DNA from: Candidatus Zixiibacteriota bacterium
GTDB taxonomy: Bacteria > Zixibacteria > MSB-5A5 > GN15 > FEB-12
Assembly (NCBI GenBank): GCA_040752815.1
Contig: JBFMGC010000007.1
Span: 1 to 64,000, forward strand
DNA: 64,000 bases
Direction of reading: 5' to 3'
Shown here: piece by piece, positions 1-64,000 of the stretch
Layout of the letters: each line of letters opens with the position of its first letter
Position numbering within the stretch: position 1 is the stretch's first letter
The notes under the pieces: generated by a model
What the model saw: the letters and a program-made list of their open reading frames with translations, nothing else
Databases searched by the model: none
Told to the model about the DNA's origin: nothing
Translations under genes and position numbers: made by a program

Positions 1-100
1 GCCCTCATCTGCCGGCGGAAGGCAGCTCTTGTAGGTCGAAACCTATACCCGCGTGCCGTATGCGCGCGGTGCGGTTTCGACATCTGCGTACCACCGGTAC

Positions 101-383
101 CCCACCCAACGGGTGGGTTCTTCATTCCCCGCAGTCAAACCGCACTTTTCGTGCTGTCGGGCGACTCTGCCCGACAGACGTTCCTGCGAGGGGCATCTCG
201 ATCCCACCCAAAGGGTGGGCACCGAGGACATCTTCATGCGAGAATTATCTCCCTCCCACCGCAAGCGGTGGGGCACCCGAGGTTATCTTCATGGGAGAAT
301 CATCTCCATCCCACCCACAAGCGGGTGGGCTACCTGGATTCGTGTAGCGTGGGGGACGTGGTGAACGAGGACGTCCACCACGC
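101..383. repeat. Cluster of short hairpins, partly tandem
   Basis: This gene-free stretch holds a run of perfect palindromes. CCCACCC/GGGTGGG arms lie at 101-117 (loop AAC), 203-219 (loop AAA) and 310-329 (6-nt loop), and CCCACCGC/GCGGTGGG at 255-272. The last three sit about 52-55 bp apart, and the DNA between them is also similar (both linkers contain ATCTTCATG and GAGAAT), so 203-329 is a degenerate tandem repeat of a hairpin-plus-linker unit. A larger imperfect hairpin follows at 347-383, with a 12-pair stem broken by one mismatch. It lies downstream of the minus-strand gene ending at 470, so a role in 3'-end formation is possible. No coding signal was seen in 1-469. Confidence 0.7.
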
Positions 384-469
384 ACAGGTCACGGTCTTCG
401 ATCGGCAGGGTTCCATCCCTGCCGCGTCGTCCGGCGGCAGGCACGGAGGCTTGCTGTTCAGGATAAGCG

Positions 470-1591
470 TCAGCCCTCGATCATCTCCACATTGGCGCGC
501 GGAATGATCGCCTCCTCGCCGCTTTCAAACCTAACCCCGAGTATTCTCGCTTTGGATTCCGATTCGAGTTTGTGCAGCGGCGAAGGCAGATCGACTACCA
601 TGCCGAGCCGTCCAAAATGAGGGTGGCGAATAACTCTGATAGGGGAACCAACCGACAGTCCCGCTACGTCCTGATCCACGGCGTCGGTGCGGATGGCTGC
701 CTTTGGTGTCGGTATGACAACCTCAGGCCGGATTACTCCGGCGCGAATCTGCGTGGCGCCGTTAATACAGGCCACCTCGCCCTCGTGGCGCCTGAGCAGT
801 TCAAACGTCTTTGCGGCCATGTTGATCTGGCCGAAGCCTTCGGTCACGACCAAAGTCGTCGCCGTATCTTCCGAACCAGTGATCGCGACTCCGATATCAT
901 AACCCAGGAAGTCGCGGAGATCTTTGTCATCGAACCCGCCAACCACAATTCCCCGCACGTTAAGTTGAATCGCCTTGCGCAGCGCCGCCGCGGTCACAAG
1001 TGAGCCGCCGACTATGACCTTGCCGGTCATTGAATCGTTTATCAGATCCTGGTCGAGGACGACAGTGGGGTCCGTTACGGCAACGTGGATGGGGCCGTTC
1101 TTCTCGCCCCCGATTCCGAAAATCCCCTGTACGAAACTGGCCATGCACTGGACCTCGACACCCTCTCTCGGATATACTTGCGTGATCTGTCCGTGCACGT
1201 ACGCTTTCACCTCGACCGGGCTGGGCAGGCCGCGTTGGAGCACCTGGCCGGTGATCGAGGAAATCGACTCTATGCTGCCGTCGATTGTGGCATGGCATGG
1301 GTTCTTGAAGATAAACAGTGTTTTCGAGAGCGCGATCAACTCGCCGCTCTTGATCGGATCGCCCACTTTCTTAAGCATCACCATCTCGATATCTTCCGGC
1401 GGGATGCCGAGCTTGTTGGCGACATTTATAGGCACCACATTGCCGGGTAGCTCGGTGCGGGCCACGACATCGTCGGGGCCGACTTTGTCGCCCACCTTGA
1501 CGAGCACGTCGCCCTTCAGCGGCAGGATGCGCTGTTTCTTTACCAGCAGTTCTTCTTTGACTTTGAGTCCGGGAGTATATGCGTGGCCCAT
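470..1591 (-). CDS. Barrel-sandwich (lipoyl/biotinyl-like) and KOW-like domain protein
   Basis: A 373-residue predicted cytoplasmic protein without signal peptide or membrane segment. Residues about 15-65 (LPLKGDVLVKVGDKVGPDDV) and about 75-135 look like two barrel-sandwich hybrid modules of the lipoyl/biotinyl/RnfC type, but no biotinylation or lipoylation lysine motif is evident. A glycine-rich middle part (GIFGIGGEKNG, about 165) and a C-terminal segment from about 310 (SVGSPIRVIRHPHFGRLG) that resembles a KOW/NusG-like small barrel follow. It is the last gene of a minus-strand set with the PsbP-like protein (15 bp upstream) and the MutL-type ATPase, and lies head-to-head with the triplicated membrane module, so a shared role is inferred. 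No specific function is recognised. Confidence 0.85.
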   Translation of the reverse strand: MGHAYTPGLKVKEELLVKKQRILPLKGDVLVKVGDKVGPDDVVARTELPGNVVPINVANKLGIPPEDIEMVMLKKVGDPIKSGELIALSKTLFIFKNPCHATIDGSIESISSITGQVLQRGLPSPVEVKAYVHGQITQVYPREGVEVQCMASFVQGIFGIGGEKNGPIHVAVTDPTVVLDQDLINDSMTGKVIVGGSLVTAAALRKAIQLNVRGIVVGGFDDKDLRDFLGYDIGVAITGSEDTATTLVVTEGFGQINMAAKTFELLRRHEGEVACINGATQIRAGVIRPEVVIPTPKAAIRTDAVDQDVAGLSVGSPIRVIRHPHFGRLGMVVDLPSPLHKLESESKARILGVRFESGEEAIIPRANVEMIEG

Positions 1592-1606
1592 GAATGACTC
1601 TCTGAT

Positions 1607-2371
1607 TTACAATTTTCGCTGTGCCTTCTTTTTTCTCAGGCGGACGATCACTATCACAAAGATTATGAACAGCGGGCCGCCGAAATACAGCCCGTAGTTG
1701 CGCGCCTTCTTTCCGTCGGTTCCGATATCAGCTACTTTGACTGGTTCGGCCGATACCGCGGGTGGTGTCTCACCTATCGACAATGACATTACCATATGAC
1801 GCAAAATCGGGAGGCCGCCCGCGTATTCCGCCGACGGCGCGTAGAAATAGAAATTGGCGATACCATGTTCGTAGAACTTCATCGCCAGGAGATTGGTCCG
1901 GGGGCCGGAGCGATCGCCCGGCACCTCCGACTCAATAGAGACACGTCCGCCCTCACGATCAAACACGATCGAGTCGCGGCAGGGAGCCGCCAGGAAGGCG
2001 TCCGGCGTGACCTCTTTGATCGGTCGCCGGAACTCCCTGGTCAGCGTGTTTACAACAGAATCGATCTGTTCCGGCAAGAGTTGCCCGACCGTGTCAACAG
2101 TAAGAATCAGATACAAACCCTGAAAGAGAGCGTAGGTTTTCGTTTCCGAAAAGACCGCCTCGAAATCGACCTCTTTCTCCGGGTCTCCTCGGGTCAGGTA
2201 AACCTCGGCAGTCGTGTAATCGACCTGGATCCAGGACTCCGGATAAACGAAATGGAATTTCCCGTTGTAACTGACAAACGTCCCCGCACCTGCCGGAACA
2301 TACGACCCCACAACTGCGAGGATGGTGCAGCCTATCACCAGAACAATGCGAACCGGATTCATCGTGAACAT
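1607..2371 (-). CDS. Exported, C-terminally membrane-anchored PsbP-like protein
   Basis: A 254-residue protein with an N-terminal signal sequence (about residues 5-30, ending near PAGAG). The extracytoplasmic domain of about 180 residues opens with FHFVYPESW, the kind of strand motif seen in PsbP/Mog1-like folds. A C-terminal transmembrane helix (about 228-246) is followed by RLRKKKAQRKL, a strongly positive cytoplasmic tail. The start may be Met1 or Met4; neither has a clear ribosome site. It sits 10 bp after the MutL-type ATPase gene and 15 bp before the barrel-sandwich protein. Function unknown; its topology (sensor outside, short basic tail inside) suggests a membrane partner of the neighbours, which is inference. 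Confidence 0.8.
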   Translation of the reverse strand: MFTMNPVRIVLVIGCTILAVVGSYVPAGAGTFVSYNGKFHFVYPESWIQVDYTTAEVYLTRGDPEKEVDFEAVFSETKTYALFQGLYLILTVDTVGQLLPEQIDSVVNTLTREFRRPIKEVTPDAFLAAPCRDSIVFDREGGRVSIESEVPGDRSGPRTNLLAMKFYEHGIANFYFYAPSAEYAGGLPILRHMVMSLSIGETPPAVSAEPVKVADIGTDGKKARNYGLYFGGPLFIIFVIVIVRLRKKKAQRKL

Positions 2372-2381
2372 TTCTCAAATC

Positions 2382-4244
2382 CTAAAGTGACTTTTCCAGC
2401 GCTTCTGCCGGGTATATATCCAGGTCGGTCATCCACTTCTTGAGGAAGGCGACCCGGTCCTTATCCGCCAGCGACGAAAGATCGAACGGTCGCCCTCTGC
2501 CGTCCAGAATGATCCCCACCACGCCGCCGTGGAGGTCGCGCTCGACCTTGTTGCCCGGACCGGCGCCAATATCGAACCCACGCTCCGGCTCCAGCACGGC
2601 GCGCGCAGTTTGCGGAAGGCCGTTCTCCTGAAGGCCCAGCCTGAACAGCTTCATCTCGAGATAATCGAGCGTGCCGCTGACCGCGCCGTCGGGCAGGGCG
2701 ATGTGATATTTCAGGATCGGGCCCGGTTTCTTGGCGACACCCACCGGCGCCACACAAGTACCCAGATGGATAAGGCAGTCCTTTTCGAAAACTTCGGTGG
2801 CGGCGCGCGGCTGAACTTCCGTGAGCACGCCCAGCTGCGGCATCATGAAGATCGAATCGACCGCCAGCCGCGTAACGCCCTCGGGCAGGAACGCGTCAAT
2901 CAGCATCAGTCCGGCCTGCTGGCGGCGCGGCGCGTGCGAGAGCACCCCCCCCGACCCGATCAGCATGTCGAGAGTCATCATGTTCACGATAGTCTGTCCG
3001 GATGTGGACTGCTCAAACGCATCGGCGATCGTACGCTGCTGCTGCACGCCTTTCAGAACGGTCGCGAAATTCTTGTGCTGGATGAACGCCAGCCGCAGGG
3101 CCTCTTTGGCAATCGCCTGCTCGAAAATCAGCTCCTGCATCGATTGTGGGATGGTCGTGGGGCGGATCATCTTGTTCTTGACCCGGTTGCGCAGGTCGCG
3201 CTCGTTCATTTCGAACGGCACCCAACGCATGACCATCGGCAAAGTCGCCTCCGCGAACACATTTGAAATCGAGTAGGACATGCCCAGGTTGGCGGAGACT
3301 GTCCGGTTGAAAATGCCGGTCTTGCCGTCGGGGCGGAAAACCGAAAAGACGTCGGTCGTGGCGCCGCCAATATCGACTCCGACCGCCTCGATATTGTACT
3401 GGTCGGCTATCGTCTTGATAATCAGCCCGACCGCGCCGGGTGTGGGCATGATAGGGGCATCAGTCCACTCCATCAATTTGCGGTAGCCCGGAGCTTGCGC
3501 CATAACATGCTCCATGAAGAGCTCATGGATTTCCTCGCGAGCGGGGCCGAGGTTTTCCGTTTCCAGTACCGGACGCAGATTCGCAACTGTACGAAGGTCC
3601 ACCTTGCTTGAGAGCGTCTTTTGTACCGCATCGGTGGCGTCTCTATTGCCTGCATAAATGATAGGCAGCTTATAACCGGTACCAAGACGCGGTCTCGGAT
3701 CGGCGGCGGAGACCAGCTCTGCAATCTCAACCACATGGGTGGTTGTGCCACCGTCGATCCCGCCCGAAAGCAGGATCATATCCGGGCGCAAGTGCCGGAT
3801 GCGTTCGATCTGCTGGTGGGGGAGACGCTTGTCGTTGGAGGCGATTACGTCCATGACAATCGCGCCCGCGCCAAGCGCCGCACGCTCGGCCGATTCGGCG
3901 GTCATGGACCGCACCACTCCGGCGACCATCATTTGAAGTCCGCCGCCGGCCGACGATGTCGATATGTAGACGTCGGTGCCGACCCCACCCTGGGCCGGAG
4001 AAATAAACCGGTTGTTCTCGTCCAGCAGTTTCCGGCCGGACAACTCCTCGAGCTCGGCCACCGCATTCAGAACGCCCATAGTGACATCCTCGAAAGGGGC
4101 CTCGACCGTCGTGGGCGCTTCCCCCCGCGAAAGGAGGCGGTACTCGCCGTTCACATATTCTATCAGAATCGCCTTGGTGGTGGTGGAGCCGCAGTCGGTG
4201 GCGACGATTACCTTGATATCATCGGGGTTTTCGAATCTGGCCAT
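2382..4244 (-). CDS. MutL/GlmL-type ASKHA-fold ATPase
   Basis: A 620-residue protein of the glutamate mutase MutL (GlmL) family. The N-terminal phosphate-binding loop of the actin/Hsp70/hexokinase fold is seen at about 12-25 (VIVATDCGSTTTKAILIE), and a second family motif (LLSGGIDGGTTTH) lies at about 158-170. VGVDIGGATTDVFS at about 288-301 marks the second phosphate loop. Characterised relatives lie beside the B12-dependent mutase genes glmS/glmE and are thought to act as reactivation or assembly factors, but no mutase subunit occurs in this window. It is instead first in a minus-strand operon and diverges from the triplicated membrane module. I infer a chaperone- or assembly-type ATPase for that module; the GlmL name should not be read as proof of glutamate metabolism. 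Confidence 0.88.
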   Translation of the reverse strand: MARFENPDDIKVIVATDCGSTTTKAILIEYVNGEYRLLSRGEAPTTVEAPFEDVTMGVLNAVAELEELSGRKLLDENNRFISPAQGGVGTDVYISTSSAGGGLQMMVAGVVRSMTAESAERAALGAGAIVMDVIASNDKRLPHQQIERIRHLRPDMILLSGGIDGGTTTHVVEIAELVSAADPRPRLGTGYKLPIIYAGNRDATDAVQKTLSSKVDLRTVANLRPVLETENLGPAREEIHELFMEHVMAQAPGYRKLMEWTDAPIMPTPGAVGLIIKTIADQYNIEAVGVDIGGATTDVFSVFRPDGKTGIFNRTVSANLGMSYSISNVFAEATLPMVMRWVPFEMNERDLRNRVKNKMIRPTTIPQSMQELIFEQAIAKEALRLAFIQHKNFATVLKGVQQQRTIADAFEQSTSGQTIVNMMTLDMLIGSGGVLSHAPRRQQAGLMLIDAFLPEGVTRLAVDSIFMMPQLGVLTEVQPRAATEVFEKDCLIHLGTCVAPVGVAKKPGPILKYHIALPDGAVSGTLDYLEMKLFRLGLQENGLPQTARAVLEPERGFDIGAGPGNKVERDLHGGVVGIILDGRGRPFDLSSLADKDRVAFLKKWMTDLDIYPAEALEKSL

Positions 4245-4634
4245 CTTCTACTCAAAAACTCTTTCCGCATTTCGGCGTTTCCAGTGCGACATCTCCCATG
4301 CGGGTAGCATTGTTGCCCAGGCCACTGGAGGGCGCCTGTCAAGTCAAGTCGACTACTATACAACCCGGTCTCCTGGTTGTAAAGGTCGATTTTGGTTTCG
4401 GAATCGCACTGGCGCCCAGTTACTCAACTGGCTCACCGTTCCTTTTCGCTTGACTTGGCTTATTGGCCCGGATAGATTGCCGCCTTTGAAGTTCCGCAGC
4501 CTTGCCCAGACCCTCCCGAACGAACCGGGCCGCCGCGGCTGCAAGGCAGTGTTTGACAAGCGCGGGGTTCGTTCGTCGTGCTTCTGTAAGCCCGGCACCA
4601 AAAAACTTAGCAGACCGTGGGCTGAAGAAAGAGA
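4245..4634. other. Divergent intergenic region between MutL-type operon and module operon
   Basis: About 390 bp separate the two divergent operons and must hold their promoters. TTGACA boxes occur on the plus strand at 4553-4558 and on the minus strand in the direct repeat around 4338-4350, but neither has a convincing -10 element at normal spacing. No ORF with coding character, tRNA or clear terminator was found. Confidence 0.4.
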
Positions 4635-5903
4635 TTGGATTTGCCAGGATTGACCGACCGTTACCGACCGCTCCTGACCCCGCCGGTAGCTCTCTTTCTC
4701 TTTGCCCTGGCCATATCGCCCGCAACTTTCGCCCAAAATCCGGAACCGAATCCGTCTGACTCCGCTCTGATCTCGGCGGTCGGCTCCTCGCTCATGACCG
4801 GGCCGCGTCCTGCCGTGATCCTGTCCGGCGGCGACCGCGACAACGATGACGGAGGCGAAATCCGCCTCACCTGGCAGCTTTCGCCCGATGACATCAAAGG
4901 CGGCATCGTTACCGGCTACAAAGTGCTCAAGGCCTCGGAGCCGGGCGGCCCGTTTGTAGAGGTCGGCGATATGGCGCCCGGCACAAGTCAGCTCGAGGGT
5001 GGGGAAACCGACGACGGTCGGCCGTATTACTTCAAAGTGATCACGCTGTCGATGGTTCCGTCGGGCAACGGTGCTCTGGTCGAGGTTTCGAGCGAATCAG
5101 AGATCTACGGTCCGATCGTCTCATCGGCGCAATGGTTCCACATGGGGCGGCTGAACGTCTTTGTCGGTAGTGTCCTGGTCGTCTTTCTCATTCTCTTTAT
5201 GATCCGGAAGGCCAGATCCGGCCGCGAGCTCTACGTCCGCAAGATCGCCGGTCTGGATGCGGTCGACGAGGCCATCGGGCGCGCCACCGAGATGGGCAAG
5301 AAAGTCATCTATGTACCGGGGATCGACGACATGGACAACGTGATGACCATCGCGTCGATGATCATCCTCGGCTATGTTGCCGAGATGACCGCTACATATG
5401 ATACCTATCTCGAGGTGCCGGTATCCAAGTCCATGGTGATGGTTACGGCAAAAGAAGTGGTCAAGGAGGCCTATACCAAAGTCGGGCGCGCCGACTCGTA
5501 CAAGATGGACCAGGTGCATTATCTCACCGATGATCAATTTGGGTATGCGGCGGCAATCGACGGTATCGTGGTGCGTGAAAAGCCCGCGACCATGTTCTAC
5601 ATCGGTTCGTTCTTCGCTGAATCTCTCATTCTTGCTGAAATTGGAAACGCGGCCGGAGCTATTCAGATTGCCGGTACGGCTCAGCCGACCCAGTTGCCGT
5701 TCTTCGTGACCGCGTGTGACTATACGCTGCTCGGCGAGGAGATGTTCGCGGCCTCGGCGTATCTCTCGAAAGAGCCCAGACTGCTCGGTTCGCTTAAGGG
5801 ACAGGATTACGTTAAGGCGGTAATCCTCGTCCTCGTGGTCATCGGCATTATACTCGAAACTTTCGGTGTCTGGGACTTCTCCCGACTCTTCACGGTGGTA
5901 TAG
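4635..5903 (+). CDS. Module 1 protein A: exported FN3-like plus DUF6754-like membrane protein
   Basis: A 422-residue membrane protein and first gene of the twelve-gene operon. A signal sequence (about 12-34) precedes a fibronectin-III-like domain at about 60-155 (GEIRLTWQLSPDD, VTGYKVLKA). A transmembrane helix at about 173-191 is followed by a basic inside-facing stretch and a conserved cytoplasmic domain at about 199-390 (VRKIAGLDAVDEAIGRATEM; AESLILAE; GAIQIAGT; GEEMFAASAYLS), then a C-terminal helix at about 394-413. The cytoplasmic domain resembles the family catalogued as DUF6754 (assignment from memory). The start codon is probably TTG at 4635, with TTG at 4641 as an alternative. The next gene follows after 2 bp. 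Homologues at 8213 and 11928 share the same architecture. Function unknown. Confidence 0.88.
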   Translation: MDLPGLTDRYRPLLTPPVALFLFALAISPATFAQNPEPNPSDSALISAVGSSLMTGPRPAVILSGGDRDNDDGGEIRLTWQLSPDDIKGGIVTGYKVLKASEPGGPFVEVGDMAPGTSQLEGGETDDGRPYYFKVITLSMVPSGNGALVEVSSESEIYGPIVSSAQWFHMGRLNVFVGSVLVVFLILFMIRKARSGRELYVRKIAGLDAVDEAIGRATEMGKKVIYVPGIDDMDNVMTIASMIILGYVAEMTATYDTYLEVPVSKSMVMVTAKEVVKEAYTKVGRADSYKMDQVHYLTDDQFGYAAAIDGIVVREKPATMFYIGSFFAESLILAEIGNAAGAIQIAGTAQPTQLPFFVTACDYTLLGEEMFAASAYLSKEPRLLGSLKGQDYVKAVILVLVVIGIILETFGVWDFSRLFTVV

Positions 5904-5905
5904 CC

Positions 5906-6556
5906 ATGCGCAGAACTGTCCCACTGTTGATTACCGGAATTGTAGGCGTCGTGTTTGTCGTCTCGTATTTCATTCCCCATAAGCCGTTCAGTAATCTCAA
6001 TGACTGGTTTTCTGACTGGTTTTCGATCGTGGCCGCCTGTGCGATTGTGCTAGGCTCGCTTAATCTGATTCTGATTTCTTCGCAGAAAGTCGCCCGTCGC
6101 AAGGAAGACTGGGGCTACGCAGTAGTAATAATCGTTTGCTTTCTTATAACGGTGATCGCCGGGATCGCCGGCGGGCGCGGCTACCAGAACACCGGTACGG
6201 CGTTCGAGTGGTTGTACCGCTACCTGTACGTTTCGTTGTCTTCTACGATGTATGCGATTCTGGCGTTTTATGTAGCGTCGGCGTCGTATCGCGCCTTCCG
6301 GGCGCGGAATATCGAGGCCACCATGCTGCTGGTGGCGGCTTTTCTCGTCATGTTGGGGCGAGTGCCGATCGGCGATGTCATTACCCAGTTTCTGCCCGAG
6401 GGCGCCCGCATATCCGACTTTCAGCAGTGGATCATGGACTTTCCGCAGACCGCCGGACAGCGTGCTATCATGATCGGCATCGCGCTCGGCCTGACCTCGA
6501 CCTCGCTGCGGGTGATTCTCGGTATCGAGCGTTCGCATCTCGGGGGAGGCGACTGA
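5906..6556 (+). CDS. Module 1 protein B: six-TM membrane protein
   Basis: A 216-residue integral membrane protein with about six hydrophobic helices (near 5-24, 36-55, 69-90, 115-135, 143-160 and 190-208). The family signature shared with the other two copies is STMYAILAFYVASASYRAFR at about 112-131 followed by AR(N)xxATxLLxAA, and a C-terminal AGQRAIMIGIALGL/ILGIER segment. It starts 2 bp after gene A and ends 3 bp before gene C, so translation is probably coupled. No catalytic motif is visible; a structural or channel-like subunit of the complex is inferred only from operon position. I do not recognise a named family. Confidence 0.87.
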   Translation: MRRTVPLLITGIVGVVFVVSYFIPHKPFSNLNDWFSDWFSIVAACAIVLGSLNLILISSQKVARRKEDWGYAVVIIVCFLITVIAGIAGGRGYQNTGTAFEWLYRYLYVSLSSTMYAILAFYVASASYRAFRARNIEATMLLVAAFLVMLGRVPIGDVITQFLPEGARISDFQQWIMDFPQTAGQRAIMIGIALGLTSTSLRVILGIERSHLGGGD

Positions 6557-6559
6557 GCC

Positions 6560-7585
6560 ATGTCGCGTCGGACCATTGAAATCGCGCTTGTGGTGGTCGG
6601 TCTCGCATTGTGCACGCTGGCTTACCTGGGGAAGAAGAACGTGCAGGGTTGGCACAGCGGTTTTGAGTTCTCCCCAACTACATCCCAGATCGTGATAGGA
6701 TTAATCGGCCTGTCCCTGGTCTGGATCTTAGTTCGCACACTTCAGGACAAGGCGGTCGGCCGGCGAACGGTGTTTTTGTACGTGGGAATCGCTATTGCGC
6801 TTCCTCTATTCATGTCGATCGATCAGGATATCGTTATCTCGGAAAACACCCGCCATGTATATGAATCGCTCGGGGAACTGCCGCCCGGTTCTAAAGTGCT
6901 GGTATCATTCGATTACGATCCGGCCTCCTCGCCGGAGCTCCAGCCGATGGCCGAGGCGTTTCTGGCCGAGTGCTTCCGGCGCGATCTGAAAGTCATTATG
7001 GTCGCGCTTTGGGCCCCGGGCGCAATTCAGGCCAATATCGCTCTTGACACCGTTCGGGCGCGATTGGGATTGGACACTACCGAGCTCGTCTACGGCGAGG
7101 ACTACTGCAATCTCGGATACCAGGCGGGACGGGAGTTTGTCATCCAGCGTATGGGCACCAGTTTCGAGGCCATGTTCGGCACCGATGTGCGTGGCACGCC
7201 GTATCGACAGATTCCGCTGGTCAGAAACGTCAGGAACTTCTCTGACATCAACTATGCCTTCAATATTTCCGCCGGTTTCCCCGGCACGGTGGAATGGGTA
7301 CAGGTGGCAGTTAGCCGGTTCGGTTTGAAACTGGGCGCGGGCAACACGGCAGTACAGGCGCCACAAGTGTATCCCTATTTGCGGGCAGGACAACTGCAGG
7401 GGCTCCTGGCCGGTATCAACGGGGCGGCGGAATTCGAGAAGTTGATTGGCCTCAAGGCAGTCGCCACGACATACATGCTGGCTCAGACGTTTGCTCACTT
7501 GATTGTGATCGCATTCATCATAATCGGCAACATTGCCTATTTCCGAGGTGAGCGCGAAACGAAACTCCGCGGGAGGACACAGTAG
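6560..7585 (+). CDS. Module 1 protein C: membrane-anchored extracytoplasmic [FL]D[YF]DP domain
   Basis: A 341-residue protein with three N-terminal helices (about 5-23, 41-60, 70-86), a soluble domain of about 200 residues and one C-terminal helix (about 308-330). The soluble domain opens with SKVLVSFDYDPASSPELQPM (about 111-130), in which the D-[YF]-D-P and x-PM residues recur in the other copies; near the end all copies share YPYxxxGQLxGLxGG and GAAEYE-like motifs. The alternation of strands and helices (KVLVSF, LKVIMVALW) looks alpha/beta. By the positive-inside rule (MSRR start, DKAVGRR after TM2, RGERETKLRGR tail) the soluble domain is outside the cytoplasm. Function unknown. Confidence 0.86.
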   Translation: MSRRTIEIALVVVGLALCTLAYLGKKNVQGWHSGFEFSPTTSQIVIGLIGLSLVWILVRTLQDKAVGRRTVFLYVGIAIALPLFMSIDQDIVISENTRHVYESLGELPPGSKVLVSFDYDPASSPELQPMAEAFLAECFRRDLKVIMVALWAPGAIQANIALDTVRARLGLDTTELVYGEDYCNLGYQAGREFVIQRMGTSFEAMFGTDVRGTPYRQIPLVRNVRNFSDINYAFNISAGFPGTVEWVQVAVSRFGLKLGAGNTAVQAPQVYPYLRAGQLQGLLAGINGAAEFEKLIGLKAVATTYMLAQTFAHLIVIAFIIIGNIAYFRGERETKLRGRTQ

Positions 7586-7589
7586 GCGT

Positions 7590-8213
7590 ATGGATCACCT
7601 CGGACTCTGGCTGGCGGGATTGCTGACACTAGGCATCTACTCGTTTCTCTACCGTGACAATCCCTGGTACAAAGTCAGCGAGGCGATATTCGTGGGCGTG
7701 TCAGCCGGCTACTGGGTGGTGTACGAGTACTGGCAGAATTTCGTGGGCAAATTCTGGGATCAGAAAGGGGATCAGCCCTGGCTCTGGATCGGCGCGGCGC
7801 TGGGCCTGATGATGCTCATGCGCCTGATACCAAAAATCGGATGGATCTCGCGCTGGCCGCTTTCGTTTATCATCGGCGCAACATCCGGTCTGTGGCTAAT
7901 GCTCTACCTGACGACCAATTGTATCGCTCAGGTCGAGGCGACGATCTTCCCCCTTTTCGGCGCCGACTTTGACGCCTCCGCAATCGCCATCTTCAGCAAC
8001 TTTGTGCTGGTCGCCGGGACGATCTGCGGTGTCGTCTACTTCTTCTTTTCCAAAGCGCACACTGGCGCTTTCGGCGCGACCGCGCGGGTGGGCATCTGGA
8101 CGATTATGATTACGTTCGGGGCGATGTTCGCGCTGACCATCATGAACCGGATGTCGCTTCTGATCGGGCGCACGTCGTTCATCTTCGGCGAATGGCTGGG
8201 GTTACTCAGGTAA
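7590..8213 (+). CDS. Module 1 protein D: six-TM membrane protein with YRDNPWYK motif
   Basis: A 207-residue membrane protein. I start it at ATG 7590, just after the end of gene C, rather than at an upstream ATG inside C; GGGAGGAC lies upstream. Hydrophobic helices are seen near 3-20, 32-50, 66-82, 89-107, 122-146 and 155-180. Signatures shared with the other D proteins are YRDNPWYKVSEAIFVG at about 21-36, LMRLIPKIGWISRWPL at about 78-93, and FFFSKAHTGAFG at about 146-157. The stop codon overlaps the start of the next module's A gene (TAATG). No enzyme motif is recognised. Confidence 0.86.
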   Translation: MDHLGLWLAGLLTLGIYSFLYRDNPWYKVSEAIFVGVSAGYWVVYEYWQNFVGKFWDQKGDQPWLWIGAALGLMMLMRLIPKIGWISRWPLSFIIGATSGLWLMLYLTTNCIAQVEATIFPLFGADFDASAIAIFSNFVLVAGTICGVVYFFFSKAHTGAFGATARVGIWTIMITFGAMFALTIMNRMSLLIGRTSFIFGEWLGLLR

Positions 8214-9478
8214 TGATCGCCCGCCGCTCGACACCCGATTCGGGGACCTGCGGCTCACTCAGGATATCCACATTCTGTCTATTCCTGCTGCTCGGAGTGG
8301 CTGCACAATTGTCGGCCCAGGAGGGGGCTGTGGATACAACGACCAGATCGAATCCGCAGATCCCGCCCGCACCGGTGACTTCGCTTATCGCAGAGGATTT
8401 CAACTACGACGATGGCGAGAACATCATGCTCACCTGGGTGCCGTCGATTGATGACCAGCCCGCGATCGGTGGTGTAACCGGTTACCAGGTCTTCCAGATC
8501 AGGAATGATGGCGTTCCGGAGAAGCTGGCGGATCTCCTGCCCGGAGCCAACAGCTTCCGCGCACAGGACCTCCAAATTGACAGTACCTACCGGTTCTATG
8601 TTGTGGCATTGGCTGACGGGGTGTCGTCGGAGTCAATTCGCACCGCGCCGATACGCACTGAGCGGGAGTGGATCGACTGGAACCTGTGGAACCTGATGCT
8701 GATCACGCTGATAATCGGCGGCGCCATAATCGTTTTCATCGAGACCGCCAAGCGGGGGAAGAAGCTGTTTGTGCGGAAGATCGCCGGCCTGGAGGCGGTT
8801 GATGAGGCCATCGGCCGCGCCACCGAAATGGGTCGGCCGATTTTGTATATTCCCGGCATTCAGGACATGGACGACGTTCAGACGCTGGCGGCGCTGACCA
8901 TCCTGGGACGGGTGGCCGAACATGTCGCTACCTATGACATAAAAATCCGAATGCCGGTTTCGCGTTCTCTGGTGATGACCGCAGCACGCGAAACTATCAA
9001 AGCCAGCTACCAAGCGGCCGGTCGACCCGACGCCTACAGCGAGGATATGGTGTCTTACGTGACCGACGAGCAATTCGGTTATGTGGCGGCGGTCAGCGGC
9101 ATTATGGTGCGCGAGAAACCGGCTACCGTGTTTCTGCTTGGCGCGTTCATGGCGGAGTCACTGATACTTGCTGAAACCGGAAACTCGGTGGGGGCGATTC
9201 AAATCGCGGGTACGGCGCGCCCGGCGCAATTGCCTTTCTTTGTTGCCGCCTGCGATTTCACTTTGATTGGAGAAGAGCTGTTCGCCGCTTCCGCCTATCT
9301 CTCGGGCGAGCCCAGAGCGCTGGGTTCGCTCAAAGGACAAGACGTGGGCAAAGCGATAGCTATGGTTGCGGTGGTGCTTGGCATGGCGGCCGTAACTCTT
9401 TACAGCCTGACCGAGGGCGGCGCATTCAAATCGGTCGCCGACTGGCTGCATACTATGTTCACCATCGCATCGGACTAG
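8213..9478 (+). CDS. Module 2 protein A: exported FN3-like plus DUF6754-like membrane protein
   Basis: A 421-residue homologue of the product at 4635. The start ATG overlaps the preceding stop as TAATG; an in-frame ATG at 8192 would run further into gene D. A signal sequence (about 18-35, ending SAQ) is followed by an FN3-like domain (ENIMLTWVPSIDD, GVTGYQVFQ), one helix (LMLITLIIGGAIIVFIE) and the cytoplasmic domain beginning VRKIAGLEAVDEAIGRATEM. By eye the cytoplasmic domain is well over half identical to the module 1 copy, while the FN3-like part is much more diverged. A C-terminal helix ends the protein. The next gene begins 3 bp later. Function unknown. Confidence 0.87.
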   Translation: MIARRSTPDSGTCGSLRISTFCLFLLLGVAAQLSAQEGAVDTTTRSNPQIPPAPVTSLIAEDFNYDDGENIMLTWVPSIDDQPAIGGVTGYQVFQIRNDGVPEKLADLLPGANSFRAQDLQIDSTYRFYVVALADGVSSESIRTAPIRTEREWIDWNLWNLMLITLIIGGAIIVFIETAKRGKKLFVRKIAGLEAVDEAIGRATEMGRPILYIPGIQDMDDVQTLAALTILGRVAEHVATYDIKIRMPVSRSLVMTAARETIKASYQAAGRPDAYSEDMVSYVTDEQFGYVAAVSGIMVREKPATVFLLGAFMAESLILAETGNSVGAIQIAGTARPAQLPFFVAACDFTLIGEELFAASAYLSGEPRALGSLKGQDVGKAIAMVAVVLGMAAVTLYSLTEGGAFKSVADWLHTMFTIASD

Positions 9479-9481
9479 ACG

Positions 9482-10159
9482 ATGAGACGCGAGATCCCGC
9501 TTGGCATAACGATATTCGTGGGCTTCCTGGCGATAGTCTCGTTCTTTAGTCCGCCGCTTGAAGCGCTGGGCGAGGACTTTACGCTCTTTTTCGACATAAT
9601 TGCAGTGTTTGCGTTTTTCCTTGGTGGCGGCAACCTGGTGCGCATCCATGCCAACAAGCTGATCAAGAAGAAGCCTGATTGGATCTATTCGATTGTGGCG
9701 TTGCTGGGCTTCTTCGTCATGCTGGCCGCGGGGCTGTTTAAGATTGGCAATCCGGGGGATATATCCACGTCGGTTACCGCCCCCGGTTCGCTCTTCGCTA
9801 TGCTTTACTACAATCTCAACCTGCCGCTCGGCTCCACCATGTATGCACTGCTGGCGTTCTATGTGGCCTCGGCGTCATATAGGGCGTTCCGCGCGAAGAA
9901 TCGCGAGGCGACCGTCCTGCTTCTAGCCGCGTTTGTAATTCTCCTTGGGAGTACCCCGTTCGGGACGGTGCTTACTTCATGGATTCCCGACTCGTTCGAT
10001 TTCCTGGAAATCCCTAACCTGGCCGTCTGGATCATGAGTTCCCCCAATCTCGCCGGGCAGCGGGCGATCCTGATCGGTATCGGCCTTGGTGTGGTGTCAA
10101 TGTCACTGCGGCTGATTCTCGGTATTGAGCGTACCTACCTGGGAGAGGATCGTGGGTAA
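9482..10159 (+). CDS. Module 2 protein B: six-TM membrane protein
   Basis: A 225-residue homologue of the product at 5906, with about six hydrophobic helices. The family signature appears as GSTMYALLAFYVASASYRAF and GQRAILIGIGLGVVS, closing with LILGIERTYLGE. The final eight bases overlap the GTG start of gene C, and the gene begins 3 bp after gene A, so the four genes are expressed as a unit. No catalytic motif is visible. Confidence 0.87.
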   Translation: MRREIPLGITIFVGFLAIVSFFSPPLEALGEDFTLFFDIIAVFAFFLGGGNLVRIHANKLIKKKPDWIYSIVALLGFFVMLAAGLFKIGNPGDISTSVTAPGSLFAMLYYNLNLPLGSTMYALLAFYVASASYRAFRAKNREATVLLLAAFVILLGSTPFGTVLTSWIPDSFDFLEIPNLAVWIMSSPNLAGQRAILIGIGLGVVSMSLRLILGIERTYLGEDRG

Positions 10160-11069
10160 TATCGGGGTCATAATCGTCTTATTGCTGATCGGCGGAGGAC
10201 TGGTCTGGCTTTTCGTGCGGGCGCTGCGGGGCAAGGAAGTGGACCGCAGGGTGGTTTTCGCGTTCATCCTTATCTCGGTGGCCGCGCCGCTGCTGCTCAC
10301 GATCACGTTTGAGATGAAGCCGACCCACATCGTGCAGGAGTTGTATGACAAGATCGACAATCTGCCTGCGGGGTCGAGGATATTGTTGTCGTTTGATTTC
10401 GATCCGCCGATGGCACCGGAAGTGCAGCCGATGGCCGACGTGGTTTCGCGGCACGTTCTGACCAGAGGACACAAGGCAGTTTTCATGACCCTGTGGGCCA
10501 CCGGCCAGGCGCAGTTCAACATTACGCTTGAAGATGTCATTCGCAGGCAGTTCCCCAACGCTGTATACGGTGAGCATTACGTGGATCTCGGCTACAAGGC
10601 CGGAAATGAGGGTGTGCTGAATGTCATCCGCACTGACTTCAAAAAGATGTTTCCGACTGATGTCAACACCGTCCCCTGGGACAGCCTGCCCATACTCGAG
10701 GGCATACGATCGTGCTCTGACTTCGACTTGATTATCTCTCTGGGAGGAGGCAAACCCGGAGTTAAAGAGTGGGTGCTTTTTGTCGGCGACCCGACCGGCG
10801 TGCCTGTCGCCGGCGGCGTAGCGGCCGTCGTGGCGCCCATGCTCTACCCGTACTTTCCGAGCCAGATGTGCGGACTCCTGGGCGGAATCAAAGGCGCGGC
10901 CGAGTACGAGAATTACTTTCGCGATAATCACCCTGACCATACCGATATGGAAACACCGGCGATGATCATGATGGGGCCGCAGACTGTCGCCCACGTGGTT
11001 ATCCTGGCGTTTATCGTCATCGGCAACGTGCTGTTCTTCGTCAATCGCCGCAAAGAGGTGAAGCGATGA
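10152..11069 (+). CDS. Module 2 protein C: membrane-anchored extracytoplasmic [FL]D[YF]DP domain
   Basis: A 305-residue homologue of the product at 6560. I choose the GTG at 10152, preceded by GGGAGAGGATC, over an ATG at 10125 that lies further inside gene B. This copy has two N-terminal helices instead of three, separated by RALRGKEVDRR, then the soluble domain (LLSFDFDPPMAPEVQPM) and a C-terminal helix ending in NRRKEVKR. Despite the different helix number the charge pattern again places the soluble domain outside. YPYFPSQMCGLLGGIKGAAE near residue 240 matches the other copies. Its stop overlaps the start of gene D (ATGA). Confidence 0.86.
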   Translation: MGNIGVIIVLLLIGGGLVWLFVRALRGKEVDRRVVFAFILISVAAPLLLTITFEMKPTHIVQELYDKIDNLPAGSRILLSFDFDPPMAPEVQPMADVVSRHVLTRGHKAVFMTLWATGQAQFNITLEDVIRRQFPNAVYGEHYVDLGYKAGNEGVLNVIRTDFKKMFPTDVNTVPWDSLPILEGIRSCSDFDLIISLGGGKPGVKEWVLFVGDPTGVPVAGGVAAVVAPMLYPYFPSQMCGLLGGIKGAAEYENYFRDNHPDHTDMETPAMIMMGPQTVAHVVILAFIVIGNVLFFVNRRKEVKR

Positions 11070-11902
11070 GCCGGCTGGCGGTGGTTGTGTTCGTGATTGT
11101 CTGCGCCGCTTTTGCACTGAGCTGGGTGCTTCGAGCGGGCGCCACCGAGGGCGACCACGCCGTGCGCGACGCATTCCTGGTAACGCTGTCAGCCTTTATG
11201 ACGCTGGCGATCATGTCGTTTATGTACCGCGACAATCCCTACTACAAATTCGCGGAGCACCTGTTTGTCGGAATTTCCGCGGCCTACTGGATGTGTGTCG
11301 GGTTTTGGTCTACAATTGTCGGCAACCTGGTGCCGCGCATTTCGGAGGGCCTGTCTGATTTCTTCAAGGTGCCGTATTCGGGAGGCGGGCTCGATTTCGA
11401 TCTGTTCTTCCTGCCTTACCGAGTCTTCTACCTGATACCGATTATCCTGGGCATACTCCTTCTGATGCGCCTCATTCCGAAAACGGGCTGGATTTCGCGC
11501 TGGCCGCTGGCGTTTATCGTCGGCACATTCGCGGGGCTCAATCTAATTCGCTACCTTCAGTCCGACTTCATTATTCAGATCTCCGCAACGTTCGTGCCGC
11601 TGTTTGTCGAGTGGCAGGGCTTCGGAGATTTCGTCAGTCGGCTGTCGTTGGCGGCGGACGGACAGTTCATTGCCATGCTCAGCAATCTCGTGATTTTTCT
11701 TGGCGTTTTCTGTGGCCTGGTGTATTTCTTCTTTTCCAAGGAACATACCGGCTGGTTCGGAGGCGCGTCGCGGCTCGGCATCTGGATTCTGATGATCACC
11801 TTCGGCGCATCCTTCGGCTATACCGTAATGGGACGAATTTCACTTCTGGTCGGGCGGCTGACGTTCCTGTTTCGTGACTGGTTAGGAATCATAAGTTCAT
11901 AA
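11066..11902 (+). CDS. Module 2 protein D: membrane protein with YRDNPYYK motif
   Basis: A 278-residue homologue of the product at 7590, with an extra N-terminal helix (LAVVVFVIVCAAFALSWV) before the shared core. Core motifs are YRDNPYYKFAEHLFVG, LMRLIPKTGWISRWPL, FFFSKEHTGWFGG and FGASFGYTVMGRISLLVGR. Compared with module 1 there is also a longer loop after the second core helix. It overlaps gene C by 4 bp. Function unknown; likely an integral subunit of the inferred complex. Confidence 0.86.
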   Translation: MSRLAVVVFVIVCAAFALSWVLRAGATEGDHAVRDAFLVTLSAFMTLAIMSFMYRDNPYYKFAEHLFVGISAAYWMCVGFWSTIVGNLVPRISEGLSDFFKVPYSGGGLDFDLFFLPYRVFYLIPIILGILLLMRLIPKTGWISRWPLAFIVGTFAGLNLIRYLQSDFIIQISATFVPLFVEWQGFGDFVSRLSLAADGQFIAMLSNLVIFLGVFCGLVYFFFSKEHTGWFGGASRLGIWILMITFGASFGYTVMGRISLLVGRLTFLFRDWLGIISS

Positions 11903-11927
11903 TAGTTCATTGGTGAAAGGTCGCCAT

Positions 11928-13487
11928 GTGAGACACAAACTGAAACTTGCTGTCGTCCTGATGCTGGGCATCAGTGGTGCAGCGGCAGCGCAGGGCGATA
12001 CGGTTACGCCGGATACTTCCGCGGCCGCGGTGTCGATCTCGCCGCCGGGGCCGGTTTCGAACCTCCGCGCTGCGGACGCTAAGAACGATCACGGCCACGC
12101 CATATCGTTGACCTGGGACAAGTCGCCCGATGATGGCGCCGGGCGGAACTCCGTCATAGCCTATGAGATATTCCGCTGGTTTCCCCACCAGATGAACGAG
12201 GCCGACTCGCTTCGTCGGGAGCTATCCACGGCTCGAGAGGCTATCAGGGCTTTCCGCTCCGACCTGCCGCGTGCGGAGCACGCCCTTATCGAGTTGAAGG
12301 AAGACCAGACCAGGTTGAGGACGATCCGCTTCAGTGTAGCTCGCCCCGATGATCCGACATTCCAGTTGACAGTCGATTTCGCCATGCGCGCCCTTGAGGA
12401 CACGATTGCTTACATGATCGAGCATGGCCCGGCTTTCAAGCGCAGCATCAAGCCCCTCCAGCGAGAGCTCGAGCAGGTGCTGGACCAGCTTCCCCAGGCG
12501 CACGCGCAGTACCCGGAAGGCGGGGAGTGGCGGTCGCTCGGCAAGGCGATAGCGGGAAGTGTCTCCTATGACAACACCGGCTCCAAGGAGGCAACTCAGT
12601 CGGATTTCTTTCCGGACCACACCGACCTGTACTACCGGGTGGAGGCGGTTACCGCCGACGAAACCATCAGGTCGGTAGCCGTCACAGCCGGTCCGGTTCA
12701 GAGCCATGGCCAGTGGTTTCACACCGGCAAGATCCCGGTGTTCGGATTCATCATGGTGTTCTTTGTTTTGACCGTTGTCTTCGTGCACTTTGCCAGGCGG
12801 GGAGCGGCGCTCTATGTCCGGCCTCTGTCCGGGATTGAAGCCGTGGACGACGCCATCGGCCGCGCCACGGAGATGGGCCGCCCGATTCTGTATGTCCTCG
12901 GTCTGGGCACCGCGACCGAGGTTTCGACAATAGCTTCGTTCTCCGTCCTGGGCCGCGTGGCCAAGCGGGTGGCTGAGTACCAGACGCCGATTATCGTGCC
13001 GTGCTACGACGCGATCGTTATGGCAGTAGCCCAGGAAGTGGTCAAGTCGTCGTATCTCGACGCCGGTCGCCCCGATGACTACAAAGAAGACTCGGTCTTC
13101 TTCGTAACCAATTATCAGTTTGCCTACGTTGCGGCGGTCAACGGTATCATGCTTCGCGAACGCCCGGCCACCAACGTCTATATGGGCAAGTTCTTCGCCG
13201 AGTCTCTGATACTCGCCGAAACCGGCACGCTGGCCGGTTCCATTCAGATCGCAGGCACTGACGAAACCAACCAGATTCCGTTCTTCATCGTATCATGCGA
13301 CTTTACGCTGATCGGCGAAGAACTCTACGCGGCGTCGGCGTATCTCAGCCGCGAACCGATTCTGCTCGGTTCACTCAAGGCCCAGGACTGGGCCAAGCTG
13401 GCGGTGATGGTGATTGCCCTGATTGGCATGATTTGCACCACCCTGGGCTATCCGGAATTCGCGCAACTCTTCCACGTGGCAGGGTAG
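11928..13487 (+). CDS. Module 3 protein A: FN3-like domain with helical insertion plus DUF6754-like domain
   Basis: A 519-residue homologue of the products at 4635 and 8213, about 100 residues longer. I start it at GTG 11928 (AAAGG seven bases upstream), giving a clean signal peptide that ends AAAAQ; TTG 11910 and GTG 11913 are alternatives. The FN3-like domain (AISLTWDKSPDD, VIAYEIFRW) is interrupted at about 86-199 by a long, charged, probably coiled-coil helical insertion (DSLRRELSTAREAIRAF) absent from modules 1 and 2. One helix then leads to the conserved cytoplasmic domain (GIEAVDDAIGRATEMGRPIL; AESLILAETG; GEELYAASAYLS) and a C-terminal helix. The insertion would lie outside the cell membrane. 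Function unknown. Confidence 0.87.
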   Translation: MRHKLKLAVVLMLGISGAAAAQGDTVTPDTSAAAVSISPPGPVSNLRAADAKNDHGHAISLTWDKSPDDGAGRNSVIAYEIFRWFPHQMNEADSLRRELSTAREAIRAFRSDLPRAEHALIELKEDQTRLRTIRFSVARPDDPTFQLTVDFAMRALEDTIAYMIEHGPAFKRSIKPLQRELEQVLDQLPQAHAQYPEGGEWRSLGKAIAGSVSYDNTGSKEATQSDFFPDHTDLYYRVEAVTADETIRSVAVTAGPVQSHGQWFHTGKIPVFGFIMVFFVLTVVFVHFARRGAALYVRPLSGIEAVDDAIGRATEMGRPILYVLGLGTATEVSTIASFSVLGRVAKRVAEYQTPIIVPCYDAIVMAVAQEVVKSSYLDAGRPDDYKEDSVFFVTNYQFAYVAAVNGIMLRERPATNVYMGKFFAESLILAETGTLAGSIQIAGTDETNQIPFFIVSCDFTLIGEELYAASAYLSREPILLGSLKAQDWAKLAVMVIALIGMICTTLGYPEFAQLFHVAG

Positions 13488-13499
13488 GAGGTAACAAAG

Positions 13500-14315
13500 A
13501 TGAAACAACAGATGCCGCGACTTATCGTACTGGTGTTCGGCGCATTCCTGCTCTTTCAGTTCTTCGTTCCCCACGAATCCTCGGAGCGCGCCTACGAGTT
13601 CCTGCTCGACTGGATTCTCATCATCGGCGTTTTCGCCCTCGCCGTAGGAATATGGTCGCTCTTCCACGTGCATGTCGACAAGATCAGAACCCGCAAGGTC
13701 GGCTGGAAATACTCCTATGTCACTCTGGTCGGCTTTGTCAGCATGATCATGTTCGGCTTGACGGCTCAGAACGGCCAGGAGTGGGGCTGGTTCTTCCCGT
13801 TTCTGGTGTCGGTAATTCTGACGGTCCTGATGGTGGTGCAGGCTCTGTCTTCAAAAGGGCGCGCTCCGACCTATCTGGGCCTGGCCGGACTATTCACGCT
13901 GGTCGCAATTCTGATCGCCAACTTTGATAACGATTGGAGCTTCTATTTCCAGACCGCCGTGCCGCTGCGGGCATACCTGTTTCGAAGTACATTCGATAAT
14001 GTGCTGGTCTCGCTGCACGCTACCATGTTCTCGCTGCTTGCGTTCTTTATAGCCTCGGCGGCCTATCGCGCGTTCCGGGCGCGCAACGTGATGGCCACGC
14101 TGCTTTTGCTGGCGGCGTTGATTGTCATGTCGCGCTTTAATCCGTACCTGGCGCCTGTTTTCGGCGAGTACGTGGCCAAGCTGTCCAACTGGCTGATGAA
14201 TGTCCCCAACATGGCCGCCCAGCGGGCGATCATAATGGGAGTCGGACTGGGAATGGTGGCGACCGCGCTCAAAGTGATTCTTGGCATCGAACGCAACTAT
14301 ATGGGCAGAGGGTAG
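13500..14315 (+). CDS. Module 3 protein B: enlarged multi-TM membrane protein
   Basis: A 271-residue homologue of the products at 5906 and 9482, about 50 residues longer because of extra hydrophobic segments near 100-145 (FLVSVILTVLMVVQALSS; FTLVAILIANF). The family signatures are retained (ATMFSLLAFFIASAAYRAFR; AQRAIIMGVGLGMVATALK; ILGIERNYMG). GGAGG lies about eight bases upstream of the ATG. With the insertion in its A partner, this suggests that module 3 is specialised. No enzyme motif is seen. Confidence 0.87.
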   Translation: MKQQMPRLIVLVFGAFLLFQFFVPHESSERAYEFLLDWILIIGVFALAVGIWSLFHVHVDKIRTRKVGWKYSYVTLVGFVSMIMFGLTAQNGQEWGWFFPFLVSVILTVLMVVQALSSKGRAPTYLGLAGLFTLVAILIANFDNDWSFYFQTAVPLRAYLFRSTFDNVLVSLHATMFSLLAFFIASAAYRAFRARNVMATLLLLAALIVMSRFNPYLAPVFGEYVAKLSNWLMNVPNMAAQRAIIMGVGLGMVATALKVILGIERNYMGRG

Positions 14316-14326
14316 GGAGATCAATC

Positions 14327-15214
14327 ATGAACATATTTGATCGTCTGATGTTGATCGACCGCCGCTGGGTCTTCCTCTTCCTGGTAATCGTCTCGGTATT
14401 TGCCTACGTGGCGGATTTCCAGGTGCCCATCATGGTAGAGCCGGAAGTGCGCAATATCTACAGGTTCATTGATACGCTGCCCATAGGTTCGGTGGTCTTT
14501 CTTCCCCTGGATTATGATCCCGGCTCCATGGCCGAGCTGCATCCGATGACCTTCGCTATTGTAGAGCAATGCTGGCGCAAGGAGCTCAAGGTGCTGATTA
14601 CGGCGCTGTCCCAGAACGGTCCGGGGATGGCCGACGAAGCCCTGCGTAAGCTCGTTGACTCCATGAAAGTGCCGAGGACCTACCACGGCATAACCTACCC
14701 GGCTCGCGAAATCGTCAACGGCGTAGATTACGTTTTTCTCGGATACAAGCCCTATCCGGCGATGGTGATACTCGGCATGGGACAGAACTTCCGGCTGCCG
14801 TTCCCGCTCGATTATTATGGTACGCCGCTGGATTCGCTACCGATGATGCGCGGGCTTTTCAATTATGATGATATTGCCTGCGCCATCAATATTTCAGGCA
14901 CCAACGCTACGGACTTCTGGATTTCGTACGGCCAGGGGCGCTACGGTTTTCCGCTGGCGATCGGCGTAACCGGGGTATCCACCGCACAGTACTACCCCTA
15001 CTACGGTTCCGGACAGCTTTTCGGAATCATGGGCGGAATGCTCGGAGCGGCGCAATATGAAGAGCTGGCCGACAATGCCGGCAATGCTAAAGGGGCCATG
15101 CGGGTGCAACTATCCGCGCACCTGGTGATAATCGCCTTTGTCATCATGGGCAATATCGGCTTTTTCGCCACTATGCGAAAACGCAAACGCGAAAAGATAG
15201 AAGGAAGGAGGTAG
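14327..15214 (+). CDS. Module 3 protein C: membrane-anchored extracytoplasmic [FL]D[YF]DP domain
   Basis: A 295-residue homologue of the products at 6560 and 10152. It has only one N-terminal helix (WVFLFLVIVSVFAYVADF), then the soluble domain with VVFLPLDYDPGSMAELHPM and, late, YPYYGSGQLFGIMGGMLGAA, and a C-terminal helix followed by the very basic MRKRKREKIEGRR. An odd number of N-terminal helices with an inside N-terminus again puts the soluble domain outside. GGGAGA precedes the ATG by about 6 bases. The next gene starts 4 bp after the stop. Confidence 0.86.
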   Translation: MNIFDRLMLIDRRWVFLFLVIVSVFAYVADFQVPIMVEPEVRNIYRFIDTLPIGSVVFLPLDYDPGSMAELHPMTFAIVEQCWRKELKVLITALSQNGPGMADEALRKLVDSMKVPRTYHGITYPAREIVNGVDYVFLGYKPYPAMVILGMGQNFRLPFPLDYYGTPLDSLPMMRGLFNYDDIACAINISGTNATDFWISYGQGRYGFPLAIGVTGVSTAQYYPYYGSGQLFGIMGGMLGAAQYEELADNAGNAKGAMRVQLSAHLVIIAFVIMGNIGFFATMRKRKREKIEGRR

Positions 15215-15218
15215 CGTC

Positions 15219-16055
15219 ATGGATTTCACGACCTTTCTATGGACCACATTCGGGGCATTCCTGACGCTCTGCATTTTCTCGTTCCTTTACAAAGACAACC
15301 CCTTCTACAAGTTTGCCGAGCACTTATTCGTCGGGCTTTCAGCCGGCTATTTCGCCATGATCCTCTGGCACAACGGGCTGATTCCCAAGCTGATGTTCGA
15401 GCGTCTGGATGATGGTAACTGGTATTTCCTCTGGGTGGACTCCTCCAAGTGGTGGTATCTGGTTCCGGCGCTGCTGGGGATCCTGATGTGGACCCGCTTC
15501 TCCAAAAAATACCAGTGGGTGTCGCGCTGGCCGCTGGCCATGTACATCGGCATCGGCGCCGGTACCGCAATCCCCGCTGAGATGCGTGCCAGAGTCAATG
15601 AACAGCTTTCGGCGATGATGCGCGAAATCAACTGGTCGCATTTCTTCGGGACGGACGGTGTCAATCTTCTGGATACCGCCTCGGGGTTGTCCCAGTTGAT
15701 TGTATTTGTCGGGGCGCTCTGCGCGCTAATCTACTTCTTCTTCTCGAAAGCGCACACCGGCGTGATCGGCGGCATGGCCAAGTTCGGAATCTGGATTCTA
15801 ATGATAGGTTTTGGCGCGTCGTTCGGCTTCACGGTCATGGCGCGAATATCGCTGTTCATTAACCGAATGCAGTTTCTCGATCAGCAGTGGATCACCACGG
15901 CGCACAACACCGCGCAGACCCCCAACCCCAATTATCATTGGGGCTACCCGGCGCTGTTCTATTCCCTGTTGGTACTGGCGCTGGCGTACATCCTGTGGGA
16001 ACTCATCTCGTTCCTGCGGCGCCGCGCGGGATCGGAGACTAAACAGGCCATGTAG
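15219..16055 (+). CDS. Module 3 protein D: membrane protein with YKDNPFYK motif
   Basis: A 278-residue homologue of the products at 7590 and 11066 and the last gene of the operon. Core motifs are YKDNPFYKFAEHLFVGLSAGY, WVSRWPLAMYIG, FFFSKAHTGVIGG and FGASFGFTVMARISLFI. It carries an additional C-terminal helix (ALFYSLLVLALAYILWELIS) and a basic tail not present in D1 or D2. A strong ribosome site (GGAAGGAGG) lies upstream. A terminator-like structure follows at 16083. Confidence 0.86.
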   Translation: MDFTTFLWTTFGAFLTLCIFSFLYKDNPFYKFAEHLFVGLSAGYFAMILWHNGLIPKLMFERLDDGNWYFLWVDSSKWWYLVPALLGILMWTRFSKKYQWVSRWPLAMYIGIGAGTAIPAEMRARVNEQLSAMMREINWSHFFGTDGVNLLDTASGLSQLIVFVGALCALIYFFFSKAHTGVIGGMAKFGIWILMIGFGASFGFTVMARISLFINRMQFLDQQWITTAHNTAQTPNPNYHWGYPALFYSLLVLALAYILWELISFLRRRAGSETKQAM

Positions 16056-16082
16056 ACAACCACACCGCAGCTTGCGGCTGTT

Positions 16083-16152
16083 GCGCCAGGTTCGGCTCCG
16101 CGCCCGACTCGCTCCTCGGGTCAGGCCGGAAGAGGGCCTGGCGCCGCTTTTT
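16083..16152 (+). terminator. Probable terminator of the twelve-gene operon
   Basis: GCGCCAGG at 16083-16090 pairs with CCTGGCGC at 16137-16144, enclosing a second hairpin (CCCGA 16103-16107 with TCGGG 16116-16120), and is followed shortly by TTTTT at 16148-16152. A smaller CCGCA/TGCGG hairpin lies at 16065-16077. The position directly after the last module gene fits a rho-independent terminator, although the stem is not simple. Confidence 0.5.
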
Positions 16153-16270
16153 CCAGTACGCAATGCGCCGACAGCGTTCTTTCGGGCGACCCTGCCCGAT
16201 AGCTTCAGTCGTCCGTCTATGCAACGGCCCCAGGGGATTTGAGGTTTTTCTTCAGGCGCCGGAATTTCCC

Positions 16271-16300
16271 TTGACGAAAAACGAGGATCGTGCGTATAAT
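16271..16300 (+). promoter_or_regulatory. Strong sigma70-type promoter
   Basis: TTGACG (16271-16276) and a perfect TATAAT (16295-16300) are separated by 18 bp. No protein start lies close downstream; the first convincing gene starts 315 bp away, which suggests a separate RNA or a long leader beginning near 16307. Confidence 0.6.
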
Positions 16301-16306
16301 AAGTCG

Positions 16307-16460
16307 GAACCAGGGGCTGCCTCCTCACTTTACAGCTGTGATTTTCAATGAGTTGGTGAAAATCTACCGTAGAGGACATTTTTGTCCGCCCGAACTTTCA
16401 GCGGGCCAAGGGGTTGAAATTTGTCAAGAATGACGTCAATCTTAACCCGTTACTGAACAG
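16307..16460 (+). ncRNA. Candidate structured RNA or leader
   Basis: Downstream of the strong promoter at 16271 lies a non-coding stretch rich in consecutive stems: ATTTTCA/TGAAAAT (16341-16347 with 16357-16363), GGACA/TGTCC (16374-16378 with 16383-16387, loop TTTT), GCCCG/CGGGC (16388-16392 with 16402-16406), and GGGTT/AACCC (16411-16415 with 16444-16448) enclosing GTCA/TGAC. The ends are approximate. It could be a small RNA or the leader of the gene at 16615. I could not match it to 6S RNA, tmRNA or a known riboswitch. Confidence 0.35.
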
Positions 16461-16502
16461 GCGGATACTCGAAAAAAAATCGGGCGACGCCGAAGATTTC
16501 AC

Positions 16503-16531
16503 TTGACATACAGGCAAATCTTTCCTAAGGT
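16503..16531 (+). promoter_or_regulatory. Possible promoter of the small basic protein gene
   Basis: A perfect TTGACA (16503-16508) is followed after 17 bp by TAAGGT (16526-16531), a poor -10 box that keeps the key first, second and last bases. It lies 84 bp before the ATG at 16615. Confidence 0.4.
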
Positions 16532-16614
16532 GGCCCAGGTGGATCAAAAAGGCGCACGCGCCAAGGAAATGCTATAGGGTAGTAGAACTTACACAGGGAA
16601 AGTGAGGTGGCTCG

Positions 16615-16962
16615 ATGGCTCGGACTAATGCCCAAGCCCCAGCCGGAAACACCAGGGAAGTTGCCGAGAAGAAGGAGGATCATGACAGGGCGAGAGCCAA
16701 ACTGTCAACCGCGGAAGCCCGCCGCGAGTACCAGCGCCGTTACTACCAGATGCACAAGGAGAAGGCTAAGGAGTACCAGCGCCAGTACAACCTCACCCAC
16801 AAGAAGAAGGCCCGGGTGGGGCGCGGAAAATCCAACATGTTGGCGTCGCGCGAGGTAGTCCGGTCGACGTTCAACACGGCCGACATTATGCACTCGCCGG
16901 TCGAGAAGACACTTAAAATTCTCGAGAAGATTATTCGCGGTGAGCGTATGTTTACCATGTAG
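16615..16962 (+). CDS. Small basic repeat protein
   Basis: A 115-residue, highly charged protein with no signal peptide or membrane segment. The middle holds two near copies of a Tyr/Gln/Lys-rich unit (REYQRRYYQMHKEKA at about 38-52 and KEYQRQYNLTHKKKA at about 53-67), likely helical and nucleic-acid binding by composition. The C-terminal third (SPVEKTLKILEKIIRGERM) could form an amphipathic helix. GTGAGGTGG precedes the ATG. It has its own promoter candidate and a strong terminator at 16986, so it is probably monocistronic and possibly abundant. I do not recognise a family. Confidence 0.75.
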   Translation: MARTNAQAPAGNTREVAEKKEDHDRARAKLSTAEARREYQRRYYQMHKEKAKEYQRQYNLTHKKKARVGRGKSNMLASREVVRSTFNTADIMHSPVEKTLKILEKIIRGERMFTM

Positions 16963-16985
16963 TTAGGAGCAATCGCAGAGACATT

Positions 16986-17025
16986 GGGCGGCGTCTGGGA
17001 GCTTTGGCTCCGGCCGCCCTTTTTT
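16986..17025 (+). terminator. Rho-independent terminator
   Basis: GGGCGGC (16986-16992) pairs with GCCGCCC (17013-17019), with an inner GGGAGC/GGCTCC stem, followed directly by TTTTTT (17020-17025). This is a textbook terminator 24 bp after the small basic protein gene. Confidence 0.9.
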
Positions 17026-17091
17026 ATTGCGCGACGGTCGTCTCGACCTTTATATAGCTGGGCTAAATGATGATTATAGCATGAGTTACTG

Positions 17092-19938
17092 ATGAATACC
17101 GAGGGCCAGATGACAGCACCTAAAATGACAGCGACTAAAGAGAAAACCAACCGAAAAACGAAATCCGAAAACGCCGCCAAAGAAAAAGGCGGGACCCCGG
17201 CCTCTGGCAAGAAATACTACTACTTCTTCGGTGGAGGAAAAGCCGAAGGGAACGCCCAGATGCGGGATACGCTCGGCGGCAAGGGAGCCGGTTTGGCCGA
17301 GATGACCAACGCCGGCATCCCGGTTCCGCCCGGATTTACCATTACTACCAATGTCTGCGGACTATTTTATGACCATGGCATGACCGTGCCCAAAGAGGTC
17401 GACGCCGAGATGAAGGCGTATCTGGCAAAGGTCGAGGCGTCTACCGGCAAGAAATTCGGGGACCCGTCCAATCCGCTCCTCGTATCGGTGCGCTCCGGCG
17501 CGAAATTCTCAATGCCAGGCATGATGGATACAATCCTGAATCTCGGCTTGAACGAGGAAACGGTCGAGGGCCTGGCGCGCAAGACCGGCAACGAGCGCTT
17601 CGCCCTGGACAACTACCGCCGCTTCATCCAGATGTTCGGCCACGTGGTGCTCGGAATCGACAAAGACCTGTTCGAAGAGGTTATCGAGAAGAAAAAGAAA
17701 GATAAGCGCATCCGCCAGGATAGCTCGCTCCAGCCGGCCGACCTGAGGGATATCATCAGAAAGTACAAGGCGATCGTGAAGCGCAAATCGGGTGAGTCGT
17801 TCCCTGATGATCCCCACAAGCAACTGCGCATGGCCCGGGATGCCGTCTTTCGCTCCTGGAATAACCCGCGGGCCATCACTTATCGCCGGCTGCACGGCAT
17901 TCCGGCCAATCTCGGCACGGCGGTCAACGTGCAGGCGATGGTTTTCGGCAACATGGGAAAGGACTCCGGAACCGGAGTAGGTTTCACGCGTAACCCCGCG
18001 ACCGGGGCGAAGGAATTCTACGGGGAGTTTTTGATCAACGCCCAAGGAGAGGATGTAGTCGCCGGGGTGCGCACCCCCCAGCCGATCGCCGAGCTCAAAA
18101 ACGAGATGCCCAAGGTCTACAAGCAGCTCCGCGAGATCACCGACCGCCTCGAAAAGCATTATCGCGATATTCAGGACTTTGAGTTCACTATCGAAGACGG
18201 CACCCTGTACATGCTTCAGACCCGCACGGGGAAGCGGACCGCCCAGGCGGCGATCAAAGCGGCCGTGGACATGGTCAAGGAGAAGCTGATCACCAAGGAA
18301 GAGGCGCTGATGCGGATCGAGCCGAACCAGCTCGATCACCTGCTTCATCCGCGTCTCGACCCCAATGCCAAGTACGAAGTGATCGCCACCGGCCTGGCGG
18401 CGTCGCCGGGCGCCTGCTCCGGCCATGTCGTGTTCTCGGCCGAGGATGCAGTCCGGCTCGGCGCCAAGCAGGCGACTATTCTTGTGCGGCAGGAAACCAG
18501 CCCGGATGATATTGAGGGCATGAATGTCGCGGTTGGGATTCTCACCTCGCGGGGCGGGATGACCTCCCACGCTGCGGTCGTGGCTCGGGGCATGGGCAAG
18601 TGTTGTGTCAGCGGAGCAGAGGCGCTGCGGGTCAATGCCGCCAAGAAGGTCTTCCACGTCGGCCGTCTCACTATCAAAGAGGGTGAGGTTATCACGCTCA
18701 ACGGTTCTACCGGAGAGGTCATCATTGGTAAGGTCGACACCATCGAACCGGAGCTCTCGGGCGAATTTGCCGAGCTGATGCAGTGGGCCGATGAAATTCG
18801 CACGTTGGGCGTGCGCGCCAACGCTGACATCCCGCGCGACGCTCGTCAGGCGGTCAAGTTCGGCGCCGAGGGGATTGGTCTGTGCCGCACCGAGCACATG
18901 TTTTTCGCGGAGGACCGCATCCCGGTCGTCCAGCAGATGATCCTTGCTGACAGTACCGAGGAACGCCAGGAGGCGCTCTCCCGACTGCTTCCGTTCCAGA
19001 AGAAGGATTTCAAGGGATTGTTCGAGGCGATGGAAGGTCTGCCGGTGACGATCCGCACGCTGGATCCGCCGCTGCATGAATTCCTTCCCAAACGCGAAGA
19101 AATCGAACAGAAGAAAGCGGCTCTTGACGACAAGGACGACGATTACGAAGAGAAGCTGGCGGCTCTGGAGAAGACGCTGCATCGAATCGATGAGCTGACC
19201 GAGCTGAATCCGATGCTGGGGCATCGGGGCTGCCGCCTGGGTATCGTCTTCCCGGAGATAACCGAGATGCAGGCGCGCGCGATTCTCGAGGCCGCTTGTG
19301 AACTTCAGAAGCAGAAGAAAAGGGTGTTGCCCGAGATCATGGTCCCGCTGGTGGGGCATGTCAACGAACTGAAGCACCAGAGGGAAACCATCGACCGGAT
19401 CGCCCGCGAGGTGATGGCCCGCAAGCGCGTCAAGGACCTGACCTATATGGTGGGCACGATGATCGAAGTTCCGCGTGCGGCGCTGACTGCCGATCAGATC
19501 GCGCAGGAGGCCGATTTCTTCAGTTTCGGCACCAATGACCTGACCCAGATGACCATGGGCTTTTCGCGCGATGACGCCGGTCGGTTCCTCGGTCATTACG
19601 TTGAAAAAGGTATTTTGCCCAAGGACCCGTTTGTGTCTCTGGACACTGAAGGGGTCGGTCAGCTCGTCAAACTGGGCAAGGAAAAGGGGCGCGCCGTGAA
19701 GGCTGATTTGAAGGTCGGTATTTGCGGCGAGCATGGCGGCGACCCGGTGTCAATAGACTTCTGTCACCGCATCGGGCTCAACTATGTCTCCTGTTCGCCG
19801 TTCCGGGTGCCGATTGCCCGCCTGGCGGCGGCGCAGGCCACGATCAGGCAGCGGCTGGAAGAGGGCGCCGACAAGAAAGGTAAGCCGACCGGCGGCAAGA
19901 ACGCCAAGATGGCGCCGCCTGACCTCGGTACTGCATGA
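17092..19938 (+). CDS. ppdK: Pyruvate, phosphate dikinase
   Basis: A 948-residue enzyme that interconverts pyruvate, ATP and phosphate with phosphoenolpyruvate, AMP and pyrophosphate. An N-terminal ATP-binding domain (GGKGAGLAEMTNAGIPVPPGF; RSGAKFSMPGMMDTILNLG) is followed by the central phosphohistidine domain (GGMTSHAAVVARGMGK, His about 493) and the C-terminal PEP/pyruvate barrel (SFGTNDLTQMTMGFSRDD; GICGEHGGDP with Cys about 878). It is longer than the usual 870-900 residues because of lysine-rich extensions at both ends; Met at 17110 (GAGGG upstream) may be the true start. It overlaps the acyl-CoA synthetase gene by 4 bp, linking PEP synthesis with acetate/acyl-CoA energy metabolism. Confidence 0.97.
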   Translation: MNTEGQMTAPKMTATKEKTNRKTKSENAAKEKGGTPASGKKYYYFFGGGKAEGNAQMRDTLGGKGAGLAEMTNAGIPVPPGFTITTNVCGLFYDHGMTVPKEVDAEMKAYLAKVEASTGKKFGDPSNPLLVSVRSGAKFSMPGMMDTILNLGLNEETVEGLARKTGNERFALDNYRRFIQMFGHVVLGIDKDLFEEVIEKKKKDKRIRQDSSLQPADLRDIIRKYKAIVKRKSGESFPDDPHKQLRMARDAVFRSWNNPRAITYRRLHGIPANLGTAVNVQAMVFGNMGKDSGTGVGFTRNPATGAKEFYGEFLINAQGEDVVAGVRTPQPIAELKNEMPKVYKQLREITDRLEKHYRDIQDFEFTIEDGTLYMLQTRTGKRTAQAAIKAAVDMVKEKLITKEEALMRIEPNQLDHLLHPRLDPNAKYEVIATGLAASPGACSGHVVFSAEDAVRLGAKQATILVRQETSPDDIEGMNVAVGILTSRGGMTSHAAVVARGMGKCCVSGAEALRVNAAKKVFHVGRLTIKEGEVITLNGSTGEVIIGKVDTIEPELSGEFAELMQWADEIRTLGVRANADIPRDARQAVKFGAEGIGLCRTEHMFFAEDRIPVVQQMILADSTEERQEALSRLLPFQKKDFKGLFEAMEGLPVTIRTLDPPLHEFLPKREEIEQKKAALDDKDDDYEEKLAALEKTLHRIDELTELNPMLGHRGCRLGIVFPEITEMQARAILEAACELQKQKKRVLPEIMVPLVGHVNELKHQRETIDRIAREVMARKRVKDLTYMVGTMIEVPRAALTADQIAQEADFFSFGTNDLTQMTMGFSRDDAGRFLGHYVEKGILPKDPFVSLDTEGVGQLVKLGKEKGRAVKADLKVGICGEHGGDPVSIDFCHRIGLNYVSCSPFRVPIARLAAAQATIRQRLEEGADKKGKPTGGKNAKMAPPDLGTA

Positions 19939-22061
19939 GACACGAACTGGACGCCATTTTCAAGCCGCGGTCGGTAGCCATAATCGGGGCGACCCCCAAG
20001 AACGGCACGATCGGGCGCGAAACTCTCCGCAATGCGTTTTCGGCGGAGTTCCGGGGTAAGATCTTTCCGGTCAATCCGAACTACGAGGTCATCCACTCGG
20101 TCAAGTGCTATTCGACCATTCTGGATGTTCCCGACGCGGTTGACCTGGGGGTCATCATTGTTCCCAAACAGGGCGTAAAAGAAGTTGTCCGCCAGTGTGG
20201 GGAGAAAGGAGTCAAAGGGCTGGTCGTTATCTCGGCCGGTTTCTCGGAGGTCGGCCCCGAGGGCAAAGCGCGCGAGCTCGAGGTGCTCGAGGTCGTGCGC
20301 GACTACGGCATGCGCATGATCGGGCCCAATTGTTTCGGCGTGGTCAACGCTGATCCCAATGTCAACCTGAATGTCACTTTCGGCAAGACGTATCCCAAGC
20401 ATGGCAATGTCGGTTTTATCACTCAGTCCGGGGCGATGGGCGAGGCAGTGATGAACCAGGCTGCGGAGCTGGGGATTGGCTTCTCCAAGATCGCATCGAT
20501 CGGAAACAAGGCAGATATCTCCTCGAATGACATCCTGACCTATTTCCGCGATGACGAACAGACGCAGATCATCCTGCTCTATCTCGAGAACTTCGGTAAC
20601 CCGCTCAACTTCACGCGTATTGCCACCGAGGTCTCGCGTATCAAGCCGATCGTGGCGGTGAAATCCGGCCGCACCAAGCTGGGCGCCAAGGCGGCGTCGT
20701 CGCACACCGGCGCACTGGCCGGACTCGATGTCGGTGTGGATGCCCTGTTCGAGCAGACCGGTATCATGCGCGTCGACACGACCGAAGAGCTGTTCGATGT
20801 TGCCGCGCTGCTCTCGCGCCAGCCGATTCCCAGGGGGAACCGGGTGGTTGTGGTTACCAATGCCGGCGGGCCCGGAATTCTCGCCACCGATACGCTGATC
20901 GCCAACGGTCTGGATATGCCCGACCTGGCGGCGGACACGATCAAAGAACTCAAAAAGTTTATCTCGGCGGATGCGTCGTACTCCAATCCGATGGACATGG
21001 TGGCCGGCGCCGGACCGAACGAGTATCTCAAAACTCTCAACGTAGTTAAGAAAGACAAGCGTTACGATACGATATTGACCATCTTCCTCGCCCCCGTAAC
21101 GATCAACGAGATGGAAGTAGCCCACGCCATACATGAGGCCCTCAAGGATTCGGACAAGACGCTCATGGCTTGCCTCATGGGGGCGGGAGAACGCCGCTCG
21201 GGTATCGACTACCTCAACGCCAACGGTATCCCGACTTACATCTTCCCTGAAGCAGCCGCCAAGGCGCTGGCGACGGTCGACGGTTACCGTCAGTGGCTGG
21301 GTCGCCCGATCGGCAAACCGAAGGCGTTTAAGGTCGACAGTGAGCGGGTGCGGGAGATCCTCAATCGAAATCTCGGGGGCGGTAACACCGCGATCATCGG
21401 CGAGGACGCCATGGAGATTCTCAAAGCCTACGGCATTCAGGCGGCCGGGTACAAATATGCCTTCAGCCCGAAAGAAGCTGTGGTGGCAGCCAAACAACTC
21501 GGCTACCCGGTAGTGCTGAAGATCAACACTCCGCCAATCCTGCATAAGACCGAAGTCGGCGGCGTAATGGTGGACATTCGTTCCGATGCCGAAGTCAAAA
21601 AAGGTTTCGCCGAACTTCGTTCTCGCGTGGGCGAAATCAAGCGGGGCGAAAAGTTTTCCGTGGTCGTGCAACAAATGGTCACCGGTTCGGTCGAGACCGT
21701 GATCGGCATGACTACCGATCTGTCGTTCGGACCGCTGATCATGTTCGGCCTGGGCGGCATCTATGTCGAGGTCATGAAGGATGTCGCGTTCAGAATTAAC
21801 CCGCTTACGCCCCAAAAAGTGCGCCGGATGATCAAATCGCTCAAGTCATATCCGCTGCTGACCGGTTTTCGGGGCGCGCCGCCAGTCGATCTTGACACAG
21901 TCGAGGAAACCCTGCTTCGCGTCTCACAACTAGTCCGGGATTTCGATTGTTTTTCTGAGATCGATATAAACCCGTTTATTGTGTCGGCCGAGCGACAGAA
22001 GTGCAAGGCGGTAGACGCCCGCTTTATCGTGCGCAATGGCGCTTCGATCGGACGGAGCTGA
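19935..22061 (+). CDS. ADP-forming acyl-CoA (acetate-CoA) synthetase, fused alpha-beta
   Basis: A 708-residue NDP-forming acyl-CoA synthetase that makes ATP from acyl-CoA, ADP and phosphate or the reverse. A CoA-binding Rossmann domain comes first (SVAIIGATPKNGTIGRE), then a ligase domain with the phosphorylated histidine in SSHTGALAG (His about 257), and a C-terminal ATP-grasp domain from about 480 (YPVVLKINTPPILHKTEVGG; VVVQQMV; FGLGGIYVEVMKD). Alpha and beta parts are fused in one chain. The start overlaps the ppdK stop (ATGA), so the two are co-translated. Substrate preference (acetate, propionate, branched or aromatic acids) cannot be read from the sequence. Confidence 0.95.
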   Translation: MRHELDAIFKPRSVAIIGATPKNGTIGRETLRNAFSAEFRGKIFPVNPNYEVIHSVKCYSTILDVPDAVDLGVIIVPKQGVKEVVRQCGEKGVKGLVVISAGFSEVGPEGKARELEVLEVVRDYGMRMIGPNCFGVVNADPNVNLNVTFGKTYPKHGNVGFITQSGAMGEAVMNQAAELGIGFSKIASIGNKADISSNDILTYFRDDEQTQIILLYLENFGNPLNFTRIATEVSRIKPIVAVKSGRTKLGAKAASSHTGALAGLDVGVDALFEQTGIMRVDTTEELFDVAALLSRQPIPRGNRVVVVTNAGGPGILATDTLIANGLDMPDLAADTIKELKKFISADASYSNPMDMVAGAGPNEYLKTLNVVKKDKRYDTILTIFLAPVTINEMEVAHAIHEALKDSDKTLMACLMGAGERRSGIDYLNANGIPTYIFPEAAAKALATVDGYRQWLGRPIGKPKAFKVDSERVREILNRNLGGGNTAIIGEDAMEILKAYGIQAAGYKYAFSPKEAVVAAKQLGYPVVLKINTPPILHKTEVGGVMVDIRSDAEVKKGFAELRSRVGEIKRGEKFSVVVQQMVTGSVETVIGMTTDLSFGPLIMFGLGGIYVEVMKDVAFRINPLTPQKVRRMIKSLKSYPLLTGFRGAPPVDLDTVEETLLRVSQLVRDFDCFSEIDINPFIVSAERQKCKAVDARFIVRNGASIGRS

Positions 22062-22131
22062 TGCCGAAGTCGCAGTGTCCGGACGGTCGCGTGGACCCAG
22101 GGATAACCTATAGTGTGAGGAGCGAGGTCCG

Positions 22132-22644
22132 ATGAGGTACGAGCTGAAGTCGATAGGTATATGGTCGTTTGTCCGGGTCTCGTTCTTCGTGCACCTGGGC
22201 TTCGGCTTTGTCATCGGCCTGTTTTATGCGGCCATGCTGATGATGGTATTCATGGCGGCGTCGACCGCCCCGCTCGACGAGTTCTCTGAGCTCCCGTTTG
22301 ATATCCGCACGCTCGGCCCGATAATGATGATCATTCTGCCCTTCGTGTTTGCCGTCGGCGGGGCTGTGATGGGCACCCTGTTTGGGCTGGTCGCCGTGGG
22401 GTTTTACAATCTGGTTGGCCGCTGGATGGGCGGACTCGAGTTCGAGTTCAGGGAAGTCGGTTTAGTCGAGCTTGCGCGGGCTCTGCCGGGCGCGCCGGGC
22501 GTGGATAACAGGCCGGTGTTCGCGCCGCCGCCTCCGCCGCCGGCCGGCAGCACGTACACACCGCCTCCGCCATCGCAACCGGCGTGGAATCCACCGCCGC
22601 CGCCGACCAAACCTCCACCTGGAAACCCGCCGGGGAACCAATGA
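22132..22644 (+). CDS. Small membrane protein with proline-rich tail
   Basis: A 170-residue protein with two long hydrophobic segments (about 12-45 and 62-95) and an alanine/proline-rich C-terminal tail (about 118-170) with runs such as PPPPPPAG and PPPPPTKPPPG, probably disordered. Its stop overlaps the gltX start as ATGA, indicating translational coupling. GAGGAGCGAGG lies upstream of the ATG. No specific function is recognised; the tail may bind partner proteins. Confidence 0.8.
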   Translation: MRYELKSIGIWSFVRVSFFVHLGFGFVIGLFYAAMLMMVFMAASTAPLDEFSELPFDIRTLGPIMMIILPFVFAVGGAVMGTLFGLVAVGFYNLVGRWMGGLEFEFREVGLVELARALPGAPGVDNRPVFAPPPPPPAGSTYTPPPPSQPAWNPPPPPTKPPPGNPPGNQ

Positions 22645-24086
22645 GCGACCAACCGGTCAGGGTGCGCATTGCCCCGTCGCCGACCGGCTATCTTCACGTA
22701 GGCACTGCGCGGTCGGCTCTGTTCAATTATCTCTTCGCGCGCCACACCGGCGGGAAGTTTCTGGTCCGTATCGAGGATACCGACAAGGAACGCTCCAAAC
22801 CGGAATACCTGGAGCCGATTCTCGACGGCCTCCGATGGCTGCGGCTCAACTGGGATGAGGCGATTGTGTATCAATCCCAGCGCTCCGACTTGTATGCCGA
22901 GTATCTCAAACGCAGCCTGGACACCGGCGAGGTTTACTACTGTTTCTGCTCGCCGCAAGATCTTCAGACCGAGCGGGACAAGGCGATGGCTGAAAAGCGG
23001 GACCCCAAGTACAACCGAAAGTGCCTTGGCCTGACCAAGGCCGAAGTCGAGCGCCGTCTCCGCGCGGGGGAGAGACCGGCCGTGCGTGTTCGCATTCCTG
23101 ACGGCTCGGTCGAATACGACGATCTGATCGCCGGGCACCTGAGCCGCAGCAGCGACGATATCGAGGATTTCGTTATCGCCCGTTCCGACGGCAGCGTAAC
23201 TTACAACTTCGCCGTCGTAGTTGATGACCACGAGATGGGCATCAGCCATGTCATCCGAGGAAATGATCATATCACCAACACTTTCAAGCAGGTGGTTCTC
23301 TATCGCGCCCTGAAACTGCCTGAGCCGAAATTCTGCCACGTGCCGCTGATACTCCGCCCCGACAAACGCAAGGTCTCGAAGAGGCTCGGAGACAAGGACG
23401 TGGGCGAGTATCGCACGCTCGGCATTCTGCCGGAGGCGATGGTCAATTACCTCTCGCTGCTCGGCTGGTCACCAAAAACCGACAACGAAATCTACTCGAT
23501 AACCGAATTAGCAGGTTTATTCGAATTGGAGAACCTGAACGCCTCCAATGCGGTCTTTGACGAGGAGAAGCTATTTGCCTTCAACCGGGCGCATATCCAG
23601 AGAAAGAGCGATCATGAGCTGGCGGTGATTGTTGCGCCGCTGCTTATAGAATCCGGACTCACCACCAGGTACTGGTTGGAGACGCGCTGGGAGTATCTGC
23701 GGCAAGTAATCAGCCTGCTCAAACCGAGGGTTCAATTCCTCCCGGATTTTGTCACGCTGGGGGGGTACTTCTTCAGTTTCACCGGCGAATACGAACCGGA
23801 GGCGGAGGCGAAAAATTTCAATTCGGAGAGCGCTAATCTGCTGGAGGCTCTCGCTGAGCGATTCGAATCATTGCCCGTTTTCACCCACGAGTCGACCGAG
23901 CAGGCGCTGAATCAGCTGGCCGAGGAGCAAGGTGTAGGGAAAGCGAAGATCATCCATCCGGCCCGACTGGCGGTATCAGGAATGTCGCGCGGGCCCGGGC
24001 TGTATGAGATGCTGGCAGCCCTGGGGCAGCCCATTGTTGTCGAAAGGCTGCGCAGAGCCGTAGATCATATGCGCGGCCGGGGCTAG
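22641..24086 (+). CDS. gltX: Glutamyl-tRNA synthetase
   Basis: A 481-residue class I synthetase that charges tRNA(Glu). The HIGH-type motif is APSPTGYLHVGTARS at about 10-24, followed by RIEDTDKERS, and the KMSKS-type motif is KVSKRLGDKD at about 244-253. The start is ATG 22641, overlapping the previous stop; an upstream in-frame ATG at 22584 would add a tail read from the proline-rich coding region of its neighbour and is rejected. Whether it is discriminating or also charges tRNA(Gln) cannot be told here. Confidence 0.97.
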   Translation: MSDQPVRVRIAPSPTGYLHVGTARSALFNYLFARHTGGKFLVRIEDTDKERSKPEYLEPILDGLRWLRLNWDEAIVYQSQRSDLYAEYLKRSLDTGEVYYCFCSPQDLQTERDKAMAEKRDPKYNRKCLGLTKAEVERRLRAGERPAVRVRIPDGSVEYDDLIAGHLSRSSDDIEDFVIARSDGSVTYNFAVVVDDHEMGISHVIRGNDHITNTFKQVVLYRALKLPEPKFCHVPLILRPDKRKVSKRLGDKDVGEYRTLGILPEAMVNYLSLLGWSPKTDNEIYSITELAGLFELENLNASNAVFDEEKLFAFNRAHIQRKSDHELAVIVAPLLIESGLTTRYWLETRWEYLRQVISLLKPRVQFLPDFVTLGGYFFSFTGEYEPEAEAKNFNSESANLLEALAERFESLPVFTHESTEQALNQLAEEQGVGKAKIIHPARLAVSGMSRGPGLYEMLAALGQPIVVERLRRAVDHMRGRG

Positions 24087-24107
24087 GACACGAAAGCAGG
24101 TCGGATA

Positions 24108-24593
24108 ATGAGTGCAGAGAGCAGAGAGGTTCCCAGAGTCGGCGACCCCGCGCCCGATTTCACACTCCGGACACACAACGAGGGCGATCTCAATCTCGCC
24201 TGGTATCAGGGCCGAAAGAACGTAATCCTGGCGTTCTACCCAGGCGACTGGACATCGGTCTGTTCGACTCAGATCCCCGGCTTCCGCCCCCTCATGGATT
24301 TTCTCGAAGATCATGAATGCCAATTGCTTGGCATCTCGGTCGATTCCATTGCCTCCCATCTTGCCTGGGCCAGATCGCTGGGCGGACTGCCGTTTCCGCT
24401 CATGTCCGATTACTATCCGCACGGGGCGGTCGCACAGAAATACGGCGTCCTGGCCGAGAAGGGGTACGCCGAGCGGGCTGTATTCCTGATCGACAAGCAG
24501 GGTATCATCCGGTATTTCGAGCAGGTGCCGCCGGCCAACATTCCCGATAACGGCAAGCTGCAAGCAGCGATCGAAGCCCTGACAACCGGCTAG
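24108..24593 (+). CDS. Peroxiredoxin (AhpC/TSA family, Bcp/AhpE-like)
   Basis: A 161-residue thiol peroxidase of the cytoplasm. The peroxidatic site is YPGDWTSVCSTQ with Cys about 52; the usual PxxxTxxC pattern is kept, although Pro before the Val-Cys is replaced by Ser. ERAVFLIDKQG at about 122-132 supplies the conserved Arg. No clear resolving Cys is present, so it is probably a 1-Cys enzyme reduced by another thiol. It follows gltX by 21 bp. AGGTCGG precedes the ATG. Confidence 0.92.
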   Translation: MSAESREVPRVGDPAPDFTLRTHNEGDLNLAWYQGRKNVILAFYPGDWTSVCSTQIPGFRPLMDFLEDHECQLLGISVDSIASHLAWARSLGGLPFPLMSDYYPHGAVAQKYGVLAEKGYAERAVFLIDKQGIIRYFEQVPPANIPDNGKLQAAIEALTTG

Positions 24594-24687
24594 TGGGTCG
24601 GGCACGTTTGGGGCCTGTTTGCGGTTTTACAGTCGAATCGGATGTCAGGGAACGGCACCGGCGCTTTGAAGATAAAGGCGACTGCAA

Positions 24688-25770
24688 GTGTATTTTTCGT
24701 TGCCCAAAGAGTATCGCGAAGCTGCGACTGACGAACTAAAGGACCGCATCCGGGCCTCGCGCGCGAGGTTAGGCCGCAGGCTGTGTGTGCTCGTGCACCA
24801 TTACCAGCGGATGGAGGTCGTACAGTTCGGCGACTTCGTGGGCGACAGCTACGACCTCTCCAAGACGGCCGCAGCCCAGAAAAAGGCGGGGATCATCGTA
24901 TTCTGCGGCGTGCATTTTATGGCCGAATCGGCCGACATCCTGACCGGTTCGCACCAAAACGTCTACCTCGCCAACCCGCTGGCGGGCTGTCCGATGGCCG
25001 ATATGGCTGAGATGGCCGATGTGCTCGAAGCATGGGAGTATCTTAAGCCGTTCGGCGGCGCGGAACGAATCATGCCGGTGTCGTACATGAACACCACTGC
25101 CGGCCTCAAGGCTTTTACCGGCCGTAACGGCGGCACAATATGTACGTCGTCCAACGCGGCGGCCGCACTGCAGTACGCCTTCGAGCGGCGTGAGAAAGCG
25201 TTTTTCTTCCCCGATGAGAATCTCGGCATGAACACCGGCCGCAGGATGGGGCTCAAGTCGGAGGAGATGATCATCTGGGATTTCTCGCGTGAGTCCGGCG
25301 GCCTGACCGAGGAGCAAATCGACCGGGCCAAACTGATCCTCTGGAAGGGGCACTGCCATGTACATACCAACTTCACGCCTGCCCATGTGGCTAACATGCG
25401 CTCAACGTATCCCAATGTGCAGATTATCGTGCATCCCGAGTGTGTCCCGGAAGTTGTCGATCTTGCCGACGGTGTCGGTTCGACCAAGTACCTGGTCAAG
25501 TATTGCGAGGCGGCTCCTTCGGGGTCGGTGATTGCTATAGGCACCGAGGTTAACCTGATCCACCGGATGTCGGAGCTCTATCCAGATAAGACCATCATGC
25601 AGCTTTCCGGCGACATCTGCCCGGTCTGCGCCAATATGTACCGGACAACGCTGAACGACCTGGCCTACTGCCTCGATCACCACGATGATATAAAACCGGT
25701 GGTAGTCACCGATCCTGACCGGAGCGACGCGCTGCTCGCTCTCGAGCGGATGCTTGAAATTGGGCGGTAG
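24688..25770 (+). CDS. nadA: Quinolinate synthase A
   Basis: A 360-residue iron-sulfur enzyme that condenses iminoaspartate with dihydroxyacetone phosphate in NAD synthesis. The three cluster cysteines expected for the family can be placed at about 101 (NPLAGCPMAD), 252 (VHPECVPE) and 311 or 314 (GDICPVC). YMNTTAGLKA and CTSSNAA are further family motifs. The start is GTG 24688 with only a weak ribosome site. NadB and NadC are not nearby, but nadE for the last step of the pathway is about 3 kb away on the other strand. Confidence 0.95.
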   Translation: MYFSLPKEYREAATDELKDRIRASRARLGRRLCVLVHHYQRMEVVQFGDFVGDSYDLSKTAAAQKKAGIIVFCGVHFMAESADILTGSHQNVYLANPLAGCPMADMAEMADVLEAWEYLKPFGGAERIMPVSYMNTTAGLKAFTGRNGGTICTSSNAAAALQYAFERREKAFFFPDENLGMNTGRRMGLKSEEMIIWDFSRESGGLTEEQIDRAKLILWKGHCHVHTNFTPAHVANMRSTYPNVQIIVHPECVPEVVDLADGVGSTKYLVKYCEAAPSGSVIAIGTEVNLIHRMSELYPDKTIMQLSGDICPVCANMYRTTLNDLAYCLDHHDDIKPVVVTDPDRSDALLALERMLEIGR

Positions 25771-25888
25771 GTCGCGCGGGCTTGGGCACCAAGCTTCAGG
25801 TGAGCCGGGGACTTCACAAATGGGCCAATGCGGAGTGTAGGAAGACGGCCACCACGCACGGAAAGAGTTCGACTCGTGTAGGAGTGCC

Positions 25889-26698
25889 CTACGAATTCCC
25901 CGCCGAGTTGTGCTTTCGCACACTCACTACATAGACGGCCAGTCCGCCCAAGAACAGTGACCAGGAAACAACCTGGTTCCATGTCGGATGCATCCCCCAC
26001 AATGAGAAATGCATCTCGCTTTCATAGTATCGAACGTATTCGATGGCATAGCGGAACACCGCTTCGACCATCAGGAAGATCGCGGTCACCTGTCCTGTAA
26101 AGCGTCGGTGTTTTACCAGGTGGTGCAATGCCACGAACAGGCCCAGTCCGTAGAGCGACGAGTAGATTTGCGACGGATGCAGATGCTGTGAGCCGAAAAT
26201 CATGTAGGGAATCGAGTCGGGCGGAAACTCCACTCCCCAGGGAAGATGGGTGGGTGTGCCGAAACAGCAGCCGTTGAGAAAGCAACCGATACGGCTGATA
26301 CCGATTCCGAGTCCGATGGTCGGCGCGAAATAGTCGAATACGTCGAGTACCGGCACGTACTTCAAGCGGGCATAGATGATTGACCCGGCCATGCCGAACA
26401 GAATGCCGCCGTAGAGATTCAGCCCGGCAATTCCGAACTGGCCGGACTGAAACGGATTGAAGATGTCCAACAGGTTGTTGGCGAAATCGGACCAGTGGAG
26501 GGCCGCATACGAAAGCCGCGCACCGAGAATTCCGCCGAAAATCATGATGTACGCGAACATCAGGTAGGTATCGAACGGCTTGCGATCCCTCAGAGCCACT
26601 CGCTGGATGTAGTACACGCCTGCGAGGAACGAAAGCGCCAGCATCAGACCAAAGGCTCGAACCGGCACCGGGCCGATATGAAACAGCTCAGGGTACAT
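25889..26698 (-). CDS. lgt: Prolipoprotein diacylglyceryl transferase
   Basis: A 269-residue inner-membrane enzyme that adds diacylglycerol to the lipobox cysteine of prolipoproteins. Family features are the N-terminal FHIGPVPVRAFGLMLALSF segment, GGILGARLSYA, LNLYGGILFG and the signature GISRIGCFLNGCCFG at about 133-147, with HPSQIYSSLYG after it. About seven membrane helices. It overlaps the PAP2 gene by 11 bp and is the last gene of the nadE-rsmI-PAP2-lgt operon. It supports lipoprotein export, consistent with the lipoprotein candidate at 37355. Confidence 0.96.
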   Translation of the reverse strand: MYPELFHIGPVPVRAFGLMLALSFLAGVYYIQRVALRDRKPFDTYLMFAYIMIFGGILGARLSYAALHWSDFANNLLDIFNPFQSGQFGIAGLNLYGGILFGMAGSIIYARLKYVPVLDVFDYFAPTIGLGIGISRIGCFLNGCCFGTPTHLPWGVEFPPDSIPYMIFGSQHLHPSQIYSSLYGLGLFVALHHLVKHRRFTGQVTAIFLMVEAVFRYAIEYVRYYESEMHFSLWGMHPTWNQVVSWSLFLGGLAVYVVSVRKHNSAGNS

Positions 26699-27617
26699 TC
26701 TCTGTCCTCACAAGTTGTACATGCTCGGTCAGGGCGTCGCCTAACGCTGCCCGATTCAGCCCGGCCCGCACCAGCCAAACTGCTGCCGCGCCGATGACTG
26801 CTCCGACTACTACATCGCTGACATAGTGGAACCGTCCCCAGACAGTGCCGAGCGCAAGGCCGATTACGATCGGCAGCAGCCACCAGGCGGCCTTACGATA
26901 GTATCGGTAACAGAACATCAGCGTCACCAGGGCGACCCCGGTGTGCGATGACGGCATCGCGCCGCCGCGAACCGCCGCATTGTCAATTACATATGTCACC
27001 AGCTGCCGGAACAAGGGGCCGTCGACCGGGTTCACGTATTGCCCGGCGAGGTGCCATCGCGGCCCCTCCACCGGATACAGCCAGAAGATCAGATATGAAA
27101 CAAAAAACGTCAGACTCGCCGCCGCCAGATACTCACGGATGATCTTGCTGTCTCCTCGTACGAACGCTGGAACCAGAAAACCCGGAACGATCAGGTAGTA
27201 GGTGAAATAGCAGAAAGAGAGAACCTCGGTGACCCACACGTTGAGCAGCTTCTGATCGATGTAGAGGGTCGGCTCGAGGCCGAAAAGCGAACTTTCAAGG
27301 GCGACAATGTGGGCGTCGAAGAGGCGATCAAATACGAGCTCCATCTGCCCGCCGGTCACGCGATAGAACAGCGTGAACAGCATCGCCGGATAAAGCAGCC
27401 GGACGAACCTGCGCCGGTTCCCCTGGGTCTCGTCGACAAAACGGACAATAAGTACCGTCAGGGCCGCGGTGCTGAGATAGAAAGCGAGTTCGTCGGCGTA
27501 TCGCGCCAGCGGCCGTCCGAGCACGACTATGACCAGCGCCATTAGCAGACAATAGTTCAGCACGATCCAGTCGACCGGCCGGAACCGAGCAAAACCGGCA
27601 CGGATGCGGTTAGGCAT
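26688..27617 (-). CDS. PAP2-superfamily membrane phosphatase or phosphotransferase
   Basis: A 309-residue membrane protein. The PAP2 signature is seen as PSSHTGVALVTLMF at about 220 and GRFHYVSDVVVG at about 262, giving the catalytic histidines; the first motif is less clear (LYPVEGPRW at about 180). The architecture with several N-terminal helices resembles the inositol-phosphoceramide-synthase-like PAP2 branch. The start at 27617 overlaps the rsmI stop by 8 bp; a longer form starting at 27665 would lie inside rsmI. It probably acts on a lipid phosphate at the outer face of the inner membrane; the substrate is unknown. Confidence 0.88.
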   Translation of the reverse strand: MPNRIRAGFARFRPVDWIVLNYCLLMALVIVVLGRPLARYADELAFYLSTAALTVLIVRFVDETQGNRRRFVRLLYPAMLFTLFYRVTGGQMELVFDRLFDAHIVALESSLFGLEPTLYIDQKLLNVWVTEVLSFCYFTYYLIVPGFLVPAFVRGDSKIIREYLAAASLTFFVSYLIFWLYPVEGPRWHLAGQYVNPVDGPLFRQLVTYVIDNAAVRGGAMPSSHTGVALVTLMFCYRYYRKAAWWLLPIVIGLALGTVWGRFHYVSDVVVGAVIGAAAVWLVRAGLNRAALGDALTEHVQLVRTENVP

Positions 27618-28320
27618 TCTCGTCCCCGCTCTTGTGTCTTTCTGTCCCCGCCACGACAAGGACAATTTCGCCCTTGATCGACTTTCCGGAGACGCGCGCG
27701 GTGATCTTACTCAGCGGGCCGCGAATATACTCTTCGAATTTCTTCGAGATCTCCCGCGCCAGGGAGGCCGGGCGGTCGCCGAGAACTTCCTGCATATCCG
27801 CCAGAGTCTTTTGCACTCGATGAGGGGACTCGTAGAAAACCAGCGTGTGCGGCAAATCGGCCAATTGCCCCAGGCGCTTTCTGCGGGCGGCGCTTTTGTT
27901 CGACAGAAAACCCTCAAAGAAGAACCGGTCGGTCGGCAGGCCTGACGCTGTCAAAGCCGGAATGATCGCGCATGGGCCGGGCAGAGCCACGACCGGCAGG
28001 CCGTTATCGATCGCCGCTCGCACCACCCGGTAGGCCGGGTCGGATATGCCGGGCGAGCCGCCGTCGGAAATCACCGCTATGCTCTGCCCCGTTCTAACGG
28101 CCTCGGCCAGACGATGCGCCCGCTCCCGCTCGTTGAACTCATGATAGCTGATAAGCCTCTTGGAGATCCCCAACTTCTTGAGCAGGTTGCCGCTGTTGCG
28201 GGTGTCCTCGCAGGCGATCATGTCAACGAGATTGAGCACCTCTATCGCCCGGGTCGTGATATCACCCATGTTGCCGATCGGTGTCGGTACCAGGTAGACC
28301 GTGCCGGGGGAGTCTGCCAT
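27610..28320 (-). CDS. rsmI: 16S rRNA (cytidine-2'-O)-methyltransferase RsmI
   Basis: A 236-residue SAM-dependent methyltransferase of the tetrapyrrole-methylase fold that modifies C1402 of 16S rRNA. Diagnostic motifs are YLVPTPIGNMGDIT at about 9-22, CEDTRNSGNLL, YHEFNE, ISDGGSPGISDPAY at about 84-97 and VALPGPCAIIPALTASGL. It lies 14 bp after nadE and overlaps the PAP2 gene. Confidence 0.96.
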   Translation of the reverse strand: MADSPGTVYLVPTPIGNMGDITTRAIEVLNLVDMIACEDTRNSGNLLKKLGISKRLISYHEFNERERAHRLAEAVRTGQSIAVISDGGSPGISDPAYRVVRAAIDNGLPVVALPGPCAIIPALTASGLPTDRFFFEGFLSNKSAARRKRLGQLADLPHTLVFYESPHRVQKTLADMQEVLGDRPASLAREISKKFEEYIRGPLSKITARVSGKSIKGEIVLVVAGTERHKSGDENA

Positions 28321-28334
28321 CGATCAGTGTCGTT

Positions 28335-29141
28335 TCAGCTCAGTTTTATCCGGTCGGGGACCGGCCTGCGTCCCAGCGATGCCACCGGCGGCAGGGCGCG
28401 TTTGAAGGCATTACGGTTCAGCAGGGAGACAATTCGCTCGATCTGATCCCGCTTAAAACCCTCCTTTGTCAGAACCGCCAGTGAAGTTTCGCCGTCGTCG
28501 ACTATGCGTCGCAGGATCGCGTCGATCTGCACATACGGTACGCCGATCTCGCCCTCATCGGTTTGTCCCTCCCACAGGTCGGCGGTGGGAATCTTGGCAA
28601 TGATCGAGTCGGGGATGTTCAATCGGCGAGCCAGTATTCGGGCTTCGGTCTTGTACAGTTCCCCGACGGGGTTGAGCGAACAGGCGGAGTCGCCATAAAG
28701 CGTGGTGTAGCCGAGACAAATCTCGGTCCGGTTGCCGGTGCCCAGCACCAGCCGGTTGGTGGCGTGGGCGATATCAAAGAGAACCGCCATTCGTTCTCGG
28801 GCCATTTTGTTTCCGGCGCGAATCTTCACAGAGGCGTCGATCTCCGCAAAGTAAGCGTCGATCATTGGCGTGATGTCGACTTCCCGATGTTCTATGCCCA
28901 ATTGTCCCACCAACTTGAGCGCGTCGTTTTTTGAAGAAGGGGACGACAGGCGATACGGCATGATCACGCCCAGCACCCTCCCCGGGCCTACCGCTCCGAC
29001 CGCCAGGCTGGCGCTCAGCGCCGAATCCAGCCCGCCTGACACCCCGACCACGTACCCGTCCAACCCGCTGGCAGCCAACTTGTCGGCCAGAAAAGACTGG
29101 ATTAATGTGATTGCTTTTTGTGGGTCGAATGTATTACTCAT
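28335..29141 (-). CDS. nadE: NH3-dependent NAD+ synthetase
   Basis: A 268-residue enzyme converting nicotinic acid adenine dinucleotide to NAD with ATP and ammonia. The PP-loop is VVGVSGGLDSALSA at about 31-44; GTGNRTEICLGYTTLYGD is the second family motif. No glutaminase domain is present, so the ammonia-dependent form is expected. I choose ATG 29141 with GGAGCT upstream over an in-frame ATG at 29192. First gene of the operon with rsmI, PAP2 and lgt, and divergent from ssb. Confidence 0.95.
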   Translation of the reverse strand: MSNTFDPQKAITLIQSFLADKLAASGLDGYVVGVSGGLDSALSASLAVGAVGPGRVLGVIMPYRLSSPSSKNDALKLVGQLGIEHREVDITPMIDAYFAEIDASVKIRAGNKMARERMAVLFDIAHATNRLVLGTGNRTEICLGYTTLYGDSACSLNPVGELYKTEARILARRLNIPDSIIAKIPTADLWEGQTDEGEIGVPYVQIDAILRRIVDDGETSLAVLTKEGFKRDQIERIVSLLNRNAFKRALPPVASLGRRPVPDRIKLS

Positions 29142-29163
29142 CGGGCGAGCTCCCATAGTGGGC

Positions 29164-29192
29164 AGAATATCAAAACCGTCTGAGGGTTTCAA
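29164..29192 (-). promoter_or_regulatory. Probable nadE operon promoter
   Basis: On the minus strand TTGAAA (29187-29192) and TATTCT (29164-29169) are separated by 17 bp, about 20 bp upstream of the nadE start. It lies back to back with the ssb promoter. Confidence 0.5.
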
Positions 29193-29208
29193 GTGAAATA
29201 TCCCGGCC

Positions 29209-29237
29209 TTGACCGGCCCGGCATGCTGGATTATAAT
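29209..29237 (+). promoter_or_regulatory. Probable ssb promoter
   Basis: TTGACC (29209-29214), a 17-bp spacer and a perfect TATAAT (29232-29237) lie 33 bp before the ssb start, with GGAGG in between as ribosome site. Confidence 0.7.
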
Positions 29238-29269
29238 GAACCAACCTTATCTGATGGAGGTATGGGGTT

Positions 29270-29692
29270 ATGAGTGTGAACAAAGCGATCTTAATCGGAA
29301 ATCTTGGTCGTGACCCTGAGTTGAAGTACACGCCCGGAGGTCAGGCAGTGGCGAATTTCTCCCTGGCAACCACCGACCGCTGGACGGGTCAGGACGGACA
29401 GAAAAACGAGCGAACGGTCTGGCACAACATTGTCGCCTGGGGAAAGCAGGCCGAGCTGGCCAAAGAGTACCTGCATAAGGGAAGACAGGTGTACATCGAG
29501 GGCCGGATTGACAATCGGAGTTATGACAAAAAGGATGGCTCCGGGAAGGGATACATCTCGGAGATAGTCGTCCAGAACATTCAGTTTCTCGGATCGAGGA
29601 GCGATGCCAACGCCGCTCCGCCGCCGGCCGACGCTCCCTCGGGTCCGCCGCCGGAGGCTGCTGCCGGCGACGATGACGATCTTCCGTTCTGA
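29270..29692 (+). CDS. ssb: Single-stranded DNA-binding protein
   Basis: A 140-residue SSB that coats single-stranded DNA in replication and repair. The OB-fold covers about 1-105 (NKAILIGNLGRDPELKYTPG; WHNIVAWGKQAE; YIEGRIDNRSY). A short Pro/Ala-rich linker leads to the acidic tip DDDDLPF, which recruits partner proteins. It has its own promoter and a terminator at 29717 and is not linked to rpsF/rpsR as in many bacteria. Confidence 0.97.
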   Translation: MSVNKAILIGNLGRDPELKYTPGGQAVANFSLATTDRWTGQDGQKNERTVWHNIVAWGKQAELAKEYLHKGRQVYIEGRIDNRSYDKKDGSGKGYISEIVVQNIQFLGSRSDANAAPPPADAPSGPPPEAAAGDDDDLPF

Positions 29693-29716
29693 TTTATCGC
29701 TGCACAAATCCGTGCT

Positions 29717-29742
29717 AAAGGCTGTGGCAACAGAGCCTTTTT
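29717..29742 (+). terminator. Terminator after ssb
   Basis: AAAGGCT (29717-29723) pairs with AGCCTTT (29734-29740), and the T-run extends to 29742. It lies 25 bp after the ssb stop. Confidence 0.75.
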
Positions 29743-29881
29743 CATGTTCCGCTTTTGCTCACCAAATGTCGGAAATCGGACTAAGACCGTAGGGTAAAAG
29801 GCCCGAATCTGGGGGTGATGACCGGGCCATCGGCTGACTCGTTGTGGACTTCGGCCCGCGACTTTTAGAGGAAATTCTGTT

Positions 29882-30451
29882 ATGTCTACTTCGCTGGTCT
29901 CGGCCCAGAACGTATTGGACAAGTCGCGCCTGTATCGCAAGGCGGCGTTTATCGGACTGACTGCCGTGCTGGCGTCGGCTGCCATAATCAGCTACTACAA
30001 TGAAAACGTCGCCACACTTTGGTCGGCGACCGATAGAGTCGGCTTTGAATTGGCTATAATGACCCTGATGCCATACATGATCTCGGCCGTCATCGGCGTG
30101 ATAGCCGCGATCGGCGTGACGACCATACTGCCCACTGCCCGTGTAGCCGCTCCGGCGGAGCAGATAGTGCACAAGCTGAGGGAGATCTCCGACGGTGATC
30201 TCACCGCGCGCGTCCGGCTCAGCGGTAGCGACCCGCTCAAGGAAGTTGGAACTGCGTTCAACACCGCAGCGACCAATCTCTCCGACCGGATCGCCCATTG
30301 GAAAGTGGTCAACCGTCAGCAGTGGGGTGTGCTCTGTCGCATTCGCCAGGCGATCGAGGAAGGTGACCGCGAAAGCGCCCTCCGGCATGTTTCCGAAATG
30401 GAGCAGAACTGGGATCGAATAGCTGAGATCGAACAGCAATTAGTCTGCTGA
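29882..30451 (+). CDS. HAMP-domain membrane protein without output domain
   Basis: A 189-residue protein with two membrane helices (about 22-40 and 58-80), a short extracytoplasmic loop of about 18 residues, and a HAMP-like linker (ARVAAPAEQIVHKLREISDGD at about 88-108; GTAFNTAATNLSDRI at about 122-136). A short charged helical tail (about 140-189) follows; no kinase, methyl-accepting or cyclase domain is present. AGAGG lies upstream. Its end overlaps the convergent lpxD gene by 12 bp. It may be a signalling adaptor; function unknown. Confidence 0.82.
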   Translation: MSTSLVSAQNVLDKSRLYRKAAFIGLTAVLASAAIISYYNENVATLWSATDRVGFELAIMTLMPYMISAVIGVIAAIGVTTILPTARVAAPAEQIVHKLREISDGDLTARVRLSGSDPLKEVGTAFNTAATNLSDRIAHWKVVNRQQWGVLCRIRQAIEEGDRESALRHVSEMEQNWDRIAEIEQQLVC

Positions 30452-31486
30452 GTCGTCGCCCAGCTTCTTCTCGATCTTCCGCACCCGCTTAAGCAGATCA
30501 GGCAGCCTGATCAGGGCTGCCTCGATTCTTTTGGTCTCCATGATCTCCCGGGCCGGGTAACCGAACACGGTCTTGCCCGGGGGAATAGAATTCGGTATCC
30601 CGGATTTGGCCCCCACCCGGACGCCATCGCCGATCTCGATATGCCCCACGATCCCTACCTGGCCGGCCAGGATGACCCCGTTGCCCAGCTTCGTGGATCC
30701 GGAGATGCCCGTCTGCGCTACTATAATACAGTGCTTTCCGATCTCGACATTGTGGGCGATCTGAACGAGATTATCGATCTTGGTGCCGGCGCCGATGCGA
30801 GTCGGCCCGATCGCGCCGCGGTCCACCGTGGTGTTCGCGCCGATCTCGACATCATCATCGATCTCTACCCATCCGACCTGTTTGATCTTCTTCAGCCCCT
30901 GGTCTGATTCCGCGAAGCCGAATCCATCGGAGCCGATAACTACCCCCGGATGGAGTATGACTCGGCTGCCGATCCGGCAACTGTCCATGATTGTCACGCC
31001 GGGGTAGAAAAGGCAATCGTCGCCGATCGAGACTTCATCGCCTACAAACACCGATGAGAGCAGTCGGCAGTTTCGCCCCACTACCGTTCCCCGACCGATA
31101 TGGCAGAGCGGTCCAAGTCGCGCCGTAGAATCCACCCTCGCCTCAGAGTGGACAATTGCGGAGCGGTCTATGCCGGACTCGCTCTGCGGCTCATCCGGGT
31201 AGAGGAGATCAACTGCTAACGCGAACGCATAGTACGGCTTTGGGTGCCTTATCACCGGCACCCTGCTACACGCAGCAGCCGGTGCGAGGATCAGCGCACC
31301 GGCCTGGGTGGATTCAATGAACTTGTTGTATTTTTCGTTGGCGACAAAGCTGATCTGATCCGGGCCCGCGCTCTCGATAGGAGCCGCCGAGCGAATAACC
31401 ACCCGGCCGTCACCCTCGACCGTGCCGCCGATCCTGGCCGCCAAATCCGATAGAGTGAAGCTGGGGCTATTCTTCGATCTTCTCAA
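30440..31486 (-). CDS. lpxD: UDP-3-O-acylglucosamine N-acyltransferase
   Basis: A 348-residue enzyme of lipid A synthesis that adds the N-linked acyl chain to UDP-3-O-acylglucosamine. An N-terminal uridine-binding domain (about 10-100) precedes a left-handed beta-helix of hexapeptide repeats (about 105-310); the catalytic His lies in NLVQIAHNVEIG at about 240, and a C-terminal helical tail trimerises. The start is probably TTG 31486, with GGAG upstream, inside the end of the skp gene (20-bp overlap). It shows that the organism makes lipid A-type lipopolysaccharide. Confidence 0.95.
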   Translation of the reverse strand: MRRSKNSPSFTLSDLAARIGGTVEGDGRVVIRSAAPIESAGPDQISFVANEKYNKFIESTQAGALILAPAAACSRVPVIRHPKPYYAFALAVDLLYPDEPQSESGIDRSAIVHSEARVDSTARLGPLCHIGRGTVVGRNCRLLSSVFVGDEVSIGDDCLFYPGVTIMDSCRIGSRVILHPGVVIGSDGFGFAESDQGLKKIKQVGWVEIDDDVEIGANTTVDRGAIGPTRIGAGTKIDNLVQIAHNVEIGKHCIIVAQTGISGSTKLGNGVILAGQVGIVGHIEIGDGVRVGAKSGIPNSIPPGKTVFGYPAREIMETKRIEAALIRLPDLLKRVRKIEKKLGDDSAD

Positions 31487-32006
31487 GCTTCTCCAGCACC
31501 TTGTCGGTGATATCGTAGATCGGCTTGATATAACCCAACGCGGACTGCAGCGTGAATACCACGTCGTAGCCGCCCTCTTCGGCGACCAGTTGGATAGCCG
31601 TGTTCACTTTGTCGAGGAGCGGCTTAATCAACTCCATCTGCTTATTCTCAGCGGAACCGCCGGGTCCGTAAATCTGCCGGGTGTACGCGTCGAGCGCATC
31701 GCGCTTGGCTCGAATCGCCGCCTCACGCTCTTTCTTTTTCTCGTCAGAGAGAATCAGCTTCTGCTTCTCGTACTCCTGCTGGAGTTCCTGCAGTTCGGAC
31801 TGCTTGGCGGTGGCCTCGTCGTCCCAGGCCTTCATCTCGACATCCATCTGTTCCTGAGCGCGCGCCCATTCGGGATAGGCTGTCTTGATCTTCTCATCAT
31901 TGATAAAGCCGATCTTAAGACCCTGCGCCTGGGCGGTGCCGCCTACGGTCATGAGCAGTGGCGCGATAGACATCAGCAAGAGCGCCAGGTTAAAGAGAAC
32001 TCGCAT
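31467..32006 (-). CDS. skp: Periplasmic chaperone Skp/OmpH
   Basis: A 179-residue exported chaperone that holds unfolded outer-membrane proteins. A signal peptide (1-27, ending AQA) is followed by KIGFINDEKIKTAYPEW and a long charged coiled-coil (about 55-115, QSELQELQQEYEKQKL), typical of the Skp tentacles. Its place between bamA and lpxD is the common order. AAGGAG precedes the ATG. The final 20 bp overlap lpxD. Confidence 0.92.
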   Translation of the reverse strand: MRVLFNLALLLMSIAPLLMTVGGTAQAQGLKIGFINDEKIKTAYPEWARAQEQMDVEMKAWDDEATAKQSELQELQQEYEKQKLILSDEKKKEREAAIRAKRDALDAYTRQIYGPGGSAENKQMELIKPLLDKVNTAIQLVAEEGGYDVVFTLQSALGYIKPIYDITDKVLEKLEKIEE

Positions 32007-32034
32007 TCAAATCACTCCTTATTAGTTCGTTCAA

Positions 32035-34533
32035 TCATCGAATTGTACTGCCAATCTGGAAATGCGGTTTCCAGCCTCGACCGCTACCGTCGGGAGGATC
32101 GTCGAACGGCTTGGCAAAGTCAAAACCAATGGTGCCGATTCCCGGCACGACAATTCTGAAACCGAGACCCGCGCCCTTGTAAAGCCCGGTCAGCGGCTTC
32201 ATGTCATCAAGATGCAGCCAGGAATTGCCGGCATCAAGAAAAAGTAAGCCGTAGATCTGGTTCTCGACAATCGGGAGCTGGATTTCGGCATTTCCGACAA
32301 GCATGTGTTTGCCGCGTACTCTCGTCTTGAAACTCGGGCTGACCGTGACTGAGTCCGGTTCGTCCACGTTGGGGTCGATCGTCTCGGGGTCGGCAAAATA
32401 ATAGAGCGATGTATCCGTTCCGTACACCAGCGAATCAGGTGTCAGGATTCCGTCATCGTAGCCGCGAATGGTGCCGTCATAAGCCGTGCCGCCGGGATTG
32501 AAGCGGTCAGATACGAGAATGCGCAGATCACGGGGGTCGTCGGAGCCCCCCACCACGACCCCGTACTCGACTTTGGCCGCGAGTGCGAATTTCCAGAACA
32601 GCGGGATAAATTTGGCCAGCTCAAACCGGTGTACTTGGTACTTCCAGAATCCGCCCAGGATTCCGGTCTTCTCCCAGGTGTACGACATGATCGAGCCTTT
32701 GGTGGCGAATTCCGGAAGGTTCCGCGAATCGCGGACCAGCGTGAAAGCCAGCCGCGACGCCGTATTCCATTTCTCGTTATATGCCACCAGGGAGCCGGGG
32801 AGCGGCTCGCCGACTATGGTCTCGTCTTTGCTCCGGTGCTCCACCGTGGAACTGTCGGTAATCTCGGTCCAGCGGTAGCGATACGTCGTGCTGCTGGAGT
32901 TCTGGGCTTCGAAGGTGTCGTCGTAGTCGTAGAAGCGGTTGCGTTCGAGGCGATAGGACGTATACAGCCGGAAGTAGTTGTCGGGCCAGCGGAGTCTGCG
33001 CCCCACGCGGACCGACCCGCCGCGGCGCGCCTCGGTGTAGTCATCAAACCACCTGCGGCTCATGGCGAATAAGTCAACTCCCAGGAGAGTCGGGCGGCCG
33101 AACAGCCATGGTTCCGTGAACGAGATGGAGAATGAGTTGCGGCGGCTGCCGAAATCGACGGAGAAAGTCAGGTTCTGGCCGTTGCCCCTGAAATTAGGTA
33201 TGCCCATGCCGACCGAGCCGACTACCTTGTCCTGGCTGTTGTAGCCAGCTCCCGCCGAAATCTGGCCGGTTTGTTTCTCGACTACTTTGAACTCAAGATC
33301 GACATCGCCGTTGGGCAGACTGATCGGCATCGGCTCGACATTGGTAAAGAAATTGAGCGCCATCACCTCGCGCACCGAGCGGATCAGCAAGGAGCGATTG
33401 AATACTTGCCCCGGTCTCACCGGTATTTCGCGGCGGATCACTTTCTCCTTGGTGCGCGTGTTGCCGGTAATATGAATCAGATTGATATGCGCCGGGAGAC
33501 CCTCGGAGATTATGTACTTGATATCGATGATAGAATCGGCCCGCGTGGCGCGTTCGTCGGCCATTCGCACATGCAGGTGGCCGATTTCCTGATATGCCGA
33601 GTACAACTCGCCGATTGACTCGTCGTACTTCTCCGTGTTGAAAACCTGGCCGGCCTTGTGTTTCAGCACTCTGCTCAGAATTGGGGCTTTGAGAACTTCG
33701 TTGCCCTCGAAAGTCGATTCGCCGAAATAATACCGGGGTCCCTCGTAGACGTTCAGGTAGATCGTCATCAGGTTGACCGCGGTATCGATATGGATTGAGT
33801 CCAATATCAGATATGCGTCGATATACCCCTTCTTGTGATACTCCTCTATAACCTTCTCTTTGTCTTCCTCGTATTTCTCCTGCGCAAAATCGGAACTTCG
33901 GAGGAAGCCGCGCTTGCGGTTGCGCATTTTGCCGATCAGGTCGTCGGTTTTCACCCGGACGTTGCCGGTCATAATTACACTGGCGACTTTGACCTTGGAC
34001 TTCTCCTTGATTTCGTATTTGAGCGATGCCTCGGTCGAATCGGCGTTATAGGTAAGAACCCCTTCGACCTCGGCCTGGAAATACCCCTTTTCGGCATAAT
34101 TGTCGAGAATCGTCTGCCGTTTTTCGTGAATCAGGTAGGGTGAAATATACCCGCCGACTCCGAGCCCCAGGTCTTTCTTGAGATCGTCGGACTTGATCTT
34201 CTTATTGCCGTTGAACTCCAGCCCGACCAGCTTGGGCAGCTCCTTGACGACTATCAGGACTTTCAGACCTCCCGGAACTTCAAGCGCGTCGATCCGCACA
34301 TCTTTGAAAATCCCCAGGCCGTATAGGCGGTGGATGGTGTTTTGGATAATGGTCGGAGTGAGCGGCGAGCCTTTGGCGATCGATGAAACCCCGAAAATCA
34401 GCGAATTGGTGGCGATCTTATTGCCGACCACTTCAATCTCGACCACCGTGTAATTGCCCTGCGCGCCGGCCGTTGTGGCCAGCAGGGCAACCATACACAC
34501 GATGACAAGAGCCGTCCCTGCTCGGGGTGTCAT
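32035..34533 (-). CDS. bamA: Outer-membrane protein assembly factor BamA
   Basis: An 832-residue Omp85-family protein that inserts beta-barrels into the outer membrane. A signal peptide (1-24) precedes a run of POTRA domains (about 28-420; YTVVEIEVVGNKIATNSLIF, GLEFNGNKKIKSDDL, INLIHITGNTRTKEKVIRRE) and the C-terminal barrel (about 430-832), ending FDFAKPFDD...HFQIGSTIR with the GAGLGFRI strand motif. The barrel contains longer loops than the E. coli protein. Encoded 17 bp after rplU and 28 bp before skp. Confidence 0.95.
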   Translation of the reverse strand: MTPRAGTALVIVCMVALLATTAGAQGNYTVVEIEVVGNKIATNSLIFGVSSIAKGSPLTPTIIQNTIHRLYGLGIFKDVRIDALEVPGGLKVLIVVKELPKLVGLEFNGNKKIKSDDLKKDLGLGVGGYISPYLIHEKRQTILDNYAEKGYFQAEVEGVLTYNADSTEASLKYEIKEKSKVKVASVIMTGNVRVKTDDLIGKMRNRKRGFLRSSDFAQEKYEEDKEKVIEEYHKKGYIDAYLILDSIHIDTAVNLMTIYLNVYEGPRYYFGESTFEGNEVLKAPILSRVLKHKAGQVFNTEKYDESIGELYSAYQEIGHLHVRMADERATRADSIIDIKYIISEGLPAHINLIHITGNTRTKEKVIRREIPVRPGQVFNRSLLIRSVREVMALNFFTNVEPMPISLPNGDVDLEFKVVEKQTGQISAGAGYNSQDKVVGSVGMGIPNFRGNGQNLTFSVDFGSRRNSFSISFTEPWLFGRPTLLGVDLFAMSRRWFDDYTEARRGGSVRVGRRLRWPDNYFRLYTSYRLERNRFYDYDDTFEAQNSSSTTYRYRWTEITDSSTVEHRSKDETIVGEPLPGSLVAYNEKWNTASRLAFTLVRDSRNLPEFATKGSIMSYTWEKTGILGGFWKYQVHRFELAKFIPLFWKFALAAKVEYGVVVGGSDDPRDLRILVSDRFNPGGTAYDGTIRGYDDGILTPDSLVYGTDTSLYYFADPETIDPNVDEPDSVTVSPSFKTRVRGKHMLVGNAEIQLPIVENQIYGLLFLDAGNSWLHLDDMKPLTGLYKGAGLGFRIVVPGIGTIGFDFAKPFDDPPDGSGRGWKPHFQIGSTIR

Positions 34534-34549
34534 GAACCAGCCTGCCGCC

Positions 34550-34867
34550 TCAGTGAGGCGCCACGATTTTCTTGATCTTGATCTCCGAATAGTCCTGCCG
34601 GTGCCCGCGGGTGCGGCGATACTTGGTCCGGCGCTTGAACTTATAAACGATCACCTTGTCGCCTCTGCCGTTGGCCAGCAGTTCAGCCTCGATATGCGCC
34701 CCGGCAACTGTCGGCGTGCCGATCAGAGCAGTCTCTTTGTCTTTCACCAGTAGCACATGGTCGATCTCAAAGGCCTGACCGACCTCGACTTTCTGGCGCG
34801 GGACCCGCAGAGTGTCGCCTTCCTGCGCGCTGAACTGAAAACCGGATAATTGAAAAACAGCCTGCAT
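34550..34867 (-). CDS. rplU: Ribosomal protein bL21
   Basis: A 105-residue large-subunit ribosomal protein that binds 23S rRNA. Family motifs are MQAVFQLSGFQF, QKVEVGQAFEIDHVLLV and YKFKRRTKYRRTRGHRQ at about 74-90. I choose ATG 34867, six bases after AAAGG, over the ATG at 34873 that abuts it. Unusually, rpmA (bL27) does not follow; the next gene 17 bp downstream is bamA. Confidence 0.95.
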   Translation of the reverse strand: MQAVFQLSGFQFSAQEGDTLRVPRQKVEVGQAFEIDHVLLVKDKETALIGTPTVAGAHIEAELLANGRGDKVIVYKFKRRTKYRRTRGHRQDYSEIKIKKIVAPH

Positions 34868-34890
34868 AGGCATCCTTTCAAAGTACTCAA

Positions 34891-34945
34891 TACGTACGTT
34901 TTCGAAATTAGCCCGTCAAACTAACCCAATCGGCGACCAAGTCAA
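34891..34945 (-). promoter_or_regulatory. Possible rplU-bamA-skp-lpxD promoters
   Basis: On the minus strand two overlapping candidates are seen: TTGACT (34940-34945) with TAGTTT (34918-34923) at 16 bp, and TTGACG (34914-34919) with TACGTA (34891-34896) at 17 bp. Both -10 boxes are weak, so the choice is uncertain. Confidence 0.35.
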
Positions 34946-35176
34946 GCTCAATCTTGGCATTGTCATCGCAACGTCTTGCCGTGTCTTCTCTTACACGTCC
35001 GAGGTCGGCCCAGGTTCCATTTAGACTGAACTCTGCCCGCCGCCCAGATGGTGAAAGCGCGGAGATGGCCCGCGTTGCTGCCCACGGGAGAATCTATCGT
35101 TAGTACTTATGTCCGGGGTAGCATGGACCTTCACCATGTATTATGTGTTGCAGGGAAGTTGGCGGCAGGTCATTGT

Positions 35177-35197
35177 CCGCCTGCCGAAGGCAGGCGG
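35177..35197. repeat. Perfect palindrome with GAA loop
   Basis: CCGCCTGCC (35177-35185) and GGCAGGCGG (35189-35197) form a 9-bp stem with a GAA loop. It lies in the gene-free region 34874-35327 between rplU and uvrB and inside the apparent upstream extension of the uvrB frame, which argues against that extension being coding. A related CTGCC/GGCAG pair occurs at 9-25. Confidence 0.6.
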
Positions 35198-35327
35198 TGC
35201 TGAGGCCCGCCGAATGGCCGCTAGGGCAATAGTGATTCCACCGGCGTCTCTTTGGCCGTATATTAGAAAGTCAGGTTTGGAGCTAAGCATAATCGTGGCA
35301 GAGTCAATTCGAAGATCGATATTGGAG

Positions 35328-37346
35328 ATGCCGGATAAATTCCGTCTCAAGGCGCCCTACCCGCCGAGCGGCGACCAGCCGGGCGCGATTGCGGAGCTTC
35401 TGGACGGCCTCCGGTCCGGGCGGCCCCACCAGACCCTGCTCGGCGTGACCGGTTCCGGCAAGACCTTTACGATTGCCAATGTCATCGCCCAGTACGGTAA
35501 GCCGGCTCTGGTAATCTCGCACAACAAGACGCTGGCGGCGCAGCTTTACGGGGAACTGAAAGCGTTCTTCCCTCATAATGCGGTCGAATTCTTTATCAGT
35601 TACTATGATTATTATCAGCCCGAAGCCTACCTTCCGACCACCGATACCTATATCGAGAAGGACACTCATCTCAACGAGGACATAGATCGCCTCCGCCTTC
35701 GAGCGACCGCATCGCTGCTCCAGAGGCGGGATGTGATTATCGTTGCCTCGGTGTCCTGCATCTACGGCATCGGCTCGCCCGAGGAATACAAGCGCCAAAT
35801 GTTTTCCCTCCAGGTTGGAGTGGAAACCGACCGGGACGCGGTCATCAGGCAGCTCATAGCCGTGCACTATAATCGGAACGATGTCGATTTCAGCAGGGGA
35901 AATTTCCGCGTTCGGGGTGACACCATCGAACTGATTCCCGCTTACCACGAAAACGCCCTGAGGCTGGAGTTCTTCGGCGACGAACTGGAGCGAATAACCG
36001 AGATCGATCCGCTCACCGGCGAGATTCTGAGCGAGCGACCCAGAGTGGCGGTTTACCCGGCCAAGCATTTTGTGACATCTCGTGAAACACTGGACTATGC
36101 TATCCGCCAGATCGAGTCCGAGCTGAAAGAGCGGCTCGAGGTGTTCCGTCGCGAGGATAAGCTGCTCGAGGCTCAGCGGCTGGAGATGCGCACCAAGTAC
36201 GATCTCGAAATGCTGAAGGAAATCGGGTACTGTTCGGGTATCGAAAACTACTCGCGCTACCTGACCGGCCGCCAGGCGGGCGAGCGCCCCAAGTGCCTTA
36301 TTGATTTTTTCGAAGGGGATTTCATCACCATAATCGACGAATCCCACCAGACCATCCCCCAGGTGCGGGCCATGTTCGCCGGAGACCGGAGCCGCAAGGA
36401 AGTGCTGGTGGCGCATGGGTTCCGGCTGCCGTCGGCGCTGGACAATCGCCCGCTCTATTTCGAGGAGTTCGAGGCGCTGCAAAAACAGGTGATCTATGTC
36501 TCCGCCACCCCGGCCGATTACGAACTGGCCAAATGCGAAGGTGTCGTGGTCGAGCAGGTGATCCGGCCGACCGGGTTGCTCGATCCGCTGGTGACGGTGA
36601 AGCCGCTGGGTACGCAGGTGGACGATTTGCTCGAGCAGGTCCGCATCCGCGCCCTTCGGGGTGAGCGTGTCCTCGTGACCACATTGACCAAGCGGATGAG
36701 CGAAGATCTAACCGAGTACCTGGGCCGTCTTGGCGTGCGGGTGCGGTATCTCCACAGCGAAGTGCATTCAATCGAACGAACCGAGCTCATCCGTGACCTG
36801 CGCCTGCACAATTTCGACGTGCTGGTTGGCGTGAACCTCCTGCGTGAGGGGCTGGACCTGCCGGAAGTGTCGCTGGTAGCGATCCTGGACGCCGATAAAG
36901 AAGGGTTTCTTCGCTCGGAGCGGTCGCTGATTCAGACCGCCGGACGTGCGGCCCGCAATCAGAACGGCGAGGTGATCTTCTACGCCGACAAGGTGACCGA
37001 TTCGATGCGCAAGGCGATGGATGAGACCAACCGTCGCCGCATAAAACAGCAGGCCTACAACGAAGAGCACGGTATCGATCCGCAGACTCTGTTCAAGACC
37101 CGCGATGAAATCCTGCAGTCCACCCAGTTTGCCGATATCCGCACGGTCGAGGCCCCCACGTTCGAGAAACCCCGGAATTTCGAGCTTATGTCGGCCGAGG
37201 ACCAGCTGGCGTTTCTGGTGCGCACCATGAAAAATGCCGCCGAGAATCTCGATTTTGAAACGGCGATTTTGATTCGCGACGAAATCGACGAGCTGCAGAA
37301 CCGTCTGAAAAAGGGTAAAACAAAACGGGCCGGCCGCAGTCATTAA
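35328..37346 (+). CDS. uvrB: Excinuclease ABC subunit B
   Basis: A 672-residue damage-recognition helicase of nucleotide excision repair. Motifs in order: [12 protein letters not shown] near the start, Walker [11 protein letters not shown] at about 40, the DNA-clamping beta-hairpin [20 protein letters not shown] at about 95, [10 protein letters not shown] at about 340, helicase motif [14 protein letters not shown] at about 508, [10 protein letters not shown], and a C-terminal UVR domain ([18 protein letters not shown]). The frame is open for 73 more codons upstream, but that part holds a palindrome and no homology, so ATG 35328 is preferred although GGAG abuts it. TATATT at 35259-35264 may be the -10 box. 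Confidence 0.96.
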
Positions 37347-37354
37347 GTGTAGGA

Positions 37355-38308
37355 ATGAAGATGAATAGGACCAGCATTATAATGCTCATAATCGCCGGTG
37401 CCGTTATTCTGGCCGCAGTTACGACTCAACTGGGGTGCAGCGAGAAGGAAGTGCCGTTTATTATCGACGAGGACGAAATCGCCCGTTACCTGAGCGAGGT
37501 AAGCATCGCGCGGGAACTGTTTCGCACCACCGGCCTGATCAACTCGACTCCTTACACTCTGCCCTTTGACAGCGCGGTAATCACTGACGTGGTGCTCAGC
37601 CGTAAGAGGAGCCTGGACATATCTCTCGTGCCGCTGAAAATCGCCCAGCCGGGCGGCGACAGCGTGCCGAATTATCCGGATACGATCTACGTTGATCATG
37701 GATACCTTGGCCGTTTGCGGGAAAGCCTCGTGGAAGTCAACGACCGCTTTACTATCGAGGTGACAAAGGCCTATTCCACCGATACGGTTGTCGACACCGT
37801 ACAGCTCGACCTGACTCGGTATGCCTTCTTCCTGAAGTTGGGTGACGATACCCGGCCTTATGTGGGTTGGATACTCTGGGGTTTCAGCGGGATCGGCAGT
37901 ACGCCGACGCCGCTGAGTGTGGTTGTTAAAGGTTCTGATGGGGCGGATTTCAGGGGGGATCTTGGACTTTACGCTGATGAGCCGCTGTCGTCCATCAGAT
38001 ACATCCCCAAAGTGCCATACATCCGATTAACGGCCATGGATACGGTCGATCAAGGCAGCCGGCTTCTCATCACCACTACTAAAACATCGACCGGCCTGCC
38101 TACCAATCCCGTCATCTCGGATTACGAGGAGGGTGGTACCTTCGCGAGGGCGATGGTGCGCTATGATCCGGCCAACTATGTCGACAGCCTATCGTACCAG
38201 ACGCCCACGAACAATCCTCGGCTCTATAATCAGTTCATGATTCAGATGTTCACCGAGGCGGCGTTCCCTCATCGGACCGCGTTCGTCGTGCCGTACCGGA
38301 GCGAATAG
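37355..38308 (+). CDS. Probable lipoprotein of unknown function
   Basis: A 317-residue exported protein that starts 8 bp after uvrB. A long hydrophobic leader (about 8-26) ends in QLGC with Cys about 28, an imperfect lipobox, suggesting lipidation and membrane anchoring. The rest is rich in beta strands and Thr/Asp, without a recognised domain; repeated SLSYQ/TDTVVDTVQLDL-like strands suggest an immunoglobulin- or beta-sandwich-type fold. Function unknown; the link with uvrB is probably only positional. Confidence 0.75.
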   Translation: MKMNRTSIIMLIIAGAVILAAVTTQLGCSEKEVPFIIDEDEIARYLSEVSIARELFRTTGLINSTPYTLPFDSAVITDVVLSRKRSLDISLVPLKIAQPGGDSVPNYPDTIYVDHGYLGRLRESLVEVNDRFTIEVTKAYSTDTVVDTVQLDLTRYAFFLKLGDDTRPYVGWILWGFSGIGSTPTPLSVVVKGSDGADFRGDLGLYADEPLSSIRYIPKVPYIRLTAMDTVDQGSRLLITTTKTSTGLPTNPVISDYEEGGTFARAMVRYDPANYVDSLSYQTPTNNPRLYNQFMIQMFTEAAFPHRTAFVVPYRSE

Positions 38309-38658
38309 AATTCAGTCTCCGGTCGCAGAGATTGCGCTTACGGAACTCGAATCCCCGAAAAAAGTCGCGAATTCTCGAATAACTCCGGGGGCCGGTTTCC
38401 GGTCCGGCTAAAACCTGCCTATCTTGTTGTCCGAAAAGGGAGTACGTTGTTTACAACGACTCATCAGCGATACTACGCTGCATTCTATCTGGCGAGCCCA
38501 TCGAACGAGTCTTAGGTCCGATCACTGCATGTTTGCAAAGGGGACAAGTGAGGTCTTGTAGGCAATGCAGCGACTACTAATGGACAATCCAGTTCACATC
38601 TAATAGAGGAACCGATTTGTAAGCCGTTGGAGCAGTCGGGGCGGGGCGTAATTCCGAC
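38309..38658. other. Gene-free region upstream of the giant gene
   Basis: About 350 bp with no ORF of coding character, no tRNA and no clear terminator were seen here. It leads into the promoter elements at 38659 and 38703. Composition is less GC-rich than the surrounding genes in places. Confidence 0.4.
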
Positions 38659-38675
38659 TTGGCGTGATTCTTGCA
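38659..38675 (+). promoter_or_regulatory. Candidate sigma54 (-24/-12) promoter
   Basis: TTGGCGTGATTCTTGCA matches the sigma54 pattern TTGGCACG-N4-TTGCA except at two positions, with GG (38661-38662) and GC (38673-38674) separated by exactly 10 bp. It lies 245 bp before the giant gene. The upstream gene-free DNA would leave room for an enhancer-binding protein. Confidence 0.4.
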
Positions 38676-38702
38676 GCAAAGGGCGTAAACTGGCCCTATG
38701 CC

Positions 38703-38730
38703 TTGACTTTCGGGCCGAAAGAGCTATATT
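38703..38730 (+). promoter_or_regulatory. Sigma70-type promoter of the giant surface-protein gene
   Basis: TTGACT (38703-38708) and TATATT (38725-38730) are 16 bp apart. Transcription from here would give a leader of about 180 nt before the start at 38920. Confidence 0.55.
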
Positions 38731-38919
38731 GGGACGCTTGTAGGAATTGACGGATTTACTACCCAAGCCTTACTGCCCATAGGTCCCACAAGAAGCTCTT
38801 GGCCGCTGGAATTAAGACAGAGTCTTCTGCATGAGGTCCGCTGGCTTTTTGGGATTGCCGTACCGTCCCGATTCGTGGGGGATCGGTTTGCCGGTTCGCA
38901 ATCGCACCTTGGAGGAAAG

Positions 38920-41900
38920 ATGACGAAGCGAGGGTTGCTCCTCTACCTGACAACCTTTTTTTGCCTGGCCCTAACGGCAGCGCACTCGTCGGCCCAGATT
39001 ACCGGCGATCCATCGTGGGCGCCGGTTGTGACCCTGCCCGATGACGCCACCGTGACCTGGTGCCAGGCGGATTCTATTTGCTACGATATCACGGCTGTAG
39101 ATCCGGACGCCACTGATTCGATCTGGATGTCGCTCGTGAGCGGGCCGATCGAATACACGCCTACGCGCTTCGGTCACGAGTTTACGACCACGATTTGTTT
39201 CCGTCCCGAGGGATCAGGGGACTACCGGTTTGTCTGGCAGTTTGTCGATCGCCAGAATCATGTCGTAACGGATTCGGTAACCTATACGGTCGAGCTCGGC
39301 ACCCCACCGAGCCTGGAAGATCAACAGTTCTCCGGCATACTCTGTGATCTGCAGGCGCCCCGCCAGCTCAATCTCGTTTACACCGCAAACGGACGCGAGC
39401 CGACTTTCCAGCTGCTGTCTGGACCGGGAAGTATCGACCCCTCGGGCGGCCGGATCACCTACGAGCCGGACACCTCCGGCGTTTTCGAGTTTCTGGTAGC
39501 GCTTGAAACCGACTGTGGCGCCGACACGGCGACCGTTACTGACAATCTCGCCCTAAACCTGCCGCCGTATTGCATCGGATTCGACACTACAGTCTACCTC
39601 TGCGATACGCGACAGATCTGTTTTGATATCGTGGCCCGCGACCCCGAGGGCGATCCAATCACAATCACGATGCCCGAAGGACTTGGGACATTTGTCCAGA
39701 CGTCGGATTCCACCGGCCGGACCTGTTTCACGCCGCGCGAGGCTGATTCGAGCCGGTACATCTTCATCTTTCGCGCCGCCGATAGCTGCGTGCTGGCGGC
39801 CACCGAAAAAGCCGGAGAACCGTACTGCTGTTATGATACAGTTATAGTCGATGTGGTCATAACGCTGCCGGGCGAACTGACCTGTCACAGCGATACCACG
39901 ATTCACCTGTGCGTGCCGCCGGAACAGTTGCCGGTGGATATCTGCCTGGATGGCTTCTCCAGCACCTGGAAGAACAGCACGATTTCGTTTGGGACCCTCG
40001 AGGGAGATTCGCTCTGCTTCGAGGTGGATACGCTCGGTATCTACACGATCACTTATGCCGCCTCCGACACCTGCGGCCATGTCGATACCTGCATCACCAG
40101 GGTGACTATCATGGGCAACAACGTGCCGTATGTCACCTTGGCCCGCGATCAGTCTATCGATCTCTGCGTCCCCGAGACTGTCTGTATACCGGCGGCGGCC
40201 GACGATCTGGATTTCGACCTCTACCGCGTGACCACAAACTATGGCCAGTTCAGCCGGTCATCAGGGACGATATGCTTCCTCGCGGATACGTCTGGAGCGT
40301 ACACGATAATCCTGACTGCCGAAGACCTGTGCGGTTCATGGGATGCTGATACTGCGGTTGTGACTGTCGATCTCCATGCTCCGCCGATGGTCGTGCTTGG
40401 CGACGACGCCGAGATTGCGCTCTGCGATCTGCAGGAAGTTTGTATTGATGCCACAGTAACCGGCGAGAACATTCAATACTTCGCCACTTCCACCGGCGCG
40501 CACTACAACGAGCAGACCAGCGAGGTATGCTTCACTCCGAAGGCGTCGGGAACGTATGAAGTGTTTCTGCAGGCCATAGATGACTGTGACCGGGTTGTGG
40601 CTGACACAGTTGTGATCGAGGTCTCCATCGGCAGCGCGCCCGCCATCTCGAACTTCCGCGACACCACCGTCTATCTCTGCTATCCGCGCCAGATCTGTCT
40701 TGACCTGAATATAAGCGATTCGGACAACGATATCGCCGGCGTGGCTGTCAATCGCGGTCAATATGCAAACAACCAAGTCTGTTTCGTACCGTACAGCATG
40801 GGCATCTACAAGCTGATCGTGACCGCTACTGACAGCTGCGGGCACGTCGAAGTCGATACGGCCGAAGTGACCGTGAAGACCGATCAGGGGATAAGTTTAG
40901 TCACACCCGGTGACACCACGATTTTCCTCTGCGAACCGGACACGCTCTGTTTCCCGATTGGAGGGATACCTGAAGGGGCTCAGGTGTCGGTGAGTGGTAT
41001 TGCAACTTATTGGGATGCCGTTACCAATTCTATTTGCTTCTATTCTGACTGCTGTCTCGAGAACAAGTTGACTGTTTCGGTTACGACTGAGTGCGGGACA
41101 TATTCGAAGTCGTTCACGGTCGACGTGCAGACCAACAGCCGCCCGGTGGTATTCCTGCCTAAAGACACGACGTTACTCCTGTGCGAGCCGGAGACTGTCT
41201 GTCTTCCCGTGGCGATAAGCGATATAGACGGTAATGTGGCGAGTGTCGCCGTAACGGGCGGAACCTATAATGCTTACGACCGCACGGTCTGCTTTGAAGC
41301 TCTCGAGGAGGGCGTGCACCAGATTGACGTCACCGTGACCGATTCGTGCGGCGCGGTGGCGACTGACAGGATGACGGTGACGGTGACGCTCAACGAAGCT
41401 CCGTGGGTTAGGTCAACACTGGCGGATTCGGTATTTCGCCAGTGTGAGCTCTCCGAGGTGTGCATCCCGATAGAATTTGCCGACCCTGACGGTCAGCAGG
41501 TTACCATCACGGTTTCGGGTGGCTACTTGCAGGAACCGCCATCGGGCAACACCGCAAACGTCTGCTTTGTACCGTCTTCCTACGGTGATAACTGTATCGA
41601 TATTTATGTAATCGACCCTTGTGGTGAGTCGGACACCGCTCATGGATGTGTGGCGATAGCCGAGCCGTCAACGATTGCTATTGACTGCCCTGTGACCATA
41701 GCCAACACGCAGTGTGGCCCCGGACAGTACTGCGTGGATATTCCAATTACCGGCGAATACCAGACGGTTACTACGAATATCGGTACCTGGTCAAACGGCA
41801 CCTGGTGTGTAGATGTGAGCGAGCCAATCGTTGGCAATCTGGAAATCATCGCGGTCGGTGAATGTAATGTCGATTCATGTATCGTTCCACTGAACCTGAT

Positions 41901-44900
41901 TCCGGTCGAACCGCCACTGCTTGTCTGCCCCACGGATGTGGATACGCTGTTGTGCGGGCCGAGTATCATCGTATTTGACGTGCCACTCTTGTCGGCAGCT
42001 GGACCGGACGAGTCTGTCACGGCCAACGCACCTGCCACTGTTGAGATCATCGGGCGAACTGCGCGGCTAAGCGTCCCGATTAGTGAGCCGGGACAGCAGG
42101 TCATCACGCTGACCCATTTCAACCCGCCGTGCGAGCCATATGTGTGTAGTTTCATAGTGAACGCCCGCTTCAACACTCCGCCGGTGCTGGCAGTCGAGGG
42201 AACGACCGTTGAAAGCTGCACTTTGCAGGAAATCTGTGTACCGTTCAGCTACTTTGACAGCGAAAACAACGTGGTGAGCATCCGCAGCGACGCGGGCCCC
42301 GTGACCTGGGCAAACGGCGTCGGTCAGGTATGCTTTACTCCAGCTTCCTTCGGCATTCATGAGTTGACTCTTACGGCAGTTGACACCTGCGACGCAATGT
42401 ACGAAGTGCCGTTTTCGGTGACCATCAACCAACTGCCGTCTGTGGCTATCGAGTGCCCCAGCTTTGTCACTCCCCCGACTTACTGCGGTTTCGAGCTGCA
42501 CTGTCTCGATCTCCCGATCGGTGGTCAAGTCGACTCGGTAGTGACCAATTACGGTGCCTGGGCGAACGGGCAGCTGTGTTTCGACATTAATGAGCCTGGC
42601 ACCTATGACCTGCTGACGATTGCCTACGGCCCGTGCAATGTTGACAGTTGCATATTCCCGGTAGTCTACCTCGAACCGGTAAACGTCATGTGCAGCGTGG
42701 TCGACAGCACCGTGGTCCTGTGCGAAGAGATACCTACTACTGTCAGCATTCCGGTGGCGATAACAGGAGACGACGTTCAGTACGAAATCCGCCCGAACAC
42801 GTATCCGTACGCAAACGGCGCCGTCGACGTCAGCTTCAGCCGCGCAGGCCAGTATCCGGTCACCGTGGTAGCCTGGAACGACTGCAGTCGCGACAGTTGC
42901 GACTTTGTTGTCATTGCCGAGGTGAACGCCCCGCCGGTGGTCACGCTTCCCGCCGATTATCAGGTCATCCAGTGCACGTTCGCTGAACTCTGTGTACCGA
43001 TAACGGTTGTCGATCCGGATAATGACCTGGTCGTGATTCGTACCTCGCTGGGCGTCATCAATGGCAGCCAGGTCTGCTTTACGCCCAATGCCTACGGCGA
43101 GTACGAGATTGTAGTGACCGCGACCGATGATTGCGGCGGAGTCGGAGTCGGTGCGATCACGATTACAGTGGTCGAGGGAACAACTGTTGCCCTCACCTGT
43201 CCCGATGGTCCTATCTCCGTTGACATTGACTTGCCGGGCGACGTGCGGATACCCGTTGGTGTGCAGCCGCCCGGTTTCGACGTTACCGTTAGCCCGTCAG
43301 GCACGTACGATCACGCTACCGGCGAGGTCGTGGTTCAGATAGAGTCCGAGGGCTTGTACCAGTTCCTGGTCAAGTCAGTGGCGGATTGTAACACCGATAG
43401 CTGCAAGATTACGCTCGAGGTCGGCCAGTACATACCGCCGTTTGTCGAGTGTGTTGCTGAGTCCGATACGCTGCTGTGTCTTTCCCAGGCGCGCCAGGTA
43501 TGTCTGCCGGTGACGGTTTATGGAACCGACGTACTGGTTGAGGTTACGCCGCCCGCATTGTTCACCGGCGACGCCGTCTGCCTGGATGTCACCGCGCCGG
43601 GCGACTATGTGATCGATATCAAGGCCTACACAGATCGCGATACCGTCACCTGCCAGTCTGTTCTTCATGTGACCGGCGGCAACCCGCCGCTGCTGACCAT
43701 GCCGCAGACTCTGGACTATACTCTTTGCGGCGTGGGCGAAGTCTGCTTTGACGTAACGATGGAGGACGCCGAGTTTGATATCACGAGTATAGTGGTCAAC
43801 CACGGCTCGTATGACATCAACCGAGGGCAGATCTGCTTCCTGGCGGATACGGCGGGTACGTATGTCATTGAAATGACAGTAGCTGATTCCTGCGGGAATG
43901 CAACGACTCGTAGCACCGCCGCCACCATCGACTTCAACCAGCCGCCGCAGGTCAGCCTGGGAGACGACAGGCGCGTGTTCGCCTGCACCTTGGGCGAAGT
44001 CTGTGTCGATGTCTCGATTGTCACTGATGATCCGGTGACAGTGACGACATCGCTCGGTCACTACGATCCCGAAGCGGGTCAGGTCTGCTTCCTACCTGAG
44101 CAGCCCGGGCTGTACGAATTAACGGTCGAAGTTACCGATCAGTGCGGTCAAAAAGCGTCTGACATAGTTATTGTAGAAGTAGATGCCAATGATCCTCCGC
44201 AGATCACGCCGCTCAGAGATACGACGATCTATCTTTGCTATCCGCGTGTTATCTGCCTGGACGCCCTGGTTAGTGATCCCGATGGCAACCTGGCCTCGGT
44301 AACCACGTCGCGAGGCAAGTATGAGAACGGCACGGTGTGTTTCGCCCCGTACAGCATGGGTGAGTATAGAGTCGTCGTGACCGCCACCGACGAGTGTGGC
44401 GCAACCGTTACGGATGAGGCTATAGTTACGGTCCGCACTGATCAGGGCATTAACCTCGTTTGTCCCGAGGATCAGACCGTCTTCCTCTGCGAGCCGGACA
44501 CGCTCTGCTTCCCGATAGGGGGTGTTCCCGATGGCGCCACGGTAACGGTTCAGGGTATCGCCGCCTGGTGGGATCCGGCCACCCAGTCGGTCTGCTTCTA
44601 TTCCGACTGTTGCCTCGAAAACAAGCTGACGGTTTCGGTAACGACCCCTTGCGGCACGTACTCGTGCAGCTTTACGGTCAGTGTTCAGACTAACAGCCGT
44701 CCTATCGTTCTGCTACCACGTGACACCACTGTTATACAGTGCCAGCTCGAACGCATCTGCCTTCCGGTAGGAATCAGCGATATCGACGGCAACATCCGCA
44801 ATGTCCAGGTTACCGGCGCAAGTTATGATGCCTACTCACGCACTGTGTGTTTCACTCCGCCAGCGCCGGGCAGATACACAATCGATGTCGCCGTCACCGA

Positions 44901-47900
44901 CTCGTGCGGGGCAGTGGGAACCGACCGGATGGTAGTCGACGTGAACCTCAATCAGCCGCCGGTTATAGTCTACACGCCCAAAGATACTGTCTACAAGCAG
45001 TGCCAACCGGAGGAGATTTGCCTGCCGGTAGGCGTAAGTGATCCGGACAATAACATAGCCGACGTGACAGTCACCGGCGGCTACTACGACGCCCAGACCG
45101 GCAAGGTTTGTATCCTGCCGCAGGGTGTTGGTACTTTCTGCGCCCAGATCACAATTACCGACAAGTGCGGCCTGAGCGCGACTCAGGAGGTGTGTGTTGA
45201 GGTTTCCGATGGCGACCGCGTGGATATCCAGTGCCAATCCCCGGAACCGCTGACTCTGTGCGAACCCCAGACTGTGTGCGTGGCCGTGCCCGTAGTGGGC
45301 ACAGATTACACCGTAACTACCAGCTACGGCTCCTGGAGCAATAACGAGCTCTGTTTTGTCGCGGATACGTCGGGCAGTTACCGAATCAGGCTGATCGCTA
45401 CCGCCCAGTGCAACGCGGATACCTGTTTTGTCACCGTGCCGGTGACGATCCTGCCGACACTAAGCGTGACATGCCCCGCCAATGACTCTCAGTTCCTCTG
45501 CGGAGCAGATACCCTCTGCTACCCGTTCAGCTTCACCCCAGCGAACGCCACAGTCACAGTCAGCGCTCCGGCGTACCTGAGCGGCGGGCAGGTCTGTGTG
45601 CCGGTCCTTCAGCCGGGGACACAGACAATTCGCCTGACGGTATCGAACCAGTGCGGAACGGTCGAGTGCTCGTTCACGGTGACGACCACATTTAACGGTG
45701 CGCCGGTAGTTTTGGCGGGAACAGATCGCAACTACGTCGAATGTAATCTGCACGAAGTCTGCTTCCCGATCAGCATCTCCGATCCGAATAGTAATATCAC
45801 CGAGCGTACCACGTCGGCGGGTCGCCTTGTCGGCGATGCCCAGCTTTGTTTCACGCCGCCGAGCTATGGCACGCACCAGATCATCATCCGGGTGGTCGAT
45901 GCCTGCGGCTTATCTGACGCCGACACTGTTTTGGTGGACTACACGCTGGGTGCGAGCGCCTCGATACAGTGTCCCGATGGCACGCAGTACGCTTCGGTGT
46001 GCGGTGTCGACACCATTTGCATTCTCGCGCCGATCACACCCGCCAACGCCACGGTGACTATTCGACCGTCCGGAATCTACAAACCCCAGACCGGCGAAGT
46101 CTGCATCCCGGTCAGCCAGGGCGGGACAATCCCGGTGGAGATCATCGCGGCCGCACAGTGTGGCGCCGATACCTGTCGCTTCAATTTGGAAGTCGATATG
46201 GGCGTCAAGCCGGTCGTGCAGTGTCCGGGCAGAATCGATACGCTGCTCTGTCTCGTCACTCCCGATACACTAAGAGTGCCGATCACGGCCAGCGGGACCG
46301 GGCTCCAGGTAAATGTCAATCCGACGGGTTATTATGCCGCCGGCTATGTCAATCTGCCGATCACTCAGGCCGGGCAACACAACTTCGAGGTGATTGCCTT
46401 TGGCCGCTGTGGCGCCGACACCTGTGAGATCGAAGTAAATGTGACGGCCGACCAGGCGCCATTGCTCACCGTACCCACCCAAATGACTTTCGAACGCTGC
46501 CCCGATGATATCGATGACATATGCATAGGCGGCATATTTGCGACGGATGCCGAGTCCGACGTGACCATCACCAAAGTCTGTGGCCCCGGTTCATTTGTCT
46601 CGCAATCAGGCGACAGCGGAGCGGTCTGTTTCGTTCCCGCGTCGTTCGGACAGGTGCAGTTCTGTTTCGAGGCCACCGATGGCTGCCATGTGGTGCAGAA
46701 GACGTTCTTGGTGAACGTGACTGTCAAGCCTGACTGCGACGTGTGTGTGCGGTTGTCTATCGACGGCGGTGCTGATTCGCCGGTTGGTTTGCGGAAGAAA
46801 GTGGCCGTCAACGTAGAAACTAACGATCCCATCGGGGGATTCGATATTCTCATCGGCTACGACAAGTCGGCGCTCATCTTCCAGTTGGGTTCGATGGCGG
46901 GCGGTGACGCGGAGGCGTGGGAGTACTTCACCTGGGCGTCCGACGTAGGATCATGTAGTGGCTGCCCCACAGGGGTCGTTCGATTTGTCGGAATAGCAGA
47001 TCGCAACAACGGCGCGGCGCATCCGCCGGACTCGGCCTACCGGCCGAACGGCAAGCTGTTCGATATCGAATATCTGATTGTCAATGACCAGAACCTCGGC
47101 AACCAGTTCGTGCCGATATCATTCGTCTGGAACGACTGCAGCGATAATGCCCTCTCGGATACCACCGGCACGATTCTGTATATCGACAGCCGCGTCTACA
47201 ACCCCGAAGGGCAGGTCATCTGGGATGAGTTTGACGACGCCAATTATCCGGAATCGGCCCGCCAGAGTGGTTTGGGGGCGCCGGATACCTGTATTGTCGA
47301 GGGCGCCAAGTCTCAGGCGGTGCGGTGTGTGGAGTTCCACAACGGCGGCATTAAGATTATCAGTCCTGAGGACATTGACGACCGCGGTGATATCAACCTG
47401 AATATGATAGCCTATGAAATCGCCGACGCGGTCGTTTTCACGAACTACTTCATCCGCGGGCTTGCGGCGTTCACCATAAATGTGGCAGGCCAGATCGCGG
47501 CCACCGACGTTAACGCCGATGGTTTGACGCTGACAGTGGCTGACTTGTCGCTGCTCATTCGTGTCATTATCGGTGACGCCAACCCTATTCCGAAGGTGAC
47601 ACCGTACGCGGAGCGGGCGGAAGTGATTACGACGCTTGACGGCGGCGCGATGCGTATCGGAGTCGAAACGGCGCACGGAATCGGCGCGGCGTATCTCGTG
47701 TATGACATCGCGCCGGGAACGGAAGTGGGCGAGCCTTACCTGCTGCCGGCAGCCGCGGATTTCGATCTGCGCTCGGGCATCCTTGATGGCCAGCTGCGAC
47801 TGCTCCTCTATGACATCGGCACTGCGGAAGTCGACGCCGGATTACAGGAACTTATCGAGATTCCTGTTTTGGGCGAAGGTGTGCTCACCCTGGCGCACGC

Positions 47901-48234
47901 GGAAATAGTCGACTACCAGAGCCGGCCGTACCTGGCCGCCGCGGCATCGTTGCTGCCGGACGAGTACGAGCTGAGGCAGAATTACCCCAACCCGTTTAAC
48001 CCGTCGACCACGATCAGCTTCGCGCTTCCCGTGTCCACCGGCTGGAGCCTGAAGGTTTACAACATCGCCGGCGCCATGGTCTGGGAGCAGGGCGGCAATA
48101 GCGCGGGCGGAGTGGTGGATGTTGTGTGGGACGGTCGCAGTTCGGACGGCGATCTGGTGGCATCGGGCGTGTACCTGTACCGTCTCGACGCGAACACTTA
48201 TTCAAACACTCGGAAGATGATTCTTCTGAAGTAG
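38920..48234 (+). CDS. Giant secreted protein with about 30 Cys-rich Ig-like domains
   Basis: A 3,104-residue exported protein. ATG 38920 has an ideal ribosome site (GGAGGAAAG) and opens a signal peptide of about 26 residues (ending SSAQ); a GTG at 38875 is rejected. About 30 repeats of about 85 residues follow to about residue 2605. Each has the pattern LCxxxxxC(I/F)-V near the start, VCFxP in the middle and xTDxCG near the end, so most have several cysteines likely to form disulfides. Next come a cohesin-like domain (VAVNVETNDPIGGFDILIGY, about 46740-47220), a dockerin-like stretch (DVNADGLTLTVADLSLLI, about 47500) and a FlgD-like C-terminal sorting domain (NYPNPFNPSTTISF, about 47980). It is probably a cell-surface or extracellular stalk; export by a type IX-like route is inferred. 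Confidence 0.93.
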   Translation: MTKRGLLLYLTTFFCLALTAAHSSAQITGDPSWAPVVTLPDDATVTWCQADSICYDITAVDPDATDSIWMSLVSGPIEYTPTRFGHEFTTTICFRPEGSGDYRFVWQFVDRQNHVVTDSVTYTVELGTPPSLEDQQFSGILCDLQAPRQLNLVYTANGREPTFQLLSGPGSIDPSGGRITYEPDTSGVFEFLVALETDCGADTATVTDNLALNLPPYCIGFDTTVYLCDTRQICFDIVARDPEGDPITITMPEGLGTFVQTSDSTGRTCFTPREADSSRYIFIFRAADSCVLAATEKAGEPYCCYDTVIVDVVITLPGELTCHSDTTIHLCVPPEQLPVDICLDGFSSTWKNSTISFGTLEGDSLCFEVDTLGIYTITYAASDTCGHVDTCITRVTIMGNNVPYVTLARDQSIDLCVPETVCIPAAADDLDFDLYRVTTNYGQFSRSSGTICFLADTSGAYTIILTAEDLCGSWDADTAVVTVDLHAPPMVVLGDDAEIALCDLQEVCIDATVTGENIQYFATSTGAHYNEQTSEVCFTPKASGTYEVFLQAIDDCDRVVADTVVIEVSIGSAPAISNFRDTTVYLCYPRQICLDLNISDSDNDIAGVAVNRGQYANNQVCFVPYSMGIYKLIVTATDSCGHVEVDTAEVTVKTDQGISLVTPGDTTIFLCEPDTLCFPIGGIPEGAQVSVSGIATYWDAVTNSICFYSDCCLENKLTVSVTTECGTYSKSFTVDVQTNSRPVVFLPKDTTLLLCEPETVCLPVAISDIDGNVASVAVTGGTYNAYDRTVCFEALEEGVHQIDVTVTDSCGAVATDRMTVTVTLNEAPWVRSTLADSVFRQCELSEVCIPIEFADPDGQQVTITVSGGYLQEPPSGNTANVCFVPSSYGDNCIDIYVIDPCGESDTAHGCVAIAEPSTIAIDCPVTIANTQCGPGQYCVDIPITGEYQTVTTNIGTWSNGTWCVDVSEPIVGNLEIIAVGECNVDSCIVPLNLIPVEPPLLVCPTDVDTLLCGPSIIVFDVPLLSAAGPDESVTANAPATVEIIGRTARLSVPISEPGQQVITLTHFNPPCEPYVCSFIVNARFNTPPVLAVEGTTVESCTLQEICVPFSYFDSENNVVSIRSDAGPVTWANGVGQVCFTPASFGIHELTLTAVDTCDAMYEVPFSVTINQLPSVAIECPSFVTPPTYCGFELHCLDLPIGGQVDSVVTNYGAWANGQLCFDINEPGTYDLLTIAYGPCNVDSCIFPVVYLEPVNVMCSVVDSTVVLCEEIPTTVSIPVAITGDDVQYEIRPNTYPYANGAVDVSFSRAGQYPVTVVAWNDCSRDSCDFVVIAEVNAPPVVTLPADYQVIQCTFAELCVPITVVDPDNDLVVIRTSLGVINGSQVCFTPNAYGEYEIVVTATDDCGGVGVGAITITVVEGTTVALTCPDGPISVDIDLPGDVRIPVGVQPPGFDVTVSPSGTYDHATGEVVVQIESEGLYQFLVKSVADCNTDSCKITLEVGQYIPPFVECVAESDTLLCLSQARQVCLPVTVYGTDVLVEVTPPALFTGDAVCLDVTAPGDYVIDIKAYTDRDTVTCQSVLHVTGGNPPLLTMPQTLDYTLCGVGEVCFDVTMEDAEFDITSIVVNHGSYDINRGQICFLADTAGTYVIEMTVADSCGNATTRSTAATIDFNQPPQVSLGDDRRVFACTLGEVCVDVSIVTDDPVTVTTSLGHYDPEAGQVCFLPEQPGLYELTVEVTDQCGQKASDIVIVEVDANDPPQITPLRDTTIYLCYPRVICLDALVSDPDGNLASVTTSRGKYENGTVCFAPYSMGEYRVVVTATDECGATVTDEAIVTVRTDQGINLVCPEDQTVFLCEPDTLCFPIGGVPDGATVTVQGIAAWWDPATQSVCFYSDCCLENKLTVSVTTPCGTYSCSFTVSVQTNSRPIVLLPRDTTVIQCQLERICLPVGISDIDGNIRNVQVTGASYDAYSRTVCFTPPAPGRYTIDVAVTDSCGAVGTDRMVVDVNLNQPPVIVYTPKDTVYKQCQPEEICLPVGVSDPDNNIADVTVTGGYYDAQTGKVCILPQGVGTFCAQITITDKCGLSATQEVCVEVSDGDRVDIQCQSPEPLTLCEPQTVCVAVPVVGTDYTVTTSYGSWSNNELCFVADTSGSYRIRLIATAQCNADTCFVTVPVTILPTLSVTCPANDSQFLCGADTLCYPFSFTPANATVTVSAPAYLSGGQVCVPVLQPGTQTIRLTVSNQCGTVECSFTVTTTFNGAPVVLAGTDRNYVECNLHEVCFPISISDPNSNITERTTSAGRLVGDAQLCFTPPSYGTHQIIIRVVDACGLSDADTVLVDYTLGASASIQCPDGTQYASVCGVDTICILAPITPANATVTIRPSGIYKPQTGEVCIPVSQGGTIPVEIIAAAQCGADTCRFNLEVDMGVKPVVQCPGRIDTLLCLVTPDTLRVPITASGTGLQVNVNPTGYYAAGYVNLPITQAGQHNFEVIAFGRCGADTCEIEVNVTADQAPLLTVPTQMTFERCPDDIDDICIGGIFATDAESDVTITKVCGPGSFVSQSGDSGAVCFVPASFGQVQFCFEATDGCHVVQKTFLVNVTVKPDCDVCVRLSIDGGADSPVGLRKKVAVNVETNDPIGGFDILIGYDKSALIFQLGSMAGGDAEAWEYFTWASDVGSCSGCPTGVVRFVGIADRNNGAAHPPDSAYRPNGKLFDIEYLIVNDQNLGNQFVPISFVWNDCSDNALSDTTGTILYIDSRVYNPEGQVIWDEFDDANYPESARQSGLGAPDTCIVEGAKSQAVRCVEFHNGGIKIISPEDIDDRGDINLNMIAYEIADAVVFTNYFIRGLAAFTINVAGQIAATDVNADGLTLTVADLSLLIRVIIGDANPIPKVTPYAERAEVITTLDGGAMRIGVETAHGIGAAYLVYDIAPGTEVGEPYLLPAAADFDLRSGILDGQLRLLLYDIGTAEVDAGLQELIEIPVLGEGVLTLAHAEIVDYQSRPYLAAAASLLPDEYELRQNYPNPFNPSTTISFALPVSTGWSLKVYNIAGAMVWEQGGNSAGGVVDVVWDGRSSDGDLVASGVYLYRLDANTYSNTRKMILLK
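40117..43674 (+). repeat. Giant gene: 14-domain block, copy A
   Basis: Ig-like domains 5-18 of the giant protein. The domains match, in the same order, those starting 3,558 bp (1,186 codons) downstream. The register is exact across at least 40671-41400 (for example CTATCTCTGC at 40671 against CTATCTTTGC at 44229, and GTGACGCTCAA at 41383 against GTGAACCTCAA at 44941). Confidence 0.75.
43675..46737 (+). repeat. Giant gene: 14-domain block, copy B (12 domains kept)
   Basis: Ig-like domains 19-30, matching domains 5-16 of copy A one to one. The pair 8/22 is the most alike, about three quarters identical by eye and sharing CFYSDCCLENKLTVSVTT; outer pairs are more diverged. The counterparts of domains 17-18 are absent and the cohesin-like domain begins instead. 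Confidence 0.75.
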
Positions 48235-48257
48235 TAGTATCTTCTCATCTTTCCTCT

Positions 48258-48301
48258 CGAGGCGTTCGTGTCCCGGCAGTGACGCGGACGCCTCGTTTAT
48301 T
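48258..48301 (+). terminator. Terminator of the giant gene
   Basis: A stem of about 15 pairs (48258-48272 with 48281-48295, two G-T pairs, 8-nt loop) is followed by TTTATTT (48296-48301 and on). It lies 23 bp after the stop and between the convergent ends of the giant gene and rlmH. Confidence 0.85.
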
Positions 48302-48767
48302 TGTGGTAGTCGGTCCCCCGGAGAATTGAATAGGCGCGGTACAACTGTTCGAGCAGTATGAGCCGCACCAGTTGGTGAGAGAACGTCAGACTGGAGAGCG
48401 ACCAAACCTCGTTGGCGTGTTCCAGCAATCGCTTGTCGAGACCCCAGGCGCCGCCTATTACGAAAACCACCGTGCCGCGTGAATCAACCTCGACTTGCTG
48501 AAGCCGTTTGGCCAGCGCGGGGGAGTCATATGCCCGGCCACGATCATGCAGAGCTATGTAGTACTCATGGCCGATCGCCCCGGCGAGTTTCCCGCTCTCT
48601 TTGGCCTTTATTACTTCGGGGGAGAGCGACACAGTCGACTTCAGCGTGGGGAGGAATTTCAGTTCTACCCCTGCGAATCGGGACAACAGCTTGACATAAT
48701 GATCGCAGCCGTCGCTAATCCAGCGATCTTTGTCCTTGCCTACAGTGATAATCCGGATGTTAAGCAA
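48297..48767 (-). CDS. rlmH: 23S rRNA pseudouridine-1915 N3-methyltransferase RlmH
   Basis: A 156-residue SPOUT methyltransferase. The SAM-binding knot motif is VFVIGGAWGLDKRLLEHAN at about 100-118 and the C-terminus is FSHQLVRLILLEQLYRAYSI...GTDYHK, as in the family. The start is probably TTG 48767, overlapping the yjbQ stop by 8 bp; length then fits the usual 155-160 residues. Last gene of the dtd-to-rlmH operon. Confidence 0.94.
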   Translation of the reverse strand: MLNIRIITVGKDKDRWISDGCDHYVKLLSRFAGVELKFLPTLKSTVSLSPEVIKAKESGKLAGAIGHEYYIALHDRGRAYDSPALAKRLQQVEVDSRGTVVFVIGGAWGLDKRLLEHANEVWSLSSLTFSHQLVRLILLEQLYRAYSILRGTDYHK

Positions 48768-49161
48768 ACCCGGCGACCTTGATGATGAGTTGGCGCGTCC
48801 TTGGACCGTCGAACTCGCAGAAGAAAACCCCCTGCCACTGGCCGAGTACTGGGCGCCCCTTTTCGATAAGCACCTGCACGGAGCTTCCCAGAAGTGACGC
48901 TTTGATGTGGGCGTCCGAATTCCCCTCGCCATGATGATACCCGTCCTCGCGCGGAATCTCCTTGCCAAGTTTGTGAAGAATGTCGCGGCGGACATCCGGA
49001 TCGGCATTTTCGTTGATAGTTATTCCGGCTGTCGTGTGAGGGACAAAACAAACGGCTATGCCGTCATCAGCACCCGCCTGCCTCAGGGCCTGCATGAGAA
49101 GATTGGTTACATCAATCATCTCTTCCCGTCGAGAAGTTTTCACCGTGAAGGAGTAAATCAC
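48760..49161 (-). CDS. yjbQ: YjbQ family (UPF0047) protein
   Basis: A 133-residue protein of the YjbQ/UPF0047 family, for which a thiamin-phosphate synthase-like side activity has been reported in relatives; the physiological role remains unclear. The family signature CFVPHTTAGITINENADPDV is at about 38-57, with a second one in GQWQGVFFCEFDGPR at about 108-122. It overlaps ftsY by 4 bp upstream and rlmH by 8 bp downstream. Confidence 0.93.
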   Translation of the reverse strand: MIYSFTVKTSRREEMIDVTNLLMQALRQAGADDGIAVCFVPHTTAGITINENADPDVRRDILHKLGKEIPREDGYHHGEGNSDAHIKASLLGSSVQVLIEKGRPVLGQWQGVFFCEFDGPRTRQLIIKVAGFA

Positions 49162-50072
49162 TGGAACAAGGCCTCGGCGAACTGGCGGGGGTCGAACCGT
49201 TGAAGGTCATCGACGGTCTCGCCAATGCCGATGAAGTCCACCGGAACTTTCAGTTCCTCGGCGATGGCAATGACTACACCCCCCTTGGCGGTGCCGTCGA
49301 GTTTGGTTATTATCAGTCCATCGCAGCCGACCGCCTCGGAGAAGATCCGCACCTGCGAGAGGGCGTTCTGGCCGGTGCTGCCGTCGATGATCAGTTTGCT
49401 CTGCACCCTGGCGTCCGGCGCAGCTTTACCGACCACACGCTTGATCTTCTTCAGTTCTTCCATGAGATTCGATTTGGTATGCAGCCGCCCGGCTGTATCC
49501 ACTAACAGGAGATCAACTCCGCGCGCACGGGCCGCCGCGGCAGCGTCGAACGCCACCGCCGACGGATCGGCGCCTTCTTTCGAGCGGATGATCTCGACCC
49601 CGGCTCGCTGCGCCCAGATACTGATCTGATCTATGGCGGCGGCTCGAAACGTATCACACGCGGCTATCATGACTTTCTTATTGTCGGACGCGAAATAGGT
49701 GGCCAGCTTGCCGATCGTGGTGGTCTTGCCGACACCGTTCACTCCGGTAATGAGCCAGATCATGGGCCTGCCGCCGCCGGAGGGGAATAGATCATGCCAG
49801 TCCGCGGCAAGTATACCAGCGATCTCATCCTTAAGAAGGGCGATAACCGCTTCGCCCTGGGTGGCGCTCTGCTCGCGCGCCCGTGCGCGCAGGCGTTCGA
49901 TCAGCCGTGTAGTTGCCTGCACGCCGACATCCGCCTCGATTAGTATCTCCTCGATTTCATCTATCAACTCATCGTCGATTCGACGAAGCGATACGACCTG
50001 TGAAATTCTCCCGAACAACTTGTCCTTTGTGCGGGAAAGAGAATCGCGCAGCTTTTCGAAAGGGCTGAACAT
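49158..50072 (-). CDS. ftsY: Signal recognition particle receptor FtsY
   Basis: A 304-residue SRP-type GTPase that docks ribosome-SRP complexes at the inner membrane. The N domain (about 1-90) lacks the long acidic A domain of E. coli FtsY. GTPase motifs are GVNGVGKTTTIGKLA (about 113-127), DTFRAAA, DTAGRLHTKSNLMEEL (about 196-211) and TKLDGTAKGG (about 255-264). It follows smc by 22 bp, a frequent pairing, and overlaps yjbQ by 4 bp. Confidence 0.96.
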   Translation of the reverse strand: MFSPFEKLRDSLSRTKDKLFGRISQVVSLRRIDDELIDEIEEILIEADVGVQATTRLIERLRARAREQSATQGEAVIALLKDEIAGILAADWHDLFPSGGGRPMIWLITGVNGVGKTTTIGKLATYFASDNKKVMIAACDTFRAAAIDQISIWAQRAGVEIIRSKEGADPSAVAFDAAAAARARGVDLLLVDTAGRLHTKSNLMEELKKIKRVVGKAAPDARVQSKLIIDGSTGQNALSQVRIFSEAVGCDGLIITKLDGTAKGGVVIAIAEELKVPVDFIGIGETVDDLQRFDPRQFAEALFQ

Positions 50073-50094
50073 GATGTGCGCACGCGCCCGGCGA

Positions 50095-53000
50095 TCAGGC
50101 GTCGCCGTCCGGCTTGATGGTCACGGCGGGTGTGATCCGCTCGAGAATCGCTTCGGGCAGCGGCTCCTGGTCGGCAGTTTCAGACGCTGGTTCGGCGGCA
50201 GCCTCAACGGTGACCAGTTCATCGCTGCCGTCATCCTGCCGCGCAAACTTGACCGCCACCAGCTTGGATACGCCTGGCCGTTCCATGGTGATGCCGTAGA
50301 GGTTGTCCGATGCTTCCATAGTGATCTTGTTATGTGTGATCACAATGAACTGCGTCTGCAGGGAGAAATGCTTGATGATTTTCAAGAAGCGCTGGCAGTT
50401 GGCATCGTCCAGCGGGGCATCGATCTCGTCCAGGATGCAAAACGGCGACGGCTTCACGAGATAGAGCGAGAACAGCAGCGATATCGCGGTCAGGGCGCGT
50501 TCGCCGCCGGAGAGCATGGTGATGGGCAGGAGCTTCTTGCCGCCGGGTCGGGCGGTGATTTCGATATCGGACTCCAGCGGGTCTTCCGGATTCACCAGCG
50601 TGATTCGCGCCTCGCCGCCGGCAAACAGCTCCACGAACAGTTTGCTGAAATTCTCCTGCACTTTGTCAAATGTCGTCGTAAAGAGATCGCGCGCCGTCTT
50701 GTTGATCTTTGTGATGGTCGAGCGCAGGTCGTTCTTGGCAATCGTGAGATCGTTTAGCTGTGCCGAGAGGAACTTCTCTCGCTCGGCGGTCACCTCGTAC
50801 TCTTCAAGGGCGACAAGATTGACCGCGCCGAAGTTCTTGAGCTTTTCTCTCAGATCGGAAATCAGCGCCGGCGCGTCCTCGTCGCTTATTTCCTCCTGCG
50901 GACGGCCGATCAGCATGGTTGAGATATCAGTGTCGTATTCCGCGCGAAGGCGATCAATTAGCGCCGTCACCGCAGAGCCTACCGCGGTCAGGCGCACCTC
51001 TGCTTTGTGCAGTTGGTCCGCGACAGCCTCCCGCTCCTGGCGCAACCTCTTCAGCGTGGCTTCTTTTTCCGCGGTACGATTCATTACCTCGGCCTGGCGA
51101 GCGCGAAGATCGAGCTGCACCTGCGCCAGGCGGTCGCGCTGCTCGAAAGCCGTTTTGAGCGCCTGCTCCATCGTGCCCAGAGCGGCTTCAGCGCATTCGA
51201 TGTCCTGCCGGGCCTGCTCGACTTCTGTCGCGCAGTCGCCCCGATTCTGCTCGATCTCGGCGAGCAACTGATTGATATGGACGATCTGGTGCTCGGTCTG
51301 CTCGACCCGGCTGCGGGCCTCGATTGCCTCCACCTGCAGGCGTGACACCTCGGCGTTGGCTTCAACGGCCTGCTGTTCCAGATCGCGCAGCCGTAATGTG
51401 GCCTGTTCGATCTCGGCAAGAAGAGTGGTCTTCTCGCCGGCTAGTCCGTGGGCATCAAGACCCAGGGACTGCTGTCGGCCCCGCATGTTTACAATTCGCG
51501 CGGCGAGAGCATGCTTCTCACGATTCAGCCGCTCCAGTTCTGTCATCAGCGTGCGGCCGGCAAATTCAGCTTCGTTTAACTGCCGCTGCTGTTCCTCGAT
51601 TTCCTGAACCATATCCTCGAGCCGCGAATTGAGCTGTTCCGACTCGGCCCGGAGCGCGCCCAGCCTGGCGGTACTGCGGTTCTTCTCGTTGGCGACAGCA
51701 TCGATCTTCTGCTGAATGAGGGCGATCTCCCGATCCTGCTCGGCGATCCGTTCCCTGCGGCGAAACAGCGAGAAGACATCATCGGAGCCGCCTGATATCA
51801 GGTTCTTCTGATAAAGCACTCCCTCGGTGGACACCGCCCCGAAACCGTAGGGGAGACGCTCGAGAATGGCGTCCACGTCCGCGCCGGGACCAAACACGAT
51901 CATGCGCGAGAGCACCGCTTCCTTGAGGGTGCGCAGGGACTCTTCGGTCGTCACCAGAGTATCGAGCCAGCCGATTACGCCGGGCATTTCCATCTCAGGA
52001 CGCCTGACACCCGGGGTTATCGTGCCGCTCAGAGGAACAAGAATGCCCACCCGTCCCTTACCCTGGGAGCGCAGGTAGGCGATGATGCTCTCGGCCTGGA
52101 CACGGTCCCGGCAGATCAGGTAGCGGGCCATTTCGCCCAGGGCGGCCTGCAGCACGGTCTCCATGCCCTCTCGAGGCACGAATTTGTCTGCGACCGTGCC
52201 CACCAGATCGGGCCAGCGATCCCGCGCGCTCATGGTGGTAACCACGCCGGACTCATAACCCTCATAGTGCAGCATCATGTCTTCGAGAAGGAGGCGGCGC
52301 GCCTCACACGCTTCCAGAGACGCCTTGAAATCGGATAGCTGCAGCGACAAGCCCTCGCCCTGCTCCATGCACTCCTCGATCGCCGCCACAACTTCCTTGC
52401 GGCGAGTTTCTGTGTCGGCGCGCGTGCGAACCATCTCCGTCAGGTCCTCGCGCAACCTTTCGGTTTGCTCAATCATCTCTTTCTGGCGCGGATTGTTGGC
52501 GGCGATAGCCTGCTCGAGCTGCGCGGCCATGGCCGTCAGCTCATCGGTCTGTTCGCGGAGAGCGCTTTCCTCGGTCACTCCCGACGACAGCCGCCCTTCC
52601 AGTTCGAGCAGCTTTCTGTTTTCGACCTCCTGTGCGGTTCGGGCCGCCAGGAGCGTCTGATCGACTTCCGCTTGTTTTGCCTGAGCTCTAGTCAGTTCGT
52701 CATTGCGAGCCTGCAACTGCTGTCGGGCGGTGGCGAGCCGGGCTTCGGTCTCGGCAAGTTCACGGTGAAGCTCCTCGGTGCGGGTGTCGAAACTCTGGAG
52801 ATCGGATCGTCCTTTAGTGATCGTCAGGGCAGCGTTGGCCTTCTTTTCGTTCAGGACCGAAATCTCCCGCTCCACGCGGTGGGCTTCTTCCGAGACGGTG
52901 TAGATCTCGTTACCGATAGCGTTCAGCCGTTGCTCGATATCAACCTGGTCTCGGCGGTCGCTCTCCAACTGACCGGCTGCCAGATCCAGGACCGCACCAC

Positions 53001-53772
53001 GGCTGGTCTTCTGATCGGTAAGCGAGTCGTACTCCGATTGTAGTTCACGCTTTTCCTGCTGCAATTGCCGCAGACGGCTCGCCCCCAGATACAATTCCCA
53101 CGAGCGAATGCGCTCTTCGAGCTTCTTGTATCGCTCGGCTTTCTTGTGCTGGCGGTAGAGCGCGTTGACACGAGTCTTGACCTCCGCGTAGATGTCTTTC
53201 AGTCGCAGGAAGTCGTTTTCTGTGGCTTCGAGTTTGCGCAGGGCGGCCTTGCGGCGTTGTTTGTACTTGGTGATTCCGGCTGCTTCCTCGAACAGAAAGC
53301 GCCGTTCCTCGGCCTTGTCCGAAATCACTGAATCGATCATGTGCTGCTGAATGACCGAATAGGAGTGCGCGCCGAGACCGGTATCGACAAACATATCGAT
53401 AATGTCTTTGAGGCGGCAGGGCACTTTATTAATCAGGTACTCGGATTCGCCACTCCGAAACAGGCGCCGCGTAATCTGCAACTCGTGATACTCGGTCGGC
53501 AGGATTCCGCTGTTGTTTACGATCGTGAGGGTGACTTCAGCCATGCCGAGCGGCTTGAGTTCGGCGGTGCCGTTGAAGATCACTTCTTCCATCTTGCCGC
53601 CGCGCAGGAGGGTCGGCTTTTGCTCACCCAGGACCCAACGGAGGGCGTCGAGCACGTTCGTCTTACCGCATCCGTTGGGGCCGACAATTGACGTCACCCC
53701 GGTGGCAAACTTGACAGTCGTCTTGGTGGGAAAGGACTTGAAACCGAGCAGCTCGATTTGCCTGAGATACAC
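50095..53772 (-). CDS. smc: Chromosome segregation protein SMC
   Basis: A 1,225-residue condensin ATPase that organises and segregates the chromosome. Walker A is GPNGCGKTNVLDALRWVLGE at about 32-51, two long coiled-coil arms flank a hinge at about 510-650, and the C-terminal head has LSGGERALTAISLLFSL and ILDEIDAPLDDAN. A tail of about 55 acidic/Glu-rich residues extends beyond the usual end. The start is GTG 53772 with GGAGG four bases upstream; the ATG at 53817 would add residues before the conserved first strand and overlap the previous gene. Confidence 0.96.
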   Translation of the reverse strand: MYLRQIELLGFKSFPTKTTVKFATGVTSIVGPNGCGKTNVLDALRWVLGEQKPTLLRGGKMEEVIFNGTAELKPLGMAEVTLTIVNNSGILPTEYHELQITRRLFRSGESEYLINKVPCRLKDIIDMFVDTGLGAHSYSVIQQHMIDSVISDKAEERRFLFEEAAGITKYKQRRKAALRKLEATENDFLRLKDIYAEVKTRVNALYRQHKKAERYKKLEERIRSWELYLGASRLRQLQQEKRELQSEYDSLTDQKTSRGAVLDLAAGQLESDRRDQVDIEQRLNAIGNEIYTVSEEAHRVEREISVLNEKKANAALTITKGRSDLQSFDTRTEELHRELAETEARLATARQQLQARNDELTRAQAKQAEVDQTLLAARTAQEVENRKLLELEGRLSSGVTEESALREQTDELTAMAAQLEQAIAANNPRQKEMIEQTERLREDLTEMVRTRADTETRRKEVVAAIEECMEQGEGLSLQLSDFKASLEACEARRLLLEDMMLHYEGYESGVVTTMSARDRWPDLVGTVADKFVPREGMETVLQAALGEMARYLICRDRVQAESIIAYLRSQGKGRVGILVPLSGTITPGVRRPEMEMPGVIGWLDTLVTTEESLRTLKEAVLSRMIVFGPGADVDAILERLPYGFGAVSTEGVLYQKNLISGGSDDVFSLFRRRERIAEQDREIALIQQKIDAVANEKNRSTARLGALRAESEQLNSRLEDMVQEIEEQQRQLNEAEFAGRTLMTELERLNREKHALAARIVNMRGRQQSLGLDAHGLAGEKTTLLAEIEQATLRLRDLEQQAVEANAEVSRLQVEAIEARSRVEQTEHQIVHINQLLAEIEQNRGDCATEVEQARQDIECAEAALGTMEQALKTAFEQRDRLAQVQLDLRARQAEVMNRTAEKEATLKRLRQEREAVADQLHKAEVRLTAVGSAVTALIDRLRAEYDTDISTMLIGRPQEEISDEDAPALISDLREKLKNFGAVNLVALEEYEVTAEREKFLSAQLNDLTIAKNDLRSTITKINKTARDLFTTTFDKVQENFSKLFVELFAGGEARITLVNPEDPLESDIEITARPGGKKLLPITMLSGGERALTAISLLFSLYLVKPSPFCILDEIDAPLDDANCQRFLKIIKHFSLQTQFIVITHNKITMEASDNLYGITMERPGVSKLVAVKFARQDDGSDELVTVEAAAEPASETADQEPLPEAILERITPAVTIKPDGDA

Positions 53773-53785
53773 GAAACCTCCAGCG

Positions 53786-54364
53786 TTAGTAAGCGGTGAC
53801 CGGGCTGAGCCCGTCAACCGGCTTCTTCATGATCGCAGCCAGCGTGGCCAGCAGCGAACGGTAGATGTTGCGCTCGTCCCGAAGATACTTGGTCTTGATT
53901 TCCAGGTTATAAAACGGGGTGCCAAGGTGATTGCCCCGGCCAATCCGTATTGCACCGGGGAATTTGAGCAGGACGGTTGACGTAAAAGTGGACGCCTCCA
54001 GATTCAGGTCGAGAATCGTATCGAACTTGTATTCGCACAGGGTTTGCAGGTAGCTCTTCTTGGGCAGCCCGGTCCAGGTGACCTGGTCAAGCGACGGTGT
54101 TAGAATCTGGAACCCTTTGCGCGGATAGATATCGTACACCTTGATGCCCGGCAGCGTCAGCAGCGTGATGTCGGCGGACTTGAATAGATGCGCAATGGTC
54201 GGCAGAAGCTGCTTTACCATGGTCAACTCGCGCAGTCCGCCCGGCAGACAGACCAGCAGATGTTTCGGCCGAAGCAGGTCTTCCGGGATAGACAACTGGC
54301 GTCCCTCGGCCTTGCCCTTCATGTAGCCGATCTGCGCCTTGGCTATGAAATCTCTAAATCCCAT
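53786..54364 (-). CDS. Half-length GT9/heptosyltransferase-like protein
   Basis: A 192-residue protein that resembles the N-terminal Rossmann half of GT9 heptosyltransferases: HLLVCLPGGLRELTMVKQLL at about 34-53 and ADITLLTLPGI. Family enzymes run to about 340 residues, with the sugar-nucleotide site in the C-terminal half, which is absent here. The middle (KFDTILDLNLEASTFTSTVL) and GAIRIGRGN also match. The start at 54364 has GGCGG upstream. It lies 13 bp before smc. It may bind, or be a non-catalytic relic that has kept its place; not disrupted by any frameshift I can see. Confidence 0.75.
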   Translation of the reverse strand: MGFRDFIAKAQIGYMKGKAEGRQLSIPEDLLRPKHLLVCLPGGLRELTMVKQLLPTIAHLFKSADITLLTLPGIKVYDIYPRKGFQILTPSLDQVTWTGLPKKSYLQTLCEYKFDTILDLNLEASTFTSTVLLKFPGAIRIGRGNHLGTPFYNLEIKTKYLRDERNIYRSLLATLAAIMKKPVDGLSPVTAY

Positions 54365-54424
54365 ATATCCGCCTTTACTTGCCGCGGACGGCATCTCCGG
54401 GTCGAACCATTTCGCCTCGCCGGG

Positions 54425-55264
54425 TCACCGTAGCCTCACGCTGTCAACGGAGTCGATCGGGGCATAAAAGAGTTCGCGGTTTTGTTTATCGATCACAACC
54501 TGTGAGACCTGCCCGGTCTCCGGGTCGGCGAGCTGCGCCGGTCGGCCATCGAGAGTGACATCCACCAGCGTCGGCTTGCCCAGAGATACAATGAACTGCT
54601 CCGACGCCCGTCCCCGGTATTCTCTGTCGGGTGTGAGCATCTGCGAAAGCAGCGTGTCTCCGTCGGCGAGCACCGAGGCCCAACTTCCCACGCGCGCATA
54701 GAGAACGAGAACCATCGTATCTCCGGATACGTACGGTGCGGTATCCCTGGTGCTCTCGTATTCGAAGGTCGGCGATATGTCCGTCGTATTCTCGAGAATC
54801 GGTTCAACCGGGCTCGTTTCGGCTATCGCTTTTTTGAGCCACAGGAAGTAGATTGCCGCGCCGACCGCCAAGCCGATCACGAATATAATCGCCAGCACCA
54901 CCCCGATTCTCCCTGGCTTTCTTGCTTGCGGCTCACTCGATGCTGATTGCGACACCGTTTCAGGTGCGCGTTTTGGGTTGCGGACTGCGGTGTTTTCGGG
55001 CGCGGCCGGCTCCAGGGATTCACCCAGCTCCTCGCGAATGGCCTCAATGGTTCTGGTGAAGTCTATGCCGAGAAGCTCCGCGTAAGACTTTGCGAACAGT
55101 CGGAAGTACAGCTCTCCCGGTAACGAGTCCACGTCGCCGTCTTCCACCCGCAGGAGCGTCTCAATAGGAATCTTCAGATCGCCCGAAACCGCCTCCAGCT
55201 TTATGCCCCGACGTTCCCGCTCGAGTCTGAGCAGGGTTCCAAACTTGACGTATGTTTCACTCAT
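54425..55264 (-). CDS. rodZ: RodZ-like cytoskeletal membrane protein
   Basis: A 279-residue protein. An N-terminal helix-turn-helix domain (about 5-75; FGTLLRLERERRGIKLEAVS, RVEDGDVDSLPGELYFRLF) precedes a linker, one membrane helix (GVVLAIIFVIGLAVGAAIYF at about 123-142) and a periplasmic beta-rich domain (about 185-265) of the DUF4115 type. RodZ ties MreB filaments to the cell-wall elongation machinery, so a rod-shaped cell is suggested. mreB is not in the window. It starts at 55264, not at an upstream in-frame ATG inside maf. Confidence 0.9.
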   Translation of the reverse strand: MSETYVKFGTLLRLERERRGIKLEAVSGDLKIPIETLLRVEDGDVDSLPGELYFRLFAKSYAELLGIDFTRTIEAIREELGESLEPAAPENTAVRNPKRAPETVSQSASSEPQARKPGRIGVVLAIIFVIGLAVGAAIYFLWLKKAIAETSPVEPILENTTDISPTFEYESTRDTAPYVSGDTMVLVLYARVGSWASVLADGDTLLSQMLTPDREYRGRASEQFIVSLGKPTLVDVTLDGRPAQLADPETGQVSQVVIDKQNRELFYAPIDSVDSVRLR

Positions 55265-55281
55265 CGGAGGTTTGTACAATG

Positions 55282-55887
55282 TTATAGCAACAGCAACGCA
55301 TCCCGCGCCAAACAAAAAAGCAATGTCCGAGGCAGGCCGACAACATTATCAAGATTGCCCTCTATCCTGTCAACCAAAAAACCCCCCATGCCCTGAATCC
55401 CGTAGGCGCCGGCCTTGTCCATCGGTTCTCCGCTGTCCACGTAGCGCTCTATCTCTGGCAGCGTGACCGCGTTGAAGTACACCTCAGTACGCTCATCCCC
55501 GGAACAGATCAACCCCTGACGTTCCGCCAGCGCGAGGGCGGTGCAGACCGTGTGGCGCTTGCCGGCCAGAAGCTGCAGGGTGCGCACCGCCTCGTCACGA
55601 CTCTCCGGTTTGCCGAGGATGACCCCGTCCAGAACTACAATAGTGTCTCCACCAATGACTATATCCTCGAGATTAGACTGGCTCGCGACTACGATTGCCT
55701 TCTCTTCGGCCAGGCGAACGGCGTGGTCAAACGGGTCCTCGCCTGGCCAGACGGTCTCGTCGATCTCGGCCGTTGCCTGGCGAAACCTGACTCCCATCTC
55801 GCTGAGAAGCTGAATCCGCCTCGGAGAGCGGGAGCCGAGCACCAGCTGACGACGTTCGGCGAGGGCTGTGAGAGCGTCAACCGTCAT
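55282..55887 (-). CDS. maf: Maf-family nucleoside triphosphate pyrophosphatase
   Basis: A 201-residue house-cleaning pyrophosphatase acting on non-canonical or modified nucleotides such as dTTP/UTP analogues. Motifs are LVLGSRSPRRIQLLSEMG near the start, AEEKAIVVAS, IGGDTIVVLDGVILGKPES at about 76-94 and EGNLDNVVGLP near the end. It begins inside the last 11 bp of dtd and ends 17 bp before rodZ. Confidence 0.95.
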   Translation of the reverse strand: MTVDALTALAERRQLVLGSRSPRRIQLLSEMGVRFRQATAEIDETVWPGEDPFDHAVRLAEEKAIVVASQSNLEDIVIGGDTIVVLDGVILGKPESRDEAVRTLQLLAGKRHTVCTALALAERQGLICSGDERTEVYFNAVTLPEIERYVDSGEPMDKAGAYGIQGMGGFLVDRIEGNLDNVVGLPRTLLFCLARDALLLL

Positions 55888-56320
55888 GTTCAAGCAGTAT
55901 TGTAACCGGCCCCATATTCGTGAATTTGATGTCCATTTTGGCGCCGAACACGCCCGTGCGCGTGACCAGGCCGTTGCCTGCGACAAGTTCGACAAATCGA
56001 TTATAGAGACGCTCGGCCTCGGCCGGCTCCATGGCGTCGGAGAACCCGGGGCGGCGACCTTTGCGACAATCAGCGTACAGAGTAAACTGCGAGACAACCA
56101 TGATCTCGGCGCCGATATCGAGCGCGGACAGGTTCATCTTGCCGTCGGGGCCCTCGAAGATGCGCAGGTTGATCGCCTTGTCGGCAAGCACGCCGCACGA
56201 TTCGACTTTGTCACCGCTCCTGGTTCCGAACAGTATGAGCAAACCCATACTTGTCGAACTATGGCGCTTACCATCGATCCACACTTCTACTCTAGAGGTT
56301 CTCTGTAGCACCAATCGCAC
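55877..56320 (-). CDS. dtd: D-aminoacyl-tRNA deacylase
   Basis: A 147-residue proofreading enzyme that removes D-amino acids from tRNA. Family motifs are VRLVLQRTSR at the start, SQFTLYADCRKGRRPGF at about 77-93 and TNMGPVTILLEHDG at the end, which includes the NxGPxT active-site element. The start is GTG 56320 with AGGAG seven bases upstream. First gene of the long minus-strand operon down to rlmH. Confidence 0.95.
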   Translation of the reverse strand: MRLVLQRTSRVEVWIDGKRHSSTSMGLLILFGTRSGDKVESCGVLADKAINLRIFEGPDGKMNLSALDIGAEIMVVSQFTLYADCRKGRRPGFSDAMEPAEAERLYNRFVELVAGNGLVTRTGVFGAKMDIKFTNMGPVTILLEHDG

Positions 56321-56342
56321 GGTCGTTCTCCTGAAGGGCGTA

Positions 56343-56371
56343 AATATACTCCGCGGCACAAGGGCGGCAAA
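56343..56371 (-). promoter_or_regulatory. Possible dtd operon promoter
   Basis: On the minus strand a good -10 box TATATT (56343-56348) lies 17 bp from TTTGCC (56366-56371), a weak -35. It is 22 bp upstream of the dtd GTG. Confidence 0.4.
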
Positions 56372-56406
56372 GTGAAAGAAGAGGGCTTTTGACCCCTTTT
56401 CGCGTC

Positions 56407-56452
56407 CGGTGACAGACCCTTGTCACCGAATATGCTTGCGAGTAGACAAGCA
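56407..56452. repeat. Two inverted repeats between divergent genes
   Basis: CGGTGACA (56407-56414) pairs with TGTCACCG (56421-56428) across a 6-nt loop, and TGCTTG (56433-56438) pairs with CAAGCA (56447-56452). They sit between dtd and the dockerin/propeller gene and could be an operator or REP-like element. Confidence 0.45.
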
Positions 56453-56584
56453 AGAAATCCTGGGACCTGTCTCGTAAGGCGCGGGTGTTCAGCAAATCCG
56501 ATGAAAATACCTCTTGACAGACTCCTCTCTCGCAAGTTGATTATTAGCGTAATCAACTGGGAAGCGCCACGCGGGTGTGAGTCC

Positions 56585-57910
56585 ATGGGAAAGGCGCGGG
56601 CTGAGTTTTCTTCGATTTTCTGTGAAAAGCGGGTAGTAACCGACCGGGGTCGGGTCTGTCCTGCCGGCTTATGCCTGGCGTTGGTGGTCGTCCTTGTCCG
56701 CTGTTTGGGAATACCTGGTTCGGCCCTGGCGGCCGACTGTTTCTGCGCCGGGAAGGTCGGGAATATCAACTGTGATTCCCTTGATGAAGTGACTATCGGC
56801 GATGTGACCCTGCTGATCGATCATCTCTTCATTTCCGGGGTCGACGCGCCCGGTCTGGACGAAGCCAATATAGACGGAGACTCGGCCGGTGTGATCGATC
56901 TGGCCGACGTGATGCTGCTTATCGATATTTTGTTCATCACACACGCGGAGCTGCCCGATTGCCCGGAGCCGAAGGACTATGCAGTGTACTTTTGGGACAA
57001 AAGCAATGAGGGCTTGTATTTTGCTTACCACCCCAGCACCAACGGGTTGGATTCATTCTTCATACCCGGTCGGGGGCGAATGATTGTTTCGGCCGACGGT
57101 AAGCTCGGTTACCGCTCGACTAACCAATACGTACGCGTTGTCTCGCTCGATTCGCTTCAAGATGGAGATACTGTGCCGGTAATCGCTAACCTGTCCTCCG
57201 GAACAGTTCAGGCAGCCTCTCCCGACGGCAACTTCCTGATCGCTTACAACGGCGGCCTGAGTATTCTCAGGACGTCGGACTACGCGGAAATTCTTCACGA
57301 CAGCACCCTGTCCGGCCAGATATTCTCTGTAGACAGCCGTCGCGTGTACGGCAGAACCGTGGGCACATACCATGCCTTCAGGCTGGACCTTGCCGACCCC
57401 CTTAATTCCGTCATGGTCAAGGATTTCGCGCCTTATTTGGTTTACCAGATTGTTCCCTCGCCCGATGGGTCCAAATGGTATCTTTATCAGGCCACCTACG
57501 GGCACCAGAGATTCGCTGTCTATGATGTTGCGGCTGATTCCATAATATTCTCGGAGATCTTATGGCCCGGCAGCGGAGACTTGGCCATAACGCCCGATGG
57601 GAAGTACGTATTCTACACTAATCCTGGGGACATGATTTGGGGCGCGGGGGATCCGTACGTTCACAGATACAACGCATCGACCAACGAGGCCGAGAGCCCC
57701 GTGAGTACGGTCGGCCTTTTCGATCCCCCCTACGAGTGGGGGATTCCAATCGGCCAAGTGGCTGTAACGCCTGATGGTCACTGGCTAGCCGCTAACGGAG
57801 GCGACTATCCGTTCATAATACGGATAGATCTGGCTACTCACAACCTTACAGGTCATAGGAAGATGAATGGAAACTGGATAGAAGGAATATCTTGTCAGCT
57901 TGTGAGGTGA
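56585..57910 (+). CDS. Exported beta-propeller protein with N-terminal dockerin
   Basis: A 441-residue exported protein. A basic leader and hydrophobic segment (about 30-50, ending ALAAD) are followed at about 57-115 by a dockerin type I pair of calcium loops (DEVTIGDVTLLIDHLFISG; DSAGVIDLADVMLLIDILFI). The rest (about 130-441) is a seven-bladed-propeller-like series of strands with repeats such as VSPDGNFLIAY, ITPDGKYVFYT and VTPDGHWLAANG, as in YVTN/WD40-like proteins. The start is uncertain: ATG 56585 lacks a clear ribosome site, and the frame is open to 56420. TTGACA at 56514-56519 may be its -35 box. The dockerin closely resembles that of the protease at 58009. Confidence 0.85.
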   Translation: MGKARAEFSSIFCEKRVVTDRGRVCPAGLCLALVVVLVRCLGIPGSALAADCFCAGKVGNINCDSLDEVTIGDVTLLIDHLFISGVDAPGLDEANIDGDSAGVIDLADVMLLIDILFITHAELPDCPEPKDYAVYFWDKSNEGLYFAYHPSTNGLDSFFIPGRGRMIVSADGKLGYRSTNQYVRVVSLDSLQDGDTVPVIANLSSGTVQAASPDGNFLIAYNGGLSILRTSDYAEILHDSTLSGQIFSVDSRRVYGRTVGTYHAFRLDLADPLNSVMVKDFAPYLVYQIVPSPDGSKWYLYQATYGHQRFAVYDVAADSIIFSEILWPGSGDLAITPDGKYVFYTNPGDMIWGAGDPYVHRYNASTNEAESPVSTVGLFDPPYEWGIPIGQVAVTPDGHWLAANGGDYPFIIRIDLATHNLTGHRKMNGNWIEGISCQLVR

Positions 57911-58008
57911 GATACACAGGGTTGGAGATGTAAGCGCAATTAGCGGGCTGCCGCCGTTGTGGCGGCGACTCATCGTATAAACAACTTTCTTGGGGTCAGG
58001 AGTTCGCG

Positions 58009-59871
58009 ATGAAAACGAAATGGGCGTGTAGGGCTACTATTGTGCTCGTGACGCTCACTACATCAGCGCGGGCGCAGTTCTACCACGGAGTAGATGGACC
58101 TGTAGCCGTAAGGATTGACTCGACTCGTGTTTCCGTAGAGCCTTACGACGGCTTCAGTACGCAGGACTTAGAAGAAGCGGTGGCATCGCTGGAGCGCATA
58201 ATCGGAGTGCTTGAGGAAGAGGCGCCAAGCGGATTTGTAGTGCTGTCAATCTCGAATGGAGCCGGGCTTGATCAGTTCCTGGACACTCTCCAGGCTGTGC
58301 CCGGAGTCGAACTTGTTGAGCCGTACTATCGCAGCGAAACTGGCATGCCATTGATGGTGGGAAACCGATTCATTGCGGCGTTCAGTGAAAGTGTCAGTGG
58401 ATCGGCCATCGACAGTATTTGCGATGCATTCAGTGTTGAGATCGACCATGAGATTGACGGCATGCCGAAAGTGTTCCTGCTGAGAAACACAAGGGCATCG
58501 GGCTTACGAATGTTGAATCTGGCGAACGCATACCATGAACTGGATCAAACTCTTTACTCACATCCTGACTTTAGGGCGTATATCGAAACGACCTCGTACA
58601 TGTTGTACGACTACTACCACAACTATCAGCCGCAAACCAAGAAGGTGATAGGGCAATTCAACAGTGCTTCGGTATGGGATTTTGCTGGTATCGCGACTCC
58701 AGTGACAGTAGCGCTTTTGGATGATGGGGTTGATGAGCACGAGGATCTTCCGGTCTCTCGCATTCTGCCGGGCTACGATGTAGGCGGAGCCCTCGACATT
58801 GATTATGATCACGATTATGATCCGCGACCGGGACAAACCGTCTCACATGGGATGTCAACTGCGGGCATTGTGGGTGCTTCTCACACAACTGAAAGCGCGG
58901 GCGGAGCCATTCCTTCAAGCGGGGTTATTTCGATCGATCCTCACGTCAAGATCCTACCCATCAAGATTTTCAACGACGAAGGGAATAGTATTGGAGTTTA
59001 TGTGAGTGACCTGGTGGCAGCATTCACTTACTCTTGGACTCATGGGGCCGATATACTCTCGAACAGCTGGACGTATTCTGACCCCGCAAAAGCTCCTGAG
59101 CCTGCTCTGAATCACGCAATCGAGCGAGCCACCCTTTTCGGCCGCGGAGGGCGTGGTTGTCCGGTCATATTCGCTTCAGGGAACACGACCCTACTTTATC
59201 CAAATCCCAACGGAGTAGGTTACCCGGCGAAGTTGTCCTATTGCTTTGCTATTGGTGCAATTGGTCTGGATGACTATCGCCGGGCTTACAGCCGGTATGG
59301 TCCGGAGCTGGACATGGTAGCACCCAGCGATGACGCCTCAAACCCGGTTTGGGCGCTGGATCAAATGGGTGTGTGGGGAAAGAATTCGATATACTTTTGG
59401 GATTGCCCACCAGCAGCGAACGACGTGGACTACAATTGCCATTTCGGAGGAACTTCGGCCGCCTGCCCGCTTGCTTCAGGAACAGCCGCGCTGTTGCTGT
59501 CAAAGGATCCCACGTTGAGCGCCCAGGCGGTGTATTACATCCTCCGCAACTCTGCCGATACAAGCCTCGCCTGGGGTAACATCACACCGGGGAACTGGGA
59601 GTATGGATACGGTCGTCTGGATGCCTTCCGGGCGGTTCTGTCGCTTGCCCGGGGTGACGCCAATAATGACGGTTCAGTGACGGTAGGCGATGTCACCTTT
59701 CTGATCGACTTTCTATTTATCTCCGGTCAGAATCCGCCCTGGCCAGATCTACTACTGGGTGATGCGAACTGCAATGGTGATGTATCAGTCGGTGACGTTA
59801 GTTTGCTAATCGATCATCTGTTTGTCACCAGCGAACCACTTCCGCTCCCTTGTTTTGCCTATAACGATTGA
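58009..59871 (+). CDS. Exported subtilisin-like (S8) protease with C-terminal dockerin
   Basis: A 620-residue secreted serine protease. The signal peptide ends near residue 22 (ARA). A propeptide-like region (about 30-215) precedes the S8 domain (about 230-545) with the full triad: Asp238 in ALLDDGVDEHEDL, His280 in VSHGMSTAGIVG, Ser483 in FGGTSAACPLASGTAAL, and oxyanion Asn392 in FASGNTT. A dockerin type I pair closes the protein (about 549-606; GDANNDGSVTVGDVTFLIDF, GDANCNGDVSVGDVSLLIDH). AGGAG lies six bases before the ATG. A GCCGCC/GGCGGC hairpin lies upstream at 57950-57966. It presumably digests extracellular protein while docked to a cohesin. Confidence 0.94.
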   Translation: MKTKWACRATIVLVTLTTSARAQFYHGVDGPVAVRIDSTRVSVEPYDGFSTQDLEEAVASLERIIGVLEEEAPSGFVVLSISNGAGLDQFLDTLQAVPGVELVEPYYRSETGMPLMVGNRFIAAFSESVSGSAIDSICDAFSVEIDHEIDGMPKVFLLRNTRASGLRMLNLANAYHELDQTLYSHPDFRAYIETTSYMLYDYYHNYQPQTKKVIGQFNSASVWDFAGIATPVTVALLDDGVDEHEDLPVSRILPGYDVGGALDIDYDHDYDPRPGQTVSHGMSTAGIVGASHTTESAGGAIPSSGVISIDPHVKILPIKIFNDEGNSIGVYVSDLVAAFTYSWTHGADILSNSWTYSDPAKAPEPALNHAIERATLFGRGGRGCPVIFASGNTTLLYPNPNGVGYPAKLSYCFAIGAIGLDDYRRAYSRYGPELDMVAPSDDASNPVWALDQMGVWGKNSIYFWDCPPAANDVDYNCHFGGTSAACPLASGTAALLLSKDPTLSAQAVYYILRNSADTSLAWGNITPGNWEYGYGRLDAFRAVLSLARGDANNDGSVTVGDVTFLIDFLFISGQNPPWPDLLLGDANCNGDVSVGDVSLLIDHLFVTSEPLPLPCFAYND

Positions 59872-59880
59872 GCGAGCGAC

Positions 59881-59912
59881 CGCGCCGCCGGCCTTACCAT
59901 CCAAGCGGCGCG
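59881..59912 (+). terminator. Possible terminator after the protease gene
   Basis: CGCGCCGC (59881-59888) pairs with GCGGCGCG (59905-59912) across a 16-nt loop, 9 bp after the stop. There is no true T-run, so termination efficiency is doubtful. Confidence 0.4.
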
Positions 59913-59950
59913 TCTGTCCCCGGCGGCGACTCATCTCGCAGATTTTGTTC

Positions 59951-59980
59951 TTGGCCTAAGTCGACTCCTGCGCCTATATT
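59951..59980 (+). promoter_or_regulatory. Probable trxA promoter
   Basis: TTGGCC (59951-59956) and TATATT (59975-59980) are 18 bp apart, about 120 bp before the thioredoxin start. Confidence 0.45.
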
Positions 59981-60101
59981 CCCGCTGCGAACACTTGTAG
60001 CGCTGCGCTTTGCCGGGGTGCCGCCGCCCCGGAACTTTGATTGAGGCCGAGCGTTACAAGGGGACGATGTGCATAAACGACGACCATATAGAGGATATTG
60101 A

Positions 60102-60428
60102 ATGAGCAAGCCAGTTAACATCACCGATGACACTTTCGAGGCCGAGGTCCTTCAGGCCGACCTGCCGGTAGTGGTCGACTTCTGGGCCACCTGGTGCGGC
60201 CCGTGCAAAATGATCGCCCCGATTCTCGAGGAAGTGGCCACCGAAATGGATGGCCGGGTGAAGATCACCAAGCTCGACGTTGACACCAATAACAGAACCG
60301 CCGGCAAGTATAACATCATGTCGATTCCCTCGCTTTTGTTCTTCAAAAACGGTGAGGTGGTAGATCAGGTTGTCGGTGCGCTGCCCAAGGCGCAACTGGT
60401 GGCCCGGCTGGAAAAGGTACTGGCGTAA
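60102..60428 (+). CDS. trxA: Thioredoxin
   Basis: A 108-residue cytoplasmic disulfide reductase. The active site is WCGPC at about 31-35, in FWATWCGPCKMIAPILEE, with the cis-Pro loop at SIPSLLFF (about 75). It can pass electrons to DsbD, whose gene begins 2.4 kb downstream, and to the peroxiredoxin. A ribosome site is not obvious (GAGGATATTGA). Confidence 0.97.
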   Translation: MSKPVNITDDTFEAEVLQADLPVVVDFWATWCGPCKMIAPILEEVATEMDGRVKITKLDVDTNNRTAGKYNIMSIPSLLFFKNGEVVDQVVGALPKAQLVARLEKVLA

Positions 60429-60445
60429 CGAATAAAGTCTGCTAA

Positions 60446-60474
60446 GGCCGATTCCTTCGCGGGATCGGCCATTT
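60446..60474 (+). terminator. Hairpin after trxA
   Basis: GGCCGATTCC (60446-60455) pairs with GGGATCGGCC (60461-60470), one G-T pair, loop TTCGC, followed by ATTT. Likely a weak terminator or mRNA-end stabiliser. Confidence 0.55.
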
Positions 60475-60492
60475 CCGTCAGGGAACCGTAGC

Positions 60493-60588
60493 ATGGACTG
60501 GCAGCTACTTACATATATTGTGTTCTTCGCCGCGCTCTGGTATCTGCTGGTTACCAGAGTCTTCCCTCGTTTTGGCGTACCCACCTGA
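60493..60588 (+). CDS. Possible 31-residue single-TM protein
   Basis: An ATG at 60493 with AGGGA eight bases upstream opens 31 codons ending TGA at 60588. The product, from MDWQLLTYIVFFAALWYLLV onward, would be a single membrane helix followed by TRVFPRFG with an inside-type basic end. It lies alone between trxA and the rhomboid gene. Length is too short for confidence. Confidence 0.3.
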   Translation: MDWQLLTYIVFFAALWYLLVTRVFPRFGVPT

Positions 60589-60604
60589 GGCAGCGCCCTT
60601 CAGC

Positions 60605-60621
60605 GACCCCCGGAGGGGGTC
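60605..60621. repeat. Perfect GACCCCC/GGGGGTC palindrome
   Basis: A 7-bp stem (60605-60611 with 60615-60621) and GGA loop lie in the leader of the rhomboid gene. It is similar in style, though not in sequence, to the 3-nt-loop palindromes at 101 and 35177. Confidence 0.5.
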
Positions 60622-60684
60622 GACCGTCGTCCCTCCGAGAACGACCCTAACCGCTGCTGAGATACTGCCGATAATTCCTGTAAT

Positions 60685-61542
60685 ATGAGCCAGTATCAAT
60701 CATATGATCCGGGCGGCCCGCGAGGCGGCATTCGGATCGGGCCGGGGACTATCTCGCCGTTCATCAAGTGGATGCTGATTGCCAATGTCAGCGTCCTCGT
60801 GCTTCAGTTGGCCACAAGTGGCCGCATGGAGCTGCTGTTCGGTCTGACTCCGTCCGGTTTCTGGGCTCAGTTCCCCGCCCTGGTTCATCAGATCGTCACT
60901 TACATGTTTCTGCATCTGCCGTCGTTTCCGTTCTTCCATTTACTCTTCAATATGTTGTCGCTGTGGATGTTCGGGACGGAGATCGAACTTTCCTGGGGGG
61001 CAAAGTCGTTCGCCCGATTTTACTTCCTGGCCGGGATCATGGGGGCGCTGTTGACTTTGGCCGTGCTGCCCGGCAGCGAGGGGCCGGTGATTGGAGCGTC
61101 GGGGGCCATATATGGAATCCTGGTGGCGTACTGGCTGATGTTTCCTGATCGCCAGATATACTTCTTCCCGCTTCCGATCGCCCTCAAGGTCAAGTGGGCG
61201 ATCCCCGGGTTCATGCTGCTCGGATTGCTCTTTGGGGGCAGGGGAGTGGCCCATTTGGCGCACCTGGGCGGGGCCTTGTTTGGGCTGGCTTTCCTGAAGA
61301 TGGACTGGCGCTGGCTGGCTCTGGGCAAGCGGATTAAAAGCTTGCGGTACAAGAGGAAACTGGCTAAGCTGGAACGCAATCGCCAGCGCGCCGAAGACGT
61401 CATGAAACGTGTTGACGCGATTCTGGACAAGATCAACGAAGTCGGCATCCAGAATCTCTCTTCGGACGAACGTCAGTTTTTAGAGGAAGCGTCGAGCGAA
61501 CTCTCTCGGAAGAACCACCATTCCGGTCGAAATAATCGGTAG
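60685..61542 (+). CDS. Rhomboid-family intramembrane protease
   Basis: A 285-residue protein with about six membrane helices. The catalytic dyad is Ser139 in IGASGAIYG and His193 in HLAHLGG; FHLLFNMLSLWMFG at about 84-97 is the conserved HxxxxN region. A cytoplasmic basic coiled tail follows (about 215-285). It cleaves membrane-spanning proteins within the bilayer. The next gene begins 2 bp after the stop. No good ribosome site is seen before ATG 60685. Confidence 0.94.
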   Translation: MSQYQSYDPGGPRGGIRIGPGTISPFIKWMLIANVSVLVLQLATSGRMELLFGLTPSGFWAQFPALVHQIVTYMFLHLPSFPFFHLLFNMLSLWMFGTEIELSWGAKSFARFYFLAGIMGALLTLAVLPGSEGPVIGASGAIYGILVAYWLMFPDRQIYFFPLPIALKVKWAIPGFMLLGLLFGGRGVAHLAHLGGALFGLAFLKMDWRWLALGKRIKSLRYKRKLAKLERNRQRAEDVMKRVDAILDKINEVGIQNLSSDERQFLEEASSELSRKNHHSGRNNR

Positions 61543-61544
61543 AT

Positions 61545-62735
61545 ATGGCGCGCAAGATTCTCATAGCCGAGCAGGCCGACACCACCAGAACTGTGGCCGA
61601 AACCGTTCTGCGTCAGAGCGGATATGATGTCATCGCGGTCATCGCCGCCCAGAAGGCGCGTGAGGTGTTGGAGCTGTCTCGACCCGATCTGATCATAATG
61701 GGCGCCGATCTGATGGCTCCCGACGGTACCCCGTACTATGAAAGGGTGCGCCAGGATTGTCAGGACAGACTCGTGCCGGTACTCCTATTCGAGCCGGCCG
61801 ACAGAACTGGATTTGCCCCTTCGTCCGACCACGTGGTTATTCCGCGACCGTTCGATCCTCAGGACCTGCTAAACAAGGTTACCGCTGCTCTGTCGAGAGG
61901 CGATGAGGCCGCCGTGGGCGGTCCGCTCGCCGGCACGGAGATTGACGACAGCTTCCTTGATGCCGCTCTCGGGCTGGATGATATCGCTGTCACCTCGTCG
62001 GAAGTCCTTGACAAAACTTCGCTGGGAGCTCGCGGGCAGGCCGCCTCGGCTGAGAAGCTGATCGGCCTTGACGGTCAGTCGGATCAGGCCGGCGAGACCG
62101 GCGGCACGAGAGTGGAGTCGTTGGTGCTCGACACCAACAGCAGCCGCATCGTGCGCCAGGTACCGGGCCGCAAGGCCCCGATGGACGGAACCGGCAAACT
62201 GGAAATTCTGTCCGATCAGTACGGCTTAAAGGAACCGCTCCCCTCGGGGCAGGAAGAGCGGGCGGTCCACGATTATGACTGGTTCATCGATTCCATGAGG
62301 AAAGACGCCGACCCTGCCGTCGCCTTGACCCCGAACCCGGTTGACTCAGGCAAACTGAAACTATCCGATCACGCCGCGGCGATCGATCCCCGTACTCCGG
62401 GACCGGGCACTCATCGGGCCGCGACCCCGTCCCCCGCCGGAGTGGAGAAATTCATAGACGAGTTCAAGAAGGAGATGCGCCAGCTTCACGAGACCGAGTC
62501 CGAGTCGCTCGTCCCCGATGTCAGGACTATCGGTCCGGACCGAGTAGCTGAACCGGTTGGCTGGGAAGAGAAGCTGGAAACCCTCGCACCCACCGAACTC
62601 GATCAGTTTACGCGGGAATTCGCGCGTGAACTCGGGCGACGCGTGGCCGAGATTATCGCCGCCAAGATCGACTCGGAAAAACTGATGCGTCTGGTCAAAG
62701 CTGAAATTGTTCAACGCCACCGCAAGAGCAAGTAA
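61545..62735 (+). CDS. Pseudo-receiver protein with C-terminal helical domain
   Basis: A 396-residue protein. Residues about 4-120 have the layout of a response-regulator receiver, but the acidic pocket is degenerate (ILIAEQADTTRT instead of DD) and the phospho-acceptor Asp is replaced by Gly in PDLIIMGADLMAPDG (about 48-62). A long low-complexity linker (about 125-330) leads to a conserved-looking C-terminal helix pair (TELDQFTREFARELGRRVAE at about 350-369; DSEKLMRLVKAEIVQRHRKS). It probably signals by protein contact rather than phosphorylation. It follows the rhomboid gene by 2 bp and could be co-expressed. Confidence 0.82.
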   Translation: MARKILIAEQADTTRTVAETVLRQSGYDVIAVIAAQKAREVLELSRPDLIIMGADLMAPDGTPYYERVRQDCQDRLVPVLLFEPADRTGFAPSSDHVVIPRPFDPQDLLNKVTAALSRGDEAAVGGPLAGTEIDDSFLDAALGLDDIAVTSSEVLDKTSLGARGQAASAEKLIGLDGQSDQAGETGGTRVESLVLDTNSSRIVRQVPGRKAPMDGTGKLEILSDQYGLKEPLPSGQEERAVHDYDWFIDSMRKDADPAVALTPNPVDSGKLKLSDHAAAIDPRTPGPGTHRAATPSPAGVEKFIDEFKKEMRQLHETESESLVPDVRTIGPDRVAEPVGWEEKLETLAPTELDQFTREFARELGRRVAEIIAAKIDSEKLMRLVKAEIVQRHRKSK

Positions 62736-62810
62736 TCTCTTGAAGCGCCTGACTTCCTCCAGTAGTATAATCTCCCGATTGCTGAATATGTCTCAAACTG
62801 AAGGTGCTCC

Positions 62811-64000
62811 GTGCGTATTCTGATTGCATTGGCATTTAGTTTTCTTTCTTGCGGCGGGACAGCCCTTGCGGATGTAGCCCAATTTGGATTGGGAGGCGCC
62901 GAGGAGGACCTGGTCAGTGTGTCCACGGTCTTCTCGCAGACTGCGGCATTGCCGGGCGGAACTTATTCCGGCGCAGTAGTGGTCGATATCGTCCCCGGGT
63001 GGCACATAAACTCTTCTCGCCCTCACCAGGAATATCTGATTCCAGCCGCTGTGACGTTTGATACGATTACCGGCCTTACGCCGACTGATTTGCGTTATCC
63101 GGCCGGTTCCGACGAAAAACTTGCTGACGAGGTCATGTCGGTGTACTCCGATCGCGTCGTTATTCCCTTCGATATACGAGTAGCCGCCGATCTGGCCCAC
63201 GGGGAACACACGCTTCCGGTTCGCTTCACATACCAGCCCTGCAATGATCGCGAGTGCCGCGCCCCGCAGACGGTCGATGTTCCAATCACGATTCTCGTAG
63301 GACCATCGGGGGGACCGGCCAACACCGCTGTTTTCGCACAGGCTGAATCGACCGAATCTACCTCGCCACCACAAAACCCGGCCGGCGAATCTGAACTGGA
63401 AAGGCTCATCCGCGAATACGGGTCGTGGGGGTATTTCCTGGTGCTCGGTGTGGCGTTTGTGACCGGTCTGCTTTTGTCTTTCTCGCCGTGTACTTACCCG
63501 ATGATCCCCATTACCGTCAGCATATTCGCCGGTCAGGAGCGCACTGTCGGGCGCGGCTTCTTCCTGTCGCTGGTTTATGTGGGGACCATGGCGGTGGTGT
63601 ACGGAATAATGGGGCTGATCGTCTCACTGCTGGGCGGTGTGTTCGGCGCCTGGTTGGCCAGCCCGCCGGTTGTTATCGGAATCGTCATCGTATTCGTTGT
63701 TTTCGCACTGTCGATGTTCGGCCAGTACGACCTGAACGTGCCCAGTGCACTCAGGCAGAAACTGGGCACCGGACGCGCCGGCGGGGGGGTGGCCGGATCG
63801 ATCGTGCTCGGAGTGATCGCCGCGCTGGTAGTTTCTCCGTGCGTTGGCCCGTTTGTCGCCGGCATCCTTCTCTATATCGCCACCACCGGCTCGCCGGTTA
63901 TCGGTTTCCTGACGCTGTTCTTCTTCGCGCTCGGGCTGGGAACGCTCTTTGTCCTCATAGGGACGTTCTCGTCGGCAATCAACCGCCTGCCCCGATCCGG
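62811..64000 (+). CDS. dsbD: Thiol:disulfide interchange protein DsbD (3' end outside window)
   Basis: At least 396 codons, open at the right edge. GTG 62811 opens a signal peptide (about 1-20). The N-terminal periplasmic domain (about 21-190) has the CxxxxC pair in YQPCNDRECRAPQ of DsbD-alpha. The membrane domain follows from about 205 with the two redox cysteines, in SFSPCTYPMIPIT and LVVSPCVGPFVAG. DsbD moves electrons from cytoplasmic thioredoxin to the periplasm. The C-terminal thioredoxin-like domain must lie beyond the window. AAGGTG is seen upstream as a weak ribosome site. Confidence 0.9.
   Translation, partial: MRILIALAFSFLSCGGTALADVAQFGLGGAEEDLVSVSTVFSQTAALPGGTYSGAVVVDIVPGWHINSSRPHQEYLIPAAVTFDTITGLTPTDLRYPAGSDEKLADEVMSVYSDRVVIPFDIRVAADLAHGEHTLPVRFTYQPCNDRECRAPQTVDVPITILVGPSGGPANTAVFAQAESTESTSPPQNPAGESELERLIREYGSWGYFLVLGVAFVTGLLLSFSPCTYPMIPITVSIFAGQERTVGRGFFLSLVYVGTMAVVYGIMGLIVSLLGGVFGAWLASPPVVIGIVIVFVVFALSMFGQYDLNVPSALRQKLGTGRAGGGVAGSIVLGVIAALVVSPCVGPFVAGILLYIATTGSPVIGFLTLFFFALGLGTLFVLIGTFSSAINRLPRS

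Follow-up and report, generated by a model that had tools for sequence, protein, structure and literature searches.

An ancient triplicated membrane module of Zixibacteria and its GlmL/MutL-type partner: parts of a candidate eight-family membrane system

Twelve tightly packed genes on the forward strand of a Zixibacteria contig (positions 4635-16055 of the window, i.e., of the whole 64,000-nucleotide stretch of DNA analyzed) encode three successive copies of a four-gene membrane module, A-B-C-D. We show herein that this module belongs to a larger system whose eight recurrent families (F, E, U3, U1, A, B, C, and D) occur together across at least six phyla, and that a divergent operon next to A1 (470-4244, reverse strand) is part of the same system. 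Our tentative reading, to which we assign a probability of roughly 40%, is that of a conserved ATP-driven machine spanning the inner membrane, in which U3 and U1 would act as the motor and A to D as the membrane part, the latter present here as three ancient versions in one array. Such a machine would derive its power from a GlmL-type ASKHA protein and not from an ABC, AAA+, or GTPase motor, with one cytosolic motor set serving several membrane modules, three of them in invariant tandem order. Though A and U3 sit in catalogued families, no description of the system turned up in the open-access literature searched.

All twelve ORFs of the array are present and form three A-B-C-D modules in fixed order, separated by gaps of 2-12 bp or overlapping slightly. 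In the first module, A1 (4635-5903) carries a signal peptide, an FN3-like region, a transmembrane (TM) helix, a DUF6754 domain, and a further TM helix; B1 (5906-6556) is a membrane protein with about six TM helices; C1 (6560-7585) has three N-terminal TM helices, an alpha/beta domain predicted to be extracytoplasmic, and one C-terminal TM helix; and D1 (7590-8213) is a multi-TM protein with the stretch YRDNPWYK. D1 was first listed from a TTG at 7533, the ATG at 7590 being the likelier start. The second module comprises A2 (8192-9478; FN3 and DUF6754), the membrane protein B2 (9482-10159), C2 (10125-11069), where an FDFDP domain is preceded by two N-terminal TM helices, and the multi-TM protein D2 (11066-11902; YRDNPYYK). 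The third consists of A3 (11910-13487), a DUF6754 protein with a long helix-rich insert within its FN3 region, the membrane protein B3 (13500-14315), C3 (14327-15214), where one N-terminal TM helix precedes an LDYDP domain, and D3 (15219-16055), a multi-TM protein (YKDNPFYK) with an additional C-terminal TM helix. No known RNA family was found in the window.

The modules are related family by family. Between copies 1 and 2, blastp gave identities of 51% for A (1e-117), 48% for B (2e-63), 38% for C (2e-65), and 41% for D (7e-59), and the third copies matched the other copies with E values of 1e-28 to 1e-93, while A, B, C, and D showed no significant similarity to one another. ORFs, spacing, and blastp homology therefore agree with the original observation of twelve genes forming three copies in fixed order. 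The C-family signature reads FDYDP in C1, FDFDP in C2, and LDYDP in C3. The signature YRDNPxYK proposed for D holds for D1 and D2 but not for D3, so the motif is properly Y[RK]DNPxYK; a second stretch, FSKEHxG, also marks this multi-TM family.

A1 to A3 are members of DUF6754 (PF20539), each matching the full domain at 381-403 bits against a Pfam cut-off of 27 bits (E values of 1.6e-118, 5.6e-121, and 3.2e-114, respectively). This family name carries no function and is silent on B, C, D, U1, U3, E, and F. The fn3 match of A2 (19.2 bits) is sub-threshold; an A profile searched against the PDB matched FN3 domains only, and a fold search with A (AlphaFold2 mean pLDDT of 84.8 for A2) returned essentially nothing else. 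B, C, and D matched no Pfam family, and no NCBIfam model among those scanned, above cut-off, and profiles of B, C, D, E, F, U1, and U3 found no credible match in the PDB. The expectation that no described family explains A to D was thus upheld in Pfam, the PDB, and the literature searched. In the open-access literature searched, no paper naming DUF6754, PF20539, or PF13941 turned up, nor any bearing on the system.

The predicted layout of A is a signal peptide, FN3 outside, a TM helix, DUF6754 inside, and a TM helix, and that of C is TM helices, an alpha/beta domain outside, and a TM helix, the orientations following from the positive-inside rule. The C fold is confidently modeled (AlphaFold2 mean pLDDT of 92.7 for C1). 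Its best PDB fold hits reached TM scores of about 0.3-0.4, mostly 0.2-0.3, with rmsd mostly above 10, and were treated as noise. In AlphaFold2 models, six strands plus helices seem to follow one another similarly in the DUF6754 and C domains; homology between the two is not claimed, because profile comparisons gave no match, whether or not secondary structure was included. Profile comparisons of A with U1 and of C with U1 likewise found nothing.

A tree built from 140 concatenated modules resolved three clades, one for each of copies 1 to 3 and each with a support of 1.0; the copy-3 clade also takes in L086 and L087, the solo modules of the window's genome, and an extra module of locus L040. 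Single-gene trees of A, B, C, and D separated the copies from 25 Zixibacteria-type three-module loci with none misplaced. Clean copy clades in all trees imply that the four genes were triplicated as a unit before these lineages split and have remained unmixed since. Judged by these trees, the triplication is ancient. It is also one lineage's elaboration, as most genomes of several other phyla carry a single A-D set. Its tandem arrangement could suggest simple recent duplicates of redundant function, but this is highly improbable: the copies are only ~29-52% identical, and the three phylum-wide clades, in fixed order and with no misplaced member, contradict it. The same clades, together with the TM helices that simple hydropathy predicts in C (medians of 4, 3, and 2 for copies 1 to 3, respectively, over 22 loci), bear out the earlier claim that each copy keeps its own signatures.

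Organization beyond the window was compared in 83 loci, 80 of them from GTDB genomes and three from the window's own genome (the window itself plus two solo loci). Their A-B-C-D order is near-invariant, and of the more than 150 loci overall, almost all keep it. This near-constant order and the joint triplication of the four genes support the view that A to D behave as one unit. In phyla with a single set, U3 and U1 lie directly upstream of A, with the small protein E ahead of U3 or of A, and one-operon arrangements of the type U3-U1-(E)-A-B-C-D occur in Planctomycetota, Acidobacteriota, Eisenbacteria, Gemmatimonadota-type, and Neomarinimicrobiota loci. U3 and U1 are fused into one ORF in five Neomarinimicrobiota-type loci, and C and D in one locus. 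F, a second small membrane protein, often precedes E, adjoining 47 of 79 E genes on the same strand; in the window's genome, the F-E pair is on another contig (G000:C93:436-1463). That genome (100% complete) has five A-D sets, including the two solo modules besides the array. A to D thus stand as a unit with ancient variants, as originally proposed, but they are not the whole system: the boundaries 4635-16055 are too narrow, omitting U3, U1, and the scattered E-F pair, and the count of three variants falls short of the five sets in the genome. None of the searches placed A to D in a known complex, and the four genes co-occur in more than 150 loci.

The divergent operon comprises three genes on the reverse strand. 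U3 (2382-4244) is a 620-aa GlmL/MutL-type ASKHA protein that belongs to the Pfam family MutL (PF13941; 425.6 bits, cut-off 27). Its DCGSTTTKA-type and GVDIGGATTD motifs, both ASKHA phosphate motifs, are invariant, its mean column identity across phyla is 68%, and it is presumed to be an ATPase. The MutL match and both motifs are shared with the GlmL/MutL accessory proteins of adenosylcobalamin-dependent glutamate/ornithine mutases (PF13941, NF040745, NF040744). In contrast to GlmL, U3 is longer, reaches only about half of the NF040745 equivalog cut-off (236 versus 475 bits), and has membrane proteins as its conserved partners. U2 (1607-2371), a 254-aa protein with a signal-type N-terminus and a C-terminal TM helix, is weakly PsbP-like, lies between U1 and U3, and is restricted to Zixibacteria-type loci. 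U1 (470-1591) is a soluble 373-aa protein without TM helices, encoded by a single gene per genome, with an N-terminal barrel-sandwich-hybrid-like part, C-terminal KOW-like stretches, and 64% mean column identity across phyla (20 homologues). Its PDB matches, to RNAP beta' and SPT5-KOW, are weak only. The intergenic region between U3 and A1 (4245-4634) contains one outward sigma-70-like promoter match per strand (two found versus 0.1 expected), consensus matches only. LplA/GcvP neighbors hinted that U1 might be a lipoylated carrier; its alignment contains no conserved lipoyl lysine motif, and GcvP adjoins in four loci only.

Membership of U3 in the MutL/GlmL family would also suit an enzyme or electron-transfer complex bound to the membrane and kept active by a GlmL-like ATPase that reactivates it, and a weak RnfC_N-like barrel-sandwich match in the N-terminal part of U1 is a likeness to Rnf/Nqr-type complexes. 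We regard this as improbable, since that match is below threshold (18.3 bits, cut-off 25.6), no redox-cofactor family or other Rnf/Nqr subunit family was found among the components, and PDB relatives were lacking.

U1 and A tend to occur in the same genomes. In the window's phylum, PF20539 is present in every genome examined (97/97, mostly five copies), U1 in 94/97 (mostly single), and E in 93/97 (single). PF20539 is also found in nearly all genomes of the phylum of the Eisenbacteria locus (45/47), in about half of Neomarinimicrobiota (56/100, the carriers including genomes of 0.8-1 Mb), in about a third of Planctomycetota (60/195, usually one copy), in 5/5 genomes of the phylum of the Gemmatimonadota-labelled locus L080, and in 3/149 Acidobacteriota; it was absent from all 14 control genomes. 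Among the same 195 Planctomycetota, U1 is present in 56, both A and U1 in 55, and only one of the two in 6 (Fisher P=1.9e-41, ignoring shared ancestry). In several of these genomes A and U1 are far apart (~253 kb in G200, ~530 kb in G176), so the linkage goes beyond operon adjacency. Broad distribution and strong conservation of U3 and U1 suggest a fundamental cellular role that model organisms either do without or fill by other means; as the Planctomycetota include cultured members, it should be testable by deletion. Cargo of mobile elements was ruled against, as a tblastn search with A2 against 72,556 plasmid and 50,697 phage records was negative, and ten proteins compared with PADLOC models of anti-phage defence gave no match at E 0.01. 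Overall, no counterpart of the system turned up among defence systems, phages, plasmids, respiratory complexes, or solved structures.

In the ATP-driven machine that we favor, A, B, C, and D would form a complex across the inner membrane. Its TM core would consist of B and D; A would expose its DUF6754 domain on the inner side and its FN3 region on the outer side, where the alpha/beta domain of C would also lie. The motor would be U3, with its ASKHA-type ATP-binding fold, and the adaptor U1, docking onto the DUF6754 domains; ATP binding or hydrolysis would then drive a conformational change across the membrane, by which an envelope or peptide-like substrate may be transported, assembled, or released. 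In Zixibacteria, the three tandem modules would most likely make up one hetero-oligomer, or else three variants for different substrates, with a common U3-U1 motor in either case; a single motor set for several A-D variants would explain the gene ratio of about 5:1. The physical A-B-C-D complex, its use of ATP, its role in transport or assembly, and its substrate are what we infer from sequence. Gene order, one-operon loci, fusions, A-U1 co-occurrence, paralogue clades, the U3 motifs, the C fold, and flanking Opp genes count for this machine. Counted against it are an Opp linkage that is not universal, the lack of SBP_bac_5 in the window's genome, and lipid-metabolism neighbors (CdsA, diacylglycerol kinase, and PlsX) that point elsewhere. 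Moreover, those relatives of U3 whose context is known act on behalf of B12 enzymes rather than membrane machines.

Neighboring genes give a hint of peptide or envelope traffic. Twelve loci from three phyla (Neomarinimicrobiota, Planctomycetota, and Gemmatimonadota-type) have Opp-type ABC transporter genes around or beside the system. The most striking is L158, with the order SBP-OppB-OppC-U3-U1-E-A-B-C-D-OppD; SBP_bac_5 was confirmed by Pfam in the L154 counterpart of its SBP gene. In the Neomarinimicrobiota loci L154, L157, L159, and L163, the system is flanked in its entirety by SBP_bac_5-OppB-OppC on one side and a gene for an ABC ATPase on the other; in L156, L158, and L160, the gene after D is OppD-like, and OppD/F (L085, L095, and L105) or OppB (L098) adjoins A-D elsewhere. 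These arrangements would fit a system that assists or regulates oligopeptide (Opp/Dpp) ABC importers. That reading is unlikely, in that most loci have no Opp neighbors, the ATPase of the L154 group is DrrA-type rather than OppD, and none of A-D and U1-U3 matched an ABC permease or ATPase Pfam family above cut-off. The window's complete genome combines five A-D sets with no SBP_bac_5 match (11 of 14 control genomes have one), which weakens an Opp partnership as a general answer.

A role in the synthesis, sorting, or transport of envelope lipids appears similarly doubtful. In Neomarinimicrobiota, 17 loci have CdsA upstream; diacylglycerol kinase adjoins in eight loci, chiefly of the same phylum, and PlsX (with FabH where scanned) adjoins in eight Planctomycetota loci; but each link is nearly confined to one phylum and may reflect inherited synteny, and no lipid-binding or transferase domain was found in A to D. 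Some of the solo modules are adjoined by a TldD/PmbA peptidase gene.

Directly downstream of the triple A-B-C-D array lie, on the forward strand, a pyruvate phosphate dikinase gene and then a gene for an ADP-forming acyl-CoA synthetase-like protein (17092-22061), and the synteny of the dikinase gene with the array is kept in many relatives. The interval between D3, the last gene of the array, and the dikinase gene is occupied by a gene for a small basic protein (16615-16962, +) that carries a 45-bp tandem repeat encoding EYQRxYNLTHKKKAK, and this small repeat protein is kept in the same interval in 16 related loci.

In two Eisenbacteria loci, a TldD/PmbA metallopeptidase gene lies directly downstream of a solo A-B-C-D module (L103:12164-13228 and L135:12098-13624). 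In the window's own genome, the genes for a sugar-type ABC importer, with SBP_bac_1 and two permeases, run divergently from one of the solo modules (L087:6678-9627). Near the pair of genes for the small proteins F and E in Zixibacteria (loci L171-L184, gene names assigned by eye), a LarE-like PP-loop ATPase gene, a gene for a TPR-type protein of 600 aa, rplI and gyrB are often found.

Elsewhere in the window, a very large ORF of 3119 aa (38875-48234, +) contains PKD/Ig-like repeats and a CHU_C-like C-terminus, and its product is possibly a secreted surface protein. A short tandem array of a 55-bp unit in 2.3 copies (194-317) is located between the window start and U1, the gene for a soluble protein of the A-B-C-D system.
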